A stretch of 64,000 bases of DNA, taken from the IMG/VR virus record IMGVR_UViG_3300003323_000541, positions 1-64,000 of that record, one strand, 5' to 3'. Below are positions 1 through 64,000 of the stretch, piece after piece. The notes under the pieces are model-generated. The model ran no database searches and had not been told where the DNA came from. It worked only from the letters and a program-made list of their open reading frames with translations. The first letter of the stretch is position 1; each line of letters starts with the position of its first letter. Both the position numbers and the translations under genes were made by a program. Source of the stretch: a virus.

Positions 1-52
1 TGAGGGCACAGGATTTTAAGTCCTGCGTGTCTACCAGTTCCACCACCGGGGT
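1..52 (-). tRNA. tRNA-Leu (UAA), 3' part outside window
   Basis: The minus strand reads an acceptor stem half ACCCCGG, a leucine-type D arm and an anticodon arm GGACTTAAAATCC with anticodon TAA. The gene runs off the left edge, so the variable arm and T arm are not seen. It is the first of several tRNAs between the minus-strand genes. Confidence 0.85.
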
Positions 53-63
53 AACGATAATTA

Positions 64-516
64 TCAAAGATTAAATGTAGGAATATTGGGCTTATTTTTC
101 GTCCATAATTCAATTACATTTTTTCGAATATCTCCAACACTTTTAATACATTTTTCTTTTCCTTTTACGTATTCTTCTATAGAAAGAACTTCGATGTGGT
201 TAATTTTTATAGCATTAGGAGAATCACGGATATCAATTGTGAAGTAAACAGCTAGGTTTGCACTATACACTCCGACAGCTTCGTTTACATGTAACTTTGA
301 TATAGAACGAATATCACTCAGATTAATAAAATTACCACAAACAGATATGATTTCATGTTTATTTATTGATGCTAATTCTACATCATTTAATGAAAAGATT
401 TCCTTTAAATCTGATATTGCATCTGTGTATCCTTGTACAAGATCAATTTCATCACCAAGGTTATATCTGGAAAGACATTTAACGCTTAGTTCTTTTATAA
501 TTTGTTCTTTGTCCAT
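64..516 (-). CDS. hypothetical protein, 150 aa
   Basis: Function not recognised. There is no signal peptide or membrane segment. The C-terminal 30 residues (IRKNVIELWTKNKPNIPTF) closely resemble the C-terminus of the protein at 5949-6257, so the two look like paralogs with a shared tail. The start ATG at 516 lies about 20 bases after the 3' end of tRNA-Phe. The gene ends just before the partial tRNA-Leu, so tRNAs flank it on both sides and it may be co-transcribed with them. Confidence 0.75.
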   Translation of the reverse strand: MDKEQIIKELSVKCLSRYNLGDEIDLVQGYTDAISDLKEIFSLNDVELASINKHEIISVCGNFINLSDIRSISKLHVNEAVGVYSANLAVYFTIDIRDSPNAIKINHIEVLSIEEYVKGKEKCIKSVGDIRKNVIELWTKNKPNIPTFNL

Positions 517-538
517 ATCATTTGTTGATTTTAATCAT

Positions 539-614
539 TGGTGCCTTTCTCATGAGTCGAACATGAATCTCTGGATCTTCAGTCCAGCGCTTGTACCACA
601 TAAGCTAGAAAGGC
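539..614 (-). tRNA. tRNA-Phe (GAA)
   Basis: This is a complete cloverleaf. The acceptor is GCCTTTC paired with GAAAGGC, and the D arm contains TGTGGTA. The anticodon arm CTGGA-CTGAAGA-TCCAG gives anticodon GAA, and the T loop is TTCGACT. The discriminator A is followed by an encoded CCA. Confidence 0.93.
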
Positions 615-624
615 TAAAATAACC

Positions 625-691
625 ACTATACTGAGAGATTCGAACTCTCATCTCTGCTGTTAAGCAGGTCCTACCATTAAACGAAGTATAG
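625..691 (-). tRNA. tRNA-like gene with shortened anticodon arm
   Basis: The minus strand has acceptor CTATACT paired with AGTATAG, a glycine-tRNA-like D arm (GTTTAATGGTAGGAC) and a perfect T arm GAGAG-TTCGAAT-CTCTC. The anticodon arm is abnormal, with a CTGC/GCAG stem closing a 6-nt TTAACA loop. Only 18 nt lie between D stem and T stem, against about 23 in ordinary tRNAs. The isotype cannot be assigned. It may be a decayed tRNA or one with a non-standard role. No CCA is encoded. Confidence 0.6.
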
Positions 692-703
692 CGGTATTGT
701 TAT

Positions 704-850
704 TTATTTAAAAAAAGATCGGAAGAATTTAATTGTTACACTAAATAATTCCGTAGCAACGATTATTCCAACAACAATGAAAAATGCTGTTAGAATAAAA
801 GTGAAGAAGTTTTCAAAGAAGATCCTCATGTATTCAGCTAAATATTCCAT
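704..850 (-). CDS. small single-pass membrane protein, 48 aa
   Basis: A short protein with one hydrophobic segment (about residues 17-36, ILTAFFIVVGIIVATELF) and a basic C-terminus. The open frame extends further upstream, but an ATG at 850 (or 856) that overlaps the end of the preceding gene is the likely start; the longer version would overlap its neighbour by 100 bases. Function unknown. It is one of many small membrane proteins in this arm. Confidence 0.6.
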   Translation of the reverse strand: MEYLAEYMRIFFENFFTFILTAFFIVVGIIVATELFSVTIKFFRSFFK

Positions 851-1127
851 GACCATTTCTTTTATTGTTAGTAACGAAAGGAGAAATAATGGTCTTAAAG
901 AGCTCACGAGCAAGTAATTCCTGATCAATAGCATTCAATATCGCATTTTTGGAGCTTCCATTAAAATGACGATGATTGATCCTTCTGATCTTATTACCTG
1001 TTACTATGAGCTCTGAACTACTTAACTGAGAGAGAACGATTATCTTTTTGAATTTGTCCGTTTTAAGGACAATTACGTTCGCTGCTATATCTTCTGAGAT
1101 ACGCGGCGATTTCTTTTGGATAACCAT
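834..1127 (-). CDS. hypothetical protein, 97 aa
   Basis: A basic protein without recognisable domain. It overlaps the upstream gene (1085-1384) by 43 bases and the downstream membrane protein by 17 bases. These tight overlaps indicate translational coupling in one minus-strand operon (1725 down to 704). Confidence 0.65.
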   Translation of the reverse strand: MVIQKKSPRISEDIAANVIVLKTDKFKKIIVLSQLSSSELIVTGNKIRRINHRHFNGSSKNAILNAIDQELLARELFKTIISPFVTNNKRNGHGIFS

Positions 1128-1384
1128 TTTTCATTGGAGATAATAGATCCTCCTGCGGATCTGATTTTCTTTTCCTCTGCTTTAGCGAGCTTGATAAGGT
1201 TCCTTTCTTCATCAGATTTCTTGTTGTATTCAGCATCTTTCTGAAGAATAGGTTTACGCAAACCTTCGCTCACCATTTGAAGATCATTAGTAGAATTAAC
1301 TACCGGGTAGGCATTTACTCTTCTGCCCATAATCAGGTCATCAGGGTCCTGGACTCTGAATCTTCCGTTGTTGTTTACTTGCAT
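1085..1384 (-). CDS. hypothetical protein, 99 aa
   Basis: Function not recognised. It is charged, with a lysine- and glutamate-rich predicted helix at about residues 48-75. The start ATG overlaps the stop of the gene before it (TAATG), the usual arrangement for coupled translation. Confidence 0.7.
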   Translation of the reverse strand: MQVNNNGRFRVQDPDDLIMGRRVNAYPVVNSTNDLQMVSEGLRKPILQKDAEYNKKSDEERNLIKLAKAEEKKIRSAGGSIISNEKWLSKRNRRVSQKI

Positions 1385-1725
1385 TATTCGTTTGCAATGA
1401 TAATCTCATTCATTTTAGGGATAAGTACCTCTCTTACGAAGTTCTTATCTTCTACTTCCTTATTGGACACCTTAAATGTCTGATAAGGCTTAAATTCAGC
1501 TCGTTTCTCTGCAATCATACGACCTTTCTTTCTAATAAAGAGGTCTTTTTTAGAACATACAGAGACTCCGATACGAACCTCGTATTTGGGTTTGCGGGTT
1601 ATTTTACCCACGCCTGTCTTAACGAGAATAGCTGCTACACTAACCCGTTTCTTTCTTTTCTTCTTGTTATCAGGTTGATTAGCTTCCACCTGAGAATAGC
1701 GATGATAAAAACGATCTGTAAACAT
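1384..1725 (-). CDS. basic hypothetical protein, 113 aa
   Basis: The open frame reaches back to an ATG at 1773, but that lies inside the T arm of the tRNA-like gene at 1747-1823. ATG 1725 is therefore the better start and gives MFTDRFYHRYSQ. The protein has a lysine/arginine cluster near residue 25 (KKKRKKR), suggesting nucleic-acid contact, but no domain is recognised. First gene of the operon that continues to 704. Confidence 0.65.
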   Translation of the reverse strand: MFTDRFYHRYSQVEANQPDNKKKRKKRVSVAAILVKTGVGKITRKPKYEVRIGVSVCSKKDLFIRKKGRMIAEKRAEFKPYQTFKVSNKEVEDKNFVREVLIPKMNEIIIANE

Positions 1726-1746
1726 ATTAATTGTTTTAATAATTAG

Positions 1747-1823
1747 TACCCTGGGTTGGGATCGAACCAACATGTATCCAGTTATCCTTTCAACTGCTTA
1801 GAAGGCAGAGGGAATACCAAGGC
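1747..1823 (-). tRNA. tRNA-like gene lacking a normal D arm
   Basis: Acceptor GCCTTGG pairs with CCAGGGT (two wobbles). A perfect T arm GTTGG-TTCGATC-CCAAC follows. An arm CTGC-CTTCTAA-GCAG carries a canonical Arg-UCU anticodon loop, but only eight bases separate it from the acceptor, leaving no room for a D arm. About 22 bases follow it, including an AGTT/AACT hairpin where a variable arm would be. An alternative anticodon arm CAGTT/AACTG with an 8-nt loop lacks U33. The isotype is uncertain. Confidence 0.5.
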
Positions 1824-1832
1824 ATAGAAGGA

Positions 1833-2378
1833 TTACTCCTTCTTAATTTTCAATTTATCAACCGGAATATTGAATTTTTTTGCAATTTCGTCCATCGAGA
1901 GTTCAGTTTTCTCTTCTTCTGTAATTCCTTCAACCCGATAACCTAAACCATATAAATAGTCTATTCTTGCATATTCTACTTTTGATCTTGCAAACGGATT
2001 TTTATCAGAATATAAAACACATTCTCCTATTTTCTCAAGAACAATGAGATCTTTTAAGTCTTTACTACTTGAGTTGTAGACTTTTAAAACATCTCCTTCC
2101 TCGAAATCGATGCTTAGTTTTTCAATGTATACCTTATCCACTGTTAGAACAAAAGAAGAATAGTTAGCTGTAGTTAATTGCCATGAATATTTAAACTTTC
2201 CAGTTCCTTCTGTAGGAGTCGTTCCTTTAAAGTTTTCATTGTTGTGTAATACAAAATAAGATAAACTTTCTTCGCTAAAATAGAGCTTTCCTGAGAATTT
2301 TTTCATGTTATATTCTACATCAACTGATTTACCTAACATATCTGGTCTCAAGTCCTTAGCTAAAATTTTTATTTTCAT
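1833..2378 (-). CDS. hypothetical protein, 181 aa
   Basis: The start at 2378 gives MKIKILAKDLRPDMLG and overlaps the stop of the MazG-like gene by ATGA, so the two are translationally coupled. The protein is predicted beta-rich in its first 150 residues, with a short helical C-terminus (MDEIAKKFNIPVDKLKIKK) that resembles a small helix-turn-helix. No function is recognised. Confidence 0.7.
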   Translation of the reverse strand: MKIKILAKDLRPDMLGKSVDVEYNMKKFSGKLYFSEESLSYFVLHNNENFKGTTPTEGTGKFKYSWQLTTANYSSFVLTVDKVYIEKLSIDFEEGDVLKVYNSSSKDLKDLIVLEKIGECVLYSDKNPFARSKVEYARIDYLYGLGYRVEGITEEEKTELSMDEIAKKFNIPVDKLKIKKE

Positions 2379-2704
2379 AATTTTCGTTTTTTGATAGATG
2401 ATCCTGTGCAACCCTTGAGTTGTTTATTTTTGAAATCAATTCTTTCGATTATTTTTTCTACCCCCACATGTTGAGCTAAAACTTCCAATCTAAAGAACAG
2501 ATCTCCACATTCTTCGATGATCTTGTCCTTAGGAGGTCTGAACTCCTTCTCTTTTGTCACACATTTAACAAGAACCTCACTTAGTTCACTCATCTCTTCG
2601 ATGGTCTTCATGTAATTGAAATTCTTGTTGTTTACACCTAAAATATAATCGACTGTTTCAGGGTCACAGTGAGACACAACTGATAGTCTTATTATCTTGC
2701 TCAT
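2375..2704 (-). CDS. MazG-like nucleotide pyrophosphohydrolase
   Basis: Residues 30-100 fit the all-alpha NTP pyrophosphohydrolase (MazG/MazG-like) pattern: a helix with EEMSELSE supplying an ExxE pair, followed after about 25 residues by a second helix with EECGDLFFR supplying the ExxD pair. These acidic residues bind Mg2+ in the family, which hydrolyses (d)NTPs to NMP and pyrophosphate. In phages it is thought to adjust nucleotide pools or lower host alarmone signalling. Start M at 2704 is preferred over the upstream ATG at 2728. The next gene overlaps by ATGA. Confidence 0.75.
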   Translation of the reverse strand: MSKIIRLSVVSHCDPETVDYILGVNNKNFNYMKTIEEMSELSEVLVKCVTKEKEFRPPKDKIIEECGDLFFRLEVLAQHVGVEKIIERIDFKNKQLKGCTGSSIKKRKL

Positions 2705-2814
2705 TATTGGAGGTTTTAAGAGGTTCATATGGTAAAGGAGGGTAAAGTTCTTCCTTATGATTTTTAGTGGCTCTAATGAGCCTTAAAATGCGTTTCATTT
2801 CATTTGTTTTAATG

Positions 2815-2854
2815 TGAAAAGAAGAAGGGACCTTGATTATCTCAAAATCCCTTC
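2815..2854 (-). terminator. intrinsic terminator after the secreted-protein gene
   Basis: On the minus strand GAAGGGA pairs with TCCCTTC across a 17-nt loop and is followed by TTCTTTT. It lies just downstream of the gene ending at 2889. Confidence 0.7.
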
Positions 2855-2888
2855 ATTGATTAAACCAACTACTCTATAAACCTTTACT

Positions 2889-3341
2889 TTAATATTGCAT
2901 GAACTTTCGTCCATAGATATACCATTGTTGGAGGATAGGTATACCAAATATGAATTCGGGCTTCTTAGGGAGCTCCATATAGGTTTTGTTTCCCCAGAAC
3001 ATAAGATCTTCATCTACATAGAACCGATACAGGAAGTTATCACCATTGCAGAAATCCCTGGACAAATAGTAAATATAGTCCAAAAGAGCTTCTGTGGTAT
3101 AGAATTTGAAAAAGGGTTTGTCTACGAAAGTCCAGTATTTTTCACACCGGCCGATTTCATAGACATAAGTATAACCACCTGTATCTACAATTTCGAATTT
3201 CCATGTATTTGTATGGGTGTATCCGAAATTCTGGTCAGATTGACACAAACATGTGTCCACAGGGTTATTTTTCGCTGAGATCAATCCATTCATCGAAATG
3301 GACATCAGCAGGCTCAGGAAGAGAATTTTCATCGTTTTCAT
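2889..3341 (-). CDS. secreted hypothetical protein, 150 aa
   Basis: The N-terminus is a clear signal peptide (basic MKTMK, then a hydrophobic ILFLSLLMSISMNGLIS core and SAK), so the mature protein is exported. The mature part is aromatic-rich with four cysteines that could form disulfides in the periplasm. An alternative start is three codons downstream. It overlaps the upstream membrane protein gene by 77 bases. Function unknown; a role at the host envelope is an inference. Confidence 0.7.
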   Translation of the reverse strand: MKTMKILFLSLLMSISMNGLISAKNNPVDTCLCQSDQNFGYTHTNTWKFEIVDTGGYTYVYEIGRCEKYWTFVDKPFFKFYTTEALLDYIYYLSRDFCNGDNFLYRFYVDEDLMFWGNKTYMELPKKPEFIFGIPILQQWYIYGRKFMQY

Positions 3342-3576
3342 TGTTTATTGTTTTGATAAAGTTGTTAAATTGTTTCAATTTACTTGAAGAGTTCACTATT
3401 TCCTTTACATTATTGTACACAAATACAATGAATATAAATGTACAAATAACCAGGAAAGGTATAGAAAAAGGGTCATCGGATGTAGACACTACACAGATCA
3501 TTACAGCTTCTATAAGTGTGTATATTCCTATGTATCCTACATTTCTCATGATAGCGAATAATATTTTTCTTTTCAT
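3265..3576 (-). CDS. membrane protein, 103 aa
   Basis: Two hydrophobic segments (about residues 12-31 and 38-55) are followed by a polar, acidic tail. It sits in a three-gene set (3724 down to 2889) encoding membrane and secreted proteins with overlapping or adjacent frames. Function unknown. Confidence 0.65.
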   Translation of the reverse strand: MKRKILFAIMRNVGYIGIYTLIEAVMICVVSTSDDPFSIPFLVICTFIFIVFVYNNVKEIVNSSSKLKQFNNFIKTINNENDENSLPEPADVHFDEWIDLSEK

Positions 3577-3577
3577 A

Positions 3578-3724
3578 TTACCACCATTTGAGGATAAAAT
3601 GAACCCCTATATATAGCAATCCTACCCAGAATGCAACGTAGAGGATAATTGAAAAACATCCTCCAAACAGAAGGACATTCTTAGTCTGATCACCAGAGTG
3701 ATAGCGCATTGTTTGTGTTTTCAT
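3578..3724 (-). CDS. small membrane protein, 48 aa
   Basis: ATG at 3724 opens a 49-codon frame that stops one base before the next ATG. Residues 19-43 form one hydrophobic segment (FSIILYVAFWVGLLYIGVHF), ending in KWW. The spacing to the neighbour and the strong hydrophobic pattern make it a credible gene. Function unknown. Confidence 0.6.
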   Translation of the reverse strand: MKTQTMRYHSGDQTKNVLLFGGCFSIILYVAFWVGLLYIGVHFILKWW

Positions 3725-3790
3725 AAAATTTATAGAGTTTAAAGGTGTTTAATATTTAACACATCGAATGTTAAGTTCGAAACAAAATTC

Positions 3791-3819
3791 TTGTAGGATC
3801 GTTTGTTTATGTATGTTTG
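3791..3819 (+). promoter_or_regulatory. possible Bacteroidota-type promoter
   Basis: TTG at 3791 and TATGTTTG at 3812-3819 are 18 bases apart and match the Bacteroides primary sigma pattern (-33 TTG and -7 TAnnTTTG). It lies upstream of the only plus-strand genes in the left arm. It overlaps the 5' strand of the RNA fold at 3815-3902, so initiation at about 3826 would remove part of that stem. Confidence 0.4.
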
Positions 3820-3902
3820 ATATAATAGCCATACTATGCTTACTTAGCATAATCAAAATACAAACAGAGACTGCAGCTCTGATGATCGCTATTATATTAA
3901 GC
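3815..3902. ncRNA. three-way-junction RNA fold upstream of 3932
   Basis: A 15-bp outer stem joins 3815-3829 to 3888-3902 (two wobbles). It encloses two hairpins: TATGCT/AGCATA (3835-3840 with 3846-3851) and CAGAG/CTCTG (3865-3869 with 3877-3881). The fold is equally possible on either strand. It matches no riboswitch family that I know. It lies between divergent genes, 30 bases before the start of the plus-strand gene. Confidence 0.5.
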
Positions 3903-3931
3903 TAATTAAATAACTTAATAACAAAAATAAC

Positions 3932-4579
3932 ATGGAAAGTTTAAGAAATGAGCCAGTTAATCTAAATTCAGGAAGTGTTCCACCTACCATTCTCACAACC
4001 GGTAATCAGGGTAGTGGTTATGGATTTGGTGAGGGTCTGTTAGGACTAGCTGCTGTTGCGGCCCTTTTTGGTGGTGGATTAGGTGGTTGGGGAGCCAATA
4101 AAGGAGGCTTTGTAGACTATGGTACCTTAATTAATCAACAAGGACAGTCCGATATCAGAAGGGATGTAGGTGAAACTGAATCTGAGATCAGAGAGACCTT
4201 GCATACACAAGCTATCGGTAATATGGGAGAATTCAGAGCTATATCCGATAAATTAGGTGATATCGATAAAACAGCTACAGTATCCCAATATGAGAATCAA
4301 ATTGCTACAAAAGATGCTACAGCATCTCTTAGTAATAAAATCGACTATGAGACCAATGCTATAAAGCATCAGAATTTCACCATGCAGGTTTCAATGGACA
4401 AGCAATTTGCTGACCTAAATCATCGTTTAGAGCATAAATTTAATGATCTTGTAGCCCGTGAACAAGCCACTGAAATTGAAAGACTACGTCGGGAACTTAA
4501 TGCTTCTGCAACAGCTCTCGCTAACCAGGATGTAATTCGTTCAGTAGTATCACAAGTGGTTGCAGCAATGACTCCTTAA
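3932..4579 (+). CDS. glycine-rich coiled-coil protein, 215 aa
   Basis: Residues 25-60 are rich in glycine and small hydrophobic residues (LLGLAAVAALFGGGLGGWG), resembling a membrane-inserting or glycine-zipper segment. Residues 75-200 are a long predicted coiled coil. Proteins with this layout are common in Bacteroidota phages and are often virion-associated, but no function is known to me. Together with the next gene it forms an isolated plus-strand transcription unit with its own structured leader and terminator, which suggests strong, independent expression. Confidence 0.7.
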   Translation: MESLRNEPVNLNSGSVPPTILTTGNQGSGYGFGEGLLGLAAVAALFGGGLGGWGANKGGFVDYGTLINQQGQSDIRRDVGETESEIRETLHTQAIGNMGEFRAISDKLGDIDKTATVSQYENQIATKDATASLSNKIDYETNAIKHQNFTMQVSMDKQFADLNHRLEHKFNDLVAREQATEIERLRRELNASATALANQDVIRSVVSQVVAAMTP

Positions 4580-4617
4580 TCACAGTTCTAATTGTTTAAC
4601 CTTTTAAAATTAGAATT

Positions 4618-5208
4618 ATGATAAACAGAGAAATGCGTAAAGTACTAGAGCGAAATCTTCCTGGATCGGCTCTTGAATTCCTAACTGAGGAGTTCACTAA
4701 ACTCGAAGAATGCCTTATGAAGATAAAGCAAATGGAAGAGAAAGAGCTAATACTACTAGAACAAATAGCAGCTAAAGATGAAATGATCTTTCAACTCCTT
4801 GAGCAATATGCAATGATGAGCCAGGGAGGAATGGAAGGACTGATTGGTAGAGAGTTCACAAGTCCATCAATTGGATTTGAAGCTCGCAGAGGCTCTCCAA
4901 GATCCCGCAGGGGACGTTCAAGAACCAGATCTGCATTACCAATGTATCCTTATGAACCATATCCAGATCTCCCATACTTCGATGAATTCGATGAATTTGG
5001 AGAGGAAGAAGAGTTCTTTGAGAATCCTGATAGTCGACGAGGAGGTACTAGCTCCCGAAGAGGGGCTCGTAACAGACGTGGTACCTATTCTCAGGGACAA
5101 GGAGGAGGAGGAGGACAGGGTCAAGGTGGTGGTGGACAAAGTGGAGGAGGCTCCTCAGCGTCATTTGACCACGTTGTAATCAAGGGATTCTCCCCAGACA
5201 TACGATAA
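4618..5208 (+). CDS. coiled-coil protein with RG/RS-rich disordered tail, 196 aa
   Basis: Residues 1-70 form a helical coiled coil. Residues 80-110 are rich in RG and RS dipeptides (RRGSPRSRRGRSRTRS). An acidic aromatic patch follows (FDEFDEFGEEEEFF), then a second RRG region and a GQGGGGG-type tract, ending in a short ordered tail. This resembles RNA-binding RGG low-complexity proteins, so nucleic-acid binding or condensate formation is inferred. A virion or linker role cannot be excluded. Confidence 0.7.
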   Translation: MINREMRKVLERNLPGSALEFLTEEFTKLEECLMKIKQMEEKELILLEQIAAKDEMIFQLLEQYAMMSQGGMEGLIGREFTSPSIGFEARRGSPRSRRGRSRTRSALPMYPYEPYPDLPYFDEFDEFGEEEEFFENPDSRRGGTSSRRGARNRRGTYSQGQGGGGGQGQGGGGQSGGGSSASFDHVVIKGFSPDIR

Positions 5209-5235
5209 TACCAGTTTAGGTGAGATCGTCGCTTA

Positions 5236-5260
5236 AAGAGCCTGTAATGGGCTCTTTTTT
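5236..5260 (+). terminator. intrinsic terminator
   Basis: AAGAGCC pairs with GGCTCTT around a short loop and is followed by a run of T. It ends the plus-strand unit 3932-5208, just before the convergent gene at 5275. Confidence 0.9.
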
Positions 5261-5274
5261 ATTTGGAGTAATTA

Positions 5275-5541
5275 CTACCATTCAGCAATTTTTCCAAGCA
5301 GGTAAATTGCACTACCAACAAATACACCGATGAATATTTCAGCAAACCAGAACATTAAAAAGTTTTCAAGGAAAATGTTACCATAACATCTCTCCATGTG
5401 CGGATTATTTTCTGCAAATTTACCTACCATAGTTAAACCAAATAAAAGTGGTCCTAGACTTCCTGCTATAATAAAGAATAGTATATGCTTAACAATCTCC
5501 TTTGGTGTGTAATGTGCGAATCTTTGTTTCAATTTGTTCAT
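5275..5541 (-). CDS. membrane protein, 88 aa
   Basis: Two hydrophobic segments (about residues 19-41 and 60-82) are joined by a polar loop with HMERCYGN. The gene is convergent with the plus-strand unit and preceded by a hairpin-rich spacer. Function unknown. Confidence 0.7.
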   Translation of the reverse strand: MNKLKQRFAHYTPKEIVKHILFFIIAGSLGPLLFGLTMVGKFAENNPHMERCYGNIFLENFLMFWFAEIFIGVFVGSAIYLLGKIAEW

Positions 5542-5562
5542 TTCTCAATAAAATTTATCACC

Positions 5563-5625
5563 CACAATCCTTTAGATATTTGTGAGGAGGTTTACAGCCC
5601 TAAGGCTGCTATCACCTTTAGTGAT
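5563..5625 (-). ncRNA. hairpin-rich spacer (three hairpins)
   Basis: Between two minus-strand genes lie three consecutive stems: ATCAC/GTGAT (5611-5625), CAGCC/GGCTG (5595-5608) and CACAA/TTGTG (5563-5584). There is no coding potential. It is similar in style, not in sequence, to the other structured spacers in this arm. Confidence 0.4.
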
Positions 5626-5931
5626 TTATACATTAGAGTCCATTTCAAGAATCATATCTACATCTATTCCTAAAGCTGAGAATTTAGCTAATGGAAGAGT
5701 TATTGTAAATATATTTCCCTTACGATCTTTAAGGTCTACGGCATAAATACCATCACCTTCGTTAAATGAGCCCATAACCTGGTAGAATGGTTCATTTAAG
5801 CCTTTTTGATAGGCTTCTTCAGTTTTTTCCTTGGTCTCTTTCTTGTGTTCAACTTCACTTTTATATGTAATTGCAGACATCACAATTAATATAATGATGA
5901 AGGTAAACTCATTTGAATTTAAGAATTTCAT
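5626..5931 (-). CDS. membrane-anchored hypothetical protein, 101 aa
   Basis: An N-terminal hydrophobic segment (residues 8-22) anchors a charged linker (residues 25-45). A small predicted beta domain (residues 48-100, ending LEMDSN) follows. Topology suggests a single pass with the domain outside or inside the membrane. Function unknown. Confidence 0.65.
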   Translation of the reverse strand: MKFLNSNEFTFIIILIVMSAITYKSEVEHKKETKEKTEEAYQKGLNEPFYQVMGSFNEGDGIYAVDLKDRKGNIFTITLPLAKFSALGIDVDMILEMDSNV

Positions 5932-5948
5932 ATTTGTTGATATTATTG

Positions 5949-6257
5949 TTATTCGAATTCAAAATTAGGTATTGTAGATTGATTTTCTGACCAAATTTTA
6001 ATTATACGTTCCCGAAGATTATTTAATTTATCAAGATTATTTTTCAATATATCTTCCGCTTGTTCTTCTGTAGCACGAAATTTAATATTAGGAACAGTAA
6101 TAGTTAAATTTTTTTGATTATACATCTTTATTTCAAAGTTTCTATAATCACCAACTTCATCATTATACGGATGAAAAAGAAAAAAACTACCATTAATTTG
6201 GCCTATTTGATAAATATTTTGTGTATCTATTACATTTCCAAGAATTGATATTTTCAT
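5949..6257 (-). CDS. hypothetical protein, 102 aa
   Basis: A soluble protein whose C-terminus (LRERIIKIWSENQSTIPNF) matches that of the protein at 64-516, indicating paralogs that share a helical tail. The gene is preceded by tRNA-Leu (UAG), as the other paralog is preceded by tRNA-Phe. Function unknown. Confidence 0.7.
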   Translation of the reverse strand: MKISILGNVIDTQNIYQIGQINGSFFLFHPYNDEVGDYRNFEIKMYNQKNLTITVPNIKFRATEEQAEDILKNNLDKLNNLRERIIKIWSENQSTIPNFEFE

Positions 6258-6277
6258 AAATATTAAAGTTTAGTTAG

Positions 6278-6359
6278 TGCTCTCAACAGGAATCGAACCT
6301 GCACAGATTTCTCCACTAGATCCTAAATCTAGCGCGTCTACCAATTTCGCCATGAGAGC
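6278..6359 (-). tRNA. tRNA-Leu (UAG)
   Basis: Acceptor GCTCTCA pairs with TGAGAGC. The D arm contains AATTGGTAGACGC, the anticodon arm CTAGA-TTTAGGA-TCTAG gives anticodon TAG, and a long variable arm and a GCAGG-TTCGATT-CCTGT T arm follow. It reads CUA-type leucine codons and is not a stop suppressor. Confidence 0.93.
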
Positions 6360-6368
6360 ATTAGGGAA

Positions 6369-6722
6369 TTATTCTTCCCATTCAATTTCTACACAAGTAA
6401 TTGCATTGGAAGTTTGTTCTATAAGTGCTTTTTCTCTCGTTTCATAAATCCTGGTGCTTCCGATTACATTATTAGGATAAATATTAATCCATCCTTTATT
6501 TTTCTTAGGAACCATAAAAAGATCATATTCATGATCTCCTCCTGCCCGTCGCAGTTTTCCTTCATAAGTATAAGTTACAATTTCTTCGCCTCCTTTATCT
6601 AATAAAGCAATTATAGGGTAATTGCCACCAAGTTTGTCAAAACAAATAATTCTTACAGATCTTCCATCTCTTGTTTGTACAGGCTTACCTGCCTTCGCTT
6701 CTTCTAAATTAAACGGTTTCAT
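6369..6722 (-). CDS. conserved small phage protein, 117 aa
   Basis: It starts MKPFNLEEAKAGKPVQTRDG and contains GWINIY. This pattern (KPF-LE-AK-GKPV-TRDGR ... WINIY) recurs in small proteins of Bacteroidota phages and prophages. It is predicted to be a compact beta-rich domain. The function is not known to me. It lies directly upstream (in transcription order) of tRNA-Leu (UAG). Confidence 0.75.
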   Translation of the reverse strand: MKPFNLEEAKAGKPVQTRDGRSVRIICFDKLGGNYPIIALLDKGGEEIVTYTYEGKLRRAGGDHEYDLFMVPKKNKGWINIYPNNVIGSTRIYETREKALIEQTSNAITCVEIEWEE

Positions 6723-6745
6723 ATAATTTTAAGATTTTAGATATT

Positions 6746-6940
6746 TTAACCTATTTTGTTTGAGTAATGTTTAAGATGGAAATATTTGTCGCATTTTTTA
6801 CAGTAATATTGTGCATATTTTGATCCCGACACTCCTGTATGTCTTGATTTATTTCTGCATGTAGGACATTTTCTTTTTCTGAAGGCGAGAAATATTACTA
6901 TTATTACTGCAATAGCCCATAGTATTACAACGAAATTCAT
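6746..6940 (-). CDS. membrane protein with zinc ribbon, 64 aa
   Basis: One N-terminal transmembrane segment (residues 3-19) is followed by a zinc ribbon made of CPTC (about 25-28) and CKKC (about 47-50). The ribbon would lie in the cytoplasm or periplasm next to the membrane. Function unknown. Confidence 0.7.
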   Translation of the reverse strand: MNFVVILWAIAVIIVIFLAFRKRKCPTCRNKSRHTGVSGSKYAQYYCKKCDKYFHLKHYSNKIG

Positions 6941-6968
6941 AAGATTAAGATTTTTAGTTTAAAAATAG

Positions 6969-7042
6969 AACATCAAGGGAGATTCGAACTCACCAACTGT
7001 AAGGAATAACCCCCACTGCTTTACCAATTAAGCTACTGATGT
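6969..7042 (-). tRNA. tRNA-like gene with 8-nt anticodon loop
   Basis: Acceptor ACATCAG pairs with TTGATGT and the D arm GCTT-AATTGGTA-AAGC is normal. The anticodon stem GTGGG/CTTAC closes an 8-nt loop, GGTTATTC. The T stem has one mismatch around TTCGAAT. The enlarged loop and the lack of a clear U33 prevent isotype assignment. Its 5' end lies three bases from the predicted 3' splice site of the group I intron. Confidence 0.55.
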
Positions 7043-7045
7043 TTC

Positions 7046-7297
7046 CGGGTTCACGTGGACCATGTCGGAGTCGCATGATTAACAAATAGTTTCCTACTTG
7101 GTTGGACTATATCATCACCTGTTCTAGGTGTTGGATGCTGTGGGCTCACCGTGGTGTCCCTAGTCTCTGAACCTTCTTACTTCTTCCAGTAAGCTCGGCT
7201 GCTGATTGGCATATAAAATAACATATTATTTTACTTAGCTTTCCAGCAATTCTTCCAATTTACAATCATATATCCCTATATGATGGGTCCGAAATTA
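7046..7297 (-). ncRNA. group I intron, 252 nt, no endonuclease
   Basis: The minus strand carries all four conserved elements in order: P (AATTGCTGGAAAGC), Q (AATCAGCAGCC), R (GTTCAGAGACTAG) and S (GATGATATAGTCC). GACTA in R pairs with TAGTC in S to form P7. P2 (ATCATATA/TATATGAT), P5, P6 (CTTACT/AGTAAG), P8 (CACCT/AGGTG) and a P9 hairpin with a GAAA loop are visible. Exon GGTT pairs with GGACC in the guide, with the required U-G at the 5' splice site after 7298. Intron TTTC can pair with 3' exon GAAA as P10, placing the 3' end at 7046. Confidence 0.85.
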
Positions 7298-7360
7298 AAC
7301 CGACGTCTTCTCCATTGCTAATAAATCATTTATAGGCTTATCTCATTCTAGTAAATGAGC

Positions 7361-7400
7361 AAAAAAAGGGAATGCTGTAGAATAATCCACAACACTCCCT
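7361..7400 (-). terminator. strong intrinsic terminator
   Basis: On the minus strand a 14-bp stem (AGGGAGTGTTGTGG with CTACAGCATTCCCT, three wobbles) is followed by T7. It separates the broken small gene 7484-7638 from the group I intron. Confidence 0.85.
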
Positions 7401-7483
7401 TAAAGGGCTAACTGGCGTTAGCGCTCCACCACTTTATTTTTACGAAATAAAGAAAACGAAACGGGCGTTTTATGTTCCTTAGA

Positions 7484-7638
7484 TTACGCCTCAACTAGCT
7501 CGGGAGCACCTACAAAAGCAAGTGCATCCTCGAAGGTGAAGTCAGAAACTTCATTAACTACGTTAGTAGCATTTGTTTGTTGGTATACATTTTATGGTGC
7601 TATACTACCATTGCACCGCCTAAAGATTTACTAGTCAT
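7484..7638 (-). CDS. 45-aa protein with a 17-nt coding gap (candidate translational bypass)
   Basis: ATG 7638 opens MTSKSLGGAMVV and then meets TAG (7602-7600). Skipping 17 nt, from a GTA take-off codon (7605-7603) to an identical GTA (7588-7586), restores a frame that continues YQQTNATNVVNEVSDF and ends in VEA-TAA at 7484. The downstream part has no start codon of its own and is preceded in frame by TAA. GGTGC/GCACC can form a hairpin around the take-off site. The arrangement resembles phage T4 gene 60. A pseudogene with a 17-nt insertion between GTATA repeats is the alternative. Function unknown. Confidence 0.45.
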
Positions 7639-7670
7639 ATGTGAATCAATTCCCGTATGGCCCAGTATTA

Positions 7671-7907
7671 TTAATATTCGCCGTTATTAAGATAACCTTT
7701 AGCAGTTGCTATGTTACCACTTTTATAATAAATTGTGAACATATCTCCATCTGTTTTACATTGACCGAGATATATAATTTTTTCAATGTCGTCAAAGTTA
7801 AGTTCATTCGTATTTTTCCACCCGTAACCTGAGTCAAGATGGGTTATAACAAGATTGTGTGAGGTGAAGCTGCTAGCCAGCTCTTTTACAATAATTACTT
7901 TTCCCAT
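7671..7907 (-). CDS. hypothetical protein, 78 aa
   Basis: A small soluble protein. The N-terminal MGKVIIVKELASSF, the middle GYGWKNTNELNFDDIEKIIYLG and the tail FTIYYKSGNIATAKGY suggest alternating strands and helices. It follows the 55-aa gene by two bases, so the two are probably one operon. Function unknown. Confidence 0.65.
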   Translation of the reverse strand: MGKVIIVKELASSFTSHNLVITHLDSGYGWKNTNELNFDDIEKIIYLGQCKTDGDMFTIYYKSGNIATAKGYLNNGEY

Positions 7908-7909
7908 GG

Positions 7910-8077
7910 CTATGCTCTTTTAGTGAATTTAAATCTTCCACCTATGTTCACAGCAGGCTTAAGTTCTTCCTGAACTTCTTCCTCATCTCTGAAACTCTTT
8001 CTTTTCTTAGGCCATCCTTTGCTTACAAGAAAAGCTTTAAGTGTTTCAATTTTCTGTTGATTTGATGTTTTACTCAT
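7910..8077 (-). CDS. small charged protein, 55 aa
   Basis: ATG 8077 to TAG 7910. The N-terminal half is a lysine-rich amphipathic helix (QQKIETLKAFLVSKGW), followed by a KKRKSFRDEEEVQEE stretch. A nucleic-acid or protein contact role is possible, but no domain is recognised. It ends just before the ATG of the next gene. Confidence 0.6.
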   Translation of the reverse strand: MSKTSNQQKIETLKAFLVSKGWPKKRKSFRDEEEVQEELKPAVNIGGRFKFTKRA

Positions 8078-8098
8078 ATTGTTTGTTGTTTGATTCGA

Positions 8099-8437
8099 TT
8101 AATAAAAATTGTTTTTCTGACATTCGGTTATATCAAAGGTTTTACCATTAGATAGAACTAGCGTAAGTTGATCGCTGTAATAACCGTTGTTACTGGCATA
8201 TCCTGGTATTTTTACGGTATGACCATTCAATGGTACAAGTTCAATTCCATAATCTTCGATTCTGTTAAAGAACTCACCATCTAAATCAAATTCAAGACCA
8301 TCAAAATCTTCAAGTGATATGTTGCTAAAATCCAAAAAATGACTCTCACAGCATTCCTGGTAATGTTCAGAATACATCATTACCCCGTTATCAAAGATTA
8401 TTCGATCATCTTTGATATTAATTACTTTTACATTCAT
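8099..8437 (-). CDS. conserved hypothetical protein, 112 aa
   Basis: Contains EHYQECCESHFLDF (residues 24-37), a pattern seen in a family of small acidic proteins of Bacteroidota and their phages (H-x-Q-x-C-C-E). The beta-rich C-terminal half ends with SNGKTFDITECQ. It is strongly acidic overall. Function unknown. It lies directly downstream of tRNA-Gly. Confidence 0.7.
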   Translation of the reverse strand: MNVKVINIKDDRIIFDNGVMMYSEHYQECCESHFLDFSNISLEDFDGLEFDLDGEFFNRIEDYGIELVPLNGHTVKIPGYASNNGYYSDQLTLVLSNGKTFDITECQKNNFY

Positions 8438-8453
8438 TGTTTTATTGTTTTAG

Positions 8454-8526
8454 AGCAGAAGACGGGACTCGAACCCACAACCCTTAGATTGGAAATCTAA
8501 TATTCTACCAATTGAACTACTTCTGC
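8454..8526 (-). tRNA. tRNA-Gly (UCC)
   Basis: Acceptor GCAGAAG pairs with CTTCTGC, and the D loop is AATTGGTA. The anticodon arm TTAGA-TTTCCAA-TCTAA gives anticodon TCC, and the T loop is TTCGAGT. This is a regular cloverleaf. Confidence 0.93.
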
Positions 8527-8531
8527 TAAAT

Positions 8532-8560
8532 AAAAACCTCCCTCAGTCGCCCAAGGGAGG
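8532..8560 (-). terminator. intrinsic terminator before tRNA-Gly
   Basis: CCTCCCT pairs with AGGGAGG across a 10-nt loop, followed on the minus strand by TTTTTATTT. It would stop transcripts from the genes at 8729 and beyond. Confidence 0.85.
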
Positions 8561-8631
8561 AACCTCTTAACCCAAAGATTTTTTTAAATTACTAAAAAGA
8601 AAAATAATATTACTAATAATTGTGTTTATTC

Positions 8632-8688
8632 GGCTTTTACGTGCCTAGAGTGATTATAGTGGACTCCCCACTGTAGCTAGGTAAAACC
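8632..8688 (-). ncRNA. nested-hairpin spacer
   Basis: On the minus strand, GGTTTTAC pairs with GTAAAAGCC (one bulge), CCTAG with CTAGG, and AGTGG with CCACT around a GGAGT loop. Together they form one nested structure of about 57 nt. It is upstream of the terminator at 8532 and downstream of gene 8729, and has no coding potential. Confidence 0.45.
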
Positions 8689-8728
8689 TACATAGTATTT
8701 TCTCATAATTAATAGATTATATTTTTGA

Positions 8729-9127
8729 TTAATGGAACGAATGTACCCCAGTTAGTTTATTCACATTATGCTCATCTTTGGTAAGATCAATCACATGATA
8801 TCCATTACCTCTTATGTATTTAGCATGTTGTTCATGTGATACAAGCTTACACATACATTTACTGCTGGATATGTATAGATTTAAACCATTGTTTGGATTT
8901 ACATCGAGAATCTGTAATTCCCTTTTAAATTCATCCAGTTGATTTAGATCTATGATATATACAAGATGTTCGTAGCTCCTGGTATGATTAAAGTCCTGTA
9001 CCATCATCTTCCAATGTTCAAGGATGAAGGTCATTAAACTAGGCTGGTTATGACTAACCTTAATTAATGTGGACTTTGAATTCATCACATAGATAGCTGT
9101 TCCAATAATTTTTGATAGTCGGTTCAT
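8729..9127 (-). CDS. hypothetical protein, 132 aa
   Basis: A soluble protein of mixed alpha/beta character with a CMCKL motif and several histidines in its C-terminal half. Its ATG overlaps the stop of the 38-aa membrane protein gene (TGATG), so it is translated as part of the 9627-8729 operon. Function unknown. Confidence 0.7.
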   Translation of the reverse strand: MNRLSKIIGTAIYVMNSKSTLIKVSHNQPSLMTFILEHWKMMVQDFNHTRSYEHLVYIIDLNQLDEFKRELQILDVNPNNGLNLYISSSKCMCKLVSHEQHAKYIRGNGYHVIDLTKDEHNVNKLTGVHSFH

Positions 9128-9243
9128 CAGGCGAATAGTTTAATGATTATGAAATTCAATCCTACCATCGATATTGTTCCAAAGCAAAACAAGATAAGAA
9201 ACAATATAATAACAAAGGACCATCTAATAAAATTTTCTTTCAT
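9127..9243 (-). CDS. small membrane protein, 38 aa
   Basis: ATG 9243 to TGA 9127, beginning MKENFIRWSF. Residues 10-35 are one hydrophobic segment. It overlaps the gene before it by 20 bases and the gene after it by TGATG. Function unknown. Confidence 0.6.
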   Translation of the reverse strand: MKENFIRWSFVIILFLILFCFGTISMVGLNFIIIKLFA

Positions 9244-9460
9244 ACTTAATAGAGTTAGTGATTACAAAGGAACTTACCAGAGAACACAGATAGAGCATAC
9301 CTAAAAGGACAATTCCTGTTATGGAATAAAAATCAGGCGATATAAAGCTCATTTCTATGAATTCTGATAGAGATATACCAAGGACTAAAGAAAGTCCCTT
9401 ACAGAGCCCTAAAAATAAGCCTGAGCCTATAATAAGAGAGATAAAGTAGATTAGTTTCAT
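9224..9460 (-). CDS. membrane protein, 78 aa
   Basis: Two hydrophobic segments (about residues 3-26 and 47-68), with a short polar loop and a basic C-terminus YERKFY. Second in a run of three consecutive membrane-protein genes. Function unknown. Confidence 0.65.
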   Translation of the reverse strand: MKLIYFISLIIGSGLFLGLCKGLSLVLGISLSEFIEMSFISPDFYSITGIVLLGMLYLCSLVSSFVITNSIKYERKFY

Positions 9461-9489
9461 AAGTTAATAGATTTATGGTTAATGATTGA

Positions 9490-9627
9490 TTAGTTACATG
9501 ATTTGAGAATAGCAAACACAATGAAGAATATTGAACATGCTATAATTGTCAATAAGCATCCAATTCTGTCCTCTTCACTTGTATTTTTGTCTTGTGGTTC
9601 CCAATTATCGGGAGTAAATACTTTCAT
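9490..9627 (-). CDS. small tail-anchored membrane protein, 45 aa
   Basis: ATG 9627, starting MKVFTPDNWEPQDKN. A polar N-terminal half is followed by one transmembrane segment (residues 23-42) and a short SCN tail, so the polar half probably faces the cytoplasm. It lies directly downstream of the structured RNA and terminator at 9644-9679. Confidence 0.6.
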   Translation of the reverse strand: MKVFTPDNWEPQDKNTSEEDRIGCLLTIIACSIFFIVFAILKSCN

Positions 9628-9643
9628 AACGGTTGATTTAAAG

Positions 9644-9780
9644 TAAATAAAAGAATCATCCTATGCTCACTTGGATGATCTCTGATCACTCTGACTGTGG
9701 GGGACAAAGGACCTTGAGAGTCTTGTAATGTCCTAACACTAGCGATCGGTTCATCGCGATAATAGCATGTGCACACTATA
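9644..9780 (-). ncRNA. candidate small RNA ending in an intrinsic terminator
   Basis: The 219-nt spacer between genes 9847 and 9627 contains, on the minus strand, a hairpin GCGAT-GAACCG-ATCGC (9742-9757) and an AGGAC/GTCCT stem. It ends in a terminator, ATCATCC/GGATGAT (9655-9679), followed by TCTTTTATTT. It has no open frame. The 5' end is not defined by the sequence. Confidence 0.45.
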
Positions 9781-9846
9781 TAGATTTTATTTTTCAATTC
9801 ATGATAAATCTACAAAATCATAAATTGCTCAAGATTTTCAATGGTT

Positions 9847-10149
9847 TTATTCAACCTCAACAAGTTCCTCTTTCTTAGAATATTGTTCACATTCATCCTC
9901 TTCTCCAATTAGTCCAAAGTATTTCTTTAATACTCTTACAGTACCATCATATGAATAAGTGCAACCACATTCTTCACATATTACTGTATCTCCCATTTTA
10001 GGAACACCTAAAGAATATTGCCTTGGATTTATTGGAATACCATGGACGATGAATTCAGCACATTTACACAGTTTTGACTCTGATACATTATATGTGTTTC
10101 CAGCTATAACAGTGCCTAATTCTGATGTTTCAATACATAATGCTTCCAT
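9847..10149 (-). CDS. zinc-ribbon-like hypothetical protein, 100 aa
   Basis: Cysteines occur as CKC (about residues 28-30) and CEECGC (about 58-63), a plausible zinc site. The tail is acidic. The presence of a ribbon suggests protein or nucleic-acid contact, but the function is not recognised. Confidence 0.65.
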   Translation of the reverse strand: MEALCIETSELGTVIAGNTYNVSESKLCKCAEFIVHGIPINPRQYSLGVPKMGDTVICEECGCTYSYDGTVRVLKKYFGLIGEEDECEQYSKKEELVEVE

Positions 10150-10170
10150 TTTGTAGATATTTAAATAGTT

Positions 10171-10455
10171 TTATGGTATCACATTTGGTAGTTCATAAAA
10201 TTGAAAACCTGTATATAACACAGTATTATCACAGGAGAGCAGCTTATAGCTGTACACTAAATCTCCTTTCTCTGTAGCATCTGTATCTAACAATGTACAT
10301 TGAATAGGTTTACATTTAGTGTTAATGAACTCTTCTACCTTACTGGTATTTAAGTTCAAGTCAGGTCCATCAGAATTACATGATGTAACAGATATTACAC
10401 CAACAAGCAGAACTACATACAGTAGTCCACAAATTACGTAGTCTTTGATTCTCAT
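10171..10455 (-). CDS. putative lipoprotein, 94 aa
   Basis: The signal peptide has hydrophobic residues 7-22 (VICGLLYVVLLVGVIS) and a lipobox-like VTSC. The mature N-terminus would be Cys-26 followed by NSDGPD. The mature part has four further cysteines. Phage lipoproteins in other systems often cause superinfection exclusion, so that role is a reasonable inference here. It overlaps the upstream gene by 4 bases (ATGA-type). Confidence 0.7.
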   Translation of the reverse strand: MRIKDYVICGLLYVVLLVGVISVTSCNSDGPDLNLNTSKVEEFINTKCKPIQCTLLDTDATEKGDLVYSYKLLSCDNTVLYTGFQFYELPNVIP

Positions 10456-10688
10456 ATGTATAGCAGTTTAATTTCTTTCTCGGTTAATTCTTCAGTGAAT
10501 ACGGGTATTTTACCATTAGAGCTATTCTGAAATACTTTATGATAAACCTTAACCCCTGTTGTTGTATAATATATCACCTCTACAAATGAGGAGGTAATTA
10601 CATTAATTGTAGCAGCCATTTTAACATGCTGAGCTCCTACATTTAAAAAGAAGAATACTTTTTGTCCAATGTATAATTGTTCGTTCAT
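10452..10688 (-). CDS. hypothetical protein, 78 aa
   Basis: A small beta-rich protein (MNEQLYIGQKVFFFLN, repeated beta-like VIYYTTTG). It overlaps both neighbours by 4 bases, consistent with a tightly coupled three-gene operon 10885-10171. Function unknown. Confidence 0.65.
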   Translation of the reverse strand: MNEQLYIGQKVFFFLNVGAQHVKMAATINVITSSFVEVIYYTTTGVKVYHKVFQNSSNGKIPVFTEELTEKEIKLLYI

Positions 10689-10885
10689 AAGTCGATTGTT
10701 TCAATTTGATCATAGACATCAGAAAGATCGTTCATTCTCTTCTCAAGATCACTCTGTTTCCTTGGAACCTGAAATTCTTCGTAGTATCTTTCGGAGGTAA
10801 TTTGCTTATCATATTTGTCCATTTTACGTATCTGTAGTCTTCTTAAAATGAGCTTTTGTCTTTCGCTAAGATAATCTTGTTCCAT
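10685..10885 (-). CDS. charged helical protein, 66 aa
   Basis: ATG 10885 (MEQDYLSERQ) is preferred; the longer open frame to 10933 adds an unlikely leader. The protein is almost entirely charged predicted helix (RKMDKYDKQITSERYYEE), with no known domain. Confidence 0.6.
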   Translation of the reverse strand: MEQDYLSERQKLILRRLQIRKMDKYDKQITSERYYEEFQVPRKQSDLEKRMNDLSDVYDQIETIDL

Positions 10886-10977
10886 GATGATTATTTTTAA
10901 TTTAAAAAATCTGCCCTCACTTTCAACACTCAAATCATGTTTACTCGGTTATTGGGCAGATCAATAGTTAACCCCGT

Positions 10978-11211
10978 CTATTTTCTATTTTGTCGTAAAT
11001 ATTGGAATATAGCCCATATTACAACGGGAATACTTAATGGACCAAACAGTATGCATAATGTAAACAATCGTGTGACCTCTTCTTTAGAAAGAGCATCTCT
11101 TTTGTTTCTAGCATTAAGAATAAAGAAACCAATGAAAACTGAGATCAAAAAGATCAAAGCTCCAGTTGATAACCATAATTCGATCGCTGTTAGCCAGTTT
11201 AGATTCTTCAT
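10978..11211 (-). CDS. membrane protein, 77 aa
   Basis: Two hydrophobic segments (about residues 14-33 and 50-70) and a basic C-terminus YLRQNRK. The ATG lies immediately after a hairpin and T-run that could act as an attenuator. Function unknown. Confidence 0.65.
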   Translation of the reverse strand: MKNLNWLTAIELWLSTGALIFLISVFIGFFILNARNKRDALSKEEVTRLFTLCILFGPLSIPVVIWAIFQYLRQNRK

Positions 11212-11388
11212 AAAAAATAGTTTAGAGTTTGAGCATCTCTATGGACCTAAACCTAGTGTTACCTAGACCTAACAGCATTACCTGTTATGCACTCTTTAAA
11301 TTATCATAGATGTGAGCCATACCTCATACCAGGAAGGGTACAGCCCATCACCTATGATCTACCTAACTTGCTCATGGTGTATGATTGA
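11212..11388 (-). ncRNA. structured leader or small RNA with terminator
   Basis: The minus-strand spacer between genes 11389 and 11211 folds into an ATCATAG/CTATGAT stem (11303-11309 with 11352-11358) with inner GTGA/TCAC and TACC/GGTA stems. A TAACAG/CTGTTA hairpin (11270-11287) and a CTAG-GTAACA-CTAG hairpin follow. It ends with a TAG(G)TTTAG/CTAAACTA stem followed by T6 just before the ATG of the next gene. No coding frame is seen. Confidence 0.45.
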
Positions 11389-11583
11389 TTAAGCTATTTG
11401 CTTGAGCAGATTTCCCAGCTCTACGGGATACTCCACGTGTGTTAGGTGATAGATTTTCTTGAATATCTCTGTTTTAGTGAGATCATGAGCAACATGCTCA
11501 ATTTCTTCCCAGGCTTTCTCCACCCATGATCTTGGGACATGATTATGAATAGCCTTGAACGTATTTAGGACATTTTCTTTCAT
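11389..11583 (-). CDS. hypothetical protein, 64 aa
   Basis: An all-helical histidine-rich small protein (HNHVPRSWVEKAWEEIEHVAHDL). No recognised domain. It is flanked on both sides by structured spacers, so it probably has its own promoter. Confidence 0.6.
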   Translation of the reverse strand: MKENVLNTFKAIHNHVPRSWVEKAWEEIEHVAHDLTKTEIFKKIYHLTHVEYPVELGNLLKQIA

Positions 11584-11610
11584 ATGTTGATATAATTGAT
11601 TGTTTCTGTT

Positions 11611-11699
11611 GATAAAAAGAAAAGAGCTCTCATTGTCGAACCAAATAGCACACCAATAACAATCAAGTTTCGGTTAATACTAATGATAGAGAGCTCTTT
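11611..11699 (-). terminator. long-stem hairpin with T-rich tail
   Basis: GAGAGCTCTTT at 11689-11699 and AAAGAGCTCTC at 11621-11631 form an 11-bp stem around a loop of about 57 nt. The minus-strand product then runs into TCTTTTTATC. It probably ends transcription from gene 11730. Confidence 0.6.
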
Positions 11700-11729
11700 C
11701 TTTTGCTAATACACTTAGGTTCAAGATTA

Positions 11730-11933
11730 TTACTTCATTGGTGTTCTACCAAATAAATGTCCTAATTGAGCAGGATTTTGTTCTATTCCACCATCAAAAT
11801 CAAATATCCAGTAATCTGTGTTTTTTTGTAAAACAACAGCACAGCAGGACACCGATAATGGCTTATTGAACGAATATCCATTCTTTTTTAGCTCATTTAT
11901 TTTTGAATTCTGTTCTTTACTGGGTATATACAT
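11730..11933 (-). CDS. hypothetical protein, 67 aa
   Basis: A small protein with a helical N-terminus (SKEQNSKINELKKNGYSF) and a strand-rich middle SVSCCAVVLQKNTDYWIFDFDGG. No domain recognised. It is a single-gene unit between structured spacers. Confidence 0.6.
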   Translation of the reverse strand: MYIPSKEQNSKINELKKNGYSFNKPLSVSCCAVVLQKNTDYWIFDFDGGIEQNPAQLGHLFGRTPMK

Positions 11934-11970
11934 GATTTCTAGATTTTACAGATATAATAACTAATAATCT

Positions 11971-12057
11971 AACCAACCACATTATTTGCTACCTCTACCA
12001 CTAAACTGTGGTTAACTGCCTGACTTTGCTCCCCAGCAGCGAGTTACATGGTTGGTT
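11971..12057 (-). ncRNA. multibranched RNA fold in spacer
   Basis: A 9-bp outer stem AACCAACCA/TGGTTGGTT (11971-11979 with 12049-12057) encloses an ACCAC/GTGGT hairpin (11997-12012) and a CTGC/GCAG stem (12016-12039) with an internal GCT/AGC. This is a three-way junction like the one at 3815-3902. No reading frame is present. Confidence 0.5.
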
Positions 12058-12080
12058 AAACTACTGATCAATGATTCGTT

Positions 12081-12272
12081 CTATTGTCTATGATCGATTC
12101 TTCCATATGTGGAAGCATAATCACGAGCATCTTGCTCACACTTGAACCCATGTTCGCCACTTATGGGAGTAAAAACACTCCAACTTCCATTTTTTCTCTC
12201 CATTATACGAGTTGAGAATTCGTAATCATAGACTTTCAATTCTCTTGCGTCTTTTTCTTTAGTTGTTTCCAT
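12081..12272 (-). CDS. hypothetical protein, 63 aa
   Basis: A small acidic protein with a beta-hairpin-like core (RIMERKNGSWSVFTP) and a helical CEQDARDYASTYG stretch. Function unknown. Confidence 0.6.
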   Translation of the reverse strand: METTKEKDARELKVYDYEFSTRIMERKNGSWSVFTPISGEHGFKCEQDARDYASTYGRIDHRQ

Positions 12273-12672
12273 ATATGCTATGTATTAATATTTCGATATA
12301 AATAGGTGTTTGAGAAAAGTATGGTGGATTAGTATGGACCTTTTACCCATCATCCATCATCATAAATTAAAGGACAATCATCTGATAATTAATAAGATAA
12401 TGGGCCCAATGAACAATCACAGAGCCCATATCTTTCATACATGGAGCAAACCTAAACACTATACTTTGGTTCTAGAATAGCAGTATTATTACCATTAACC
12501 CCAGCTCCGATGGATGGAACCCCGAACTTAATAAATAAGTTCGTCTGTCCGTGGACTAAGCCCATTAACCATCAGATAATAATAAAATAAGATAAGGTTG
12601 CCCCCGACAATGATTTGGCTGCTTTATCTTATATGGTTATAGGATAAATGGTTTACAGGTGCTTATTTCCTG
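12273..12672. other. 400-nt non-coding spacer with hairpins
   Basis: No credible gene on either strand. On the minus strand it contains ATAAGATAA/TTATCTTAT (9 bp, at 12584-12634) followed by TTTATTATT, which may be a weak terminator of gene 12673. It also contains GAACTTA/TAAGTTC (about 12524-12543), ATGGGC/GCCCAT (about 12400-12430) and two copies of GGTTAATGG. A short ATCATCC tandem lies near 12348-12362. Confidence 0.5.
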
Positions 12673-13062
12673 TTAAGCTGCAACAGCTTCGAGGTTCAGA
12701 GCGAACTCCTTATATCCTGTAGCTTTGCCGTCTCTCACCTGATCCCTTACCTCAACTTCGAGTTTCTCGAGCCCTTCACCTGCGATTTTCTCCAGTTGTG
12801 ACTCTGTGATTTGCAGGTTATAGTCCGTTCCATCGATGTTGATAGGCAAGTTGATGAACGCACAGAAAAGCTGTCCTTTCTGTATACGCTCAATGTTCTT
12901 GATCCGTACTTCGTCGATCTTCGGTTGTCCTGTGATGGTAGCTGTATGCTGTCCTACAGGCAACTGATTAGCGGATGGTTTGGGAAAGAAAAAGGTTTGA
13001 TTGCCTTTTAATTCTTTCATTTTAGCCAGTGCTTCGGCTACTTTGCCTTTATCAAGTTTCAT
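12673..13062 (-). CDS. hypothetical protein, 129 aa
   Basis: ATG 13062 (MKLDKGKVAEALAKMKELKG) is preferred over the upstream ATG at 13095. A helical N-terminus is followed by a beta-rich region (VGQHTATITGQPKIDEVR, GQLFCAFINLPINIDG) and an acidic end (LEKLEVEVRDQV). The layout is reminiscent of small DNA-binding OB-like proteins, but this is only a guess. It is the first minus-strand gene leaving the divergent region. Confidence 0.65.
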   Translation of the reverse strand: MKLDKGKVAEALAKMKELKGNQTFFFPKPSANQLPVGQHTATITGQPKIDEVRIKNIERIQKGQLFCAFINLPINIDGTDYNLQITESQLEKIAGEGLEKLEVEVRDQVRDGKATGYKEFALNLEAVAA

Positions 13063-13578
13063 ATGATTATGTGTTTTTGATTGCCGGGGGCGCACCTGCG
13101 CAGCAGAACCATAGGGGGATATGATTTGGGGTGTCCATCATTCAATTCTATAATTATTGTCCAAAAATTTTTTTGGTATAAAATTTCAATAAGTGCTATA
13201 ATAATAACAGAATTGTTAATAGATGTTTATACTTAAACTTTTTTCACAGAAAATGAAACTTTTTAGTCTCAGATTCGTTAAAGACAATTGATCCTTAGGA
13301 CGGCCCGTGAGGAAGTTTACAGATAGAATCAAGTAATGGGCCCAGAAGTCGGGTTGTATGAGTAATCTCAAAGATGAAAAGAGTTGTCCCCGATAGATCA
13401 AAAAGATAATTATCCAGAGCTAGACTCAGAGCCAGAGTGCAAGGAAATACTGAGATGTGGGCTAGATACCAATAGAAGGAAGATAATTATCGTAAGAGAA
13501 TAAAGGAAGTAAATCTCCGCTTAGGGGATTCGTGTGTCTTAATCAATATAAATAAGTAATCAATTAATAAATAGATAT
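13063..13578. promoter_or_regulatory. divergent control region, about 515 nt, non-coding
   Basis: It separates the leftward early-type genes from the rightward structural operon, so both sets of promoters are expected here. There is no coding frame. Visible elements are an AATAAGTGCTATA motif at 13188 shared with 23124, a TCCTTA/TGAGGA hairpin with an extended GGCCC/GGGCC pairing (about 13290-13350), a CCC-AGAAGTC-GGG hairpin and two direct copies of AAGATAATTATC. Confidence 0.5.
13188..13200 (+). promoter_or_regulatory. repeated motif AATAAGTGCTATA, copy 1
   Basis: A 13-base motif identical to 23124-23136. Both copies lie in intergenic DNA upstream of plus-strand virion genes. It may be a phage-specific promoter element. 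A chance repeat is possible given the AT-rich sequence. Confidence 0.35.
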
Positions 13579-13899
13579 ATGTTTGTATTACGTAGAATTA
13601 CACCATCTGGTGTACAATTTAACGATGTGATTGGAGATAAATATTGTTTCATTTCCAAAGAAATAAGTTGTGAACAGTTTGACGCTATGATTAAAGCTCA
13701 TGATTTTAATGATTCTGAAGGCTTAGAATATGTATATGGAATAATTTATAGTTCTTATCTTGATGATGAAGTAATTCCATTGTATACCTCAGATATGGTC
13801 TATATAATGAATGATTCAGGTAAGACCTTTTCTAATATTACCTATCATAGTAAGAACAATATATCATATGATCCCAACAAACTAATCAATGAACAATGA
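13579..13899 (+). CDS. hypothetical protein, 106 aa
   Basis: First gene of the rightward operon. A mixed alpha/beta soluble protein with acidic character (YSSYLDDEVIPLYTSDM). It overlaps the next gene by 11 bases. Function unknown. Confidence 0.65.
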   Translation: MFVLRRITPSGVQFNDVIGDKYCFISKEISCEQFDAMIKAHDFNDSEGLEYVYGIIYSSYLDDEVIPLYTSDMVYIMNDSGKTFSNITYHSKNNISYDPNKLINEQ

Positions 13900-14107
13900 G
13901 GACGATCATATAATTGGAACATATAAATATCCTTGTCCAATAAAGAGACTGGATCGATTTTGGTTTCTTCACGATGAGATGATAATGAATATGGATTGGT
14001 TCGTAGATAATAATCCTGAGTATTTATATGATACAAGAATATTGATCAATAATAAAGAAATAGTATTAGAAGTAAAAGTACAGAGATCTGATGAGAGTAA
14101 TAGCTGA
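13889..14107 (+). CDS. hypothetical protein, 72 aa
   Basis: A small protein rich in aromatic and acidic residues (RFWFLHDEMIMNMDWFVD). It overlaps both neighbours (11 and 17 bases), showing dense packing in the operon. Function unknown. Confidence 0.6.
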   Translation: MNNEDDHIIGTYKYPCPIKRLDRFWFLHDEMIMNMDWFVDNNPEYLYDTRILINNKEIVLEVKVQRSDESNS

Positions 14108-14351
14108 ATATAGAGTTGAGCATAAGAATGGTAAAACTAGCCGTAGAGTAGGTCCTGTATATATTCCAGAAGGTGTAGACTTTGGTTTGGAACCTATATT
14201 CTCAAAGTCTAAAAATACATATGATAAAACCAAGTGTATTTTAAATCACCCGCAGGTTGGTTCAATCATCGTTCTGGAGAATATTGACGAGCTACATGCT
14301 CGATTGTCAACAAGTCAGTTTTATATTAAGGGATATAAGAGATATGAGTAA
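14091..14351 (+). CDS. hypothetical protein, 86 aa
   Basis: A basic small protein, predicted beta-rich in its first half (MRVIAEYRVEHKNGKTSRRVG). The middle SKSKNTYDKTKCILN is positively charged. No domain recognised. Confidence 0.6.
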   Translation: MRVIAEYRVEHKNGKTSRRVGPVYIPEGVDFGLEPIFSKSKNTYDKTKCILNHPQVGSIIVLENIDELHARLSTSQFYIKGYKRYE

Positions 14352-14361
14352 ATTGTAAGTA

Positions 14362-14559
14362 ATGAAATCGCGTGATCTAAAGAATAATAGAAATTATCAG
14401 GATATAGAAACAGGAATAGTTTATTTGTATTATAACAAACAATTTATATCCATGAATCCTGATACCGGATCAATAGAAATTTATTCTTTAGATGATCTTA
14501 AACCACGATTAGATAAGTTACAAGAGGATACATTTATTTTAGAAGACAACGATAACTAA
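14362..14559 (+). CDS. hypothetical protein, 65 aa
   Basis: A small protein (MKSRDLKNNRNYQDIETGIVYLYYN) of the type seen in short operon-leading phage genes. Its stop overlaps the next ATG (TAATG). Function unknown. Confidence 0.6.
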   Translation: MKSRDLKNNRNYQDIETGIVYLYYNKQFISMNPDTGSIEIYSLDDLKPRLDKLQEDTFILEDNDN

Positions 14560-14852
14560 TGATTTTTTCTAGTCGATTTGTGCATATAGAACGGCTCTCA
14601 AGGGAGGACAGAGATAAACTAAAGAAAGAAATAGAATCATTCTTTGACTCTGTTCCTCCTTCAGAGAGGTTTGACAAATTGATGGAATATAAGATGGATG
14701 AGCATTATTATACTTTCGGTTTAACAGAATATGGTATTCCAGCTCACCCTAAAAGTTTATATGGTCAATATACACCAGATATAGAAGTGATGGTAAATAT
14801 TCCATATAAATATATTAAAGTAGAAAATAATGAGTTAATTATAACGTTTTAA
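14559..14852 (+). CDS. hypothetical protein, 97 aa
   Basis: A helical charged N-terminal half (RLSREDRDKLKKEIESFFDSV) with a strand-rich C-terminal half ending NNELIITF. No domain recognised. It is followed after one base by the next gene. Confidence 0.6.
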   Translation: MIFSSRFVHIERLSREDRDKLKKEIESFFDSVPPSERFDKLMEYKMDEHYYTFGLTEYGIPAHPKSLYGQYTPDIEVMVNIPYKYIKVENNELIITF

Positions 14853-14853
14853 A

Positions 14854-15180
14854 ATGGGTAATAGTAGATCATTTAAAAGAAAAGGAATGAACAACAAATT
14901 GGACACAGAAAAGGCTTTAGGAGTTCTATTTACAGAACTAAATAGACTTAATCATTTTGCTGCTTTACAAGCTACAGTATTAACATATTTGATTGGTAAA
15001 TTCAAACATGAGTTTGAAGAAGTTGAGGAGTCTGAAAACATGGAAGGAACTCTCATAACAGAGGATGTTGCTATTCTAAAAGGTAATAAACTTGTCCGTG
15101 TTAAATTCAAACCCAAAACTGAAGAAGAACAACTAGAAGATAAAGCAAGTGATTTAGGTATTGAAATTGTAAAAGGATAA
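14854..15180 (+). CDS. hypothetical protein, 108 aa
   Basis: Starts MGNSRSFKRKGMNNKLD. A helical middle (LGVLFTELNRLNHFAALQATVLTYLIG) is followed by an acidic linker and a small C-terminal domain. ATG at residue 12 is an alternative start. The layout suits an oligomerising accessory protein, but the function is unknown. Confidence 0.65.
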   Translation: MGNSRSFKRKGMNNKLDTEKALGVLFTELNRLNHFAALQATVLTYLIGKFKHEFEEVEESENMEGTLITEDVAILKGNKLVRVKFKPKTEEEQLEDKASDLGIEIVKG

Positions 15181-15183
15181 TAT

Positions 15184-15321
15184 ATGAGTTACGCAGACGC
15201 AATATCAACAATACATAGTTTAATAACTACATTAGAGAAAGTGAAAGACCCTGAGTCTAGAGAAGCAGCATATACTTTGTTAAAAAAATTAATAGAGAAA
15301 TTCTTTATTGATGAGAAGTAA
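15184..15321 (+). CDS. small helical protein, 45 aa
   Basis: ATG 15184, starting MSYADAISTIHSLITTLEK. An amphipathic two-helix protein. Its TAA overlaps the ATG of the HU/IHF-like gene (TAATG), indicating coupled translation. Function unknown. Confidence 0.6.
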   Translation: MSYADAISTIHSLITTLEKVKDPESREAAYTLLKKLIEKFFIDEK

Positions 15322-15566
15322 TGAATGATATATTCGATCAAATATCTAAAAAATACGGGATTCCCAAGTTTCTAGTCAAGGAGATTTGGGAATCTCAATT
15401 TAGATTTGTTACAGAGAAAATGAGAGCAATAGACCACGAAGATATCAATTCATATAAAACTTTTTATATCCGAAATCTTGGAAAGTTCTATGCTAACAAA
15501 AAGAAGATACAGTTTATAAATAAATATAAGAAGGAAAAGGAGAATGGAACTACTAATATGGAATAA
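15321..15566 (+). CDS. HU/IHF-like protein, 81 aa
   Basis: Residues 8-60 follow the HU/IHF pattern: a helical N-terminus (KKYGIPKFLVKEIWESQFRFV), then a T-F-Y-I-R-N-L-G-K-F strand segment equivalent to the GFGTF signature of HU, then a lysine-rich tail. The DNA-bending arm is much shortened, so it may act as a virion or terminase accessory rather than a classical DNA bender. crAss-like phages typically encode such IHF-like proteins next to TerL. It overlaps the next gene by 23 bases. Confidence 0.65.
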   Translation: MNDIFDQISKKYGIPKFLVKEIWESQFRFVTEKMRAIDHEDINSYKTFYIRNLGKFYANKKKIQFINKYKKEKENGTTNME

Positions 15567-16095
15567 TAATAAAGTGGAACTATCTCCGGAAGCTGCTGTA
15601 GAAAAGCACTTCAAAAGAATCTGGGATAGGGATAAATCTAAAACAAAGGAAAAAGCTCAAGAGGACTTAGCATACATCTATTACTTTGGTAAGTATTCTT
15701 CGATCTATCGCAATATTCCTGAAGAAGAACGCAGGACAACTCTTATAAACGATATATATGATAATAAAAAGGAGCCTGATAAGCTAGTTGAAGAAGCATT
15801 GCAGTATTATATAGATATGCAATATAAATCATCTGTAGCTCTTCAGTTCTTAGATGATGCACAGAAAGCACTAGATTCGGTCCGAGTTTATTTGAGAACT
15901 CTCAATATGAGTGATGTAGATAAGAATGGTAAACCTAAGAATGATATAACTAAGATCACTTCTGCTATTGAAAAGACAGGTAAACTTTTAGATAGTCTTG
16001 ATAACCTTAAAGATAGAGTTAAACGAGAATTAGGTAACACTGGTAAGGTTCGAGGAGGAGTAGAAAAATCAGAATTTGAAGATCCAGAAGAATAA
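15544..16095 (+). CDS. putative terminase small subunit, 183 aa
   Basis: An almost entirely helical protein placed immediately before TerL, the usual position of the small terminase subunit. No sequence motif of a known TerS is obvious. The C-terminal third (ITSAIEKTGKLLDSLDNLKDRVKREL) is a likely coiled coil for oligomerisation. The assignment rests on position and fold type only. Confidence 0.45.
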   Translation: MELLIWNNNKVELSPEAAVEKHFKRIWDRDKSKTKEKAQEDLAYIYYFGKYSSIYRNIPEEERRTTLINDIYDNKKEPDKLVEEALQYYIDMQYKSSVALQFLDDAQKALDSVRVYLRTLNMSDVDKNGKPKNDITKITSAIEKTGKLLDSLDNLKDRVKRELGNTGKVRGGVEKSEFEDPEE

Positions 16096-16100
16096 TAACA

Positions 16101-19100
16101 ATGGCTTTACAGAGAACTAACGAATGGAGAACCAGTGCGCTTCACTATGAAGAGTTTGGTTGTTATACTAAACATACTAAAAATCCTGCACCTAATTCTC
16201 CATATATGAAGTTCTGGAAAGAGGAGAAAAGAAGATGTAAAGAAGGATATCATTGTGGCTGGGATTATATTCCTGGCTATTATTATTTCTATCTTAATTA
16301 CTCTCCTATCATTAAAGCTGTAGCATTAGAAGAACTCAGTGAAGAAGAATTATTAGCTGGTATTCAAGCAAGAGCTGAACGTATGGAAGGATTTCCTGAA
16401 GTTTGGGATGGAGACTATGATTATTTCCATTATCTTGAGGAAGCCGAGAAAAGAGGTATTCATGCTGCTGTCTTGAAGACGAGAGGTCGTGGGTATGAAC
16501 AACCATACAGTGCGATTATTAAGACTCCATTTGGTGATAAAACAATGGGAGAAATACAACCAGGAGATTTAGTTTGTACCCCAAGCTGGGAACCAACTGT
16601 TGTATTGGAGAAATATGAACAGGGAGTAAAAGATGTATATGAAGTAACCTTCTCTGATGGTAGAAAAGTTAATTGTGGTATCAATCACCTATGGTGTGTA
16701 TACAAGAATAATAGGAAACCATATAAAGTTTTAACTCTAAGAGAAATTATAAGAGATGGTTTATATTATAACACATCTCAAAAACAGAAAGTTTATAAGT
16801 ATAAAATACCAGAGATAAGTCCCGTATTATATCCAGAGAAGGGAGAATTACCAATACATCCATATATACTTGGAGCATTGCTTGGTGATGGATCAATGTC
16901 AACGGCTAATATAAAAATAGCATCATCTGATGAAGAGGTATTGAATCAATTTCAGAATATTCTTGGAAATGATTATGAAATAATATACGATAGTAGTACT
17001 ACAAACAACTATAGAATAACATATAAACCAGCAAGAAAAGCATTTATAAAAAACAATCCTCTTAAGACTGCTATAAAGGAGCTAGGAATCAATAAGTCCT
17101 GTAAGAATAAGTTTATACCAGAAATATATAAAACTTCCTCTATAAGCGAAAGAATGGCCTTAGTTAAAGGTCTAATGGATACTGATGGTTCTATAAATAA
17201 GGACGGATTTATTGAATTTACAAATAGCTGCGAAAAGCTCGTAGATGATCTTGCAGATGTATTAAGAAGTTTAGGTATATCTTGTAAAAAGATATATTCG
17301 AAAAGATCTGGAGAATCTTTTGTTGGTGATAGAAAAATAAAAAGAAACAATTATTATAGACTCTATATACATACGAATTTCGATCTGTTTACTATAAAAA
17401 GAAAAAGTGACAGAGTAAGGAATAAGCGATTATTTGGAGGAGCCTTTATTAAATCTATAGAGAAAATTGGTAGAGAACAATCTGCTTGTATTTTAATACA
17501 GGACGATGAACATGTCTATTTAACAAATGATTTTGTTCCAACCCATAATTCTTTTAAGGGAGCTTCAATGCTTAATAGAAACTTCTTCTTATTTCCTAAT
17601 TCTAAATCATACGCTATTGCTTCTGAAAAAGAGTATTTGATCAAAGATGGTATCATATCCAAGGCTTGGTCTAACATGAACTTTATTGATCAGAATACTC
17701 CATGGAAAAAGCTTCGTCAAGTAAAGAACGGTGATATGCATCGTAGAGCTTCCTATTTGGAAGGAGGCGTAGAAAAAGGATATATGTCTGAGATTATTGG
17801 TATTACCTTGAAAGATAATCCTCAGAAAGCTCGTGGTAAACGTGGTAAACTTATCTTATGGGAAGAAGCAGGTAATTTCCCTAATTTGCTAAAAGCCTGG
17901 CAAATTGCTCGTCCATCACTTGAACAAGGTAGTAGTACCTTTGGTTTGATGGTTGCTTTTGGTACAGGAGGTTGCCTTACTGCAGGAAACAAAGTTTGGG
18001 ATGCAACAGGAAATTTAGTAAATATAGAAGATTTAAATATAGCCAATGGAATAATAGGGTTTAAAGAAAATGAAGGTTTCTCTAAAGAAAGAGTCACTTA
18101 TTGGCAAAAACCAACTAATAAGTATTGTGTAAGAATAGAGACAAACACAGGAAGATGGATTGAATGTAGTTTAGATCATCCTATATATAAAAGACTTATT
18201 GGCAAAAACGGTATAACAGTAGGTAATAAATTTGTTGAAGCCAGTGATTTAAAAATAAAAGATGATATTGCTGTTATAGAGAATGTTAATATATGGTCTG
18301 ATAGAATTCTAGAAGATGCAAGAACTATAGGATGGTTAATAGGTGATGGAACATATGGAAAAGATCAATCTGTGAGATTTTCTAATTGTGAAGAAGAAAT
18401 ACTAGAATATATAGAAAATAAATACGACTGTACTGTTACTCATGAATACAAGACAAAGCTTAATAAGATATATAAAGAATTAAGGATAAGAAATTATTGT
18501 AAACTGTTAAGAGCTTGTGGAATCTATGGACAAACAAAGAGAAATAAACGATTACCTAATAACATTCATAGTTACTCTAAAGAGTCTGTTTGTGAATTTC
18601 TAGGTGGTCTTTTTGATACCGATGGATATATTTCTTTTAGAGAAAATAAATCTAGACCAGGTAAATATATAGGAGAAATTAGTATATCACAAAGCTCAAA
18701 GGAAATTCTATATGAGATACAATTGTTGTTACAGAAATTGGGAATTCATTCTTCAATTAGAGAACGAAAAGCTCGCTTAAATAAAAAAGGACCAATAAAA
18801 GGTATTAATAATTGGTTCGAACTCTGTGTTAGAGATAGAAGAAGTCTTATTTCTTTCTGTGAAAATATACAATTATATCCAAAAGAAAAGCAAAATAGAT
18901 TAGATAAAATTCTTAAGTATAGTAACACTATATTAACTGGAAGAGGCGAATTCAAAGGATTAAGATATGAGAGGATTGTTAAAATTGAAAGGACTGGGAT
19001 AAAACCCGTTTATAATTTAACGGCGTCCAATACGAATACTTATATAGGGAACGGAATAATAACTCACAATACAGAGGGTTCTAACTTTGTTTCTCTTGAA

Positions 19101-20279
19101 AAACTATTTTACAAACCAGAAGCATATAAGGTTCATGCTATTCCAAATAGATGGGATGAAAATAAAGAGAATACTAAATGTGGATTCTTCCATGGTGAAC
19201 AGACCAATTCTGAGGGTTATTACGATAAAGATGGTAACTCTAATGAAGAAACTGTAAAAGAAGCTGTCTTAAGGGAAAGAGAGAATTTAAGAGCTGCAGG
19301 CATAGATCAAAATTCTTTAATGCAGATGATTGCAGAAAAACCTCTTTGTCCTTCTGAAGCTGTATTAAGAACATCAGGATTCTATTTTCCCGTACACCAA
19401 CTAAAACAACAACTTTCATTAATAGAAGGCAATCCTGAAAAATATATAAACCCTAACTGGATTGGTCGCTTAGAATTCGATGATGAAACTGGAATACTTA
19501 ACTGGAGACCAGATCCTCTACTAAGACCACATAGAGAATGGCCTGGAGACATCGAAGAAGGAGCAGTAGAGATATACGAAATGCCTCAAAAGAATGCTGC
19601 AGGTGTTATACCATATAACACATATATAGCTGGTTGTGACCCTGTAGATCGTCAAACTACAGACTATACAGAATCCCTTGGATCTATCTTTGTGATGAAC
19701 AGATGGACAAGACGTATAGTAGCAGAATATACAGGAAGGCCCGATAATCCTCGACACTTCCATGAAATTTGCAGACGTTTAGCAATGTTCTATAATGCGA
19801 CTGTAATGTATGAAAATCAGCTTAGTGGTATCTTCACACATTTTGAACAAAAGAGATGTTTACATCTTTTAGCTGATACCCCTAAACTTCTTCGTGATAA
19901 TATTACTTTTAGAGAAGGTACCAATGTTTCTAAAGGTGTACCAGCATCTACAAGGACAAATGAAAAAGCAAGGGAATATATTAAATCCTGGTTGCTTGAT
20001 CCAATTGCTCAGGGTAGTGAAATCCTTAACTATCAAAAGTTACGCTCTATAGGAGCTTTAAAAGAGCTCATATCATGGAATATTGAGGACAACTTTGATA
20101 GGGTATCAGCTTTAGGTATGTTACTGCTTTATGATGAAACGCTCTATAAGCCCGAACAAGAAGTTGTTAAGAAGGTTAAAACTTTAATAGATGATCCATA
20201 TTGGAAGGAAATGGGACTAATTACAGATAATCCAAGTATTGTTAGAACTAAAGACTATAATCCAAATTATAATAGATAA
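16101..20279 (+). CDS. terL: terminase large subunit with two inteins
   Basis: The packaging motor ATPase and nuclease, 1392-residue precursor with inteins at about 132-483 and 625-990; the spliced protein would be about 674 residues. The Walker A region (RGRG, then SFKGAS) is split by intein 1. Walker B is LILWEE (584-589). The coupling motif FGTGG-TEGSNF is split by intein 2. The RNase H-like nuclease has D1180 (IAGCDP), E1238 (MYENQ) and D1333 (DNFDRVSA). Both inteins sit in active-site motifs, as is typical. The start is five bases after the preceding gene, and the stop overlaps the portal ATG (TAATG). Confidence 0.93.
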   Translation: MALQRTNEWRTSALHYEEFGCYTKHTKNPAPNSPYMKFWKEEKRRCKEGYHCGWDYIPGYYYFYLNYSPIIKAVALEELSEEELLAGIQARAERMEGFPEVWDGDYDYFHYLEEAEKRGIHAAVLKTRGRGYEQPYSAIIKTPFGDKTMGEIQPGDLVCTPSWEPTVVLEKYEQGVKDVYEVTFSDGRKVNCGINHLWCVYKNNRKPYKVLTLREIIRDGLYYNTSQKQKVYKYKIPEISPVLYPEKGELPIHPYILGALLGDGSMSTANIKIASSDEEVLNQFQNILGNDYEIIYDSSTTNNYRITYKPARKAFIKNNPLKTAIKELGINKSCKNKFIPEIYKTSSISERMALVKGLMDTDGSINKDGFIEFTNSCEKLVDDLADVLRSLGISCKKIYSKRSGESFVGDRKIKRNNYYRLYIHTNFDLFTIKRKSDRVRNKRLFGGAFIKSIEKIGREQSACILIQDDEHVYLTNDFVPTHNSFKGASMLNRNFFLFPNSKSYAIASEKEYLIKDGIISKAWSNMNFIDQNTPWKKLRQVKNGDMHRRASYLEGGVEKGYMSEIIGITLKDNPQKARGKRGKLILWEEAGNFPNLLKAWQIARPSLEQGSSTFGLMVAFGTGGCLTAGNKVWDATGNLVNIEDLNIANGIIGFKENEGFSKERVTYWQKPTNKYCVRIETNTGRWIECSLDHPIYKRLIGKNGITVGNKFVEASDLKIKDDIAVIENVNIWSDRILEDARTIGWLIGDGTYGKDQSVRFSNCEEEILEYIENKYDCTVTHEYKTKLNKIYKELRIRNYCKLLRACGIYGQTKRNKRLPNNIHSYSKESVCEFLGGLFDTDGYISFRENKSRPGKYIGEISISQSSKEILYEIQLLLQKLGIHSSIRERKARLNKKGPIKGINNWFELCVRDRRSLISFCENIQLYPKEKQNRLDKILKYSNTILTGRGEFKGLRYERIVKIERTGIKPVYNLTASNTNTYIGNGIITHNTEGSNFVSLEKLFYKPEAYKVHAIPNRWDENKENTKCGFFHGEQTNSEGYYDKDGNSNEETVKEAVLRERENLRAAGIDQNSLMQMIAEKPLCPSEAVLRTSGFYFPVHQLKQQLSLIEGNPEKYINPNWIGRLEFDDETGILNWRPDPLLRPHREWPGDIEEGAVEIYEMPQKNAAGVIPYNTYIAGCDPVDRQTTDYTESLGSIFVMNRWTRRIVAEYTGRPDNPRHFHEICRRLAMFYNATVMYENQLSGIFTHFEQKRCLHLLADTPKLLRDNITFREGTNVSKGVPASTRTNEKAREYIKSWLLDPIAQGSEILNYQKLRSIGALKELISWNIEDNFDRVSALGMLLLYDETLYKPEQEVVKKVKTLIDDPYWKEMGLITDNPSIVRTKDYNPNYNR
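16494..17549 (+). mobile_element. intein 1 in TerL (class 3-like, LAGLIDADG)
   Basis: About 352 residues inserted in the Walker A region, ending VPTHN before Ser 484. The first residue is not Cys or Ser (YEQPYS; the exact N-junction could be 132 or 133). The three class 3 residues are present: W198 in HLW (block B), C463 in SACIL (block F) and T481 in PTHN (block G). Endonuclease motifs LGALLGDGS and VKGLMDTDG mark a LAGLIDADG homing domain that looks intact. Confidence 0.85.
17973..19070 (+). mobile_element. intein 2 in TerL (class 1, LAGLIDADG)
   Basis: 366 residues inserted between FGTGG and TEGSNF. Starts with Cys 625 (CLTAGNKVW) and ends ITHN, followed by Thr. Block B has SLDHP and block F has YNLTASNTNTYIGNG. 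The homing endonuclease motifs are IGWLIGDG and LGGLFDTDG. The standard class 1 nucleophiles are all present, so splicing is expected. Confidence 0.9.
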
Positions 20280-22831
20280 TGCTTAATATAATATCATTTC
20301 CTGCACAGAAAAAAACCGATAAGGAAAAGAACGAGAAATGGCAAAGAGACTGCGTTGATGCTGCAGAACATTTGACAATGTTTAATTCCAGACAGATTAG
20401 ACAATCTTTCCTTAACAAACGAACTAATTATAATCTTTATAACAATATTCTCGACACACGAGATATTGAAAAGGTGTGCAATCAGCACAACTTAGAGATA
20501 TCGAAGTTTCCAGCTAAAATGCAGCATATCGGAATAGGTAATTCTAAGATACGTCTATTAGTTGGAGAAGAATCTAAACGGAGATTTGACTGGAGAGCTG
20601 TTATATCTTCTAGTGATGAACAAGGTGTATCATCTAAAGAAGATCAAATAAAACAGATGTACATGGACTTCTTGATGGAAAAGATCCAGAATGAACAATT
20701 TGATCAAGAGTCTGCACAAAGAGAACTTAATAAACTTCAGAAATATATAAACTATGATTTCCAAGATATAAAGGAAATCACCGCTAACAAGATCTTAAAA
20801 CATGAAGTAAAACGACTAGAAGTAAAAACAATATTCAATGATTCATTTCTTGATCTTTTAATTGCTGGAGAGGAAATTGCTTGTATAGAAGAAGTTTGTG
20901 GAGATATTGTAGTTAGAAAATGCTCACCTCTTAATGTATTTACTCTTAACAGTCCATATAGTAATAAGATAGAGGATTCAGAGATTATTGTAGAATATGG
21001 TTACGGAACCGTTGGTTCTGTGATTGACCAATTCTATGAATACCTAACACCTCAAGAAATTGATAAACTAGAAGCAGGAGATGGTAATAGCTTGTTCAAC
21101 TATGGAGGAGCTAGACAAATGCTTACACGAGATCTTTCTATAGATGAAAGATTTGGAGAACTTAATGGACAATTATTCATACCAAGTGAGCTTAGTGCTT
21201 TTACAATGGGTGGTGGATATGATGCTTATGGTAATGTACGGGTTCTAAAAGTAGTTTGGAAATCAAGACGTAAGATTGGTAAATTAACATATTTTGATGA
21301 ATATGGTAATGAACAATCTGAACTTGTACCCGAAGATTATAATCCTGTAAAAGAACTTGGTGAGAACGTAGAATGGATGTGGATCAATGAATGGTGGGAA
21401 GGACATAAAATTGGTAATGATATCTATTGTAAAATAAGACCTATTCCTTATCAGGGAAGATCGATGTTTAACGCATCAATTTGTAAGCCTCCATATGTAG
21501 GTTCATATGCTAATACGGATTTATCTAAAGCAATGTCGTTAATGGACATTATGAAACCTTTGGATTATCTGTATGATATTTATTCATATAGACGAGAATT
21601 AGCAGTAGCAAAATATCTCGGACCTATGTTAGCATTTAACATGTCTTTAATCCCATCAGGAATGGACATGAAGAACTGGTTACACTATGTAACCACCACT
21701 GGTCTTATGCCTTTAGATCCAACAAATGAAATCCTGAAAGGTCCTTCACAAGGTAAGAATGCAGGAGCATTTAATACTTTAACAGCTACGACTGTTAATT
21801 CTGATCTTGGTAATTTTATACAGCAGCATACGATCCTCATGGAACAGCTCAAACAGGATCTGGATGAAGTTAGTGGTGTATCAAGACAAAGATTAGGAGA
21901 GATATCATCTAATGAAACAGTAGGAGGGGTTGAACGAGCCGTTAACCAATCTTCACATATTACAGAAAAATGGTTTGCAGTCCATGATAGATTTAAGAAA
22001 AGGGTATTAGAAAGGATTCTTGAAACTGCTAAATATGTTTGGAAAAACAATCCGAAGAAGTGTCAATTTGTTCTTGATGATATGCAAACTATCATTGTTG
22101 AGAACTATGATGAATTCTTTGAATCAGAGTATGATGTAATGATCTCTGATAGTAGCACAGATCAGGAATTGTTCCAAGCCCTTAAACAGTTATCCCAAGC
22201 TGCTCTGCAGAATCAACAAGCTACATTTGCCGATGTTATATCTATCTATAAGTCTGAATCAATTCAGGCTGTTGCAAGGAAGCTTGAAGAGTCCTCAAGA
22301 GCTATTATGGAGCAACAGAGTGCTATGGAACAGCAGAAAATGCAGGCTCAACAGCAAATGGCTGCAGAGGCTAATCAGGTTCAAATGGCTAAAATGGAAC
22401 TTGATAAATATAAGATTGATCAGGATAACCTTACTAAAATACAGGTTGCTACTATTGGTGCTATGAAAGGAGTGGAAGGTCCTGTTGATATGGATGGAAA
22501 TGGTATAGCAGATCCACTAGAAGTACAGAAATTAGCATTAGATCAACAAGATTTACAATCTAGACAATTTAACGAACAATTAAAGCTGCAATTAGAAGAA
22601 CGCAAACATTCTAAAGATACCGAAATAAAAGAACGTGAATTAGCAAATAAGAAAGATATAGAAGATAAAAAGATAAAGGCTATTGAGGTTCAGAACAAGA
22701 ATCAAGAAAAGATGCAGGCTGCTCAGATAAAAGCTCAGGAAAAAGAACTTCAAATGAAAGAGCGTATAGAAAGAATTAAACTAGCAGCAGCAAGAGCTAA
22801 AGCAAGACAAGCTAAAAAATCAAGTAAATAA
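20279..22831 (+). CDS. portal protein
   Basis: 850 residues, the size expected for crAss-like portals, directly after TerL. The portal dodecamer forms the DNA channel and binds the terminase during packaging. The central region has the P22/phi29-type mixed fold. The C-terminal 170 residues are a long Gln/Lys/Glu-rich helix (from about 680), as expected for the barrel. The start overlaps the TerL stop and the end overlaps the ATG of the next gene. Confidence 0.85.
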   Translation: MLNIISFPAQKKTDKEKNEKWQRDCVDAAEHLTMFNSRQIRQSFLNKRTNYNLYNNILDTRDIEKVCNQHNLEISKFPAKMQHIGIGNSKIRLLVGEESKRRFDWRAVISSSDEQGVSSKEDQIKQMYMDFLMEKIQNEQFDQESAQRELNKLQKYINYDFQDIKEITANKILKHEVKRLEVKTIFNDSFLDLLIAGEEIACIEEVCGDIVVRKCSPLNVFTLNSPYSNKIEDSEIIVEYGYGTVGSVIDQFYEYLTPQEIDKLEAGDGNSLFNYGGARQMLTRDLSIDERFGELNGQLFIPSELSAFTMGGGYDAYGNVRVLKVVWKSRRKIGKLTYFDEYGNEQSELVPEDYNPVKELGENVEWMWINEWWEGHKIGNDIYCKIRPIPYQGRSMFNASICKPPYVGSYANTDLSKAMSLMDIMKPLDYLYDIYSYRRELAVAKYLGPMLAFNMSLIPSGMDMKNWLHYVTTTGLMPLDPTNEILKGPSQGKNAGAFNTLTATTVNSDLGNFIQQHTILMEQLKQDLDEVSGVSRQRLGEISSNETVGGVERAVNQSSHITEKWFAVHDRFKKRVLERILETAKYVWKNNPKKCQFVLDDMQTIIVENYDEFFESEYDVMISDSSTDQELFQALKQLSQAALQNQQATFADVISIYKSESIQAVARKLEESSRAIMEQQSAMEQQKMQAQQQMAAEANQVQMAKMELDKYKIDQDNLTKIQVATIGAMKGVEGPVDMDGNGIADPLEVQKLALDQQDLQSRQFNEQLKLQLEERKHSKDTEIKERELANKKDIEDKKIKAIEVQNKNQEKMQAAQIKAQEKELQMKERIERIKLAAARAKARQAKKSSK

Positions 22832-23124
22832 TGATACCAAAAAGTTTTCAAATAGGTGGACATACCATTAAAGTTGAACAAACAGAAAATATAGACCCTG
22901 CTGAGAGTTTAGGAGAATGTTCATTAATTAAACAATATGTAAAAGTAGCAACGAAATCTCATTATAAGAATTTACCAAAAACCACTATAGAACATACTTA
23001 TTTACACGAGATAGTTCACATTATTCTTATGATGATGAATGAAGATGATTTAAACAATAATGAGAAATTTGTAGATAACTTTTCAGGCTTCCTTCATCAG
23101 ATTTTGAAAACGAGTAAATATTAA
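22831..23124 (+). CDS. mini zinc metalloprotease-like protein, 97 aa
   Basis: Contains LHEIVHIIL (about residues 52-60), a HExxH zinc-binding motif within a helix. An N-terminal beta hairpin (FQIGGHTIKVEQ) and a downstream helix with NEKFVDNFSGFLHQIL could supply further ligands. The layout matches minimal gluzincin/SprT-like domains. Its position between portal and scaffold suggests a role in head maturation, but this is inference. ATG overlaps the portal stop. Confidence 0.7.
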   Translation: MIPKSFQIGGHTIKVEQTENIDPAESLGECSLIKQYVKVATKSHYKNLPKTTIEHTYLHEIVHIILMMMNEDDLNNNEKFVDNFSGFLHQILKTSKY

Positions 23125-23136
23125 ATAAGTGCTATA
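23124..23136 (+). promoter_or_regulatory. repeated motif AATAAGTGCTATA, copy 2
   Basis: Identical to 13188-13200. It is about 80 bases upstream of the scaffold and capsid genes, in one of the few gaps of the operon. It may be a phage promoter for high capsid expression. Confidence 0.35.
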
Positions 23137-23212
23137 GGTAAGATAGGAAAATATTTAACCTAATGTAACAAAAAAAGATTTAAATCGTTAATTGTTAAAT
23201 CAGAATAATAAT

Positions 23213-24388
23213 ATGGAATTAGAAAATGAACCACGGTTTTTAGATCCCACTGAAGTTCCTTCAACCGAACCAGTGATAGATAATGAAAAACCTGAAACAG
23301 AAGAAGTCGAAACTACCGAAGTTGAAAAGAATTTATTCTTAACTCCGGAAGAAGTAGAAGCATTAAAAGAGAAAGAATCCGAGTCTGAAGAAGACGAAGA
23401 TGAAGAAAAAGATATCCCTTCCAAAACTCCCTCCGGTGGTAAGGAGAAACCCTCCGTTTATACTATCGTCGCAAGAGGTCTTCTTGAAGAGGGAGTTTAT
23501 ACTTTACCTATACCGGACGACTTTGATGGTACTCCGGACGCTCTAAAGGCTTATATCCAGAAAGATAAGGAAGAATCCGTCAGATCTGGTATAGATGCAG
23601 CCTTTGAGATGTTTTTAAGCTCTATGCCCCCTAAACTGGCTAAAGCTGTATCATCGTATGCTGATGGTCTAGATGCAGACTTTGCACTAGAGTTAGCAGA
23701 TTCTTACGACAAACTTACAAGCATTAAAGAAGATCAAATAGAGAAAGACACTTCTTTGCAACGAAAACTTTACAAGGACTCTCTTTTAGCTAAGGGATTC
23801 TCCGAGGAGAAAGCTGAGAAATACGTAAAGAAAGCTGAGGATCTCGACGAACTAATCGATGAAGCTAAAGACGCTTATACAGACCTAAAAAAGGATCTGG
23901 AAAAGCGGGAGAAGCAGAAGAAAGAAGAGATGGCTCGTAAGGAAGCAGAAAGAGAACAAGAACAAAGAAAGCAACTTGAGACAATAAAATCCGATGTATT
24001 TGCAACTGAGAATATTGCCGGAGTTAAATTGACCAAAAAGCTTCAAGATGAAATTTATAAATCTATGACAGAAATTATAGGACAAGATGAATACGGTAAT
24101 CCTATGAATTCTGTTATGATGACAAGATCTAAAAATCCGTTAGCATTTGAAAAAGCAGTCCACTTTTATCACAAGATTGGTTTATTCAATATTGATGATA
24201 AGGGTAACTTTAAGCCAGATGTTTCTAAATTAACTTCTGTCGCAAAAACAAATACTCTAAAAGAGTTAGAAAAAACCGTTAGAAATGAATCCTTCAAACC
24301 AGGTAAATCTATGGAAATTACCGGAGATTCTGAGTCTGAGGATATTTTGAATGCATTGGAAAGTATTTTTAAAAACGTTAAAGATTAA
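23213..24388 (+). CDS. putative scaffolding protein, 391 aa
   Basis: Acidic and charged throughout. The first 90 residues are disordered and Glu-rich, and residues 180-265 form a strong coiled coil (EKREKQKKEEMARKEAERE). It lies directly before the major capsid gene, the standard place of the scaffold. ATG 23213 is preferred over an upstream in-frame TTG at 23192. Confidence 0.7.
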   Translation: MELENEPRFLDPTEVPSTEPVIDNEKPETEEVETTEVEKNLFLTPEEVEALKEKESESEEDEDEEKDIPSKTPSGGKEKPSVYTIVARGLLEEGVYTLPIPDDFDGTPDALKAYIQKDKEESVRSGIDAAFEMFLSSMPPKLAKAVSSYADGLDADFALELADSYDKLTSIKEDQIEKDTSLQRKLYKDSLLAKGFSEEKAEKYVKKAEDLDELIDEAKDAYTDLKKDLEKREKQKKEEMARKEAEREQEQRKQLETIKSDVFATENIAGVKLTKKLQDEIYKSMTEIIGQDEYGNPMNSVMMTRSKNPLAFEKAVHFYHKIGLFNIDDKGNFKPDVSKLTSVAKTNTLKELEKTVRNESFKPGKSMEITGDSESEDILNALESIFKNVKD

Positions 24389-24405
24389 TAATTAAACATT
24401 AGAGT

Positions 24406-25896
24406 ATGCAATTACTACCCTTACAGAAATATGCTGCTAAGGATTATAACGGGCTAGTAACAAAAAATCACCTGGCAACACTGTACCAGATGAAGCCCGA
24501 GCTAATCAGCACCATGATTAAGCAAATCTATCGCACTTACCTTCCTGGTGAAATGATTTCATTTTTGAATCAATTCCCAGTTAAAGAAGTGTTCGAAGAT
24601 GAGTTCTTCGAATGGATGCTACAAGGTCAGCATGACAAAAACCTACCACTTGTGGACTGCTATGATGCAGCAGGTAACGCTCCTGGAGCTGGAACCTTCA
24701 CTGAACCTGGTAGGTATAATTCACGATTCTTCATGGTATTTACCGAGAAATACTTCGAAGAGACTAACGTAATCCTCGGTGAACGTGAGCCATATCACCT
24801 TTATGTTGTAGGTGTTAAACCTAAAGGATCTTTGTTCGAATATGAAGTAGAACTAATTGATGATCCTAACGGTAACTTATTTGTACCTGTTGAAGAGTTA
24901 GCATCAGGAACTCGTTGGTCTAAGGACTACGATCTTGTATCATCTACTCTTTCTAGCCGCGGTGCTAAACCGAACTTCACTTCTCCGTGGAGAATGCGTA
25001 ATACTATTTCTCAGTTGCGTATGCAATATGAGGTTCCTGGTAATATGATCGGCATTGGTAATAACCGTCCATTAGAGTTCTCCTTTATGAACCCAATGAC
25101 CGGTAAACCTGAGCGTACATGGATCAATTATCAAGATCTGGTAGCTGATGCTCAGTTCGAACAAATGAAGGCTCGTATGTCCCTGTATGGACGTAAAAAC
25201 TGGGCTAACAACGATGTAATTGGTAATAAGGACCCTTATTCTAAATTCGACGTTAAATCAGGCTCAGGTCTATTTGAACAAATTGACCCAACCAATATTC
25301 ACTATTATACTCAATTTGATATCGACTGGATGTGTTCTGTCCTATTGGATATGGGTGTTGGTAGAATAGAAAGAGGTCGTCGTATGATTACCCTTGGTAC
25401 TGGTGAATTTGGAGCTCTTCAATTCCACCAAGCAGTACAGAATAACACCACTAAATGGACGCCTAACTTCTATCAGGAGCGTATCTTCAAAACATCTGAT
25501 GGAGGTCTTGGAGCACATAATCCTCTTGGATACGGTGGTCAGTTCTTGGAATACCATTCTGTTAACGGTGTTGGTATTAAGCTTCAGATTATTCCGTTCT
25601 TCGATGATAAAGTTCGATTCAAGAAATACCACCCATCTGGTGCTGGTCTTACTGAATCCTACCGTTATATTGCTCTTGATTACGGAGGTGAGTCTGGTAT
25701 TCATCGTCTTAAAGTTAAAGGTAAGAACCCAGTATTTGGATACATCCCGGGTATGCGAGATCCATTCTCTCCCGATGGTGGTCCTAAATTAATGGCTTCT
25801 TCTATCGATGGATATGAATTCCACCGTATGGACTGGTGTGGTATGCACGTTGAAGATCCTACTAAGATTGTTGACTTTAGATATAACCTAGTCTAA
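24406..25896 (+). CDS. major capsid protein
   Basis: 496 residues, matching crAss-like HK97-fold capsid proteins in length, position and start (MQLLPLQKYAAKDYNGLVT). Codon use is more GC-rich and regular than in its neighbours, as expected for a very highly expressed gene. A hairpin with a GAAA loop follows the stop. Confidence 0.88.
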   Translation: MQLLPLQKYAAKDYNGLVTKNHLATLYQMKPELISTMIKQIYRTYLPGEMISFLNQFPVKEVFEDEFFEWMLQGQHDKNLPLVDCYDAAGNAPGAGTFTEPGRYNSRFFMVFTEKYFEETNVILGEREPYHLYVVGVKPKGSLFEYEVELIDDPNGNLFVPVEELASGTRWSKDYDLVSSTLSSRGAKPNFTSPWRMRNTISQLRMQYEVPGNMIGIGNNRPLEFSFMNPMTGKPERTWINYQDLVADAQFEQMKARMSLYGRKNWANNDVIGNKDPYSKFDVKSGSGLFEQIDPTNIHYYTQFDIDWMCSVLLDMGVGRIERGRRMITLGTGEFGALQFHQAVQNNTTKWTPNFYQERIFKTSDGGLGAHNPLGYGGQFLEYHSVNGVGIKLQIIPFFDDKVRFKKYHPSGAGLTESYRYIALDYGGESGIHRLKVKGKNPVFGYIPGMRDPFSPDGGPKLMASSIDGYEFHRMDWCGMHVEDPTKIVDFRYNLV

Positions 25897-25913
25897 AAGA
25901 ATAAGATAATGAG

Positions 25914-25935
25914 GGGGAGGAAACTCCCCTTCTTC
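25914..25935 (+). terminator. hairpin after the capsid gene
   Basis: GGGGAG and CTCCCC form a 6-bp stem closed by GAAA, followed by TTCTTC. The T-run is weak, so it may be a partial terminator or a 3' stabiliser of the capsid mRNA. Confidence 0.6.
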
Positions 25936-25952
25936 TAATTAAACTTAGAAAT

Positions 25953-26867
25953 ATGTCAAAAGAAGTAAAAGAAGCGAAAACAGTTAATTTTCTAAAAAGT
26001 AAAAAAGTTCTCGTTAAGGGAATTCATAGACCAGGAAAATGGGGAGCAATTCTTAAGAATGATGTTAACGACGTTAATATGTATCCGGGAACCTCAAGAT
26101 CTATGGACCTTCCTTATTGGGAAAAGATAGGAGCAAAGCCACAGGTGTTTGACAATCTCGAAAAGGTAGAGACTGTTCAATATCCTGGAGAACTAATGAC
26201 TCAACAAGAATTCTTCGAACGAATACTTGGTCTGGAAAAAGGAGCTTTGAACCCTAATAAGAAAGATTCTTTTTGGGCTAAGGATGAAAGATCCAGAGTA
26301 ATAGTTCCCAGAGAAGGTATAACCCTTGATCTATCTAGTCCTATTGGAATGATCAAATATGAGATCCTAAAGGCTAATAGAGATAAAATTGCACCAAGTT
26401 GGGGAGCTAGACTTAATAGTCCTGAATACCAATTTGCTTTGGTAGATGATGATGTAGAAACTGATAGCACAATTGAAACTATGACTAGCGAGATTGAGGC
26501 TATGGACTATTTCATTAGAGTTACTTCATCTAAAGAATCGATGTCTAACTTCATGAAATGTACAGGACAAGCTATTCCTGCTCAGATCAAAGAAGAAAAG
26601 CTTAAAGCCGATATCTTTAACATGATGAAGAATAAGCGCTCTGACTTCCTTAAGATTGCAAAAGATCCTAATTTTGAAGAACGAGTGTTTTTAGCAGATG
26701 GTGTTATCTGTGGAGCTATTCTTAAAACCGGTAGAAGTAAATATGAACTACCTGGAGGTTATGTAATAGGTGAATCAGATACAGAAGCTATTAAATGGCT
26801 TTTGAATCCAGAGAACATTAAAGCTAAACAAAAGATTCAATACCAAATAGAAAACTATACTAAATAA
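25953..26867 (+). CDS. head-associated hypothetical protein, 304 aa
   Basis: A mixed alpha/beta protein of unknown fold. The N-terminal 60 residues (KKVLVKGIHRPGKWGAIL) look beta-rich and the middle has a long acidic helix. Its position just after the capsid gene in crAss-like genomes suggests an auxiliary head protein. It is translationally coupled to the next gene (TAATG). Confidence 0.6.
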   Translation: MSKEVKEAKTVNFLKSKKVLVKGIHRPGKWGAILKNDVNDVNMYPGTSRSMDLPYWEKIGAKPQVFDNLEKVETVQYPGELMTQQEFFERILGLEKGALNPNKKDSFWAKDERSRVIVPREGITLDLSSPIGMIKYEILKANRDKIAPSWGARLNSPEYQFALVDDDVETDSTIETMTSEIEAMDYFIRVTSSKESMSNFMKCTGQAIPAQIKEEKLKADIFNMMKNKRSDFLKIAKDPNFEERVFLADGVICGAILKTGRSKYELPGGYVIGESDTEAIKWLLNPENIKAKQKIQYQIENYTK

Positions 26868-27754
26868 TGACGGCTAATGAGATGAGAGATGATATCAGAC
26901 TAAACTATGAGAAGATTACCTCATTAGGTGCTCCTGGTTTAGTAGATGCTGAATATTCTCTATTCTTATCAAAAGCTCAACGATTATTTGTATTAAACTG
27001 TTTAAATTATAAGAACAATAAAAATCAGGAAGGTTTAGAGGAAACAGAGTTAAGAAGACAAGGTCTATCGGCTCTTATTAAGGACTCTATGGACACTTCT
27101 TCAACTGGAACATCAATATCATCTACACAAGATGGAACTGTCCGTAATGGGCAATTTTGGGACTTACCGGAAGACTTTATGTATAGTCTGATGGAAGAAG
27201 CCTATATTGATCAAATAGATTGTACTGAGTATCCACATGCATTAGAAAAAGGTGATTACAACCCTTCTACAACTTATCAATTAAATCAGATAGTATTTTA
27301 TAACGATCAATTCTATCAAAGTCTTAGAAATAACAATTCAGAGATTCCTGAGAATACAGATTATTGGAAAGTTATAGATGGAGCCAATGTAGACATACGA
27401 CCGATATCACATAATGAATATCGCAAGAACTATCATAATCCTTATAAGAACCCATTCTTTGATGGATCAAGAGGATTAATCTGGAGAATGAACTACAGTA
27501 AAGAAACCCCCGTTTCTGATAAAAGACATGAACTAATCACTGATGGAACATTTAATGTTCTAAAATACAAGCTAAGATATCTTAAGAATCCTGTAGATAT
27601 CGTAGTTAATACAGCTGTACCAGTGAATCAGGTAAATAGTGAGCTAGATGAACGAACTCACGATGCTATATGTAAATTAGCAATAAATCTGATAGCTGAA
27701 GCAGTCAGGGAGCAAATACCTCCCACACAACCAGGATTCGCAATAAATGAGTAA
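26867..27754 (+). CDS. virion protein with CBM5/12-like module, 295 aa
   Basis: Residues 125-168 match the small carbohydrate-binding fold CBM5/12: YNPSTTYQLNQIVFYNDQFY, then SEIPENTDYWKV. The conserved aromatic residues and the terminal W are present. The flanking regions are helical and probably form the connector or head-completion fold. Sugar binding may help attachment to the Bacteroides capsule, or the module may be a decoration. Confidence 0.6.
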   Translation: MTANEMRDDIRLNYEKITSLGAPGLVDAEYSLFLSKAQRLFVLNCLNYKNNKNQEGLEETELRRQGLSALIKDSMDTSSTGTSISSTQDGTVRNGQFWDLPEDFMYSLMEEAYIDQIDCTEYPHALEKGDYNPSTTYQLNQIVFYNDQFYQSLRNNNSEIPENTDYWKVIDGANVDIRPISHNEYRKNYHNPYKNPFFDGSRGLIWRMNYSKETPVSDKRHELITDGTFNVLKYKLRYLKNPVDIVVNTAVPVNQVNSELDERTHDAICKLAINLIAEAVREQIPPTQPGFAINE

Positions 27755-27774
27755 TTTTAATTTAATTAACTAAT

Positions 27775-29079
27775 ATGTTACGGACACAAGAAAATATCAC
27801 TAACGTGATAATCGCCAAGGACATCAGCCGAGCCATCTCAGCAGGAACTGTAGCTAGTCCCACTTCTCTTGCCGATGGTGAGGTTGTTGTCACTGACATG
27901 AGTTTGAGGGTTCTCACTTCAACCCAAGCATCTACCGCGGATAAGATTTTTATTGTACAAGGTAGAGGAACCAGTAAGCCAATTAAGAAGTATCTGGTTA
28001 AGAAATCAGATATAATTGGCTACACTGGTACACGATATACCGCAGCTGTGGAACAAGTATCGTATGTCGGATTTAATGGTACAAGTGGTACTATTGATGT
28101 TATTTCCGATAATAGCTACATTCTACGCTTCGATCGTAAAGTGAACCACTTCGTAAGAGGTAATCAACATTGGTATAAGTATGGACTCTTTGTATCTGAT
28201 TCCAGTGCAACTGTGAATGAGATAACTGATGGTCTTACTCTTAACTTTGTAGCTAACATCTTCGAAGATCGTAAGCTGGAAGATTTCCTTAAAGTAGAAC
28301 GGGTATGTTCTGATACTACTAATGATGTAGCTGTATCGAACAATGCAACTGTTACTAAAGGTTCTAAGTATGTAACCTTTGCTGGTAACGAAACTATTGC
28401 AGCCGGAGACTACGTTAGAATTGGAGGTACTACAGCAACTTCTCCGATGTATAAAGTCGCAACTGGTGTTACCGCTGGTACACAGATTGTCCTGGATCAA
28501 CCTTATGAAGGAACATCTGCAACAGTACTAGCAGCTAACTTCCTGGTTCTATCTGCAGCGAATGCGGCTGCTGCTAGCTGGGGAATTAAGTTCACAGGTA
28601 TGCCTTATAAGTTCGATGTATATCGCTGGGGAGATTACGAGAAGGTTCGCTTTAAACTTGGTATTGAGAACTTTGGTGCAACTACTATCACCTATGCTAC
28701 AGGAGCTTCTGAAGGCGTTGGAGTATATGAGGAAGTTGCTCTTAATGAATCCATGTCTTGGGCAAATGATGGTCAAACTATGATCATTCAGGTACCACCG
28801 CTTACTCGTGAAGCAGACGTCGTATCAGGAGAAGAGTATTCCCCTGTATCATTGGTACAGAATGTTGAGATTCATAATCTAACTTCTGCTGGTGATTTGC
28901 GATCAGAAATCCTTATCTACTGTGCAGTTAATACTGTAGGATCTCCTCACACCTTTGGGACTAATATCCGAAATGCTAACCCGGCAACTACTTCTGGTAC
29001 TAATACATCACTATTGAATGTTTTAGATGCATTTAAAGCAAGTGCAGTAGCTGTTTCGGTGGCTAACGACATTGACTAA
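27775..29079 (+). CDS. head/structural protein, 434 aa
   Basis: Beta-rich throughout with frequent Thr, Val and Gly and almost no Lys clusters. Codon use resembles that of the capsid gene, suggesting high copy number in the virion. crAss-like phages have a capsid-associated beta protein at this place. The start is ATG 27775 (MLRTQENITNVIIAKD). Confidence 0.65.
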   Translation: MLRTQENITNVIIAKDISRAISAGTVASPTSLADGEVVVTDMSLRVLTSTQASTADKIFIVQGRGTSKPIKKYLVKKSDIIGYTGTRYTAAVEQVSYVGFNGTSGTIDVISDNSYILRFDRKVNHFVRGNQHWYKYGLFVSDSSATVNEITDGLTLNFVANIFEDRKLEDFLKVERVCSDTTNDVAVSNNATVTKGSKYVTFAGNETIAAGDYVRIGGTTATSPMYKVATGVTAGTQIVLDQPYEGTSATVLAANFLVLSAANAAAASWGIKFTGMPYKFDVYRWGDYEKVRFKLGIENFGATTITYATGASEGVGVYEEVALNESMSWANDGQTMIIQVPPLTREADVVSGEEYSPVSLVQNVEIHNLTSAGDLRSEILIYCAVNTVGSPHTFGTNIRNANPATTSGTNTSLLNVLDAFKASAVAVSVANDID

Positions 29080-29124
29080 TTGTAGGGTACTTTCGGTACA
29101 TTAATTTAAAACCTATAATTTGCA

Positions 29125-29709
29125 ATGGCGCTTATACCAAAAATAAACGTTTGTCTTAAAAGCAATTGTACCGAGCTTCTGATTCAAGATACAACAGGTG
29201 CCTATGATCCCACCACTAACCCTGGTGGGTTCGGCGCACCTAATATAGCCCTTGGATCAGTTACAAGCGCCTTATTAACTATTACATTACCTGATAGCAC
29301 TTCTGTTACATTTGATATATTATCCATTCTGAACAGTCCTCCAACTATCGTAGATGGTAGATTCACTATCGACACCTATGATATGGGGGACTTTTCTTCT
29401 TCTGGTAAATTTCCAGATGGTATTTATGAATTTGAATACCTGATTGATGGACTATATTCCTATCATAGTAAGACATATTTCTTTTGTCAAACTATGTGCT
29501 GTGTAGATAAGATGTTCGCTAAGGTGGCTGAAAACGCTTGTGGATGTAATTGTGATTTGGACAAACTAATTAAAAAAGCTTTATTTGCAGAAGCTATTCT
29601 GTTGAGTGCATCTAAGTCTGGATTTAGCTGTGCTCAATTTGATAAAACTCAAAAGCTCATAGATATGGCTAAGAGATACTGCGATTTTAATGACTGTAAT
29701 TGTAAATAA
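29125..29709 (+). CDS. cysteine-rich fibre-associated protein, 194 aa
   Basis: The beta-rich N-terminal 125 residues contain an early cysteine pair (CLKSNC). The C-terminal helix bundle carries CGCNC and ends RYCDFNDCNCK. The same DCNC ending occurs in the protein at 31346-31927, so both may use the Cys-rich end to dock or crosslink to partner fibres. Function not known. Confidence 0.6.
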   Translation: MALIPKINVCLKSNCTELLIQDTTGAYDPTTNPGGFGAPNIALGSVTSALLTITLPDSTSVTFDILSILNSPPTIVDGRFTIDTYDMGDFSSSGKFPDGIYEFEYLIDGLYSYHSKTYFFCQTMCCVDKMFAKVAENACGCNCDLDKLIKKALFAEAILLSASKSGFSCAQFDKTQKLIDMAKRYCDFNDCNCK

Positions 29710-29710
29710 T

Positions 29711-30250
29711 ATGTGTGCAGGAAATTGTGGAGGCTGCTCCGATTGCAGTCAAATAACTTTAGAACAAATAGCTGGTCCCATAGGCCCACAAGGTCCTTCT
29801 GGAACAACTGTTATTTATTGGAACACTAATACCCTTACTAGTACCACAACTGGTTCTGATGTTCTTTTAGATACTTTCGTATTACCTGCTAATAGCTTAG
29901 CAACTAATGGAGATGAATTAGAGATAGAGATAACAGGAGCGTGGTTAAATAGCGCAATCAGATCTGTTAAACTAGAACTTAATAATCCTCCTGTAGTAAT
30001 AGCCCAATCGGGTGGCTCAGTTATTAACGGAGTATTTACTATTAATTCTGTTATTACTAGGGTATCGAATACTACTACTGAAGGTTATAGTCATGCTTCA
30101 TGGAATTCTGGAGCAGCTAATACAACTTTTGTTAGTAATTCATTTACTACTAACTTTAGTACTAATCAGAATATAAAGATTTATATTAACCAAGATACAG
30201 CTTCTTCGGTTAGAATTGATTCAATAAAAATTAAAAAAGCTTTAGTATAA
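29711..30250 (+). CDS. short fibre protein with collagen-like stretch, 179 aa
   Basis: ATG 29711 gives MCAGNCGGCSDCSQ, a Cys-rich start, then a short collagen-like GPIGPQGPSG. A beta-sandwich-like C-terminal domain of about 130 residues follows, typical of trimeric phage fibre knobs. An upstream ATG (29690) would overlap the previous gene. It is coupled to the next gene (TAATG). Confidence 0.65.
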   Translation: MCAGNCGGCSDCSQITLEQIAGPIGPQGPSGTTVIYWNTNTLTSTTTGSDVLLDTFVLPANSLATNGDELEIEITGAWLNSAIRSVKLELNNPPVVIAQSGGSVINGVFTINSVITRVSNTTTEGYSHASWNSGAANTTFVSNSFTTNFSTNQNIKIYINQDTASSVRIDSIKIKKALV

Positions 30251-31344
30251 TGCCTATCTACAACGGAACTTTTTCTCAAACTCTCACATCTGGTGGAGGC
30301 ACTATTAATCTCACAGTAGCTGATCCAACGATCACAAAATATGAATTAAAAGGATCTACTACCTTAACTGGTTCATGGACTATCCAACCAACTGGTACCC
30401 CAGCTCATGGTATGGAATTTGATATAAGATATCAAGCAGATATAACTCTTGATGGTAATAATATTACTATTTTTGGTGTACCACTAACAGAAGCACAAGC
30501 AGTATCAGATCTAACTATAACAGCATTCTATGATGGTTCCGTTTGGGATGTAGATATAATCGATAATGCATTAGCTCCTACAAATGGGGTTACATACATA
30601 GGTTCTAGATTCGGATTAGGAGGTTCTCTTGCACAAGATACTCAGATTGATAAATCTGGAAATACTATAGAAATAACAGATGAAAGTTTTTCGTTTGTTA
30701 TGGGAGAAAAAGAAATTGTTCCTACTGTGAATGTTCCGTACAGTGGATTTTTCTACAATGAAAGTGCAGGAAATATTGCAATGTTCGGTAGGGTTGATAG
30801 TACATCTTTAGGTGGGTCTGACGAATTTGTTGCTAGATTTGCTGAAACTTCTGGAGATACTTCTCGCGGATTGTCGATAGGTTCATCTAGAATGGCTTTA
30901 GAATACGCTGATAGTGTTAATACGGTAAGTAATGGAGTAGTAATAAGACCAGATCGAGTATTTCTTTCGGTATATAGACCTGACGGATCTGCTCAATTTG
31001 GGTTCAATGCTTTCGATGGTACAGATATTATTGCAGAGTGTGCTGATCACTACGCTTGGGACCCTGCTCTTAATTTAGATATTGCTCTTGTACAAACAAC
31101 GATGTCACATGTGAATCAGAGATTTGCATATAATACTACCCCAGGTTCTGAAGAATATAATAGAACAATACTTGATTCTAATGGATTTACCATCGAATGT
31201 TCTGGAGGTGAAGTTGACGATAAATTTGTAAGAATTGTTGGAATGTTACAGAATTTCTCTAATGATTCAGCAGCCGCTTCAGGTGGTGTTCCCGTAAATG
31301 GTCTATATAGAAATGGTTCAGTAGTAATGATAAGAGTATCCTAA
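30250..31344 (+). CDS. fibre protein A, 364 aa
   Basis: An N-terminal beta domain (1-115) is followed by a module shared with the protein at 32254-33318: FGLGGSLAQDTQID, then NIAMFGRVDSTSLGG, then YRPDGSAQFGFNAFDG, in the same order and spacing. This is probably a receptor-binding or decoration fibre built from a duplicated module. The C-terminus is short (residues 335-364). Confidence 0.65.
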   Translation: MPIYNGTFSQTLTSGGGTINLTVADPTITKYELKGSTTLTGSWTIQPTGTPAHGMEFDIRYQADITLDGNNITIFGVPLTEAQAVSDLTITAFYDGSVWDVDIIDNALAPTNGVTYIGSRFGLGGSLAQDTQIDKSGNTIEITDESFSFVMGEKEIVPTVNVPYSGFFYNESAGNIAMFGRVDSTSLGGSDEFVARFAETSGDTSRGLSIGSSRMALEYADSVNTVSNGVVIRPDRVFLSVYRPDGSAQFGFNAFDGTDIIAECADHYAWDPALNLDIALVQTTMSHVNQRFAYNTTPGSEEYNRTILDSNGFTIECSGGEVDDKFVRIVGMLQNFSNDSAAASGGVPVNGLYRNGSVVMIRVS

Positions 31345-31345
31345 T

Positions 31346-31927
31346 ATGACTAGAGAATGTCTTGAAAAATATATAAATAGTATTCAATGTAAATTCATTG
31401 AATATTCTTATGATTATGCTTATAAACTTCAACTTGGTACACAATGTGATCGTACTGAGCTTTTTATGGAATTAACATCAGCATATTTAAAAAGATTATA
31501 TGGATATCAAGCATTCGAAAGTGATGTTACATATGCATATTCTATTTCTCTAAATAGAAATGATGGTGATAACATAGATGTTACAATAACAATCGACGGA
31601 GATAATTATACATATACTGGTTCTGGAGATCTATTAGAAATATTCTCAACTTTAGCACAATCAATCGGAAGTTCGTCCTCATATAATTTCGAAACAGAGA
31701 TCCAGAACGGTATATTGTATATATATTCTTACGATACTAACTTAACATTTGCTGCTAGCACATCAGCATCAATAACACAACTACCAACCCAATATAATAC
31801 AATTACAGCTACTAATCTACAGACTAACTACGATATAATACTAGATGGTAAAAACTGTCTTACGGTACACGAACTATGTAGTGTTATCAAACATAGCTAT
31901 GATATACTAGAAGATTGTAATTGTTAA
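31346..31927 (+). CDS. cysteine-rich fibre-associated protein, 193 aa
   Basis: Starts helical (MTRECLEKYINSIQCKF) and has a beta-rich middle. It ends in a helix with CLTVHELCSVIKHSYDILEDCNC. It shares the DCNC ending with the protein at 29125-29709. It lies between the two paralogous fibre genes. Function unknown. Confidence 0.55.
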   Translation: MTRECLEKYINSIQCKFIEYSYDYAYKLQLGTQCDRTELFMELTSAYLKRLYGYQAFESDVTYAYSISLNRNDGDNIDVTITIDGDNYTYTGSGDLLEIFSTLAQSIGSSSSYNFETEIQNGILYIYSYDTNLTFAASTSASITQLPTQYNTITATNLQTNYDIILDGKNCLTVHELCSVIKHSYDILEDCNC

Positions 31928-31939
31928 TTTTAAATTAAT

Positions 31940-32254
31940 ATGGCTAACATAGTAACCAATGATCTAAATAAAATAGTACATAGATTGGCTCCTTTACAGG
32001 GCCTTTCTAATGATACAATCACCGTTAGTGGTGTAACTACCCTAACAGTTCCAGATGGTGCACGAGGAGCTCTAATAACCGTTGAAACAGCTGATATAAG
32101 ATATTGGGAGGATGGATCTGATCCAACTTCTTCTGATGGACTATTAAGATCAGCAGGTTCAGCTTTCGAGATCCTTAGTGCATATGGACTAACTCATTTT
32201 AAATGCATTGAAGTATCTGGTTCTCCGGTTATTCAAGTTCAATTTTACAAGTAA
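31940..32254 (+). CDS. small beta-sandwich protein, 104 aa
   Basis: A predicted compact beta fold (TITVSGVTTLTVPDGARGALITVE) like small fibre knobs or head decoration proteins, with a single cysteine near the end. Coupled to the next gene by TAATG. Function inferred from context. Confidence 0.55.
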   Translation: MANIVTNDLNKIVHRLAPLQGLSNDTITVSGVTTLTVPDGARGALITVETADIRYWEDGSDPTSSDGLLRSAGSAFEILSAYGLTHFKCIEVSGSPVIQVQFYK

Positions 32255-33318
32255 TGGGAAACTTAGTTAAATCAAAGATATTTACAGCAGATGGTTCTGG
32301 GGGAGGTGGAGCAGGAGGCTTCACAACTGCAGATAATGGTCTTCAGGATCTGGGATCTAGCACTATCGGACTTGGTGGAACTCTTGATCAGAACACTAAT
32401 ATAGATCTTGATGGTAATTCCTTTGCAATAGAAGATACAGGTAAATCTCTTGTTCTTGGGCAGTTTGAGATAGCTCCTTCTACATTTGTACCATTTCATG
32501 GACTAATTACAAGGGAATCTCCAGGGAACATTGGAGTATTTGGAAGATGGGATACAAGTGGTCTGGGAGGTGATGATCAATTTACTGTTGCGTTCATTGA
32601 TCAGGCTAATCAAGTGGTAAATGGTCTTAATGTATACACAAGTAAGCTAGCGCTTAGTCTATATGCCCCTGATGGATCAACACAGGTTGGCTTTACTGCT
32701 TATGATGGAACAGGAGGATTTACCCACACTGCTGATATGTTTTATTACGATGTAGCATCAGATATAGATTTGTCATTAATTCAAGCTAAATCTGATTCTG
32801 CTATGTTAATGACTTGTTACGATGTAACTCCTGGCTTTGAAAAATTCCATAGATTTGAAGTAAATACACAAGGCTTACAAGGATTTTTAGATGGTTTTGA
32901 AGTTATACATGCAGAACTATCTTCTGGATCAGTATTAGTAAATATCGGTGACCTCTCTGGTAGTGGTTTAGGATCTACAATAGTAATAGACGACAATAAT
33001 GGAGAGGTAATAGCAGAAGCAGATACCGTATATTTAAATACTCCAAACTTAAGGATAACCAAGACTATAACACCAACAGGTACTACCGGAGATCAGGTGA
33101 TAAATACACCTGCTGGGTCCGTTAATTTTGCACCAACTGATGCAAGTATTACAGTAACTAATTCACTTGTCGATGCTAATAGTATTATTCTATTAACTAG
33201 ACAAACAGATCTCACACTTACCTCTGTATCGTACACTGCTACTAGTGGAGCATTTACGATAACTCCGAATAATTTCGCTACAACAGAAACCAGAGTAGAT
33301 TTTTTAATAATAAATTAA
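32254..33318 (+). CDS. fibre protein B, 354 aa
   Basis: A paralog of the protein at 30250-31344. It shares IGLGGTLDQNTNID, NIGVFGRWDTSGLGG and YAPDGSTQVGFTAYDG. It differs at both ends: a Gly-rich start (GGGGAGGFT) and a separate C-terminal beta domain (TKTITPTGTTGDQVINTP, residues 270-354) resembling the trimerising knob of phage fibres. Confidence 0.65.
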   Translation: MGNLVKSKIFTADGSGGGGAGGFTTADNGLQDLGSSTIGLGGTLDQNTNIDLDGNSFAIEDTGKSLVLGQFEIAPSTFVPFHGLITRESPGNIGVFGRWDTSGLGGDDQFTVAFIDQANQVVNGLNVYTSKLALSLYAPDGSTQVGFTAYDGTGGFTHTADMFYYDVASDIDLSLIQAKSDSAMLMTCYDVTPGFEKFHRFEVNTQGLQGFLDGFEVIHAELSSGSVLVNIGDLSGSGLGSTIVIDDNNGEVIAEADTVYLNTPNLRITKTITPTGTTGDQVINTPAGSVNFAPTDASITVTNSLVDANSIILLTRQTDLTLTSVSYTATSGAFTITPNNFATTETRVDFLIIN

Positions 33319-33346
33319 TAACAAATAATAAAAGATTTAATAAATA

Positions 33347-34594
33347 ATGGCAGCATCAGATGTATACCAAATGGTCCGCAACGCGGCTAACACCGGAAAT
33401 AACCTATTAATACTTCCTCACCCAGGATTAGGCGTTGATGGAATGATGGGTTTTAACGGAGCAACCATGTTACCGCAACTCTTTAAATTCGGACCAACAC
33501 TTGATTACGATAATGTATTAAATACTTTAAACGCAGTAATTGGTCTATCTGATGTCTCAGGATTAACAACAGCCCTTGCTGATAAACAAGATGCTGCTCC
33601 AGAACTTGATCAAATAGTAGCTCTAACAGGAGATGCTGATAAGGCTATTCACACAGATGGTAGTGGAAACATTGTATCTGCTACAAAGTCAGGATTCACC
33701 TCATGGTTAAGTTTAACTTTATCCGATATATCTAATTGGTCACAACCAGACTGGAATGCTGTTTCAGGCTCAGGACAAATACTAAATAAACCCAGTATTC
33801 CTGCAGCACAAGTGAACAGTGATTGGAATTCAGTCTCTGGTGTATCTCAGATATTAAATAAGCCTTCATTGTCCGCGGTAGCTACCAGTGGATCATATTC
33901 TGATCTAAGTGGTACCCCTACTATACCATCTAACACTAATCAATTGACAAATGGAGCAGGATTTATAACTGCATCTAGTACTAATACATTAACTAACAAA
34001 AGTGGTAATATTAGCCAATGGACTAATGATAGTGGATATTTAACAGGTATTAACTCTGGACAGGTAACTACAGCTCTTGGCTTCACTCCATACAATGCTA
34101 CTAATCCTAATAGCTATGTGAATCAAGCAGGAGCAAGAACATCAATCTCATTAACTACTACAGGAACATCAGGCGCAGCTACGTACAATAATAGTACAGG
34201 TGTTCTAAATATTCCTCAGTATACCACTCCATCAGCTCCGACTTTTAACAATAACGTGAGCAGATCTTTAAGTAATGCTGCAGGATCAACAAATCAATAT
34301 ACAATATCGACTACACAAAATGCAAGAGTTACCTACAGTCTAACAATGAACTTTAGTATTACAGCATTGGTAGCATCTTCTGCTACTGTATTCCTTGAAT
34401 ATTCCACCAATGGTGGATCTACTTGGATAACGGTATCACAAGTAAATACAAGCTTTAATCTTGGATTAACATTGTCTGGTAGCAACGATCTTTCCCTATC
34501 AGGAGAGATTCCAGCAAATGCTCTGGTAAGATTACGACCAGCCCTTACAAATGCAACTGTATCTTACACCAGAGGACAAGAGGTACTCTACTAA
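33347..34594 (+). CDS. tail fibre protein with repeats, 415 aa
   Basis: Residues 135-280 contain classical phage tail-fibre repeats: DWNAVSGSGQILNKPS and DWNSVSGVSQILNKPS, followed by SDLSGTPTIPSNTNQLTNGAGFIT and a VTTALGFTPYNATNPNSY unit. A C-terminal beta domain (about 290-415) is the likely receptor-binding or trimer knob. The N-terminus anchors to the virion. Confidence 0.8.
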   Translation: MAASDVYQMVRNAANTGNNLLILPHPGLGVDGMMGFNGATMLPQLFKFGPTLDYDNVLNTLNAVIGLSDVSGLTTALADKQDAAPELDQIVALTGDADKAIHTDGSGNIVSATKSGFTSWLSLTLSDISNWSQPDWNAVSGSGQILNKPSIPAAQVNSDWNSVSGVSQILNKPSLSAVATSGSYSDLSGTPTIPSNTNQLTNGAGFITASSTNTLTNKSGNISQWTNDSGYLTGINSGQVTTALGFTPYNATNPNSYVNQAGARTSISLTTTGTSGAATYNNSTGVLNIPQYTTPSAPTFNNNVSRSLSNAAGSTNQYTISTTQNARVTYSLTMNFSITALVASSATVFLEYSTNGGSTWITVSQVNTSFNLGLTLSGSNDLSLSGEIPANALVRLRPALTNATVSYTRGQEVLY

Positions 34595-34608
34595 TTAAAT
34601 TATAGAAA

Positions 34609-34899
34609 ATGCTAAAACTCCTATTCCTAACTAAAACAGCAATCTTTAATATAGTAACATTTTTATTCAATAAGCTAGGGGACAAGCCGATGATTGGAGC
34701 GGCTTTAACTGGTATACAACTTACAGGAGCTATAGTAGCTTTAAGAGATATGCTACAAGCCTGTGCTTATGCTGGAACAACAGTTGTTGCTATATTAACG
34801 GCTATAGCGTTTATAAGAAGACATACAAGGTTATTAGATAGTGTAAAGTTCTTTAAACCTTTGACAAAGAATGAAGAAGACGATAAAGGTATTAAATAG
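34609..34899 (+). CDS. holin-like membrane protein, 96 aa
   Basis: Hydrophobic segments at about residues 30-48 and 52-68 (ITGIQ and TTVVAILTAIAF regions), with a basic then acidic C-terminus. It starts a block of membrane protein, membrane protein and wall enzyme, which fits a holin. It overlaps the next gene by 29 bases. Confidence 0.55.
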   Translation: MLKLLFLTKTAIFNIVTFLFNKLGDKPMIGAALTGIQLTGAIVALRDMLQACAYAGTTVVAILTAIAFIRRHTRLLDSVKFFKPLTKNEEDDKGIK

Positions 34900-35230
34900 T
34901 TTCATAAAGGATGTATATGGTATATTCTGTGGTAAAGATGGTAAACTCTCTGGTAAGAGAATCTTTGCTATTGCAATGACCATACATTTTATGTATTTGG
35001 TAAACCGTTGTATAAAGGTTATAACTGACCTGGTAGAATATACTACTAAATGTGAAGGTAATATAAACCCTGAAGCTATAGTTGGTGTGCTCAGTTCGTT
35101 AGGAAATGTAGCTTTTATACTAGGAACAGAAGCTGGCTTAATAGCAGCCTTCTGGGCATTTACTACGTACAATCAAATTAAATCAGATAGTGGTACATCT
35201 TCCACTATTATAAAAGGAGAAGAACCATGA
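34871..35230 (+). CDS. second holin-like membrane protein, 119 aa
   Basis: Two or three hydrophobic segments (about 29-50, 72-88, 90-106), with a polar C-terminus. It overlaps both neighbours. Pairs of holin-like genes (holin and antiholin or pinholin) next to an endolysin are common. The assignment is by context. Confidence 0.5.
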   Translation: MKKTIKVLNSFIKDVYGIFCGKDGKLSGKRIFAIAMTIHFMYLVNRCIKVITDLVEYTTKCEGNINPEAIVGVLSSLGNVAFILGTEAGLIAAFWAFTTYNQIKSDSGTSSTIIKGEEP

Positions 35231-35796
35231 AATACACAGCAGAACAAATAATTAAAAGAATGTCCGAACTTAAACTACGGACAGCTATACCTTCAGATTA
35301 TTGGATTTGTGGTATAAGAAGTTCAGCCGATGCTCCGGATAAATTTGACGATGAATTTTATTTATTTAAAGGAACATCGATCATAAAAGCAACAACAGGT
35401 ACTACCAATCCTGGTAAACCGGTATTAACTGGAGGATTCAAAAAATACAATAAACTAGGAGCAGCAGTTGTAGCTTCTAATGTATATTATCAAAAACTGT
35501 GGACATTTGGTTATCATAATGGTAAAGTTAAAGCTCTAAAACAAACAGGACCAATACTTGTATATAGAGATGGAGATATGGACTCTAAGTCCGAAGAACT
35601 AGGAAAACCTGTACAGGGAGATTTCGATATTAACTTCCACTGTGCTACATACAAGCTAGCGGGTTTAGTTCGTACATCAATTGGGGCATTTTCAGCCGGT
35701 TGCATGGTTTGCAATAACGATAATGATTATAGTTTCATTATAGACACAGTAAAGAATCAGAAGCTCATAGATTTTTGTCTATTAAAAGAATTTTAA
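35227..35796 (+). CDS. putative endolysin, L,D-transpeptidase (YkuD)-like, 189 aa
   Basis: Residues 134-156 contain a histidine (FHCATYK), then 17 residues on SAGCMV with the candidate catalytic cysteine. This fits the YkuD pattern H-x(14-17)-[ST]-x-G-C, in which His and Cys act on peptidoglycan crosslinks. The usual HGC histidine is alanine here. Related phage proteins combine such a domain with lysis genes. It overlaps the holin-like gene by 4 bases. Confidence 0.5.
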   Translation: MKYTAEQIIKRMSELKLRTAIPSDYWICGIRSSADAPDKFDDEFYLFKGTSIIKATTGTTNPGKPVLTGGFKKYNKLGAAVVASNVYYQKLWTFGYHNGKVKALKQTGPILVYRDGDMDSKSEELGKPVQGDFDINFHCATYKLAGLVRTSIGAFSAGCMVCNNDNDYSFIIDTVKNQKLIDFCLLKEF

Positions 35797-35814
35797 CATT
35801 TAAATAAAAGAAAA

Positions 35815-36426
35815 ATGGCTAATCAATTAGAAAAAGCAGCACTATCAAGAACAAGCACTGTATCAGACGGTGATCTCTTGTTAGTTATAGACGGAGGTAC
35901 CGGACTCAAGAAAAACGCCGGAAACATGTTGATTAATTATTCTACATTCAAATCCGGACTAGCATCTGATATTGGTGATGTTACTGCTGATAGTGTTTCA
36001 ACTGATACTATCACTGAGGATACATCTGGAGCAGGTGTTACAGTAGATGGTGTAGTGGCTAAAGATGGTATAGTTATATCTAAACCCACTCCTGTAGCTA
36101 TTAACGCTACAGCAACTGCTACAGCAGCTCAAATACTCTCCGGATATATTACATCTACATCAGCCGCTGCAGTAACTCTAACACTCCCTTTAGCAGCAGA
36201 TTTAGCAACTGCACTTGGAGCTACAAGAGGTACATCATTTGAATTTGCTGTAGATAACTCTGCCGGAGCTAATACAGTAACAGTAGCAGTTAACACAGGT
36301 ATTACAACCAATACTCCTGCTATTACCGGTGGGTCCACACTAACAGTGTCCACAGCCAACGCAGTAGGTATATTTAGAATTGTATTTATTACCGCTACAA
36401 CTGCTAAGATTTTTAGAATAGCATAA
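35815..36426 (+). CDS. fibre or decoration protein, 203 aa
   Basis: The N-terminal 30 residues resemble phage fibre anchors (SRTSTVSDGDLLLVIDGG). The C-terminal half is an Ala/Thr-rich beta domain ending TTAKIFRIA, a form common to Bacteroidota phage structural knobs. It interrupts the lysis genes. Coupled to the next gene (TAATG). Confidence 0.6.
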   Translation: MANQLEKAALSRTSTVSDGDLLLVIDGGTGLKKNAGNMLINYSTFKSGLASDIGDVTADSVSTDTITEDTSGAGVTVDGVVAKDGIVISKPTPVAINATATATAAQILSGYITSTSAAAVTLTLPLAADLATALGATRGTSFEFAVDNSAGANTVTVAVNTGITTNTPAITGGSTLTVSTANAVGIFRIVFITATTAKIFRIA

Positions 36427-36785
36427 TGAAAGCTAAAACCGCTTATATATTAATAGGAACTCTAGGGCTGCTTTGTGTGGCTCTAGGGATCTTATTAGGT
36501 ATAAATATGGGTAAAAATAACACTAAGTCAAAAGAGATTGAAGCAAGAGAAGATTCTATCATAGTTCTTCAAACACAGAGAACTCAAATGGAAGAGGATA
36601 TAGCATCTTTAACAGAAGAGATCAACAATCAATATGGAAAGCTTCAATATATGACAAGAGAAGTTAAACGCCTAAAAAAGAAAGTTGATGAAAAAGTTGA
36701 TTCTGTTGGTCGCCTCAATGACCATGATACATTTTTGTACACCACAAAATACCTCACCAGCAGAGATACAACTGAACGGCGTTAG
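36426..36785 (+). CDS. inner-membrane spanin-like protein, 119 aa
   Basis: One N-terminal transmembrane segment (residues 6-28) followed by a long coiled coil (35-100). This is the Rz-like i-spanin layout, which joins inner and outer membranes in the last step of lysis. A second reading frame starts inside it (36688), as Rz1 does within Rz. Confidence 0.6.
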   Translation: MKAKTAYILIGTLGLLCVALGILLGINMGKNNTKSKEIEAREDSIIVLQTQRTQMEEDIASLTEEINNQYGKLQYMTREVKRLKKKVDEKVDSVGRLNDHDTFLYTTKYLTSRDTTERR

Positions 36786-37107
36786 TGGAGTATTTCTATC
36801 CTTTGATCATCTGCGTATGTATAACCAGGATATAGAAAGACTTCATGGATTAGAAGAAGTGGTTGTAAAACAAGATTCTGCTCTTACACAATGTCAAAGT
36901 ATATTAGACAATGGTAAGATATTAATTGCTGAAAAAGATGGAGTGATTGTCAATCTAAAGAAAGAAGTTTCACAAAAAGATGAGATAATAACCATCATGG
37001 AAAAAGATGCTAAGAAAGATAAGAAAAAGAAGATCTGGAGCATCATTGGTGGAGTTGGAGGTGGTATAGCAGCAGGTATAATCACAGGATTTCTCATAGC
37101 AAAGTAA
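36688..37107 (+). CDS. o-spanin-like or membrane coiled-coil protein, 139 aa
   Basis: ATG 36688 overlaps the end of the previous gene in another frame. The signal peptide MKKLILLVASMTMIHFC ends in a cysteine that could be lipidated (imperfect lipobox). A coiled coil (45-105), KKDKKKK and a C-terminal glycine-rich transmembrane segment (115-138) follow. It may be the partner of the i-spanin-like protein. The C-terminal segment is unusual for an Rz1. Confidence 0.55.
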   Translation: MKKLILLVASMTMIHFCTPQNTSPAEIQLNGVSGVFLSFDHLRMYNQDIERLHGLEEVVVKQDSALTQCQSILDNGKILIAEKDGVIVNLKKEVSQKDEIITIMEKDAKKDKKKKIWSIIGGVGGGIAAGIITGFLIAK

Positions 37108-37165
37108 TGTTAAAAACGTAACAAACGGAAAGACACTCCGTATAAGACGTCTAAACATTTACCAT

Positions 37166-38278
37166 ATGACAGTACAACAATTTGACAAAAACGGAGATTT
37201 ACTTGCAACTTACAACTCCATTGAACAAGCCTCAGGTTATACTAATATATCTGAGAGAAAAATCAAAAGATGTTTATCTGGTGAGCTACTTACTGGAGGA
37301 GGCTTTGTCTGGAAAAAGCAAGAAGATCTAGATGTCCAAGTTATTAATGGAGCTGATTTATTATCCTCTGAAGAATTTAAGAATTCTGTTAAACTTTCAA
37401 TCTACGACAATCAGAGCAGCTCTAAATTACAAAATATGACTACAGCAGAAACATTAAGACTATTTGAAGAATTTCTTGAATGGAAGAATGGTGGCTCACC
37501 TAAATCTTCCCCTGTAAACGGCGTTAAATGCGATCAGGAAGGACTTCATGTAGTAGCTGGATGTATACACCTACCAGCACATAATAAGCGCTTATATGAC
37601 GCGTTTTTGAATCTGTTATCAGATGTTGATTCAGAATTAAAAGGAATTCATTTAATTGGTGATATTCTCGATTGTAACAATCTTTCTTCACATAGTTTAG
37701 GTAATATATCTTCTTCCACCTTGTCTGAGGAATATGAGCTTGCTAATAAAGCATTAGACATGTTAGATGAGGCTCTTCCTAAGGAAGTAGTAAAGAACTA
37801 TATATGGGGTAACCATGAAGAAAGGTATACGCGTGTTACAGCTAAGGTGGACATGGCTAAATTTGGTGGAGCATTACTCTCCCCTACAATAGCTTGTAAA
37901 TTTAAAGAAAGAGGTTATAGCGTTCAAGAGAACTACACTGATGCATATATTTCATTAGGTAATTATCTTGATCTTATTCATGGTCAATATACTACAACTA
38001 ATCCAGCTAAGAAACACTTAGATGCTTATAAGAAATCTGTAATGTTTGCTCACACACATAAGATAGACTCTTATTTTGATGCAGACAAAGCTTCTTTTAA
38101 CATCGGATGGATGGGTGATAAGGATCATAGTTACTTTAACTATGCTTCAAGAATCACCAAAGCAAGCTGGCAAAATGGATTCTCAATTGTACACATTGAT
38201 TCTAATGGTTATTATCATGTTCAACAGATCCATTGGTATAATGATCGCTTTTATTACGGAGGTAAATGTTATAAATAA
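37166..38278 (+). CDS. NUMOD1-metallophosphoesterase fusion, 370 aa
   Basis: Residues 1-50 match a NUMOD1-type DNA-binding motif (FDKNGDLLATYNSIEQAS ... GGGFVWK), usually found beside homing endonucleases. Residues 125-340 are a calcineurin-like phosphoesterase: GDILD (165-169), GNHE (215-218), H272 and HTH (296-298). The first metal motif, normally DxH, is C133-I-H135. It may act on DNA ends or on phosphoesters in nucleotides. The end of the gene is followed by a strong terminator. Confidence 0.7.
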   Translation: MTVQQFDKNGDLLATYNSIEQASGYTNISERKIKRCLSGELLTGGGFVWKKQEDLDVQVINGADLLSSEEFKNSVKLSIYDNQSSSKLQNMTTAETLRLFEEFLEWKNGGSPKSSPVNGVKCDQEGLHVVAGCIHLPAHNKRLYDAFLNLLSDVDSELKGIHLIGDILDCNNLSSHSLGNISSSTLSEEYELANKALDMLDEALPKEVVKNYIWGNHEERYTRVTAKVDMAKFGGALLSPTIACKFKERGYSVQENYTDAYISLGNYLDLIHGQYTTTNPAKKHLDAYKKSVMFAHTHKIDSYFDADKASFNIGWMGDKDHSYFNYASRITKASWQNGFSIVHIDSNGYYHVQQIHWYNDRFYYGGKCYK

Positions 38279-38313
38279 AAGTTAAAAAAGTTCATAAAAA
38301 ATGAAACATTTTT

Positions 38314-38357
38314 GTCCCTTAGACGTTTAATACATGTTTAAGGGACTTTTTGTTTTT
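38314..38357 (+). terminator. intrinsic terminator
   Basis: GTCCCTTAGAC pairs with GTTTAAGGGAC (11 bp with one wobble), followed by TTTTTGTTTTT. It separates the head/fibre/lysis operon from the neck/tail operon. Confidence 0.88.
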
Positions 38358-38373
38358 AACACAATTTAAAATA

Positions 38374-39081
38374 ATGACCTTAGACCAACTAATATACCAA
38401 GTCTACGAAAGACTGGACATAAACGCAGATGATACCTCAGCTGATGATCGATTAATAGAACAATTGATTAATCAACAGAGGTCTCTGTGGATAAGAAATG
38501 AATATAATAAGAATCGGTCCATTGATGTTAATGTGGTACAAGACTTAGGTTGTATACCAATAATACCAGTGGACCGAGCTGTTGAATGCTGTGATGTAGC
38601 ATTAGGATGTACTATCCTTAGAACAGCCGAACCAATACCTAATACAATCGAATTACATCACGATGATACCATAACAAGGGTAGGACCTATTGACATGCTA
38701 GGAAGAGCCTATAAGGAGCTAGAATACCCCTCAGAGGTACAATTCTTTGGTCATGGTAGAGTTAATAGTGGTTTCATTTATTGGTTTAAAAGAAGTACCT
38801 CAAATGGACTCTATATCTATTTGGTATCAAGATCCAATGAACAAATGAAGCTCTTAACGGACATTAACGTTCAAGGGGTATTTGAAGATCCAAGAGAAGC
38901 TGGAAGATTCAGGACATGCGACAATAAACCATGTTGGAGTCCTTCACATAAATATCCAATGAATGATTGGATGAGCAATTATGTCCTGGGAGAAGTTGTT
39001 AAAATAATGGCTACTAAGATACAGGCTCCTCAAGATCTTGAATCAGATAATAAGGACAATACTAAAACGGACAATAAATAA
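38374..39081 (+). CDS. neck ring protein, P22 gp4-like position, 235 aa
   Basis: ATG 38374 (MTLDQLIYQVYERLDINADD) is preferred because the in-frame TTG at 38350 lies in the terminator. The helical N-terminus and beta core fit the head-tail connector proteins of podoviruses. In crAss-like genomes the first of two ring proteins is here, followed by an IHF-like protein. The C-terminus is disordered (DNKDNTKTDNK). Coupled to the next gene. Confidence 0.65.
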   Translation: MTLDQLIYQVYERLDINADDTSADDRLIEQLINQQRSLWIRNEYNKNRSIDVNVVQDLGCIPIIPVDRAVECCDVALGCTILRTAEPIPNTIELHHDDTITRVGPIDMLGRAYKELEYPSEVQFFGHGRVNSGFIYWFKRSTSNGLYIYLVSRSNEQMKLLTDINVQGVFEDPREAGRFRTCDNKPCWSPSHKYPMNDWMSNYVLGEVVKIMATKIQAPQDLESDNKDNTKTDNK

Positions 39082-39629
39082 TGAACAGGAAGGGGAAGAA
39101 GAATAAGATTAAGCCTGATTATTTCTTTAAGGACATATACAAATGGTTCAAGAAGAATATTCTTCCCGAAGAATGTCCATATGATATATCCTATGCTACC
39201 TGGTGTTCAATTAATGAAGAACTAAATGAAATGTTCATAGAACGCGTTTTAAGCGGTTCTGTTGAACGATTACCATGCAGACTAGGGTTACTAAAGATAA
39301 TCAAATATAAGCCTAAATTAAAGCTTAATTCAGATGGTGAGGTGGACTCTCGAAAGATACCTGTGGACTATAAGAAGACAATCGAATATTGGAGAGAAGT
39401 ATACCCTGGAAAAACCATCGAAGAAATAAAAGAGATTGAAGATAGAATTTATATCTATCACGATAATAAACACAGCAGAGGATATATAGCAGAGTTCTAC
39501 TGGGATCGGAGATCCTCTAACCTACCTAATAAATCAGCTTACGATTTCATACCCTTTAGAAAATACAATCGTAAGATAGCTGCAATAATGAAAGATCCCA
39601 CTTCTAAAATAGATTATTACATGAAATAA
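39081..39629 (+). CDS. HU/IHF-like protein between ring proteins, 182 aa
   Basis: Residues 38-80 match HU/IHF: a helix (TWCSINEELNEMFIERVL) followed by GSVERLPCRLGLLKIIKY, equivalent to the GFGTF strand region. A longer arm and C-terminal extension follow. crAss-like phages have such an IHF-like gene between the P22 gp4-like and gp10-like genes. It may bend DNA in the head or act in the tail. Coupled by TAATG to the ring protein. Confidence 0.65.
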   Translation: MNRKGKKNKIKPDYFFKDIYKWFKKNILPEECPYDISYATWCSINEELNEMFIERVLSGSVERLPCRLGLLKIIKYKPKLKLNSDGEVDSRKIPVDYKKTIEYWREVYPGKTIEEIKEIEDRIYIYHDNKHSRGYIAEFYWDRRSSNLPNKSAYDFIPFRKYNRKIAAIMKDPTSKIDYYMK

Positions 39630-39630
39630 T

Positions 39631-40437
39631 ATGGCCCTTTCAGGAAAATTAATACCACTAGATTCTATAATCGAAAAGGTTCAAAGTAACTTTAAATTTA
39701 ATGTGGAATTTGATTGGCAAGATGCTGCTGAATGGGTGGCATCTTTACTTGCTTTATTGGATGTACCTTCAGCTCTTGTTCAAAAGGTAACTGATGGACA
39801 TGATGGAAATCCACAACCTATAAAGATAGAAGATTATCGAGGTAATTTACCTTGTGATCTTCATTCTATTATTCAGACATCAAGGGACTTTTCTGATGCT
39901 GAATGCTCAGGAGATGTTCGTCTGGTACCTATGAGATATGCTACAGACACATTTCATACTAGATTCCATTGTGAGGATTGTCCTGATCTCTCGTGTTCAT
40001 CAGGAGAAACCTATATAGTTAATAACAATCATATATTCACTAACTTCAAAGAAGGAACTGTATATATGTCCTATTTGGCTATTCCAACTGATGAGAGAGG
40101 CTTTCCTATGGTCCCTTACGAAGAGTCCTGGAGAAAAGCTATGGAATGGGAAATAGCTTATAGAATAGCATTTATCCTGTTTCTCAGAGACGAGATTTCT
40201 GGTGACAAGTTTCAGCTCATAGAAAGGGACAGAGACTGGTATTCAGCACAAGCTGTACATAAGGCTAAAATGCCTTCTATCGACGAATGGGAATCTATTA
40301 AGAACAATGTCATCAGAAGTATTCCTAAGATTAATCATCACAGAGACTTCTTCAAGAATATGCAGATGCCTGAAGAACGATATATTTGGCCACTAAGAAG
40401 AGAATTAAATATCGCCAGACCTAGCAATTTAAGATAA
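39631..40437 (+). CDS. second neck/tail ring protein, 268 aa
   Basis: A beta-rich structural protein with a cysteine pair region (CEDCPDLSC) at about residues 116-124 and a helical middle (WEIAYRIAFILFLRDE). Its position between the IHF-like gene and the large tail protein fits the second ring/tube protein of crAss-like tails. Coupled to the next gene (TAATG). Confidence 0.6.
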   Translation: MALSGKLIPLDSIIEKVQSNFKFNVEFDWQDAAEWVASLLALLDVPSALVQKVTDGHDGNPQPIKIEDYRGNLPCDLHSIIQTSRDFSDAECSGDVRLVPMRYATDTFHTRFHCEDCPDLSCSSGETYIVNNNHIFTNFKEGTVYMSYLAIPTDERGFPMVPYEESWRKAMEWEIAYRIAFILFLRDEISGDKFQLIERDRDWYSAQAVHKAKMPSIDEWESIKNNVIRSIPKINHHRDFFKNMQMPEERYIWPLRRELNIARPSNLR

Positions 40438-43400
40438 TGCCGAAGATTACTTCATCATATATTCAAGGACTATCTCAAGATAGAGCTATTAGTAAGAACG
40501 ATAATAAGCACATAACATTTGGACTTAATATCGATCTTTCTTCATTTGATAACCCAGAGGATGTCGGTATAGTTACCAATCATTCTGGGACAAAGTTCTA
40601 TTGGAGATTACCTGATTTACAACCGGTATATAAAATAGAACTATCGGGGACCCTCGGTAATGGTTCTATAGGAATAGATACGGACACTTCGCTAATAACG
40701 GTATCTTCCACAACAACAATAAAGGATGTATACGATCAACTTATAATAGATTTTGGTGGACAAATAGCATCTGGGGATTATGGTATCCATTACAATAATG
40801 AATATATCATCATCACGGGCTTTGGAATGAATCCTACACCTGTAGTCTCTGCACAGTTTACAGTAACTACTATTGTATCAGCACAAAGGGATCTATCTAT
40901 TATAGGTTGGACACAACTAGAAGAGGAGATAATTCTTCTCTCTACATCAAGGATTAATACCTCAGAGAACCCTTCTAATACTGCTGGACAAATATGGAGA
41001 GTTGAAATAGATGAGGAAACAGAAGAACCAATTGGTTTATCTGCAGGATCTCTTGTAGCAGCAACTCACCTTGTATATAATCAAATATTGAACTTTTCAT
41101 TGGCTCATGAAATAGAAAGAGAGACCATAGCTAAAAAGGAAAGTTCCATTAAAGGAAATGTTTATTGGACTGATGGATATAATCCACCAAGGGTAATAAA
41201 TATCTACAATCCTCAAAGCTTTGCAATTGATCCTTCTCTTTTAGATTGGACTCCTAGTGTGGACCATTCTATTCCTATTATTCAGGATATTATCGAAGGA
41301 GGAACCAATAGGGTGGGCAGATATCAATTTGCATACAGATATATCTCTAATGATGGTGCAGTAAGTACTTTTTCTCCTGTTAGCAATTTAGTTAATTTAA
41401 CAGATTCTACAGCAACAGAACCATATCAGGATTTTGATGGAGCAGAAGCCGGAACAGAATCAGGTAAGTCCATTAGGTTTAAGATAACCAACCTAGATAG
41501 ATTATTTGACTTCCTGGAGGTTGCTGTTGTTATATATGAAGTTAAGGATGTACCATTAGTATATAAGTTTGCAGAAATACCAATTGATGGTGACGAAATA
41601 AATATTGTCTATACTGGTAATGAACCAAAGAGTCCTATAACTTTATCAGAGTTCGTTAATCCAAATACTTCGTTTAAAACGATTAAAACCTTTACACAGA
41701 AGAAGGAGAGACTATACCCAGCTAATACCACAACTGAAAGCTTTGAGGTTGATATAGACACCAGAGCATATAGATTTAAATCTTTGCAGACTACCACCCA
41801 ATTGTTTAAAAGAGATGGTACTAGTGATACATTAAACGGTACTACATTTGAAATTGGTGGTAATCCTGTACCTGATGAACATGATGCGGTGAATGCCTAC
41901 AATGATGAATCAGGAACCGTATTTGGGTCCATAGGTGCTGTTAACTGGACAGTTAATCATCAATATAAATATCAATATAATTCCACTAGATTAGGTGGAA
42001 CTGGTCCTGTTATATCTTATTCTTTCTTTAGAAAAGAACTAACCGGAGATGAGGTTAATGATACAGATAGGAGCAATGTACCTTTTGTATACCTTAATCC
42101 TATTACAGTAACCAACGATAACTTAGGTATTACAGGACAAGATTATCCAACTTTCGGTCCGTATGATAATTTCAAGAGTCCACAGATGTCTTCTGTGTTT
42201 AAAGGACACGCACGAGGGGAAGTCTATCCATATGGTATAGTATTTACCAATAGTAAAGGACAAGAATCGTTTGTATACTGGATTGCTGATATAAGAATAC
42301 CTGAACCATGGGAAGATAAAGACGCCGATCTATCGGTGGTTGATGGTTCCAATGCTGATATGTTATTCTTAAATTCTATAGGTATAACCTTTACTGTAGA
42401 CACAGCAGCAGTTCTAGCGGCTGATCCTACAATTACAGGTTGGTATTTCGTTCGAATGGAAAGAAAGGAGAACGATAAAACCAGACATGGAATGGGAGTA
42501 ATCACTGGTATTGAAGCATTTCTTGACCCCAATGCAGATGGTTCTAGGATAGATTTAGCATCTGGTGGAAACGTAGATGTGTTCATGTTAGGAACAAGAT
42601 ATGGACCTGACGCAGCTATTCCTGATATGCTAGACCTCAACAATAATTTCGACACTAATCCATTGATAGACCTCAATGATTCGAAATTAGCTAGCTACTA
42701 CTCTCCTGAGATTGACTTCAACAGATATTCAATAGGTACTGCAGCATTTGCTAAATTACTTCATGTATATAATTTCAAAACAACAAGATATTGGGCTGGA
42801 GAATTACCCGCTGGTAATAAAATAGTAGCAGACTATCGTAAGTTACAGGACATTGATAATTCCCCTGCAAATAACTATTATAATATAAATAAGAGTACTC
42901 CACTAACTATAGAGACTATAGTTCCTAGCAACTTTAGTACTTCGTTAGGATCAAGGGACTATCATCATATATTTAACTATAAACCTGATGCTGGTGGTAC
43001 AGGGGCCGATCATGAACTATCGGGATTTGGAACTAAAGGACTGTTCATAGAATTTGCTACAGACATTCCTACAATAACCCCACCAAATGATCAATTTTAT
43101 TTAGCATCACTTGGCTCATTTAATATCGGACAATATGGTGGACCATGGAGAACCAACCGATATAACAGGATATATATATCAGCACAGTCTTACCAGCCAA
43201 TAAAGGTAGCTAACTCTCCACAAACTACTACTGTATTTGGAGGAGATGTAAATATGGTATACTATTCAAGGGTACTATCATTCATGCATTGGAAACAAGA
43301 TTACGGTTATCCTACAGCTACATCTAGTGGTCTTGGACAAGCTTATGAACCAGTTGCTGCAGCAATGTCTGCTGTAGCTATAGTGTTCCCATGTGAAAGT

Positions 43401-44915
43401 ACTGTAAACACAGAATTCTTATATGGTAAATATTGGAACAAGAGTCAAGTCTCCCAATTTAGTGATGATCACTTTGGGGATGGTATAAATGATAATGATG
43501 GCTTTGCCAGGTTCCTGGTAGATGAATACACCTACAATAATTCATATGATCAGGAGAATAACATAAAACAGTTTATAAGTAAACCGTTCAACTTTACTCC
43601 CGATGAATCACAGCCTAATTTTGTATGGGCAAGTAATCGGAAATTCGATCGTGAAACAAAGGACAGTTGGAGAATGTATCCGGTTAATAACTTTATACCA
43701 CTAGAGGGAATATATGGACCAATTAATAAAATAGTTAATCTTAAAGAACTATTGTTTGCATATCAGCAAAGAGCTGTTGCTAATGTATCTTCTGAAGAAC
43801 GAGGAGCAGTCCCTGATGATGCAGGACAGGTATTCCAGGTGGGCACAGGAGATGTCCTATCGAGATACGATTATGTATCTAAAGAAACAGGAGTATCTCA
43901 CCAACAAGCAGTCGTAGTTAGTCCATCTTCTGTATTCCATTATGATTCCAGACTAGATAAAATGTTCAGACTACAGAAAGGTATAGAACCTATTAGTGAC
44001 CTACTAGGGTTAAATACATTCTTCAAACGGTTCATAAAGGGCCCTATAAGAACAAATGAAAAGATATTATTAAGAAGTGGTATTCATGGATCTTATGATA
44101 GTAAACTAAGTAAGTGTTACTTCACGTTCTTAAACCAGATACCGTTCAAACATGGTGATATTACCTTTAGTATAGGTAATCCATCAACTATGACTATCAA
44201 TGCTTATGAACCCACTTATCTGTTTGATATACTTAGGAAAAGAGATATTATAGAATTAAATAATAATATATTTGAAGTAGTATCTATAACACCTACCAAA
44301 CTGGTTGTTAAAGGGGATGATATAGTAGCTAATCCAACATTTATATCTTTACATTGCACCGTTGCGTTCAATGAGTTCATAAATGCTTTTGAGAGCTTCT
44401 ATTCCTTTACCCCTTCATTATACCTCCCCACAGGTAAACGATTATTCTCGACTAATCCATATGATACTAATAATTCTGTATGGGTCCATAACAAAGGAGA
44501 CTACGGAGTATTCTATGGAAGAAGTCCACAACCCTCATTAGTAGAGTTTATACTAAACTTCCCTGATGAATCTAAATTACCGACATTCAGAGTAGATTAT
44601 TTAGAATGGTGGAGCCAATCAATTGATAGTAATCGATTAGACGTTGTTCTAGACACTTTAAATGGTATAGAGGTATATAATGATTACCAGACTACAGATA
44701 ATAGCTTAGAAACGCTAATAGTGGGCTCTAATGTAGATAGAATGGAAAGAACTTGGAGAACCAATGTCATCAGAGATTGGACAACTCCCAGTGAAACCTT
44801 TAAAGCATTCTTGCGAGATAAATATGCTAAAGTAAGATTGAAGTATAATAACGATAATAATTATAAGTTTAAACTTCATGAATTCAATACTAATATAACA
44901 TTATCATATCATTAA
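40437..44915 (+). CDS. large tail protein (tail hub/stabilisation, P22 gp10-like)
   Basis: 1492 residues, mostly beta. The motif VYWTDGYNPPRVIN (about residues 239-252) and the blade-like pattern of the first 700 residues match the crAss-like tail hub or muzzle proteins related to P22 gp10 (beta-propeller). It forms the distal part of the short tail through which DNA and interior proteins leave. Followed one base later by the next gene. Confidence 0.75.
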   Translation: MPKITSSYIQGLSQDRAISKNDNKHITFGLNIDLSSFDNPEDVGIVTNHSGTKFYWRLPDLQPVYKIELSGTLGNGSIGIDTDTSLITVSSTTTIKDVYDQLIIDFGGQIASGDYGIHYNNEYIIITGFGMNPTPVVSAQFTVTTIVSAQRDLSIIGWTQLEEEIILLSTSRINTSENPSNTAGQIWRVEIDEETEEPIGLSAGSLVAATHLVYNQILNFSLAHEIERETIAKKESSIKGNVYWTDGYNPPRVINIYNPQSFAIDPSLLDWTPSVDHSIPIIQDIIEGGTNRVGRYQFAYRYISNDGAVSTFSPVSNLVNLTDSTATEPYQDFDGAEAGTESGKSIRFKITNLDRLFDFLEVAVVIYEVKDVPLVYKFAEIPIDGDEINIVYTGNEPKSPITLSEFVNPNTSFKTIKTFTQKKERLYPANTTTESFEVDIDTRAYRFKSLQTTTQLFKRDGTSDTLNGTTFEIGGNPVPDEHDAVNAYNDESGTVFGSIGAVNWTVNHQYKYQYNSTRLGGTGPVISYSFFRKELTGDEVNDTDRSNVPFVYLNPITVTNDNLGITGQDYPTFGPYDNFKSPQMSSVFKGHARGEVYPYGIVFTNSKGQESFVYWIADIRIPEPWEDKDADLSVVDGSNADMLFLNSIGITFTVDTAAVLAADPTITGWYFVRMERKENDKTRHGMGVITGIEAFLDPNADGSRIDLASGGNVDVFMLGTRYGPDAAIPDMLDLNNNFDTNPLIDLNDSKLASYYSPEIDFNRYSIGTAAFAKLLHVYNFKTTRYWAGELPAGNKIVADYRKLQDIDNSPANNYYNINKSTPLTIETIVPSNFSTSLGSRDYHHIFNYKPDAGGTGADHELSGFGTKGLFIEFATDIPTITPPNDQFYLASLGSFNIGQYGGPWRTNRYNRIYISAQSYQPIKVANSPQTTTVFGGDVNMVYYSRVLSFMHWKQDYGYPTATSSGLGQAYEPVAAAMSAVAIVFPCESTVNTEFLYGKYWNKSQVSQFSDDHFGDGINDNDGFARFLVDEYTYNNSYDQENNIKQFISKPFNFTPDESQPNFVWASNRKFDRETKDSWRMYPVNNFIPLEGIYGPINKIVNLKELLFAYQQRAVANVSSEERGAVPDDAGQVFQVGTGDVLSRYDYVSKETGVSHQQAVVVSPSSVFHYDSRLDKMFRLQKGIEPISDLLGLNTFFKRFIKGPIRTNEKILLRSGIHGSYDSKLSKCYFTFLNQIPFKHGDITFSIGNPSTMTINAYEPTYLFDILRKRDIIELNNNIFEVVSITPTKLVVKGDDIVANPTFISLHCTVAFNEFINAFESFYSFTPSLYLPTGKRLFSTNPYDTNNSVWVHNKGDYGVFYGRSPQPSLVEFILNFPDESKLPTFRVDYLEWWSQSIDSNRLDVVLDTLNGIEVYNDYQTTDNSLETLIVGSNVDRMERTWRTNVIRDWTTPSETFKAFLRDKYAKVRLKYNNDNNYKFKLHEFNTNITLSYH

Positions 44916-44916
44916 T

Positions 44917-47058
44917 ATGAGAAAGAGACTATATCAATTTGGAGGGAAACAACAAGGGATTGGACCATATAATCAATTTGGTAATACAAGAAAGGTTTTT
45001 ACAGGATATCCTCAGGAAGTAGATGTACCCTTCATTAATAACTGGAATAATTTTCAGAACTGGTTAGGTGAAAAGAAATATGCCGGAGATCCGAGATTAG
45101 ATACAGACGAACAATATCGATCTCAAGTTCTTGGTGAGTTCAATAAGATGAATAATCTTAATTGGACAGATCAGGATATATTAAGAGGACAAAAAGCATT
45201 TAATACATATTATAACTGGGCATCACAGAATAATCCTAATGATCCGGTATTACAAGGTAATCAACCTTTAAAAGAAGAGGGTATACTTGGACAGTATACA
45301 TCTAACAAGAAATATCTCCCAGCAAGACTTGATAGCACAGGATCTAAGCAAAAGATTATACAGCAATTTGGTGGTCCTACCAATCAGCTTAATCAAGATA
45401 CAACAAGGACTAATACAATGTATGTTCCTGATTGGGTTAGAAAAGTAGCAGGCTTTATACCAGGTGCTAATGCAATGATAGATGCTGCTAAAAATAGAGA
45501 TGGCTTAGGTGCTGTAACAGGAGCTTTCCAAACAATAGGATCTTCTGTTGGAGCTGGAATGGGACTAGGGTCTACTATAGGTGGATTTATGGGAGGAAAC
45601 AAGAATTCTCCGATGAATATGGAAGCTGCTCAACCTGCAATTTTTCAAATGGGAGGACCTATGTTAACGAAAGTTAATGGACCATCTCATACAGAAGGTG
45701 GTATTCAAATGGGTAACTCAGAGGTTGAAGGTAACGAGGTTGTTCAAAATAAACCTCAGGGAAATAAATATATATATAGCGACTCCATAAGACTACCTGG
45801 AGAAAAGAAAACCATAGCTCAACAAGCTGATTATATTAATAAGAAGCTTGAAATGAGACCTAATGATAGTATAACAAAGAACTGGTCTAGAGTTGAATTA
45901 AAGGATCTTGAGGATGCTCAGGAAGGAGCTAAAATGAATTATATGATGAATAATGTTCCAGGTGTTATGCAGTATGGTGGAGAGCTTTCTAAGTCTGCTC
46001 AAGGATCAATACCTGAAAAGAAAGGACCTGCTCTTATGGAGGGTAATGTGTCCTTTGGTAAAAAAGCGTTAAATTCCATTCGAATGGATGAGGTTAAGCA
46101 ATCTCCGGATCAACCTAATCTTGATAGATATACTTTCTCGGCTGCTTTTGGAACAGCCCGTAAAATGGGACTTAATACATTTCTATATAAAGGAAAGACC
46201 TATAATACAGGAGCTATAGTACAGCCTCCTGGTACAATGCAGTATGGTGGAGGCATTGATCCGTTAGCCCCTGTTATTCCACAAGGACCAGATACATTAG
46301 GACTAACTATGGGTGATATGCCTAATTCGATGTCACCTGTTAATTTTACGCCTTCTCAGTTAGCGACTATTCCTAATAGAACTCAATCTCCTGTTGTTCC
46401 TAGTATACCACCAGTTGCAGGAGGTCAAGGAGCTAATCCAATGGTCCCTCAATCTCCTCCTGGAGAATACAATCCTAACTTTGGATTAGGAATTGCAGGT
46501 TCAATGTTTGGTCCTCTGGCTAATATAACAGCAGCAGCTTTCTCTAAAGGCTCATTAATGAATCCTAAAATTCAATATGATCGGATAAATAATAGACCCG
46601 CTGAGGTATTAGCAGAGCAACAAGCAGCTAATCAAACAGCAACATCAAGAGATGCTTTTAGGAACTTATCTCCCACAGCAGGATCTTTCTTGACAAACAT
46701 GGGAATTACTTCGACTAATAATGCTGCAGCTTTAGGTAGAAATATAGCTGATATTAATCTGAAAGGTCAGCAAATGAATCAAGGTATTCAGATGCAGGAA
46801 ACTAATATGAACCAAGCTATTACTTCAGGAAATAATGCTATGAGAGATGCTGATAGAGCCCGTAGATGGCAATTAGCCATGGAAGGAGCCGCTGGTATTG
46901 GTAATAACTTAATGGGTATTAACAGAGATATTAATGCTAACAGATCTCAGAATACTGCTCTTAAATTCCTTAACACACCTAACTACAGAATTAAATACGA
47001 TTCTAAAGGTAATCCTGTTGGAATTGAATATATGTCGGGACTTCCTAACAAAGGTTAA
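44917..47058 (+). CDS. virion interior (cargo-like) protein, 713 aa
   Basis: A glycine-rich hydrophobic stretch (about 196-225, GAVTGAFQTIGSSVGAGMGL) could insert into a membrane. A conserved pattern follows, THTEGGIQMGNSEVEGNEVV-like (about 255-275), known from large interior proteins of crAss-like and related Bacteroidota phages. The rest is low-complexity and Asn/Gln/Pro-rich. Probably ejected with the DNA. Confidence 0.6.
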   Translation: MRKRLYQFGGKQQGIGPYNQFGNTRKVFTGYPQEVDVPFINNWNNFQNWLGEKKYAGDPRLDTDEQYRSQVLGEFNKMNNLNWTDQDILRGQKAFNTYYNWASQNNPNDPVLQGNQPLKEEGILGQYTSNKKYLPARLDSTGSKQKIIQQFGGPTNQLNQDTTRTNTMYVPDWVRKVAGFIPGANAMIDAAKNRDGLGAVTGAFQTIGSSVGAGMGLGSTIGGFMGGNKNSPMNMEAAQPAIFQMGGPMLTKVNGPSHTEGGIQMGNSEVEGNEVVQNKPQGNKYIYSDSIRLPGEKKTIAQQADYINKKLEMRPNDSITKNWSRVELKDLEDAQEGAKMNYMMNNVPGVMQYGGELSKSAQGSIPEKKGPALMEGNVSFGKKALNSIRMDEVKQSPDQPNLDRYTFSAAFGTARKMGLNTFLYKGKTYNTGAIVQPPGTMQYGGGIDPLAPVIPQGPDTLGLTMGDMPNSMSPVNFTPSQLATIPNRTQSPVVPSIPPVAGGQGANPMVPQSPPGEYNPNFGLGIAGSMFGPLANITAAAFSKGSLMNPKIQYDRINNRPAEVLAEQQAANQTATSRDAFRNLSPTAGSFLTNMGITSTNNAAALGRNIADINLKGQQMNQGIQMQETNMNQAITSGNNAMRDADRARRWQLAMEGAAGIGNNLMGINRDINANRSQNTALKFLNTPNYRIKYDSKGNPVGIEYMSGLPNKG

Positions 47059-47060
47059 TA

Positions 47061-47088
47061 AACGAAACCTTTTAACTAAATTTTCGTT
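47061..47088 (+). terminator. inverted repeat between tail genes
   Basis: AACGAAA and TTTCGTT form a 7-bp stem with a 14-nt loop in the 41-nt gap after gene 44917. The T-run is inside the loop side, so termination is doubtful; it may be a processing or stability signal. Confidence 0.35.
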
Positions 47089-47099
47089 AAGTGAGAGTT

Positions 47100-47309
47100 A
47101 TGAGAATTAATTTATTTAACAGAAGATTTTATTTAGGTAAAAATATAGGCGATTATACTAAACCTGGAAAGCATATCATGTTTAGAACTTGGTCAGATAC
47201 TTCTCCAGTGTTTACAGTATATCAAGATAACTACACAGATTTATTGAAATATTTTTGGAAAGTTCTGAAATATAAAATAAATACAAAATACTATAGTATA
47301 TGTCTGTAA
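47100..47309 (+). CDS. small basic protein, 69 aa
   Basis: Starts MRINLFNRRFYLGKNIGDY at ATG 47100 (a GTG at 47091 is an alternative). Aromatic and basic (LLKYFWKVLKYKINTKYY), with no recognised domain. It overlaps the following gene by 10 bases. Function unknown. Confidence 0.6.
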   Translation: MRINLFNRRFYLGKNIGDYTKPGKHIMFRTWSDTSPVFTVYQDNYTDLLKYFWKVLKYKINTKYYSICL

Positions 47310-49858
47310 GACTTATTTCTCCAACCTCTACACCCTATCAATCTCAGTTTGTTCCACTTCCTGTGGAATTAATGGGAACTCAGCTAGCTCAACATCAACA
47401 ATCATTTGATCAAGCCAGAGCTACTGCTGATGCTACTAATTTCAACTTAGAGGCTGCTCCCTGGAATACTGAGTTTGTAAATGAACTATCTTCTAAGTAT
47501 AATAGTAAGCTATCTGAAATTAGAGATAATCTAATGCAGACTGGTAGTACCAATTATGCGATCACCAAGCTTGGACAGCTAAACAGGGAGTTTCAAAGTG
47601 ATCCTAATGTTAAGTCTACTAAAATGAATTACGACTACTATAAGGAAAATGTTCGTGATTTGATGAAACAACCTTATTGGAGAAGTACATATAGTTCAGC
47701 GTTGAATCCTAATCTTACATGGAAGCAGGTATCTCCTTCAGAGGACATGCCTACGTTCTTATTTGGTCATGAGGTAGATAATGAAATCAGAAAGAACTTA
47801 GAGAACCTTAAACCCAGTATCATATCACAAATGCAAGATGCTGGTTATGATGTAGCTCTTGATCAATTTGGTAGAATAGTGGACTCTGAAGGAAAGATTC
47901 TTCGCGAAGAAGAAGTTCTTGATATGTCCAATCCTTATACACAATCTGCTCTTTCAGGGCTCGTAGAACAATATCAGAACTACGATCAGAGCCCTACAGG
48001 ACAATATCTGCGTTCACATTGGAATATTGGTTCAGAGAATATACCAGAATATATTATGAACCTAGCTAAGCCATATTTCTTCAGAAATAGTAAGACTGCT
48101 CAAACAACTGATAGACATTATGACTGGATTCCTGAGCATCATGGTAAGGGAAGTGGTAGCACCAATCCTCCGGATTACCTGCTTAATATTTCTGAGGTAC
48201 CAGAGACAACTGTTACTATTCCTGCATTTGATAACACGTTAAATGCTGTAGTAGAACAGGACTCTCTTATTAAGCATTATGATAATGAGGTGCTTAACAC
48301 AGGAGCTCAATTGTTCTCCATGTTAGATCCTCAGACCAGAATTGATATGCTTAAGCAAGCTAATATAGAAGCCAATAGCGACAATCTGGTTAATTTACAG
48401 AATTACTATCCACAACTAAATAAGGATCAACGAGAGAAGCTCTCAGGAGCTCTTGAGCAACATTTCTTTGGAGATGATAAGAATCCAGGTCTATATAATC
48501 AATTAGCATCTAGAACTGATCTTTCTCCAAATGAACAGAACCTATTGTATGCTCTTGAAGATTACGGACAGAAGGTAATTGAAAGAGAAGGACTAAAGTC
48601 CGTACAAGAAAGTGATCTTGCTACATGGCAAGGAATGAGTAAGGAAATAGATGACGAATTCCTTAACTCTAAATACAACGGAAATAAATCTGTGAGATCT
48701 GCAATTAGCGACTTCACTGTTAAAACAGACGAAGGTGCTCAGAAATATGATTCATTCCAAAGGCTCAATAAAGCTCTTGGTAGTGAGTTCACAGAAGAAG
48801 ATATAGTAGATTATATAAAGGGTCTGGATAAGGTAGATGGTATTAAGAAAACATTAGACATGTTCTCTGGTGGAGACTATGCATCTAGACAAGTTCCTTT
48901 ATATGTTTCCGATAGGTGGGATAAATATTTAAATAAACACGCTACAGAATTCCAAGGAATAAAAGCTCAATTAGATAATCTAAGAAAAGATTACCGGTCT
49001 AAGTTAGAGAACAAACTCTCAACAGGATATCAATATCAGGAACCTGGTACTTTCCTGGAATATGAAATGAATGAGAATTCTAAGAACATTCCTGGAAGAC
49101 AAATGGCTCTTCTATCCCAAAGCTTAGAACCGCTGTCCATTAGTGGTAATATAAATAAACTTGCACAAATGGTTGGTATCCCTGGAGGAGTTGTAGCAGA
49201 GACTAATAAAAAACAAGGAAATCTTTGGGAGAAGATTCGTGGACAAGCTATTCAAAAGACAGGTAAGGACATGGATTATTCGGAATTCAAGGATGCTAAA
49301 ATAACTAGCGCTAAAATTGAAACCTCCGGTGATGCTACTCCGTCCATGTATGTCACATATGCCTATGATAAAGACAATGATCAGAAGTCTATAACCCTTA
49401 AGCTAGACGCTGAGGACTTAGATAAGAACCTTATTAAGCAACTAGGTTGGGAATCATTGACATATAATCAAGATCCTAATGTACAAGAGAAAGGGGCATT
49501 CCTTTATGCTCTGGGATCATTAGATAATAATAATTGGAAGAAACTTCGTCAGCTCCAATCTAGGACACTTTCTAAGAGTGGGGCGGGTGAATATAACAAT
49601 GTATCAACAAACATCGCTGTAGATGGCTTAAATTTCGTTGTAACGAAGTCTCAGGGACCTGACGGAAATAACGTATACAGACTACATAATGCTAATACAC
49701 CTAATCAATCATTTACATTTAAAAACATGAATGAGGTAGTTTCTACCCTTGGTGTAGCATTAGGTAACAACACAGCATATAACCAACTACAGAGCAATGG
49801 AGGTGGCTCCATGGGGGAGCCCCTAGGTCAGGGAACCGTTTGGACTCCCGACAAGTAA
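47300..49858 (+). CDS. virion interior (cargo-like) protein, 852 aa
   Basis: Starts MSVRLISPTSTPYQSQFVPLP. Almost entirely helical after residue 30, with many Asn/Gln and repeated coiled-coil stretches. A beta domain is near the C-terminus (about 690-830). The size and place, before the polymerase ORF, match interior proteins of crAss-like virions that are stored in the head or tail and ejected. The stop lies inside the next reading frame. Confidence 0.6.
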   Translation: MSVRLISPTSTPYQSQFVPLPVELMGTQLAQHQQSFDQARATADATNFNLEAAPWNTEFVNELSSKYNSKLSEIRDNLMQTGSTNYAITKLGQLNREFQSDPNVKSTKMNYDYYKENVRDLMKQPYWRSTYSSALNPNLTWKQVSPSEDMPTFLFGHEVDNEIRKNLENLKPSIISQMQDAGYDVALDQFGRIVDSEGKILREEEVLDMSNPYTQSALSGLVEQYQNYDQSPTGQYLRSHWNIGSENIPEYIMNLAKPYFFRNSKTAQTTDRHYDWIPEHHGKGSGSTNPPDYLLNISEVPETTVTIPAFDNTLNAVVEQDSLIKHYDNEVLNTGAQLFSMLDPQTRIDMLKQANIEANSDNLVNLQNYYPQLNKDQREKLSGALEQHFFGDDKNPGLYNQLASRTDLSPNEQNLLYALEDYGQKVIEREGLKSVQESDLATWQGMSKEIDDEFLNSKYNGNKSVRSAISDFTVKTDEGAQKYDSFQRLNKALGSEFTEEDIVDYIKGLDKVDGIKKTLDMFSGGDYASRQVPLYVSDRWDKYLNKHATEFQGIKAQLDNLRKDYRSKLENKLSTGYQYQEPGTFLEYEMNENSKNIPGRQMALLSQSLEPLSISGNINKLAQMVGIPGGVVAETNKKQGNLWEKIRGQAIQKTGKDMDYSEFKDAKITSAKIETSGDATPSMYVTYAYDKDNDQKSITLKLDAEDLDKNLIKQLGWESLTYNQDPNVQEKGAFLYALGSLDNNNWKKLRQLQSRTLSKSGAGEYNNVSTNIAVDGLNFVVTKSQGPDGNNVYRLHNANTPNQSFTFKNMNEVVSTLGVALGNNTAYNQLQSNGGGSMGEPLGQGTVWTPDK

Positions 49859-50181
49859 ACTTTAAATCTGATAAAGAGAGGGAACAATTACCTTCTTTTG
49901 TTAAAGAAAAGATTGAAAATTTACCAGTAGATATTCCTTTTACAATCACAGAAACCTTTAGAACAAAAGAGGAATACGATAATTTAAAGAAACAAGGATA
50001 CGAAGTATCAGAAGATTATAACGATCATTCAAGAGCAATAGACGTTCGAACTGATGAACAAGGACATACATTCGTAAAATGGTTAATGAATGATGGAAAA
50101 GAATGGTCTAAGAATAATGTTAAAGAAATAAGAAGACACGGAAAAAAAGGAACAGATCACTACCACATAGTATTTAAATAA
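49840..50181 (+). CDS. peptidase M15-like domain protein, 113 aa
   Basis: Contains DHSRAIDVRTDEQG (about 62-75) and HYHIVF (107-112), the two zinc-binding parts of M15/VanY-type D,D-peptidases (HxxxxxxD and HxH), with TETFRT before them. It would cut peptidoglycan crossbridges, perhaps locally during DNA entry. It has no ATG; translation begins at TTG 49840 or by a -1 frameshift from the previous gene, with which it overlaps by 19 bases. Confidence 0.65.
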   Translation: MDSRQVNFKSDKEREQLPSFVKEKIENLPVDIPFTITETFRTKEEYDNLKKQGYEVSEDYNDHSRAIDVRTDEQGHTFVKWLMNDGKEWSKNNVKEIRRHGKKGTDHYHIVFK

Positions 50182-50191
50182 CAGCGATTAT

Positions 50192-53100
50192 ATGTTTGAA
50201 TTAGACGAACTAGGTAATCCTATTATTGATCCACTGACTGGTAAACCTAAAGTATCAATGAGCTCCATGCAGGGTATAACCCCAGGAGCCTCTAATCAGA
50301 GTTCAATTGTTGATAAAGGTAAAAGCTTGTTTTTGGGCAATATAGGCGAGGAGTTGGGAGTCGAAAGTTATGATCAGCAGTTTGCTGATAGACTATACCA
50401 ACCCTCATTAACTTTCTCTGAGCAACGCACAGGAGATGAAGTTAAAGAAAGAGCAGAGTATGATCAAAAAAAGAAAAACGATCTATACTTTGACACGGAT
50501 CTAAATGAGCAAAAAGCTTTTAACCAGACAGGAATGGACCAATTGGCTAATGGTTTAGCCAAAGCTTTCGGAATTGCTGGTACTACATTTGCAGAATCAC
50601 TAGGAGGACTACCTATTGGTCTATACAACGTAGCTGTTAGTGGAGGACAAGGATCTGCTTTTTACGATAATGATTTTACTCAGACTCTTGATTCATTCAA
50701 TGAATGGATGAAAGAGCAATTCCCTAACTATTATTCATCTGCAGAACAAAAGCTTGGATTAGGTGAGTCGTTACTTACCACCAACTTCTGGGGTGATAAA
50801 TTCGGTAATGGTTTAGGATATATGGCCGGTTCTGTACTGGCTGCTATGGCTACAAGAGGTTTATCTCTTGGGTCCAATTTAACTAAGAGTACTCAAATAC
50901 TACGAGCTCTTGGTAAAGACTACGCTAAAATTCAAAGAGCTTTACAGGTGGGTAACCTTGTTCAGAAGGAAGCCCAAATAGTTAACCTTGGTAATAAGAT
51001 TGATAAACTTATTGCTACAGGTGTTTCTGCTATTGGTGAATCTTCTGTAGAAGCTCGTAGCACAAGAAATGATATCATTCAAGATCTTACTACTAAACGC
51101 GATAGCGGGGATCCCAGATATTCATGGATGACCGATAATGATATAATTAGAGAAGCTGATACAGCCGGTAATTTATCATTTGGTCTTAATATGGCTTTGG
51201 TAGGATCATCTAACTTTGTTCAGTTTGGTAAACTGTTCTCTAATAAATATGATGTTGCTCGTAGATTGATAGCAGATAATGTTGTCAAAGAAGGTTCTGA
51301 ATACTTAGTCCGTCCTTCTACAATGAAAAATGTTTTCAATATAGCTAAATCTCCGTTTGTTGAAGCATTTCAAGAAGGAGCTCAGTATTGGACTGAACAA
51401 ACACTATCAGATTATTTTGAGAATGGAACAAGAGGAACCGATTACGCTAAACAGTTTTTACAATCTTCTGTTAAGGGATTAGAAGAAACATTAGGGTCCA
51501 GAGAAGGACAAGAGTCCATGCTTTTGGGTGGGATCTTAGGTGGGCTATTTGGAGGTATAGGAGCAGTTAAAGAAAATTCCGATAAGAAGAAAAAGGAATT
51601 TGCTACAGCTAATTACCTAAATCAATTTGGTGACCTTGAGTCCATTAAACCATTAGTTCAATCTTTAGCTAATCATAATGGATATCAGACCACACTAGAG
51701 AACTCTCTATTAACTGATGATCAGTTCAATTATGAGAATGCTAAGTTTGGACAGACGTTTAATTATATCCAATCAAGAATAGACGCAGGTAGATTTGATC
51801 TATTGGAAGATGAGCTTAACGCTTATTCACAATTACCTAAGGATGAATTCGAATCTACATTTTCAACTGAACTTAAAGCAGGAGAAACACCTGCTAACAG
51901 GGTAGCTTCAATAAAGAAATTAGCATACAGATTAGATGAAATATCTGATATGATGGATACAAGATTCCCTGATGTCCCTTCATATCTGAGAAACGGCATG
52001 AAGTATGCCTTAGCGACCACAGAGAATATTGATAATCGTATATCTGATATATCCAATCAGATTGCTAATTACACTGGATATATTCCCTCTGGTGCTGATG
52101 TTGCTCTATACAATAGTATACAAAAAGATGTTAAAGAAAAGATTTCTTCTTTAGTCAGGGACTGGAGAGATGAAGTAGATTTTGATAAAAGAATCGACAT
52201 AGAGAACCAGATAAAGAAACTAGCTCGAACAAACGTAGAGATCACCAAAAAGAAATTACCTCAGCTTACTAAAGGAGCCGTAGGTACGAGCTTCGATGAT
52301 GCGGTAGAGTTAGGTACTTTCCTTAATTTCTTCAATCGTCTCGATCAATTTATCCAAGAGAATCCTCACATATCTGATGATCTGGTTAAGAAGGTAAATG
52401 ATATTACCAAGCTTCAACAAAGAAGGGAACAGTTTATTAAAGACTACAAAGATCTTGTAACTGAACAAGGTCAGCGTAAGATGAAGAAAAAGATAGAAGA
52501 AGCTATCGCTCGTATCACTGACCCTACTGTAAAACCAAGACTTTCCAATCTTTCTTCGGAGGATTATCTTGATTATGAAAATAATAGATTAGGATACATT
52601 AAAGACAATCGTCTTGAGCTCTATAAGAATACTTTGAACAATAGTTCTAAATTTGCAGAAGATATTTCATTAGCATCAACTAAGGACCAAAAAGAACAGA
52701 TTGGTAATGAAATGATGAAGCAAGGGGTTTATATTGACCCTGATCTTAAGAAACAATTAACTGATGTTCATAAAAGCGAAGAAGATCGTTTAAATGAACT
52801 TGGCGATCGTTTACAGCAAATAGCTCAACAAGGTACTCCCGGCTTTGACGAAGAAGGAGAAGAAACCAGTATATATACTCCCGAGCAGGAATTAGAGGTA
52901 GATTCTATCACTAAAGAGATGGAGGCTCTTGAAGCTCAACAACAACGTAACAGAGATTTCATTAATCGTATGGAATCTTATTCTGTGGCTCAGCAAGAGG
53001 TTGAATTAACTGATGGAGAGCTTAGAATTAAGATTGCTAAAGAATTTATAGATAAGTCCAATGGTATCTTACAGAACTTTGAATTAGATGAGGACTATCA

Positions 53101-56100
53101 GGATATTAATTCAGTTAAGGATCAAATAGGCGAATTAAAGGCCCTTAGAGCTATTTTCTCCAAGAGGACAGATGAATCCCTTACTAAAGAAGAGAAAGTC
53201 TCTGTAATAGCTTCTATTGACTCTGTATTGGAAAAATTAGATAATATCAAAGATGAGATTGAAAAAAGGATTGAGAATCGCGAGAGAACTAATACTGAGC
53301 TTTGGGAGCAAACAAGTGTGGGAACCTTTTCTCAACTTGGTTATGATCTGGATAATAATATGGTTAATAATGAACCATTGTATAATATTATCAGAACTCC
53401 GATTGATGCTGTTGATCTTGGATTGGTTGATAATATATTAAGCAGAAGTAAACAAGATAAGAATGTAGTTCTTGCTGATTACATCAAGCAAAAATTATCG
53501 GAGTATACCAAAGGAGATAAGAAAGCATTTATTGCTCAGATTGATTCTATATACAATGAGATATACGATGATGTAATTGAAAGTAAAAGAATTCAGTCCA
53601 GAGACTTTTCCAATAAGGATAAAATCATATCACAATATAAGTTAAATCCAAAAAGAGGATTCAATGAACTATTAAAGATAATCAGAGATCAGATGGATCT
53701 TGAGGTGGACAGTCCATTCTCTGTGTTCATCAAAGATCAGAATCTTCCTAAATTCAGAAGAGCAATCCAGAAACAAGATAGGACCGATTCAGTTGTTTCT
53801 TCTGAAGAGATCATAAATATAATCGATAATCATCAGAGGTTATCTGATCTGTATGATCTTAAAACAGATATAAACAGTGACTACTCTATTATACAGGAGA
53901 TACTAGATGAACAGTCTATAGCATCTAAACTAAAGGAGGGAGATCTTGTACCATCTAAACAACAGTTAATAGCAATAAGAGAAACAGTGAAGTGGTATTT
54001 CACTTCAAAAGAAAATGAAGCATTTAAGAATTGGGCATATCTTAAAGGAACAGCAGGTACGGGTAAAAGCTCTGTCATCTCCACATGGGTTAAAAAGCTT
54101 ATCAATCTTAATAATGCTGAAATATATGGAGTGGGACATAATGATATTTCGTCGGAGAATATCAACCGTCTTCTTGGAACTTCTGCTAAAACTTCTATTG
54201 CGGACCTCTTAGGTAAACTTCGTGATAACAGTCTGTCTGATAAAACAAAACTGATTATATTAGATGAGGTCGCTGCTCTTTCTACAAGAGAATTAATTGA
54301 AATTGACAATGCCCTTATTGCTCATAATAAATGGAGATTGGATAACAAAAAGAATCAAGTTAAGATTCTTTCCTTAGGAGATCCTAATCAAATAACCAAA
54401 TATCCGACTCCTCCTATAGAGAATTCATCTGAGTCATTTGGTGAACAAGGTACACTGTACTCCACTGAAGATTTTATTAATATAACCAATATATCTCCAT
54501 TAACTATTGTCTATAGGACAGATGTAGCTCCTATCACGGAATTCGCAAATAAATTCCTGCAGAAGAAGCTTGACGTTAGAAGTGAACCTGTGTATGTTAC
54601 ATCTAATGTAAGTAATATAGATACAGCTGTGGCTTCTACGGGTGTTTATGGAGCCAAGGAATTTAAAAAAGATCTATTAAGGTATCTTAACAATCAAACA
54701 TTAACCGATGGTAAGAAACGGGTGGTGATTGTTAATCCTGAAGATATCGATAGTTACAAAAATTTTATAGCTAATGCAGGAATAGATTTATCTAAAATCG
54801 AAGTAATAGATCCTGTAGATGCACAAGGTCGGACCATTGATGAAGTATTCCTTTCCTTAGAATCTAAAGGGAGCGTAAGATCTACTGTATTCTATAATCC
54901 TCAAATGTATGTATCCTCATCCAGAGCTAAAACATTCTTGATGATTGGAGAGCTTAATACAATAAATGTATTTGATGCTGATGTTGCTGCTAAAAAAGAG
55001 GATAGATCAAAAGAGAATACCCAGAGATTAAATAACTTCAAAGAGGACAGAGATAAAGAAAAAGAATTACTCTCTGATCAGATAGGTAATCAAACGGCGA
55101 AAAAGACCTTTGCTCAGAAAACTGAGGAAACGAACCCTAAGAAGGATGATCAGGTAAAAGATCCTACAGAAATAGAGAAAGAAGAAGATTTTGAGGTAAC
55201 ACAGGAAGAAATAGAATTAGCTATATCTTCTCACGAAACTAATGACGATATTCAATCTATTGAGCAATCAGATGTAATGCAAGAGCCTCTTGCTAATGTA
55301 AAAGTATCTGAAGGAAAAAAAGCTCATATATTATCTGAACCTACATCATCTTCCATAGCTAAAGAAAATACCCCAGGTGTTAAAGCAGGTGATAATGTCT
55401 TGTTTATAAAGGTTCGTGATACTAATATTGATAACACTAAAGATGTTATAAAGGTTGTCCAAAAAGCTGAAGAAGAGGATGAATACAGGATAGTTGCTGT
55501 ATTAAATAACAATGAGCTTAACGGTCCATTTTCGTTCCTTCGGTCCATGTTATCAACAGATAGTAAAAGAACTATAGTTGAACCTATTAGAACAGAGTCT
55601 GGTAATATAGTTATCAGAAAGTCTAATATCGATCCTGTATATAAATCAAAAGTAGTCTCAGCAAGAACTTTAAGTTACGATTATTCTTCAGAATCAGTTC
55701 CACTATCTCAAGAAGAAAAAGAACGGACCATTGATAAATTCATGGACACCTTCTTCAGAAAAGAGCGTAGACCTCAAGGACTTCGTTATAAGGTTGAGAT
55801 GTATACCAATAATGATATCAAGAAGCTTAGGAATAATAACAAGATTCCTGATGAGTTCATAGTGGACCCTGGTGTTCCATATATCCACATAACAAGTCCT
55901 AAAGCAAAAGGATCTAAATCCTTTGTGACTAAAGATCAATTCATCAGACTATCTCCTGCTAAATATAATATCAATAAGCATTCAGAGTTATTTACCCCTC
56001 TGCAGGATTTTATTTCTCTAGCATCTGATCTTGAAAATATTACAAAGCAATCTATAGGTGATCCTCTATTTAATAAAGCAATCAGAGACGTTGCCAATGG

Positions 56101-59100
56101 ATTTTATGATACCCCTGAGGTGGAGTCTTCAAATATTGATGTTAACAATCAGCAAGTAGTAGATCTCTGTAAGAGGGTATTTGATCTTGTCTACCAATTA
56201 CCACCTGAAGAAAGTCAAGTGGTCCGTAAGGGTGAGACAGTAAAAGTGAAAGATGATTCACCAGAAGCTCCTTTAACAGATAAAAACGGAGTAACAAGAC
56301 CTCGTAAAATATTAAACGTAGAAACCGAAGATGGACAGAAGATAGCTGTATTTGAAGGAGGAAGAAGAATACCTTTCTCTGAACTGGAATGGTCCGGAAA
56401 AAGAACTGCAGGTCCTGCTCAACATGCACTTAATCTTTTAGCTCTGTCAAACCTCACTGCAGGAGACTTTGGTCTTGCTCGTATTACCAGAGTTAAGGTT
56501 GGTGATAAAACCCAATATATCAGAACAGGTAAATCTCTGTTAGGAGACTCTACGGTAGGTATTAGTTCATTTACATTAAGACCTTATTTACAACGATTGG
56601 AGGGAAGAAGACAACGTCTTGATCCTTCCTATAAGCCTATATCATCTACAAGCGTTAATTTAATTAAGTCTCAATATTCCGAAGAAGAGTTTCAGAATTT
56701 GAGTACATTAGTTGGATCATTACCATCTTTATATGATCTTAAAATGCTTCTGGACTTTGATTCACAGACAGGAGACTCTGTAGTTAATCAAGGATTTGGT
56801 TTAAGAGTGCCTATTCCCAAATCTAAGAGAGTAGCAGATCAAAATGTTCCTCTTGATAAATTCGACAACCTTGAGGATTATTTAACTACCAATTTTGAAG
56901 GAGTTATCCCAACACAGGTTGTTATTGAGATTGATAATGATTCTGCTGTAATAGAAGATTCGAATCCTAAAACTTCTGAAGATGAAGAAAGATTAGGCGG
57001 AAGAGATATTGAAGATGATCTGTTTGGTTCATGGGGATCAAGATTATTAACCGAAGAAAGAGCAGAAGGTAAAGACCTTGGTTATGAACTTCAAACCAGA
57101 GAGGTTCTTAACTACATTAAATCATTACTTCCAAATATCAACGAATCTCAACTTAAATTCCTTAGCTCAACAGAAATGTTGAAGATAACCAAAGGGATTA
57201 AGGCATATGGCTTGTGGAGAGATGGAGTAATCTACTTACAAACTAATAAGGACAATAAGGTCAATACACGTGTTATAAGACACGAAGTATTCCATGAAGT
57301 ATATAATAATTACCTTACTAATAAAGAGCGCTCTAAGCTTCTTAAAATAGCTCGTAGGGACTATTCTCTAAATGATCAGACAGATGTTCAGGTGGAGGAA
57401 TTCCTTGCGGACAAATATCAGGAATGGGAAACAAAGAAAAGTAAGCCCACTTCATTTATAACCTCTATATTCAAGAAGATTAAAGATCTGTTCGATTTCA
57501 TCTTTAATAATAACTCTGTCATTGATCAATACTTTGATAAGATTGATTCTGGTTATTTTAACAAATATTCATTAGATCCGTTAAGAGGAGAAAGATACTC
57601 TTCACCGGTAGTGAAGAAATTTGATACTGTAGAAGGATTCAGAGAGGCTAAGAGATTGTTGTTGAAGAAACTTGACGACTATAAGAACCCTACAAAGCAG
57701 TCTGATTCTCATAATCAGTTTCCTGTAGTTGAATCGAAGTCCCAGCTGTTAAATGTCCCAATGACTACATCTGAGGCTATATACTACACTATGAGGGATA
57801 TTAAAGTTGGTCTATATACATTAACTGAAAGATATAAGGAAAGAGAAGGTCCATTAACAGAGAAAGAGAAACACAGACTTGATGCCCTCACACGTTTATC
57901 AGATCCTTCTGTATTTAAAGAAATGCTAAAGGATATTTATCCTACATATCAGAATGCTAATCTTTCTTTCATTGATAGACTTGACACTCATTTTGATCCT
58001 AATAAATACATTAGTCAAGGTATAACAGAAGGTGAAACTACAGAAGACTTTGAGGATGAATGGGAAAATCTGGATGAAGATGTAGCCAATCTTTATGAGC
58101 AGATAGTAGAGGGTGATCGCATTAACTGGGAGAACAGGTTAACTGAATCTGTTAAACATTTCTTATCATCTATTCTTCTAAATGGAGAGCCTATTAATTC
58201 TAAACAAGCGTATGCTGTATTAGGAAGAGTTTTAACCAATATAACAGGTAATAGTGCATCTGAGAAGATCAAGCAAATCAAACAGGCTTTTCTTACTTTC
58301 AAATCACAAAGTAAGACTACTATAGCAATAGAGAATGAGCTTGTCAGACTGATATCATTCTTAGATGAAGAACAACCTGTTCCACAATTGAAGAAGATAG
58401 TTTCTAACTTTGGTACATTCAAATTCTCTGCAGAAAATTCTACCAATCTCGATTTGTTCGAATATCCAACCCAACGGTTAGTTAATGGTAAACTAGAACG
58501 ATATATCGTTAGAGTTAATAAATCAGGAACCGACTCTGCTGGTAATAAGATCAATATTGGAACATCTGCATTCTTTCGTAAAATAAAGAATTTGGTAGAT
58601 CAGCACAATAAAGAGAATAATCTCAAAGATGAATTTGATTTAACAGATCTTAAGGTTCTTTATCTAAGGGCTTATTATGCTAACACTTTAAATGAGATGA
58701 TGGCATCTTTGAACTCTCTTAGAACAAAGAACGTATGGTATGGTCTTAAGACCTATGATTACGGTAAACCTAAATGGAGGTATAGTCCTTTTGAAAAAGA
58801 GATTGATAAAGCTCTTCAATTAAGTGTTATCAAGGATAAATTATCTCAGAAATATCCTGTTCTCCAGAACTATTACAGGTCATATTATAACGTTAAATCT
58901 GCTCAAGATAAGAAGAACCATTTAAATAACCTTTTCAAAAGTCTTGGTCTTGGTAAAGGAGATATAGCGATGACCTACTCACAGGCTGTGACCATTCATG
59001 AAGATATACTTAGAATGGTAGATGAATTTGAGAACAGCAGGAAAGAGGCTAAATTAAATCCTAAGACAATTGAAAATGAGGACGGTGTAACAGTTGAGGT

Positions 59101-62100
59101 ACAACCTATCTTTTCAGATATATTGGAAAACTCCAACACCAGATTAGTTAATATTGCTAATGTCCTTTCTGCGAAGAACGACAGGTTCGAGAATGCTACA
59201 ACATATATAGGAGGGGATGGGAAACCCCGATGGTATTTAACGGCTTCTTCACAAGCTATAGATACGATGGTAAATATCATCAATCAACGAATATTACCAC
59301 CTTATTTACGTAAGAACAGCTTCTATAAGTTCAATCCGATTAATCCGTCTTCTGGTCTTAATATCAATAAGGTATATTCTTATTTTGATCACGACTCTTT
59401 GAAGAATGACTTTAGTGGTTTCACTCAGTTATACAAAAGAGAGAAAGAGAAAGGGTGGTTGGACCGTAATTTCAATTTCCAGTTCCTGGCTGCTTTGTCT
59501 AATATCAGTCAATTTGATGATAAGGTATACGCTCAACAGGTATTCACCATATCGAACAAACCAAATATATTAGGTGCGTTCATGAAGGTACTTGATGATA
59601 ATGCATTACGTAAATCTATTGGAATAGCTTTATTACAAGAGTCCGTAAGATCAGAAAAAGATATTAAGAATTATGATAAGAACCTTAACAAAAGTTATAT
59701 CATAGGTCAAGATAATAAGATAACAATTGAAGATGTTCGCAAAGCTCTGAACAATAATGAACTTACTGCAGAACAGTTACAGCAAATGTTGTCCACCGAT
59801 AAAGGCTTCAATACACTATGGAGCTCATTAAAACTAGATAGAAGAGTTAACACAGTTCTATCTAAGCTTGAGAACGATTCTGTTGATATCGCAAAAATGA
59901 TGGTAGAACAGAAGATGATTTTCGATAGTCGTCTACCAAGTGTATATAATTCTTTATTACAGGACAGAGTATTCAACTTCCCAGGAACATTCAGGAAATA
60001 CAAGATTGAAACTGATACCTTCAATGACAGGAACAAAACAGAAGGGTATGATATTAAATATACCGAGATACTTCCTCTTGTAGATCTTTGGGTAAAAAAT
60101 AACTATATCAATAGCTTATTCCTCAATCAGCTTCTAACAGGAGATGAAGCTTACTTTAAAAATGCCGTAGATGAGATAAAACGTATGAGCGGTGCTCATG
60201 CTATTGGTCAGAAGGGTAATGTCATGGGTAAGTGGGGAATGAGAGAGAAGTTTAATGTTATTGTCGGAAAAGACATAAAGGACATCTTCAAAAGCGAATA
60301 TAAGGACGATCCAAGATTTCGACGACTATTAGAGAAATCTTTTGAATCTACAGATGGACAAGGATTCATGACTCCTGAAAGATATAACGATATTGTTAAA
60401 GGATTCGGACAATCTTTTAAATTAGGTAAAGTTCTTAAGCCTGTTCATTATGAGATAGATAAGGATGGTATTCCAAGATTCCTAAAGTATTCTTCTATTG
60501 TTCTTACAGATGAACTTGTTAAAGCTTTTCCTGATCTAAGAACCCTTAGAGATAAAATGCAAACTAATGGAATGCATGAAAACGATCTTCGGGTATTTAC
60601 CGAGTTTATGAACAGAAAGCTTGGACAAGGTAATCCACTTAAATCCTATGAGCTTGATATACTAAATAGAATAATTGAGGACAATATTAATAGTGGAAAT
60701 CACGTTGATGAATTTGTATTTGAGACTGCTCTTAAAGTTGGTGTACCAAATAAAACTGTACCTGTAGAAGAGGAAAGACACACTGATTTCTCTTCAGCAA
60801 CTAAGTTCACCTTAAGTAACTATAATTATCGTATACAGCTTAATCCTAAGCACCATACAGATTCTCACGTAAAAACTCCCTCTCAGATCATCTATCAGCT
60901 TAATACTAATACCTTGAACCTGGATGCTGCTAATAGAGTTTATGGACTCTTGTCAAGACTAACGGACATGGGTTTAGAGAAGATGTCTGAGGTTCTTGGA
61001 AAGAAAGCAGGTATTGATAAGAACCAATTAAAGAAGGTGAAGGATACTATTGCTAGCAAGGTTAAATATTCTTCCACCGATAAAAGGTTTGCTGAACTTA
61101 TAAACAACAAGGATATTAGTATTAATTTTCCTTATATTGTCCGTAAAGCTATAGCAAGCCTCAATTCAATGGTATCCAATGCTACAGTGGGTACAGAGTT
61201 TTCTGGGACAAAGCTTGTATTAGAATCGGCATATGGAACAAGAACTCAGGATATAATGACTAAGAACGGTATTAGAAAATACCCAGAACTAGTAGTTGAT
61301 CCTAAGAGTGGTGAATATTACATGGAATGTTATTTACCGGATATTGGTAATTTGAGAAAGAAGCTGAATATTTCAGATGAAGTATTCTTTGAAAGTAAAG
61401 ACCTCTCTACTTTATTTGGATTCCGTATCCCTTCTACAGAGCTTCACTCTGCAGTTCCGATTAAAGTTATTGGATTTTATCCTGTTGAAAAAGGATCAGA
61501 AGAGAATATTATCATTGCACCAAAAGAACTGGTTTTGCTTCATGGTTCAGACTTTGATGTGGATTCATTGTTTGCTATCAGAAAAGATCCTCTTACAAGA
61601 GACCTTAATGACTATGATGGTAATGTAATATATAATACTGGTGATGTACTTCAGGGCTTTGAAACAATCAACAAGATTGAAGCCATGATCAAAGACTATT
61701 ATTCAGATCTATCAGCAGGGGATAAGAACTATAATGGTAAAGAAAAGGATAAGCTTACTTCTACTTTAAAGTCTCTGGATAAAGCTCTTGAAACAGCTAT
61801 TAAGAACACCGTCATTAGTGAACTATTGGATATAATCCAATCTAGTAAGAACCTGGAATCAATGATGGCTCCTATCACTATGGACAGATTCAATGGTGAT
61901 GCTATAGCGGGAGAAGAAAGGGTTATCCCTATGATCGAAAGGGTAACAGGTAAGAAGTTCACAGAACAATATGACTTAAAGAGATTACCTGATCAATTGA
62001 AGATGCACCAGGACAACTTCCTTGGTGTATCATTAACTGGACAGTTTGCTAATTATTTCAAAGCTTTAGCATATATTTTCCATTCAGTTGGTGAAAACGC

Positions 62101-64000
62101 TGATGTTCCGTTAAAGGATAAATATCATATCACCGTTGATGGATTTAAATATACATCTTTACATCGGACAGAAAGAACCAAAGATGGCGAATTAGAAGTT
62201 GTAATCAACGATCGTGGTGACAAACAGGTATATACTATATGGGAGACATTAGACTCCCTTATAAACGCTGCAATTGATAATGTGAAGGTTCAAATACTTC
62301 CCAAGATAAATGCTACTAATAATACAGCTAAAGGTCTTGTTTCCTTAATCGCAATGGGGGTACCTGTTCATACGGTAGTTAAGATTCTTTTACAACCCTC
62401 AATAATGGAACTGTCCAAGGGAATTCAATTACCAATGTTAAAAGGTCAAATCAAGAACAAGCTCGCAATGTTAAAGCAAATTAATGTTGAAGAACTTCCT
62501 CTTGAGGATCATCTTAATAATACATCCATAACATCGGAAAATCTGGAAAGAGATATCAACAAAAAGATAGATGATATGAACTTTGAGGAACTTCTGTTCC
62601 AATACTATCTGATTGATACATTCCAGACAGTTAGTGAGATGGGTGATTACATATCTAATACATCAGGATTTCTTAAGATATTAAAACACTTACCAAGCAA
62701 CTATGCGGATGTTCAGGATGTGATGGACAAGATTGATACTATTTATAAGGACACAGAAGCAGAGTCCAGAGAGTTCAAGGACAACTATCCATTCATAGGA
62801 GCAGATATCTTGTCTATTCCTCATATACAATCAGCATTTAAAACCATTAAAAAGCTTAAGACCAGACTAGAACAAATCTTCCTTGTAAACAATAAAGCTC
62901 TTATTGAATTCTCAAAGAAGATCAATCAAATAGTTAAGATTGGTTTAGCAGAACAAAACTATGACACCAACGAGAACCTTGCAAGAATTCGTGAAGAGTT
63001 CTTAAAATATATCCTCACTGGATATAAGGAAATAATCGACGGTAAGGAACTCTCAATGGATACAACTAATGAAAAACCATATAAAGGCTTTAAAGGTGTA
63101 GATGCATGGGTTCAAAGATTCATTGATGAAACTCTAAGACCTGCTGTTGAGAATAATACAAATAACCTGTTCCTGTCCAATATAACCATTGAGAAGAGTG
63201 TTCGTAAGGGTGAACTATCCAAACAGTATATATCCTTCTTAAAAGGTTCACAAATGAACAATGATGAGCTTTATGAAATGGAAATATACTTCGATAAGCT
63301 ATCGGATGACGGTAAGATTAGTGATCTGCAATTAGGATTAATTAAATATGCTGTATTGACCCAAGGATTATCATTTGGAGCAAGAAGCTATACTGCAGTT
63401 ATCCCACCAAGATACTGGACTGGTATAAACCAATATATTGATAATCAATTATTGGACATCTTCGCGGATGAACAAAAAGGAGATTCGAAGTTCGATAACC
63501 TTTTAACACATTTTGCAGCTCAATTACTTTCGAAGAATACAGAAAGTCTTATTGATGAACGAATCAAAAAGAACATTGTTAAAACCGGTAATACAAAGAT
63601 GGTTCGAGGTAAAGAAGCTTTCTTGTATCGTGGAAAAGACTCATATGGTTATTTTGATCTTAAGGTGAAAGGTGGTGGCTTTAAATCGTTCATCTCTCAA
63701 TATGGGTCCATATATTATAATATTGGAGAAGTCGAGCAAGCAGGAGAGATTACTACATACTTCCAGAAAGTTAAGAATGAATATTCATCTGGACACTATC
63801 AGTTCAACAATGAACTATTTAAGAACGGATATGATATACAAAAGGTGTTTGGTAAGGACATACTTGCTGTTCAGCTTGATGAGCCATCAAGGACTATTGA
63901 ACTGACTAGAAGTGAATATACAGATTCCTATAGCTTCAAAGAAGGAATGGAAATCTATACACATTTAGCTTCTGATCCATTAAGACTTGAAATGAAGAAA
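50192..64000 (+). CDS. giant virion polyprotein: SF1 helicase, zincin and virion RNA polymerase (partial)
   Basis: An open frame from ATG 50192 to the window edge, at least 4603 codons. Residues 1-460 hold several hydrophobic Gly/Ala segments (for example 443-460). Residues 470-1250 are coiled coil. A superfamily 1 helicase follows: GTAGTGKS (1286-1293), ILDE (1356-1359), LGDPNQ (1395-1400), YVSSSRAKT (1573-1581). A zincin has HEVFH (2364-2368) and EEFLAD (2402). The two-barrel RNA polymerase has K3416 (KPVHY) and K3432 (LKYSS) in the beta-like barrel and DFDVD (3787-3791) in the beta-prime-like barrel. Such polymerases are packaged and ejected to transcribe early genes. Confidence 0.85.
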   Translation, partial: MFELDELGNPIIDPLTGKPKVSMSSMQGITPGASNQSSIVDKGKSLFLGNIGEELGVESYDQQFADRLYQPSLTFSEQRTGDEVKERAEYDQKKKNDLYFDTDLNEQKAFNQTGMDQLANGLAKAFGIAGTTFAESLGGLPIGLYNVAVSGGQGSAFYDNDFTQTLDSFNEWMKEQFPNYYSSAEQKLGLGESLLTTNFWGDKFGNGLGYMAGSVLAAMATRGLSLGSNLTKSTQILRALGKDYAKIQRALQVGNLVQKEAQIVNLGNKIDKLIATGVSAIGESSVEARSTRNDIIQDLTTKRDSGDPRYSWMTDNDIIREADTAGNLSFGLNMALVGSSNFVQFGKLFSNKYDVARRLIADNVVKEGSEYLVRPSTMKNVFNIAKSPFVEAFQEGAQYWTEQTLSDYFENGTRGTDYAKQFLQSSVKGLEETLGSREGQESMLLGGILGGLFGGIGAVKENSDKKKKEFATANYLNQFGDLESIKPLVQSLANHNGYQTTLENSLLTDDQFNYENAKFGQTFNYIQSRIDAGRFDLLEDELNAYSQLPKDEFESTFSTELKAGETPANRVASIKKLAYRLDEISDMMDTRFPDVPSYLRNGMKYALATTENIDNRISDISNQIANYTGYIPSGADVALYNSIQKDVKEKISSLVRDWRDEVDFDKRIDIENQIKKLARTNVEITKKKLPQLTKGAVGTSFDDAVELGTFLNFFNRLDQFIQENPHISDDLVKKVNDITKLQQRREQFIKDYKDLVTEQGQRKMKKKIEEAIARITDPTVKPRLSNLSSEDYLDYENNRLGYIKDNRLELYKNTLNNSSKFAEDISLASTKDQKEQIGNEMMKQGVYIDPDLKKQLTDVHKSEEDRLNELGDRLQQIAQQGTPGFDEEGEETSIYTPEQELEVDSITKEMEALEAQQQRNRDFINRMESYSVAQQEVELTDGELRIKIAKEFIDKSNGILQNFELDEDYQDINSVKDQIGELKALRAIFSKRTDESLTKEEKVSVIASIDSVLEKLDNIKDEIEKRIENRERTNTELWEQTSVGTFSQLGYDLDNNMVNNEPLYNIIRTPIDAVDLGLVDNILSRSKQDKNVVLADYIKQKLSEYTKGDKKAFIAQIDSIYNEIYDDVIESKRIQSRDFSNKDKIISQYKLNPKRGFNELLKIIRDQMDLEVDSPFSVFIKDQNLPKFRRAIQKQDRTDSVVSSEEIINIIDNHQRLSDLYDLKTDINSDYSIIQEILDEQSIASKLKEGDLVPSKQQLIAIRETVKWYFTSKENEAFKNWAYLKGTAGTGKSSVISTWVKKLINLNNAEIYGVGHNDISSENINRLLGTSAKTSIADLLGKLRDNSLSDKTKLIILDEVAALSTRELIEIDNALIAHNKWRLDNKKNQVKILSLGDPNQITKYPTPPIENSSESFGEQGTLYSTEDFINITNISPLTIVYRTDVAPITEFANKFLQKKLDVRSEPVYVTSNVSNIDTAVASTGVYGAKEFKKDLLRYLNNQTLTDGKKRVVIVNPEDIDSYKNFIANAGIDLSKIEVIDPVDAQGRTIDEVFLSLESKGSVRSTVFYNPQMYVSSSRAKTFLMIGELNTINVFDADVAAKKEDRSKENTQRLNNFKEDRDKEKELLSDQIGNQTAKKTFAQKTEETNPKKDDQVKDPTEIEKEEDFEVTQEEIELAISSHETNDDIQSIEQSDVMQEPLANVKVSEGKKAHILSEPTSSSIAKENTPGVKAGDNVLFIKVRDTNIDNTKDVIKVVQKAEEEDEYRIVAVLNNNELNGPFSFLRSMLSTDSKRTIVEPIRTESGNIVIRKSNIDPVYKSKVVSARTLSYDYSSESVPLSQEEKERTIDKFMDTFFRKERRPQGLRYKVEMYTNNDIKKLRNNNKIPDEFIVDPGVPYIHITSPKAKGSKSFVTKDQFIRLSPAKYNINKHSELFTPLQDFISLASDLENITKQSIGDPLFNKAIRDVANGFYDTPEVESSNIDVNNQQVVDLCKRVFDLVYQLPPEESQVVRKGETVKVKDDSPEAPLTDKNGVTRPRKILNVETEDGQKIAVFEGGRRIPFSELEWSGKRTAGPAQHALNLLALSNLTAGDFGLARITRVKVGDKTQYIRTGKSLLGDSTVGISSFTLRPYLQRLEGRRQRLDPSYKPISSTSVNLIKSQYSEEEFQNLSTLVGSLPSLYDLKMLLDFDSQTGDSVVNQGFGLRVPIPKSKRVADQNVPLDKFDNLEDYLTTNFEGVIPTQVVIEIDNDSAVIEDSNPKTSEDEERLGGRDIEDDLFGSWGSRLLTEERAEGKDLGYELQTREVLNYIKSLLPNINESQLKFLSSTEMLKITKGIKAYGLWRDGVIYLQTNKDNKVNTRVIRHEVFHEVYNNYLTNKERSKLLKIARRDYSLNDQTDVQVEEFLADKYQEWETKKSKPTSFITSIFKKIKDLFDFIFNNNSVIDQYFDKIDSGYFNKYSLDPLRGERYSSPVVKKFDTVEGFREAKRLLLKKLDDYKNPTKQSDSHNQFPVVESKSQLLNVPMTTSEAIYYTMRDIKVGLYTLTERYKEREGPLTEKEKHRLDALTRLSDPSVFKEMLKDIYPTYQNANLSFIDRLDTHFDPNKYISQGITEGETTEDFEDEWENLDEDVANLYEQIVEGDRINWENRLTESVKHFLSSILLNGEPINSKQAYAVLGRVLTNITGNSASEKIKQIKQAFLTFKSQSKTTIAIENELVRLISFLDEEQPVPQLKKIVSNFGTFKFSAENSTNLDLFEYPTQRLVNGKLERYIVRVNKSGTDSAGNKINIGTSAFFRKIKNLVDQHNKENNLKDEFDLTDLKVLYLRAYYANTLNEMMASLNSLRTKNVWYGLKTYDYGKPKWRYSPFEKEIDKALQLSVIKDKLSQKYPVLQNYYRSYYNVKSAQDKKNHLNNLFKSLGLGKGDIAMTYSQAVTIHEDILRMVDEFENSRKEAKLNPKTIENEDGVTVEVQPIFSDILENSNTRLVNIANVLSAKNDRFENATTYIGGDGKPRWYLTASSQAIDTMVNIINQRILPPYLRKNSFYKFNPINPSSGLNINKVYSYFDHDSLKNDFSGFTQLYKREKEKGWLDRNFNFQFLAALSNISQFDDKVYAQQVFTISNKPNILGAFMKVLDDNALRKSIGIALLQESVRSEKDIKNYDKNLNKSYIIGQDNKITIEDVRKALNNNELTAEQLQQMLSTDKGFNTLWSSLKLDRRVNTVLSKLENDSVDIAKMMVEQKMIFDSRLPSVYNSLLQDRVFNFPGTFRKYKIETDTFNDRNKTEGYDIKYTEILPLVDLWVKNNYINSLFLNQLLTGDEAYFKNAVDEIKRMSGAHAIGQKGNVMGKWGMREKFNVIVGKDIKDIFKSEYKDDPRFRRLLEKSFESTDGQGFMTPERYNDIVKGFGQSFKLGKVLKPVHYEIDKDGIPRFLKYSSIVLTDELVKAFPDLRTLRDKMQTNGMHENDLRVFTEFMNRKLGQGNPLKSYELDILNRIIEDNINSGNHVDEFVFETALKVGVPNKTVPVEEERHTDFSSATKFTLSNYNYRIQLNPKHHTDSHVKTPSQIIYQLNTNTLNLDAANRVYGLLSRLTDMGLEKMSEVLGKKAGIDKNQLKKVKDTIASKVKYSSTDKRFAELINNKDISINFPYIVRKAIASLNSMVSNATVGTEFSGTKLVLESAYGTRTQDIMTKNGIRKYPELVVDPKSGEYYMECYLPDIGNLRKKLNISDEVFFESKDLSTLFGFRIPSTELHSAVPIKVIGFYPVEKGSEENIIIAPKELVLLHGSDFDVDSLFAIRKDPLTRDLNDYDGNVIYNTGDVLQGFETINKIEAMIKDYYSDLSAGDKNYNGKEKDKLTSTLKSLDKALETAIKNTVISELLDIIQSSKNLESMMAPITMDRFNGDAIAGEERVIPMIERVTGKKFTEQYDLKRLPDQLKMHQDNFLGVSLTGQFANYFKALAYIFHSVGENADVPLKDKYHITVDGFKYTSLHRTERTKDGELEVVINDRGDKQVYTIWETLDSLINAAIDNVKVQILPKINATNNTAKGLVSLIAMGVPVHTVVKILLQPSIMELSKGIQLPMLKGQIKNKLAMLKQINVEELPLEDHLNNTSITSENLERDINKKIDDMNFEELLFQYYLIDTFQTVSEMGDYISNTSGFLKILKHLPSNYADVQDVMDKIDTIYKDTEAESREFKDNYPFIGADILSIPHIQSAFKTIKKLKTRLEQIFLVNNKALIEFSKKINQIVKIGLAEQNYDTNENLARIREEFLKYILTGYKEIIDGKELSMDTTNEKPYKGFKGVDAWVQRFIDETLRPAVENNTNNLFLSNITIEKSVRKGELSKQYISFLKGSQMNNDELYEMEIYFDKLSDDGKISDLQLGLIKYAVLTQGLSFGARSYTAVIPPRYWTGINQYIDNQLLDIFADEQKGDSKFDNLLTHFAAQLLSKNTESLIDERIKKNIVKTGNTKMVRGKEAFLYRGKDSYGYFDLKVKGGGFKSFISQYGSIYYNIGEVEQAGEITTYFQKVKNEYSSGHYQFNNELFKNGYDIQKVFGKDILAVQLDEPSRTIELTRSEYTDSYSFKEGMEIYTHLASDPLRLEMKK

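What the first reader, a model, noticed from the sequence alone, without database searches (positions are those of the whole stretch)
50192..64000. Giant ORF fuses an SF1 helicase, a zincin protease and a virion RNA polymerase
One uninterrupted frame of at least 4603 codons carries complete helicase motifs I, II, III and VI, a HExxH protease with a downstream EExxxD, and both catalytic signatures of the two-barrel RNA polymerase (paired lysines and DFDVD). Polymerase and giant proteins are known in crAss-like phages. Having a helicase upstream of a protease and the polymerase in one chain suggests a self-cleaving ejected transcription machine that unwinds the entering genome.
Basis: partly seen in the sequence, partly recalled or inferred. 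Interest (0 to 1): 0.75.

Follow-up and report, generated by a model that had tools for sequence, protein, structure and literature searches.

The report
Phage polymerase cargo as one chain
This crAss-like phage makes a 4,684-residue protein that strings a helicase, a protease-like domain and an RNA polymerase together, and comparison with its relatives suggests that these phages always join their injected polymerase proteins end to end, either by fusing the genes or by pairing cysteines at the protein ends.

Summary
The frame starts at 50192 and runs 246 bases past the window to contig base 64246 (4,684 aa). It is the fusion of two neighbouring crassvirus virion-cargo genes: the homologue of phiCrAss001 Gp47 / phi14:2 g067, carrying an SF1B (RecD2-like) helicase and a C-terminal zincin, and the virion RNA polymerase Gp50 / g066. 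The third cargo gene (Gp49 / g065) follows, unfused. K3416, K3432 and DFDVD match phi14:2 K1012, K1027 and D1361, and the modelled polymerase matches PDB 6VR4 (E 1e-28). Gp47+Gp50 fusion is common in crassviruses. The in-chain helicase marks one clade, and many of its members fuse all three genes (5,400-6,680 aa). Self-cleavage is not supported. The new result: these proteins are nearly cysteine-free except at the ends that meet. Gp47 and Gp50 end with Cys, and Gp50 and Gp49 begin with Cys; the outer ends have none. The pair is present where the chain is split (41 of 44 Gp50|Gp49 junctions) and absent where it is fused, over at least 9-10 state changes. It also appears at breaks in unusual places. 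I infer head-to-tail disulfides that make one continuous cargo chain, with gene fusion as the peptide-bond equivalent.

The parts
50192..64000 (+). Giant ORF, 4,684 aa; continues to contig base 64246, past the window
   Evidence: orthologous over its whole length to L128 (4,794 aa)
50408..52069 (+). N-terminal Gp47-type region (aa 73-626); homologue of phiCrAss001 Gp47, cr85_1 and phi14:2 g067
   Evidence: tblastn to crassvirus 'putative RNA-polymerase subunit' E 1e-24 to 6e-32; alignment A1
53939..55066 (+). SF1B (RecD2/Dna2/Upf1-like) helicase, aa 1250-1625
   Evidence: Pfam AAA_30; conserved motifs in 21 lineages; AF2 model pLDDT 77; Foldseek RecD2 3gpl E 1.9e-10
54047..54070 (+). Helicase motif I (Walker A) GTAGTGKS, aa 1286-1293
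   Evidence: G, G and K invariant in 21 sequences
54263..54268 (+). Helicase motif II Asp-Glu, aa 1358-1359
   Evidence: invariant
54377..54391 (+). Helicase motif III GDPNQ, aa 1396-1400
   Evidence: D and Q invariant
54920..54925 (+). Helicase motif VI Ser-Arg (arginine finger), aa 1577-1578
   Evidence: R invariant
57074..57586 (+). Zincin-like domain at the Gp47/Gp50 junction, aa 2295-2465
   Evidence: homology to the C-end of Dulem virus 41 Gp47 (E 1e-11) and phiCrAss001 Gp47
57281..57295 (+). HEVFH, aa 2364-2368
57395..57412 (+). EEFLAD, third-ligand region, aa 2402-2407
   Evidence: EE largely conserved
57629..64000 (+). Two-barrel virion RNA polymerase module (Gp50 / g066 homologue), aa ~2480-4684
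   Evidence: blastp to phi14:2 g066 and cr85 gp50; AF2 model pLDDT 81; Foldseek 6vr4_A E 1e-28
60437..60439 (+). K3416 (= phi14:2 K1012)
60485..60487 (+). K3432 (= phi14:2 K1027)
61550..61564 (+). DFDVD, catalytic aspartates, aa 3787-3791 (= phi14:2 D1361 on)
40437..44915 (+). Crassvirus muzzle protein (Gp44 homologue)
   Evidence: Pfam crAss_MUZ E 1.4e-119
44917..47058 (+). Cysteine-free protein in the place of cargo protein Gp45
   Evidence: gene order as in phiCrAss001; 0 Cys
47300..49858 (+). Cysteine-free protein in the place of cargo protein Gp46
   Evidence: gene order as in phiCrAss001; 0 Cys

Best explanation
The ORF is the fusion of two crassvirus virion-cargo proteins: Gp47 (here carrying an SF1B helicase and ending in a zincin) and the virion RNA polymerase Gp50. 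By homology it is packaged in the capsid and ejected through the tail to transcribe early genes. The helicase probably opens or translocates incoming DNA for the polymerase (inferred). Crassviruses keep the cargo as one end-to-end linked chain Gp47-Gp50-Gp49. Where the genes are fused the link is a peptide bond, as here between Gp47 and Gp50. Where they are split, the facing ends carry one cysteine each, which I infer form a disulfide; here this applies between the giant protein (C4682 of 4,684) and the next protein (C3). A continuous chain would let the cargo be threaded through the narrow tail as one string. Reduction in the cytoplasm would release the parts. Shown: fusion, domains, helicase clade, cysteine pattern and its loss on fusion. 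Inferred: disulfide formation, threading, helicase role.
For: Fusion: aa 53-2465 match Gp47/g067, aa 2480-4684 match Gp50/g066, and P0003 matches Gp49/g065. phi14:2 and Dulem virus 41 have the same genes side by side and separate. Polymerase. Helicase. AAA_30 matches in 23 of 25 close-relative records (21 over the cutoff), the best match in each lying in a large cargo frame, fused or not. Cysteine pattern (first-M starts, HMM module calls): Cys in the last 8 residues of split Gp47 12/14 and Gp50 57/60; in the first 8 of split Gp50 16/24 (most misses are broken or mis-started ORFs) and Gp49 44/47; Gp49 C-end 0/71; Gp47 N-end 0/72 (six nominal hits are Gp50 starts). Interior rate 0.05%. Both ends carry Cys in 41 of 44 Gp50|Gp49 and 6 of 8 Gp47|Gp50 splits. 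Fused junction regions: 5 Cys in 60 and 1 in 18. State changes at least 9 and 10 on the RNAP tree; independent pairs 7/7 and 5.8/7 agree. About half of the fully fused proteins of 5,354-6,645 aa have no Cys at all. Annotated phages of three crassvirus families and Fpv1 follow the rule. The pair appears at breaks elsewhere: before the zincin (L058, L063, L065) and inside Gp47 (L194). It persists in phiCrAss001 and DAC15, where Gp47 is on the other strand, so it is a protein-level feature.
Against: No virion, gel or mass-spectrometry data exist for this phage, and the disulfide has not been observed. Cargo was not resolved in the phiCrAss001 cryo-EM. The comparison of ORF ends between fused and split states partly compares different protein ends; the cleaner test is the small number of Cys in fused junction regions. 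A few exceptions remain (L110, L084; crAss002 Gp50 has its first Cys at residue 35, possibly a mis-annotated start). Fusion means subunit release is not needed for function. The helicase could act on host DNA or RNA instead.
Confidence: 0.74

Rival explanations
1. Self-cleaving polyprotein: the zincin at the Gp47/Gp50 junction (and a second one at the start of Gp49) cuts the chain into working proteins, so gene boundaries do not matter.
For: Zincins sit at both module boundaries. Processing by zincins is proposed for polyvalent proteins and phage P1 DdrB is processed (PMC5512222).
Against: The zincin is kept in unfused Gp47. phiCrAss001 cargo bands near full size on a reducing gel (PMC6235969). 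N4 vRNAP with zincin is packaged uncut (PMC5512222). About 20 mostly fused ORFs of other clades have HExxE. Split relatives replace the peptide bond by a Cys pair, as if the link matters.
Confidence: 0.15
2. The terminal cysteines do something other than link the chains: they anchor each cargo protein to another virion protein, bind metal, or are sites of another modification.
For: Other disulfides stabilise the phiCrAss001 tail (PMC10172136), so partners exist. No direct proof of Cys-Cys pairing between cargo proteins.
Against: Outer ends never carry Cys. Cys appears on both faces of a split and is missing in fused chains, including fully fused chains with no Cys at all. It follows the break to new positions.
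Confidence: 0.2
3. The helicase is a passenger: a host-directed effector (for example against RecBCD-like defence) that rides in the chain, not part of transcription.
For: Other crassviruses lack it, and Gp47 of phiCrAss001 has a PD-(D/E)XK-type exonuclease match instead. Polyvalent proteins collect unrelated enzymes (PMC5512222).
Against: Kept with intact motifs throughout a diverse clade. A helicase also occurs elsewhere in the same block in other lineages (L043, L094, L111, L112).
Confidence: 0.35

Closest known systems
phiCrAss001 Gp47, Gp50 and Gp49 (Kehishuvirus primarius, Steigviridae)
   Same: Orthologous modules, zincin at the end of Gp47, virion cargo (PMC6235969, PMC10172136); terminal Cys at all four facing ends
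   Different: Three separate genes, Gp47 on the other strand, no helicase
phi14:2 g066 virion RNA polymerase (PDB 6VR4)
   Same: Best structural match, same catalytic Lys and Asp
   Different: Not fused; g067 lacks HExxH and helicase; Cys at both ends of g066
Suoliviridae giant ORFs (cr4_1, cr53_1, cr6_1, cr10_1; 4,400-4,645 aa) and Fpv1 (4,401 aa)
   Same: Gp47+Gp50 fusion already present in public records
   Different: No helicase noted; three of them (cr4_1, cr53_1, cr6_1) have many in-frame stops under the standard code
Intestiviridae RNAP fusion (CrAssphage LMMB, Rudgehvirus jaberico)
   Same: Fusion within the same block; LMMB's Gp47 product annotated as a zincin fusion
   Different: Fuses Gp50+Gp49 instead
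N4 vRNAP and P23-45 tape-measure-fused vRNAP
   Same: Ejected giant RNAP; N4 has a zincin domain (PMC12633501, PMC5512222, PMC10770324)
   Different: N4 catalytic domain is T7-like; P23-45 is fused to the tape measure; no crassvirus cargo modules
Polyvalent proteins (Iyer et al. 2017, PMC5512222)
   Same: Multi-enzyme injected chains with zincins
   Different: Helicases there are mostly SF2; no terminal-cysteine coupling described in the passages read

Membership tests
Crassvirales | Crassvirus major capsid protein | tested here: met
   Pfam Crass_capsid E 5.7e-98; tblastn 32% to Steigviridae
Crassvirales | Crassvirus muzzle protein and cargo gene order | tested here: met
   crAss_MUZ E 1.4e-119; order as in phi14:2 and Dulem virus 41
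Crassvirus two-barrel virion RNAP (6VR4 type) | DFDxD and paired Lys in both barrels | tested here: met
Crassvirus two-barrel virion RNAP (6VR4 type) | Overall fold | tested here: met
   Foldseek 6vr4_A E 1e-28, TMq 0.68
Crassvirus two-barrel virion RNAP (6VR4 type) | Lys and Asp side chains in one active site (distances) | not testable with these tools
Crassvirus two-barrel virion RNAP (6VR4 type) | Present in virions, transcribes early genes | not testable with these tools
   Known for relatives only
SF1B helicase | Signature motifs conserved (Q, I, II, III, IV, V, VI) | tested here: met
   Residues of Q, I, II, III, IV and VI invariant or nearly so, motif V region partly conserved
SF1B helicase | RecD2-like fold | tested here: met
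   Foldseek top RecD2 E 1.9e-10, probability 1.00, but TM about 0.4
SF1B helicase | 5'-3' unwinding | not testable with these tools
   needs enzyme assay
Zincin metallopeptidase | HExxH plus downstream Glu | tested here: met
   no Pfam peptidase family reached E 1
Zincin metallopeptidase | Proteolysis, self-cleavage | not testable with these tools
   indirect evidence against self-cleavage only
Cysteine-coupled cargo chain (proposed here) | Cys on both facing ends when split, none when fused, none on outer ends | tested here: met
   window: C4682 of the giant ORF and C3 of the next protein
Cysteine-coupled cargo chain (proposed here) | Disulfide present in virions | not testable with these tools
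   needs non-reducing gel or mass spectrometry

The most novel reading that the evidence does not exclude
Crassviruses eject their transcription machinery as one continuous covalent string. In phages with split genes the string is built from separate proteins joined head to tail by disulfides between single cysteines at their very ends (Gp47-C:C-Gp50-C:C-Gp49). Gene fusion, as in this window, replaces the disulfide by a peptide bond and the cysteines disappear. The string would be taken apart by reduction in the host cytoplasm.
Probability: 0.7. Interest if true: 0.92.

Novelty: new variant of a known kind. Interest (0 to 1): 0.82.

Why it matters
How proteins of 150-700 kDa pass a tail channel with constrictions under 50 Angstrom, and in a controlled order, is an open question for crassviruses and N4-type phages. 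A rule that facing protein ends carry a cysteine pair, lost whenever the genes fuse, says the cargo acts as one string. It makes the question testable with a non-reducing gel of phages already in culture. It also explains why giant fusions keep arising and splitting in this block, and predicts stoichiometry (1:1:1) and order. The in-chain helicase adds a candidate motor or DNA-opening activity to a virion polymerase.

Tried and rejected
Single-sequence searches of viral contigs with the helicase or RNAP core alone found nothing; alignments of crassvirus homologues worked. phmmer against PDB sequences: no hit; fold search was needed. PHROGs: nothing useful for the giant ORF. The idea that the fused state needs an active zincin was dropped because of the HExxE clade. 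The idea that terminal cysteines are a nucleotide-level effect at gene boundaries was dropped because phiCrAss001 and DAC15 keep them with Gp47 on the other strand. Apparent exceptions L064, L099 and L187 look like broken fused ORFs; in L088 an intervening ORF before Gp49 ends in Cys, as if Gp50 were interrupted. The Nature paper on the phi14:2 RNAP and the 2018 Yutin paper are not held, so prior mention of the helicase or cysteines there cannot be excluded; open-access searches found none.

Full report
WHAT IS THERE. The window is bases 1-64000 of a 99,901-base IMG/VR virus record. The capsid protein (Pfam Crass_capsid, E 5.7e-98) and the muzzle protein (crAss_MUZ, E 1.4e-119) place it in Crassvirales, far from named species (capsid at most 32% identical in the phage collection; one IMG/VR contig at 70%). 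The ORF at 50192 is real and ends at contig base 64246: 4,684 aa. A second ORF of 1,407 aa (P0003) follows 2 bases later.

WHAT IT IS. Residues 53 to about 2465 align with phiCrAss001 Gp47 and phi14:2 g067, residues from about 2480 with Gp50 / g066, and P0003 with Gp49 / g065. phi14:2 and Dulem virus 41 carry the same three genes side by side and separate. So the giant ORF is Gp47 and Gp50 read as one. Gp47, Gp49 and Gp50 of phiCrAss001 were found in virions (PMC6235969, PMC10172136).

DOMAINS. The polymerase core was modelled with 26 relatives (pLDDT 81); its best match in the PDB is the phi14:2 virion polymerase 6VR4, E 1e-28. K3416, K3432 and D3787 line up with K1012, K1027 and D1361 of phi14:2 and are kept in all crassvirus polymerases aligned. 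The helicase has residues of the Q motif and motifs I, II, III, IV and VI invariant or nearly so in 21 lineages at 20-33% identity. Its model (pLDDT 77) matches RecD2, Dna2, Upf1 and nsp13, all SF1B helicases. The zincin has HEVFH and EEFLAD and sits exactly where Gp47 ends in phiCrAss001.

HOW WIDESPREAD. Gp47+Gp50 fusion is frequent: 63 fused against 24 split in the tree set, with at least 9 changes of state. It is already present in public Suoliviridae records and in Flavobacterium phage Fpv1. The helicase inside Gp47 marks one clade: PF13604 matched in 23 of 25 close-relative records, 21 over the cutoff, whether or not Gp47 is fused, and the window falls in a 42-row clade with support 99. 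Many members fuse all three proteins, up to an open frame of 6,681 aa. A contig in a MAG filed as Spirochaetaceae holds a 5,978-aa triple fusion (L148); the host is unknown.

SELF-CLEAVAGE. Not supported. The zincin is there without fusion. Bands of about 150, 270 and >300 kDa on a reducing gel of phiCrAss001 (PMC6235969) fit uncut Gp49, Gp47 and Gp50, although that paper notes moderate mass discrepancies. N4 vRNAP is packaged unprocessed despite its zincin (PMC5512222). A clade of about 20 mostly fused ORFs has HExxE, which may or may not still bind zinc.

THE CYSTEINE PATTERN. The cargo proteins are almost free of cysteine (0.05%). The few they have sit at the ends. phiCrAss001 Gp47: 2339 of 2341. 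Gp50: 5 and 2404 of 2412. Gp49: 5 of 1349. phi14:2 g067: 1797 of 1797. g066: 3 and 2179 of 2180. g065: 3. Across all loci, Cys lies in the last 8 residues of 12/14 split Gp47 and 57/60 split Gp50, and in the first 8 of 44/47 Gp49 and 16/24 Gp50 (most Gp50 misses are broken or mis-started ORFs). Gp49 C-ends: 0/71. Gp47 N-ends: 0/72; the six nominal hits begin with the Gp50 leader. Unrelated ORFs have about 11% at either end. Both faces carry Cys in 41 of 44 split Gp50|Gp49 junctions and 6 of 8 split Gp47|Gp50 junctions; the two misses look like broken fused ORFs. In fused ORFs the junction regions hold 5 Cys in 60 and 1 in 18, and about half of the fully fused proteins, up to 6,366 aa, have none at all. 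Annotated phages of three crassvirus families and Fpv1 obey the rule.

WHY I READ IT AS A LINK. The pair follows the break wherever the break is. In L058, L063 and L065 the split lies before the zincin instead of after it, and the pair is at the new ends. In L194 the Gp47 part is cut in two, and the extra break has its own pair (...KKQSEC | MNCF...). In phiCrAss001 and DAC15 Gp47 is coded on the opposite strand and still ends in Cys, so this is not a gene-boundary effect. Fusion state and Cys agree in 7 of 7 and 5.8 of 7 independent pairs (caution: that test partly compares different protein ends, so the fused junction regions are the cleaner evidence). A disulfide is the simplest link. It would form outside the reducing cytoplasm, as the tail disulfides seen in phiCrAss001 show is possible (PMC10172136), and be undone inside the next host. 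This is inference.

HOW IT LIKELY WORKS. Shown for relatives: cargo in the virion. Proposed by others: partial unfolding to pass constrictions under 50 Angstrom (PMC10172136). Inferred here: the three proteins travel as one string. The window phage makes the Gp47-Gp50 link by gene fusion and the link to Gp49 by C4682 and C3; fully fused relatives do without any end cysteine. The helicase then helps the polymerase reach its template.

WINDOW CASE. The giant ORF has Cys at 1993, 3713 and 4682 of 4,684. P0003 has one Cys in 1,407 aa, at residue 3. The DNA across the boundary reads ...AAATGTAACCTGTAATATGACTTGTCCA....

LIMITS. Start codons are first-ATG calls, modules are assigned by HMMs built here, and the tree is a quick one. 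Key subscription papers could not be read. No experiment has tested the disulfide.

Noticed in passing
window 16101-20279: Terminase large subunit ORF carries intein splicing and LAGLIDADG homing endonuclease matches, probably two inserts.
   Followed up: partly
L002 9055-18232 and L003 9539-12613 (contig about 78-95 kb): Minus-strand cluster resembling class II glutamine amidotransferases, an ATP-grasp protein, amidoligase-like proteins and several gamma-glutamyl-hydrolase-like ORFs, judged by eye only; unusual set for a phage.
   Followed up: no
L003 15569-16537: ISXO2-like transposase (by eye) near the contig end.
   Followed up: no
L009, L010, L012, L016-L018, L020, L024, L026, L028-L030, L032, L035-L037, L040, L042, L118: Zincin domain with HExxE instead of HExxH in mostly fused Gp47+Gp50 ORFs; downstream Glu kept in most.
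   Followed up: partly
L043, L094, L111, L112: SF1 helicase at other places of the same cargo block: after the polymerase (L043) or at the N-end of the polymerase ORF.
   Followed up: partly
L064, L068, L187, and G011, G014: Cargo ORFs interrupted by in-frame stops (TGA in G011, G014); perhaps stop-codon readthrough in members of this clade.
   Followed up: no
L148 (DAOWEB010000162.1): 99-kb contig in a MAG filed as Spirochaetaceae encodes a 5,978-aa cysteine-free triple fusion; host assignment doubtful.
   Followed up: partly
window 6968-7042: tRNA-like gene with an undetermined two-base anticodon.
   Followed up: no
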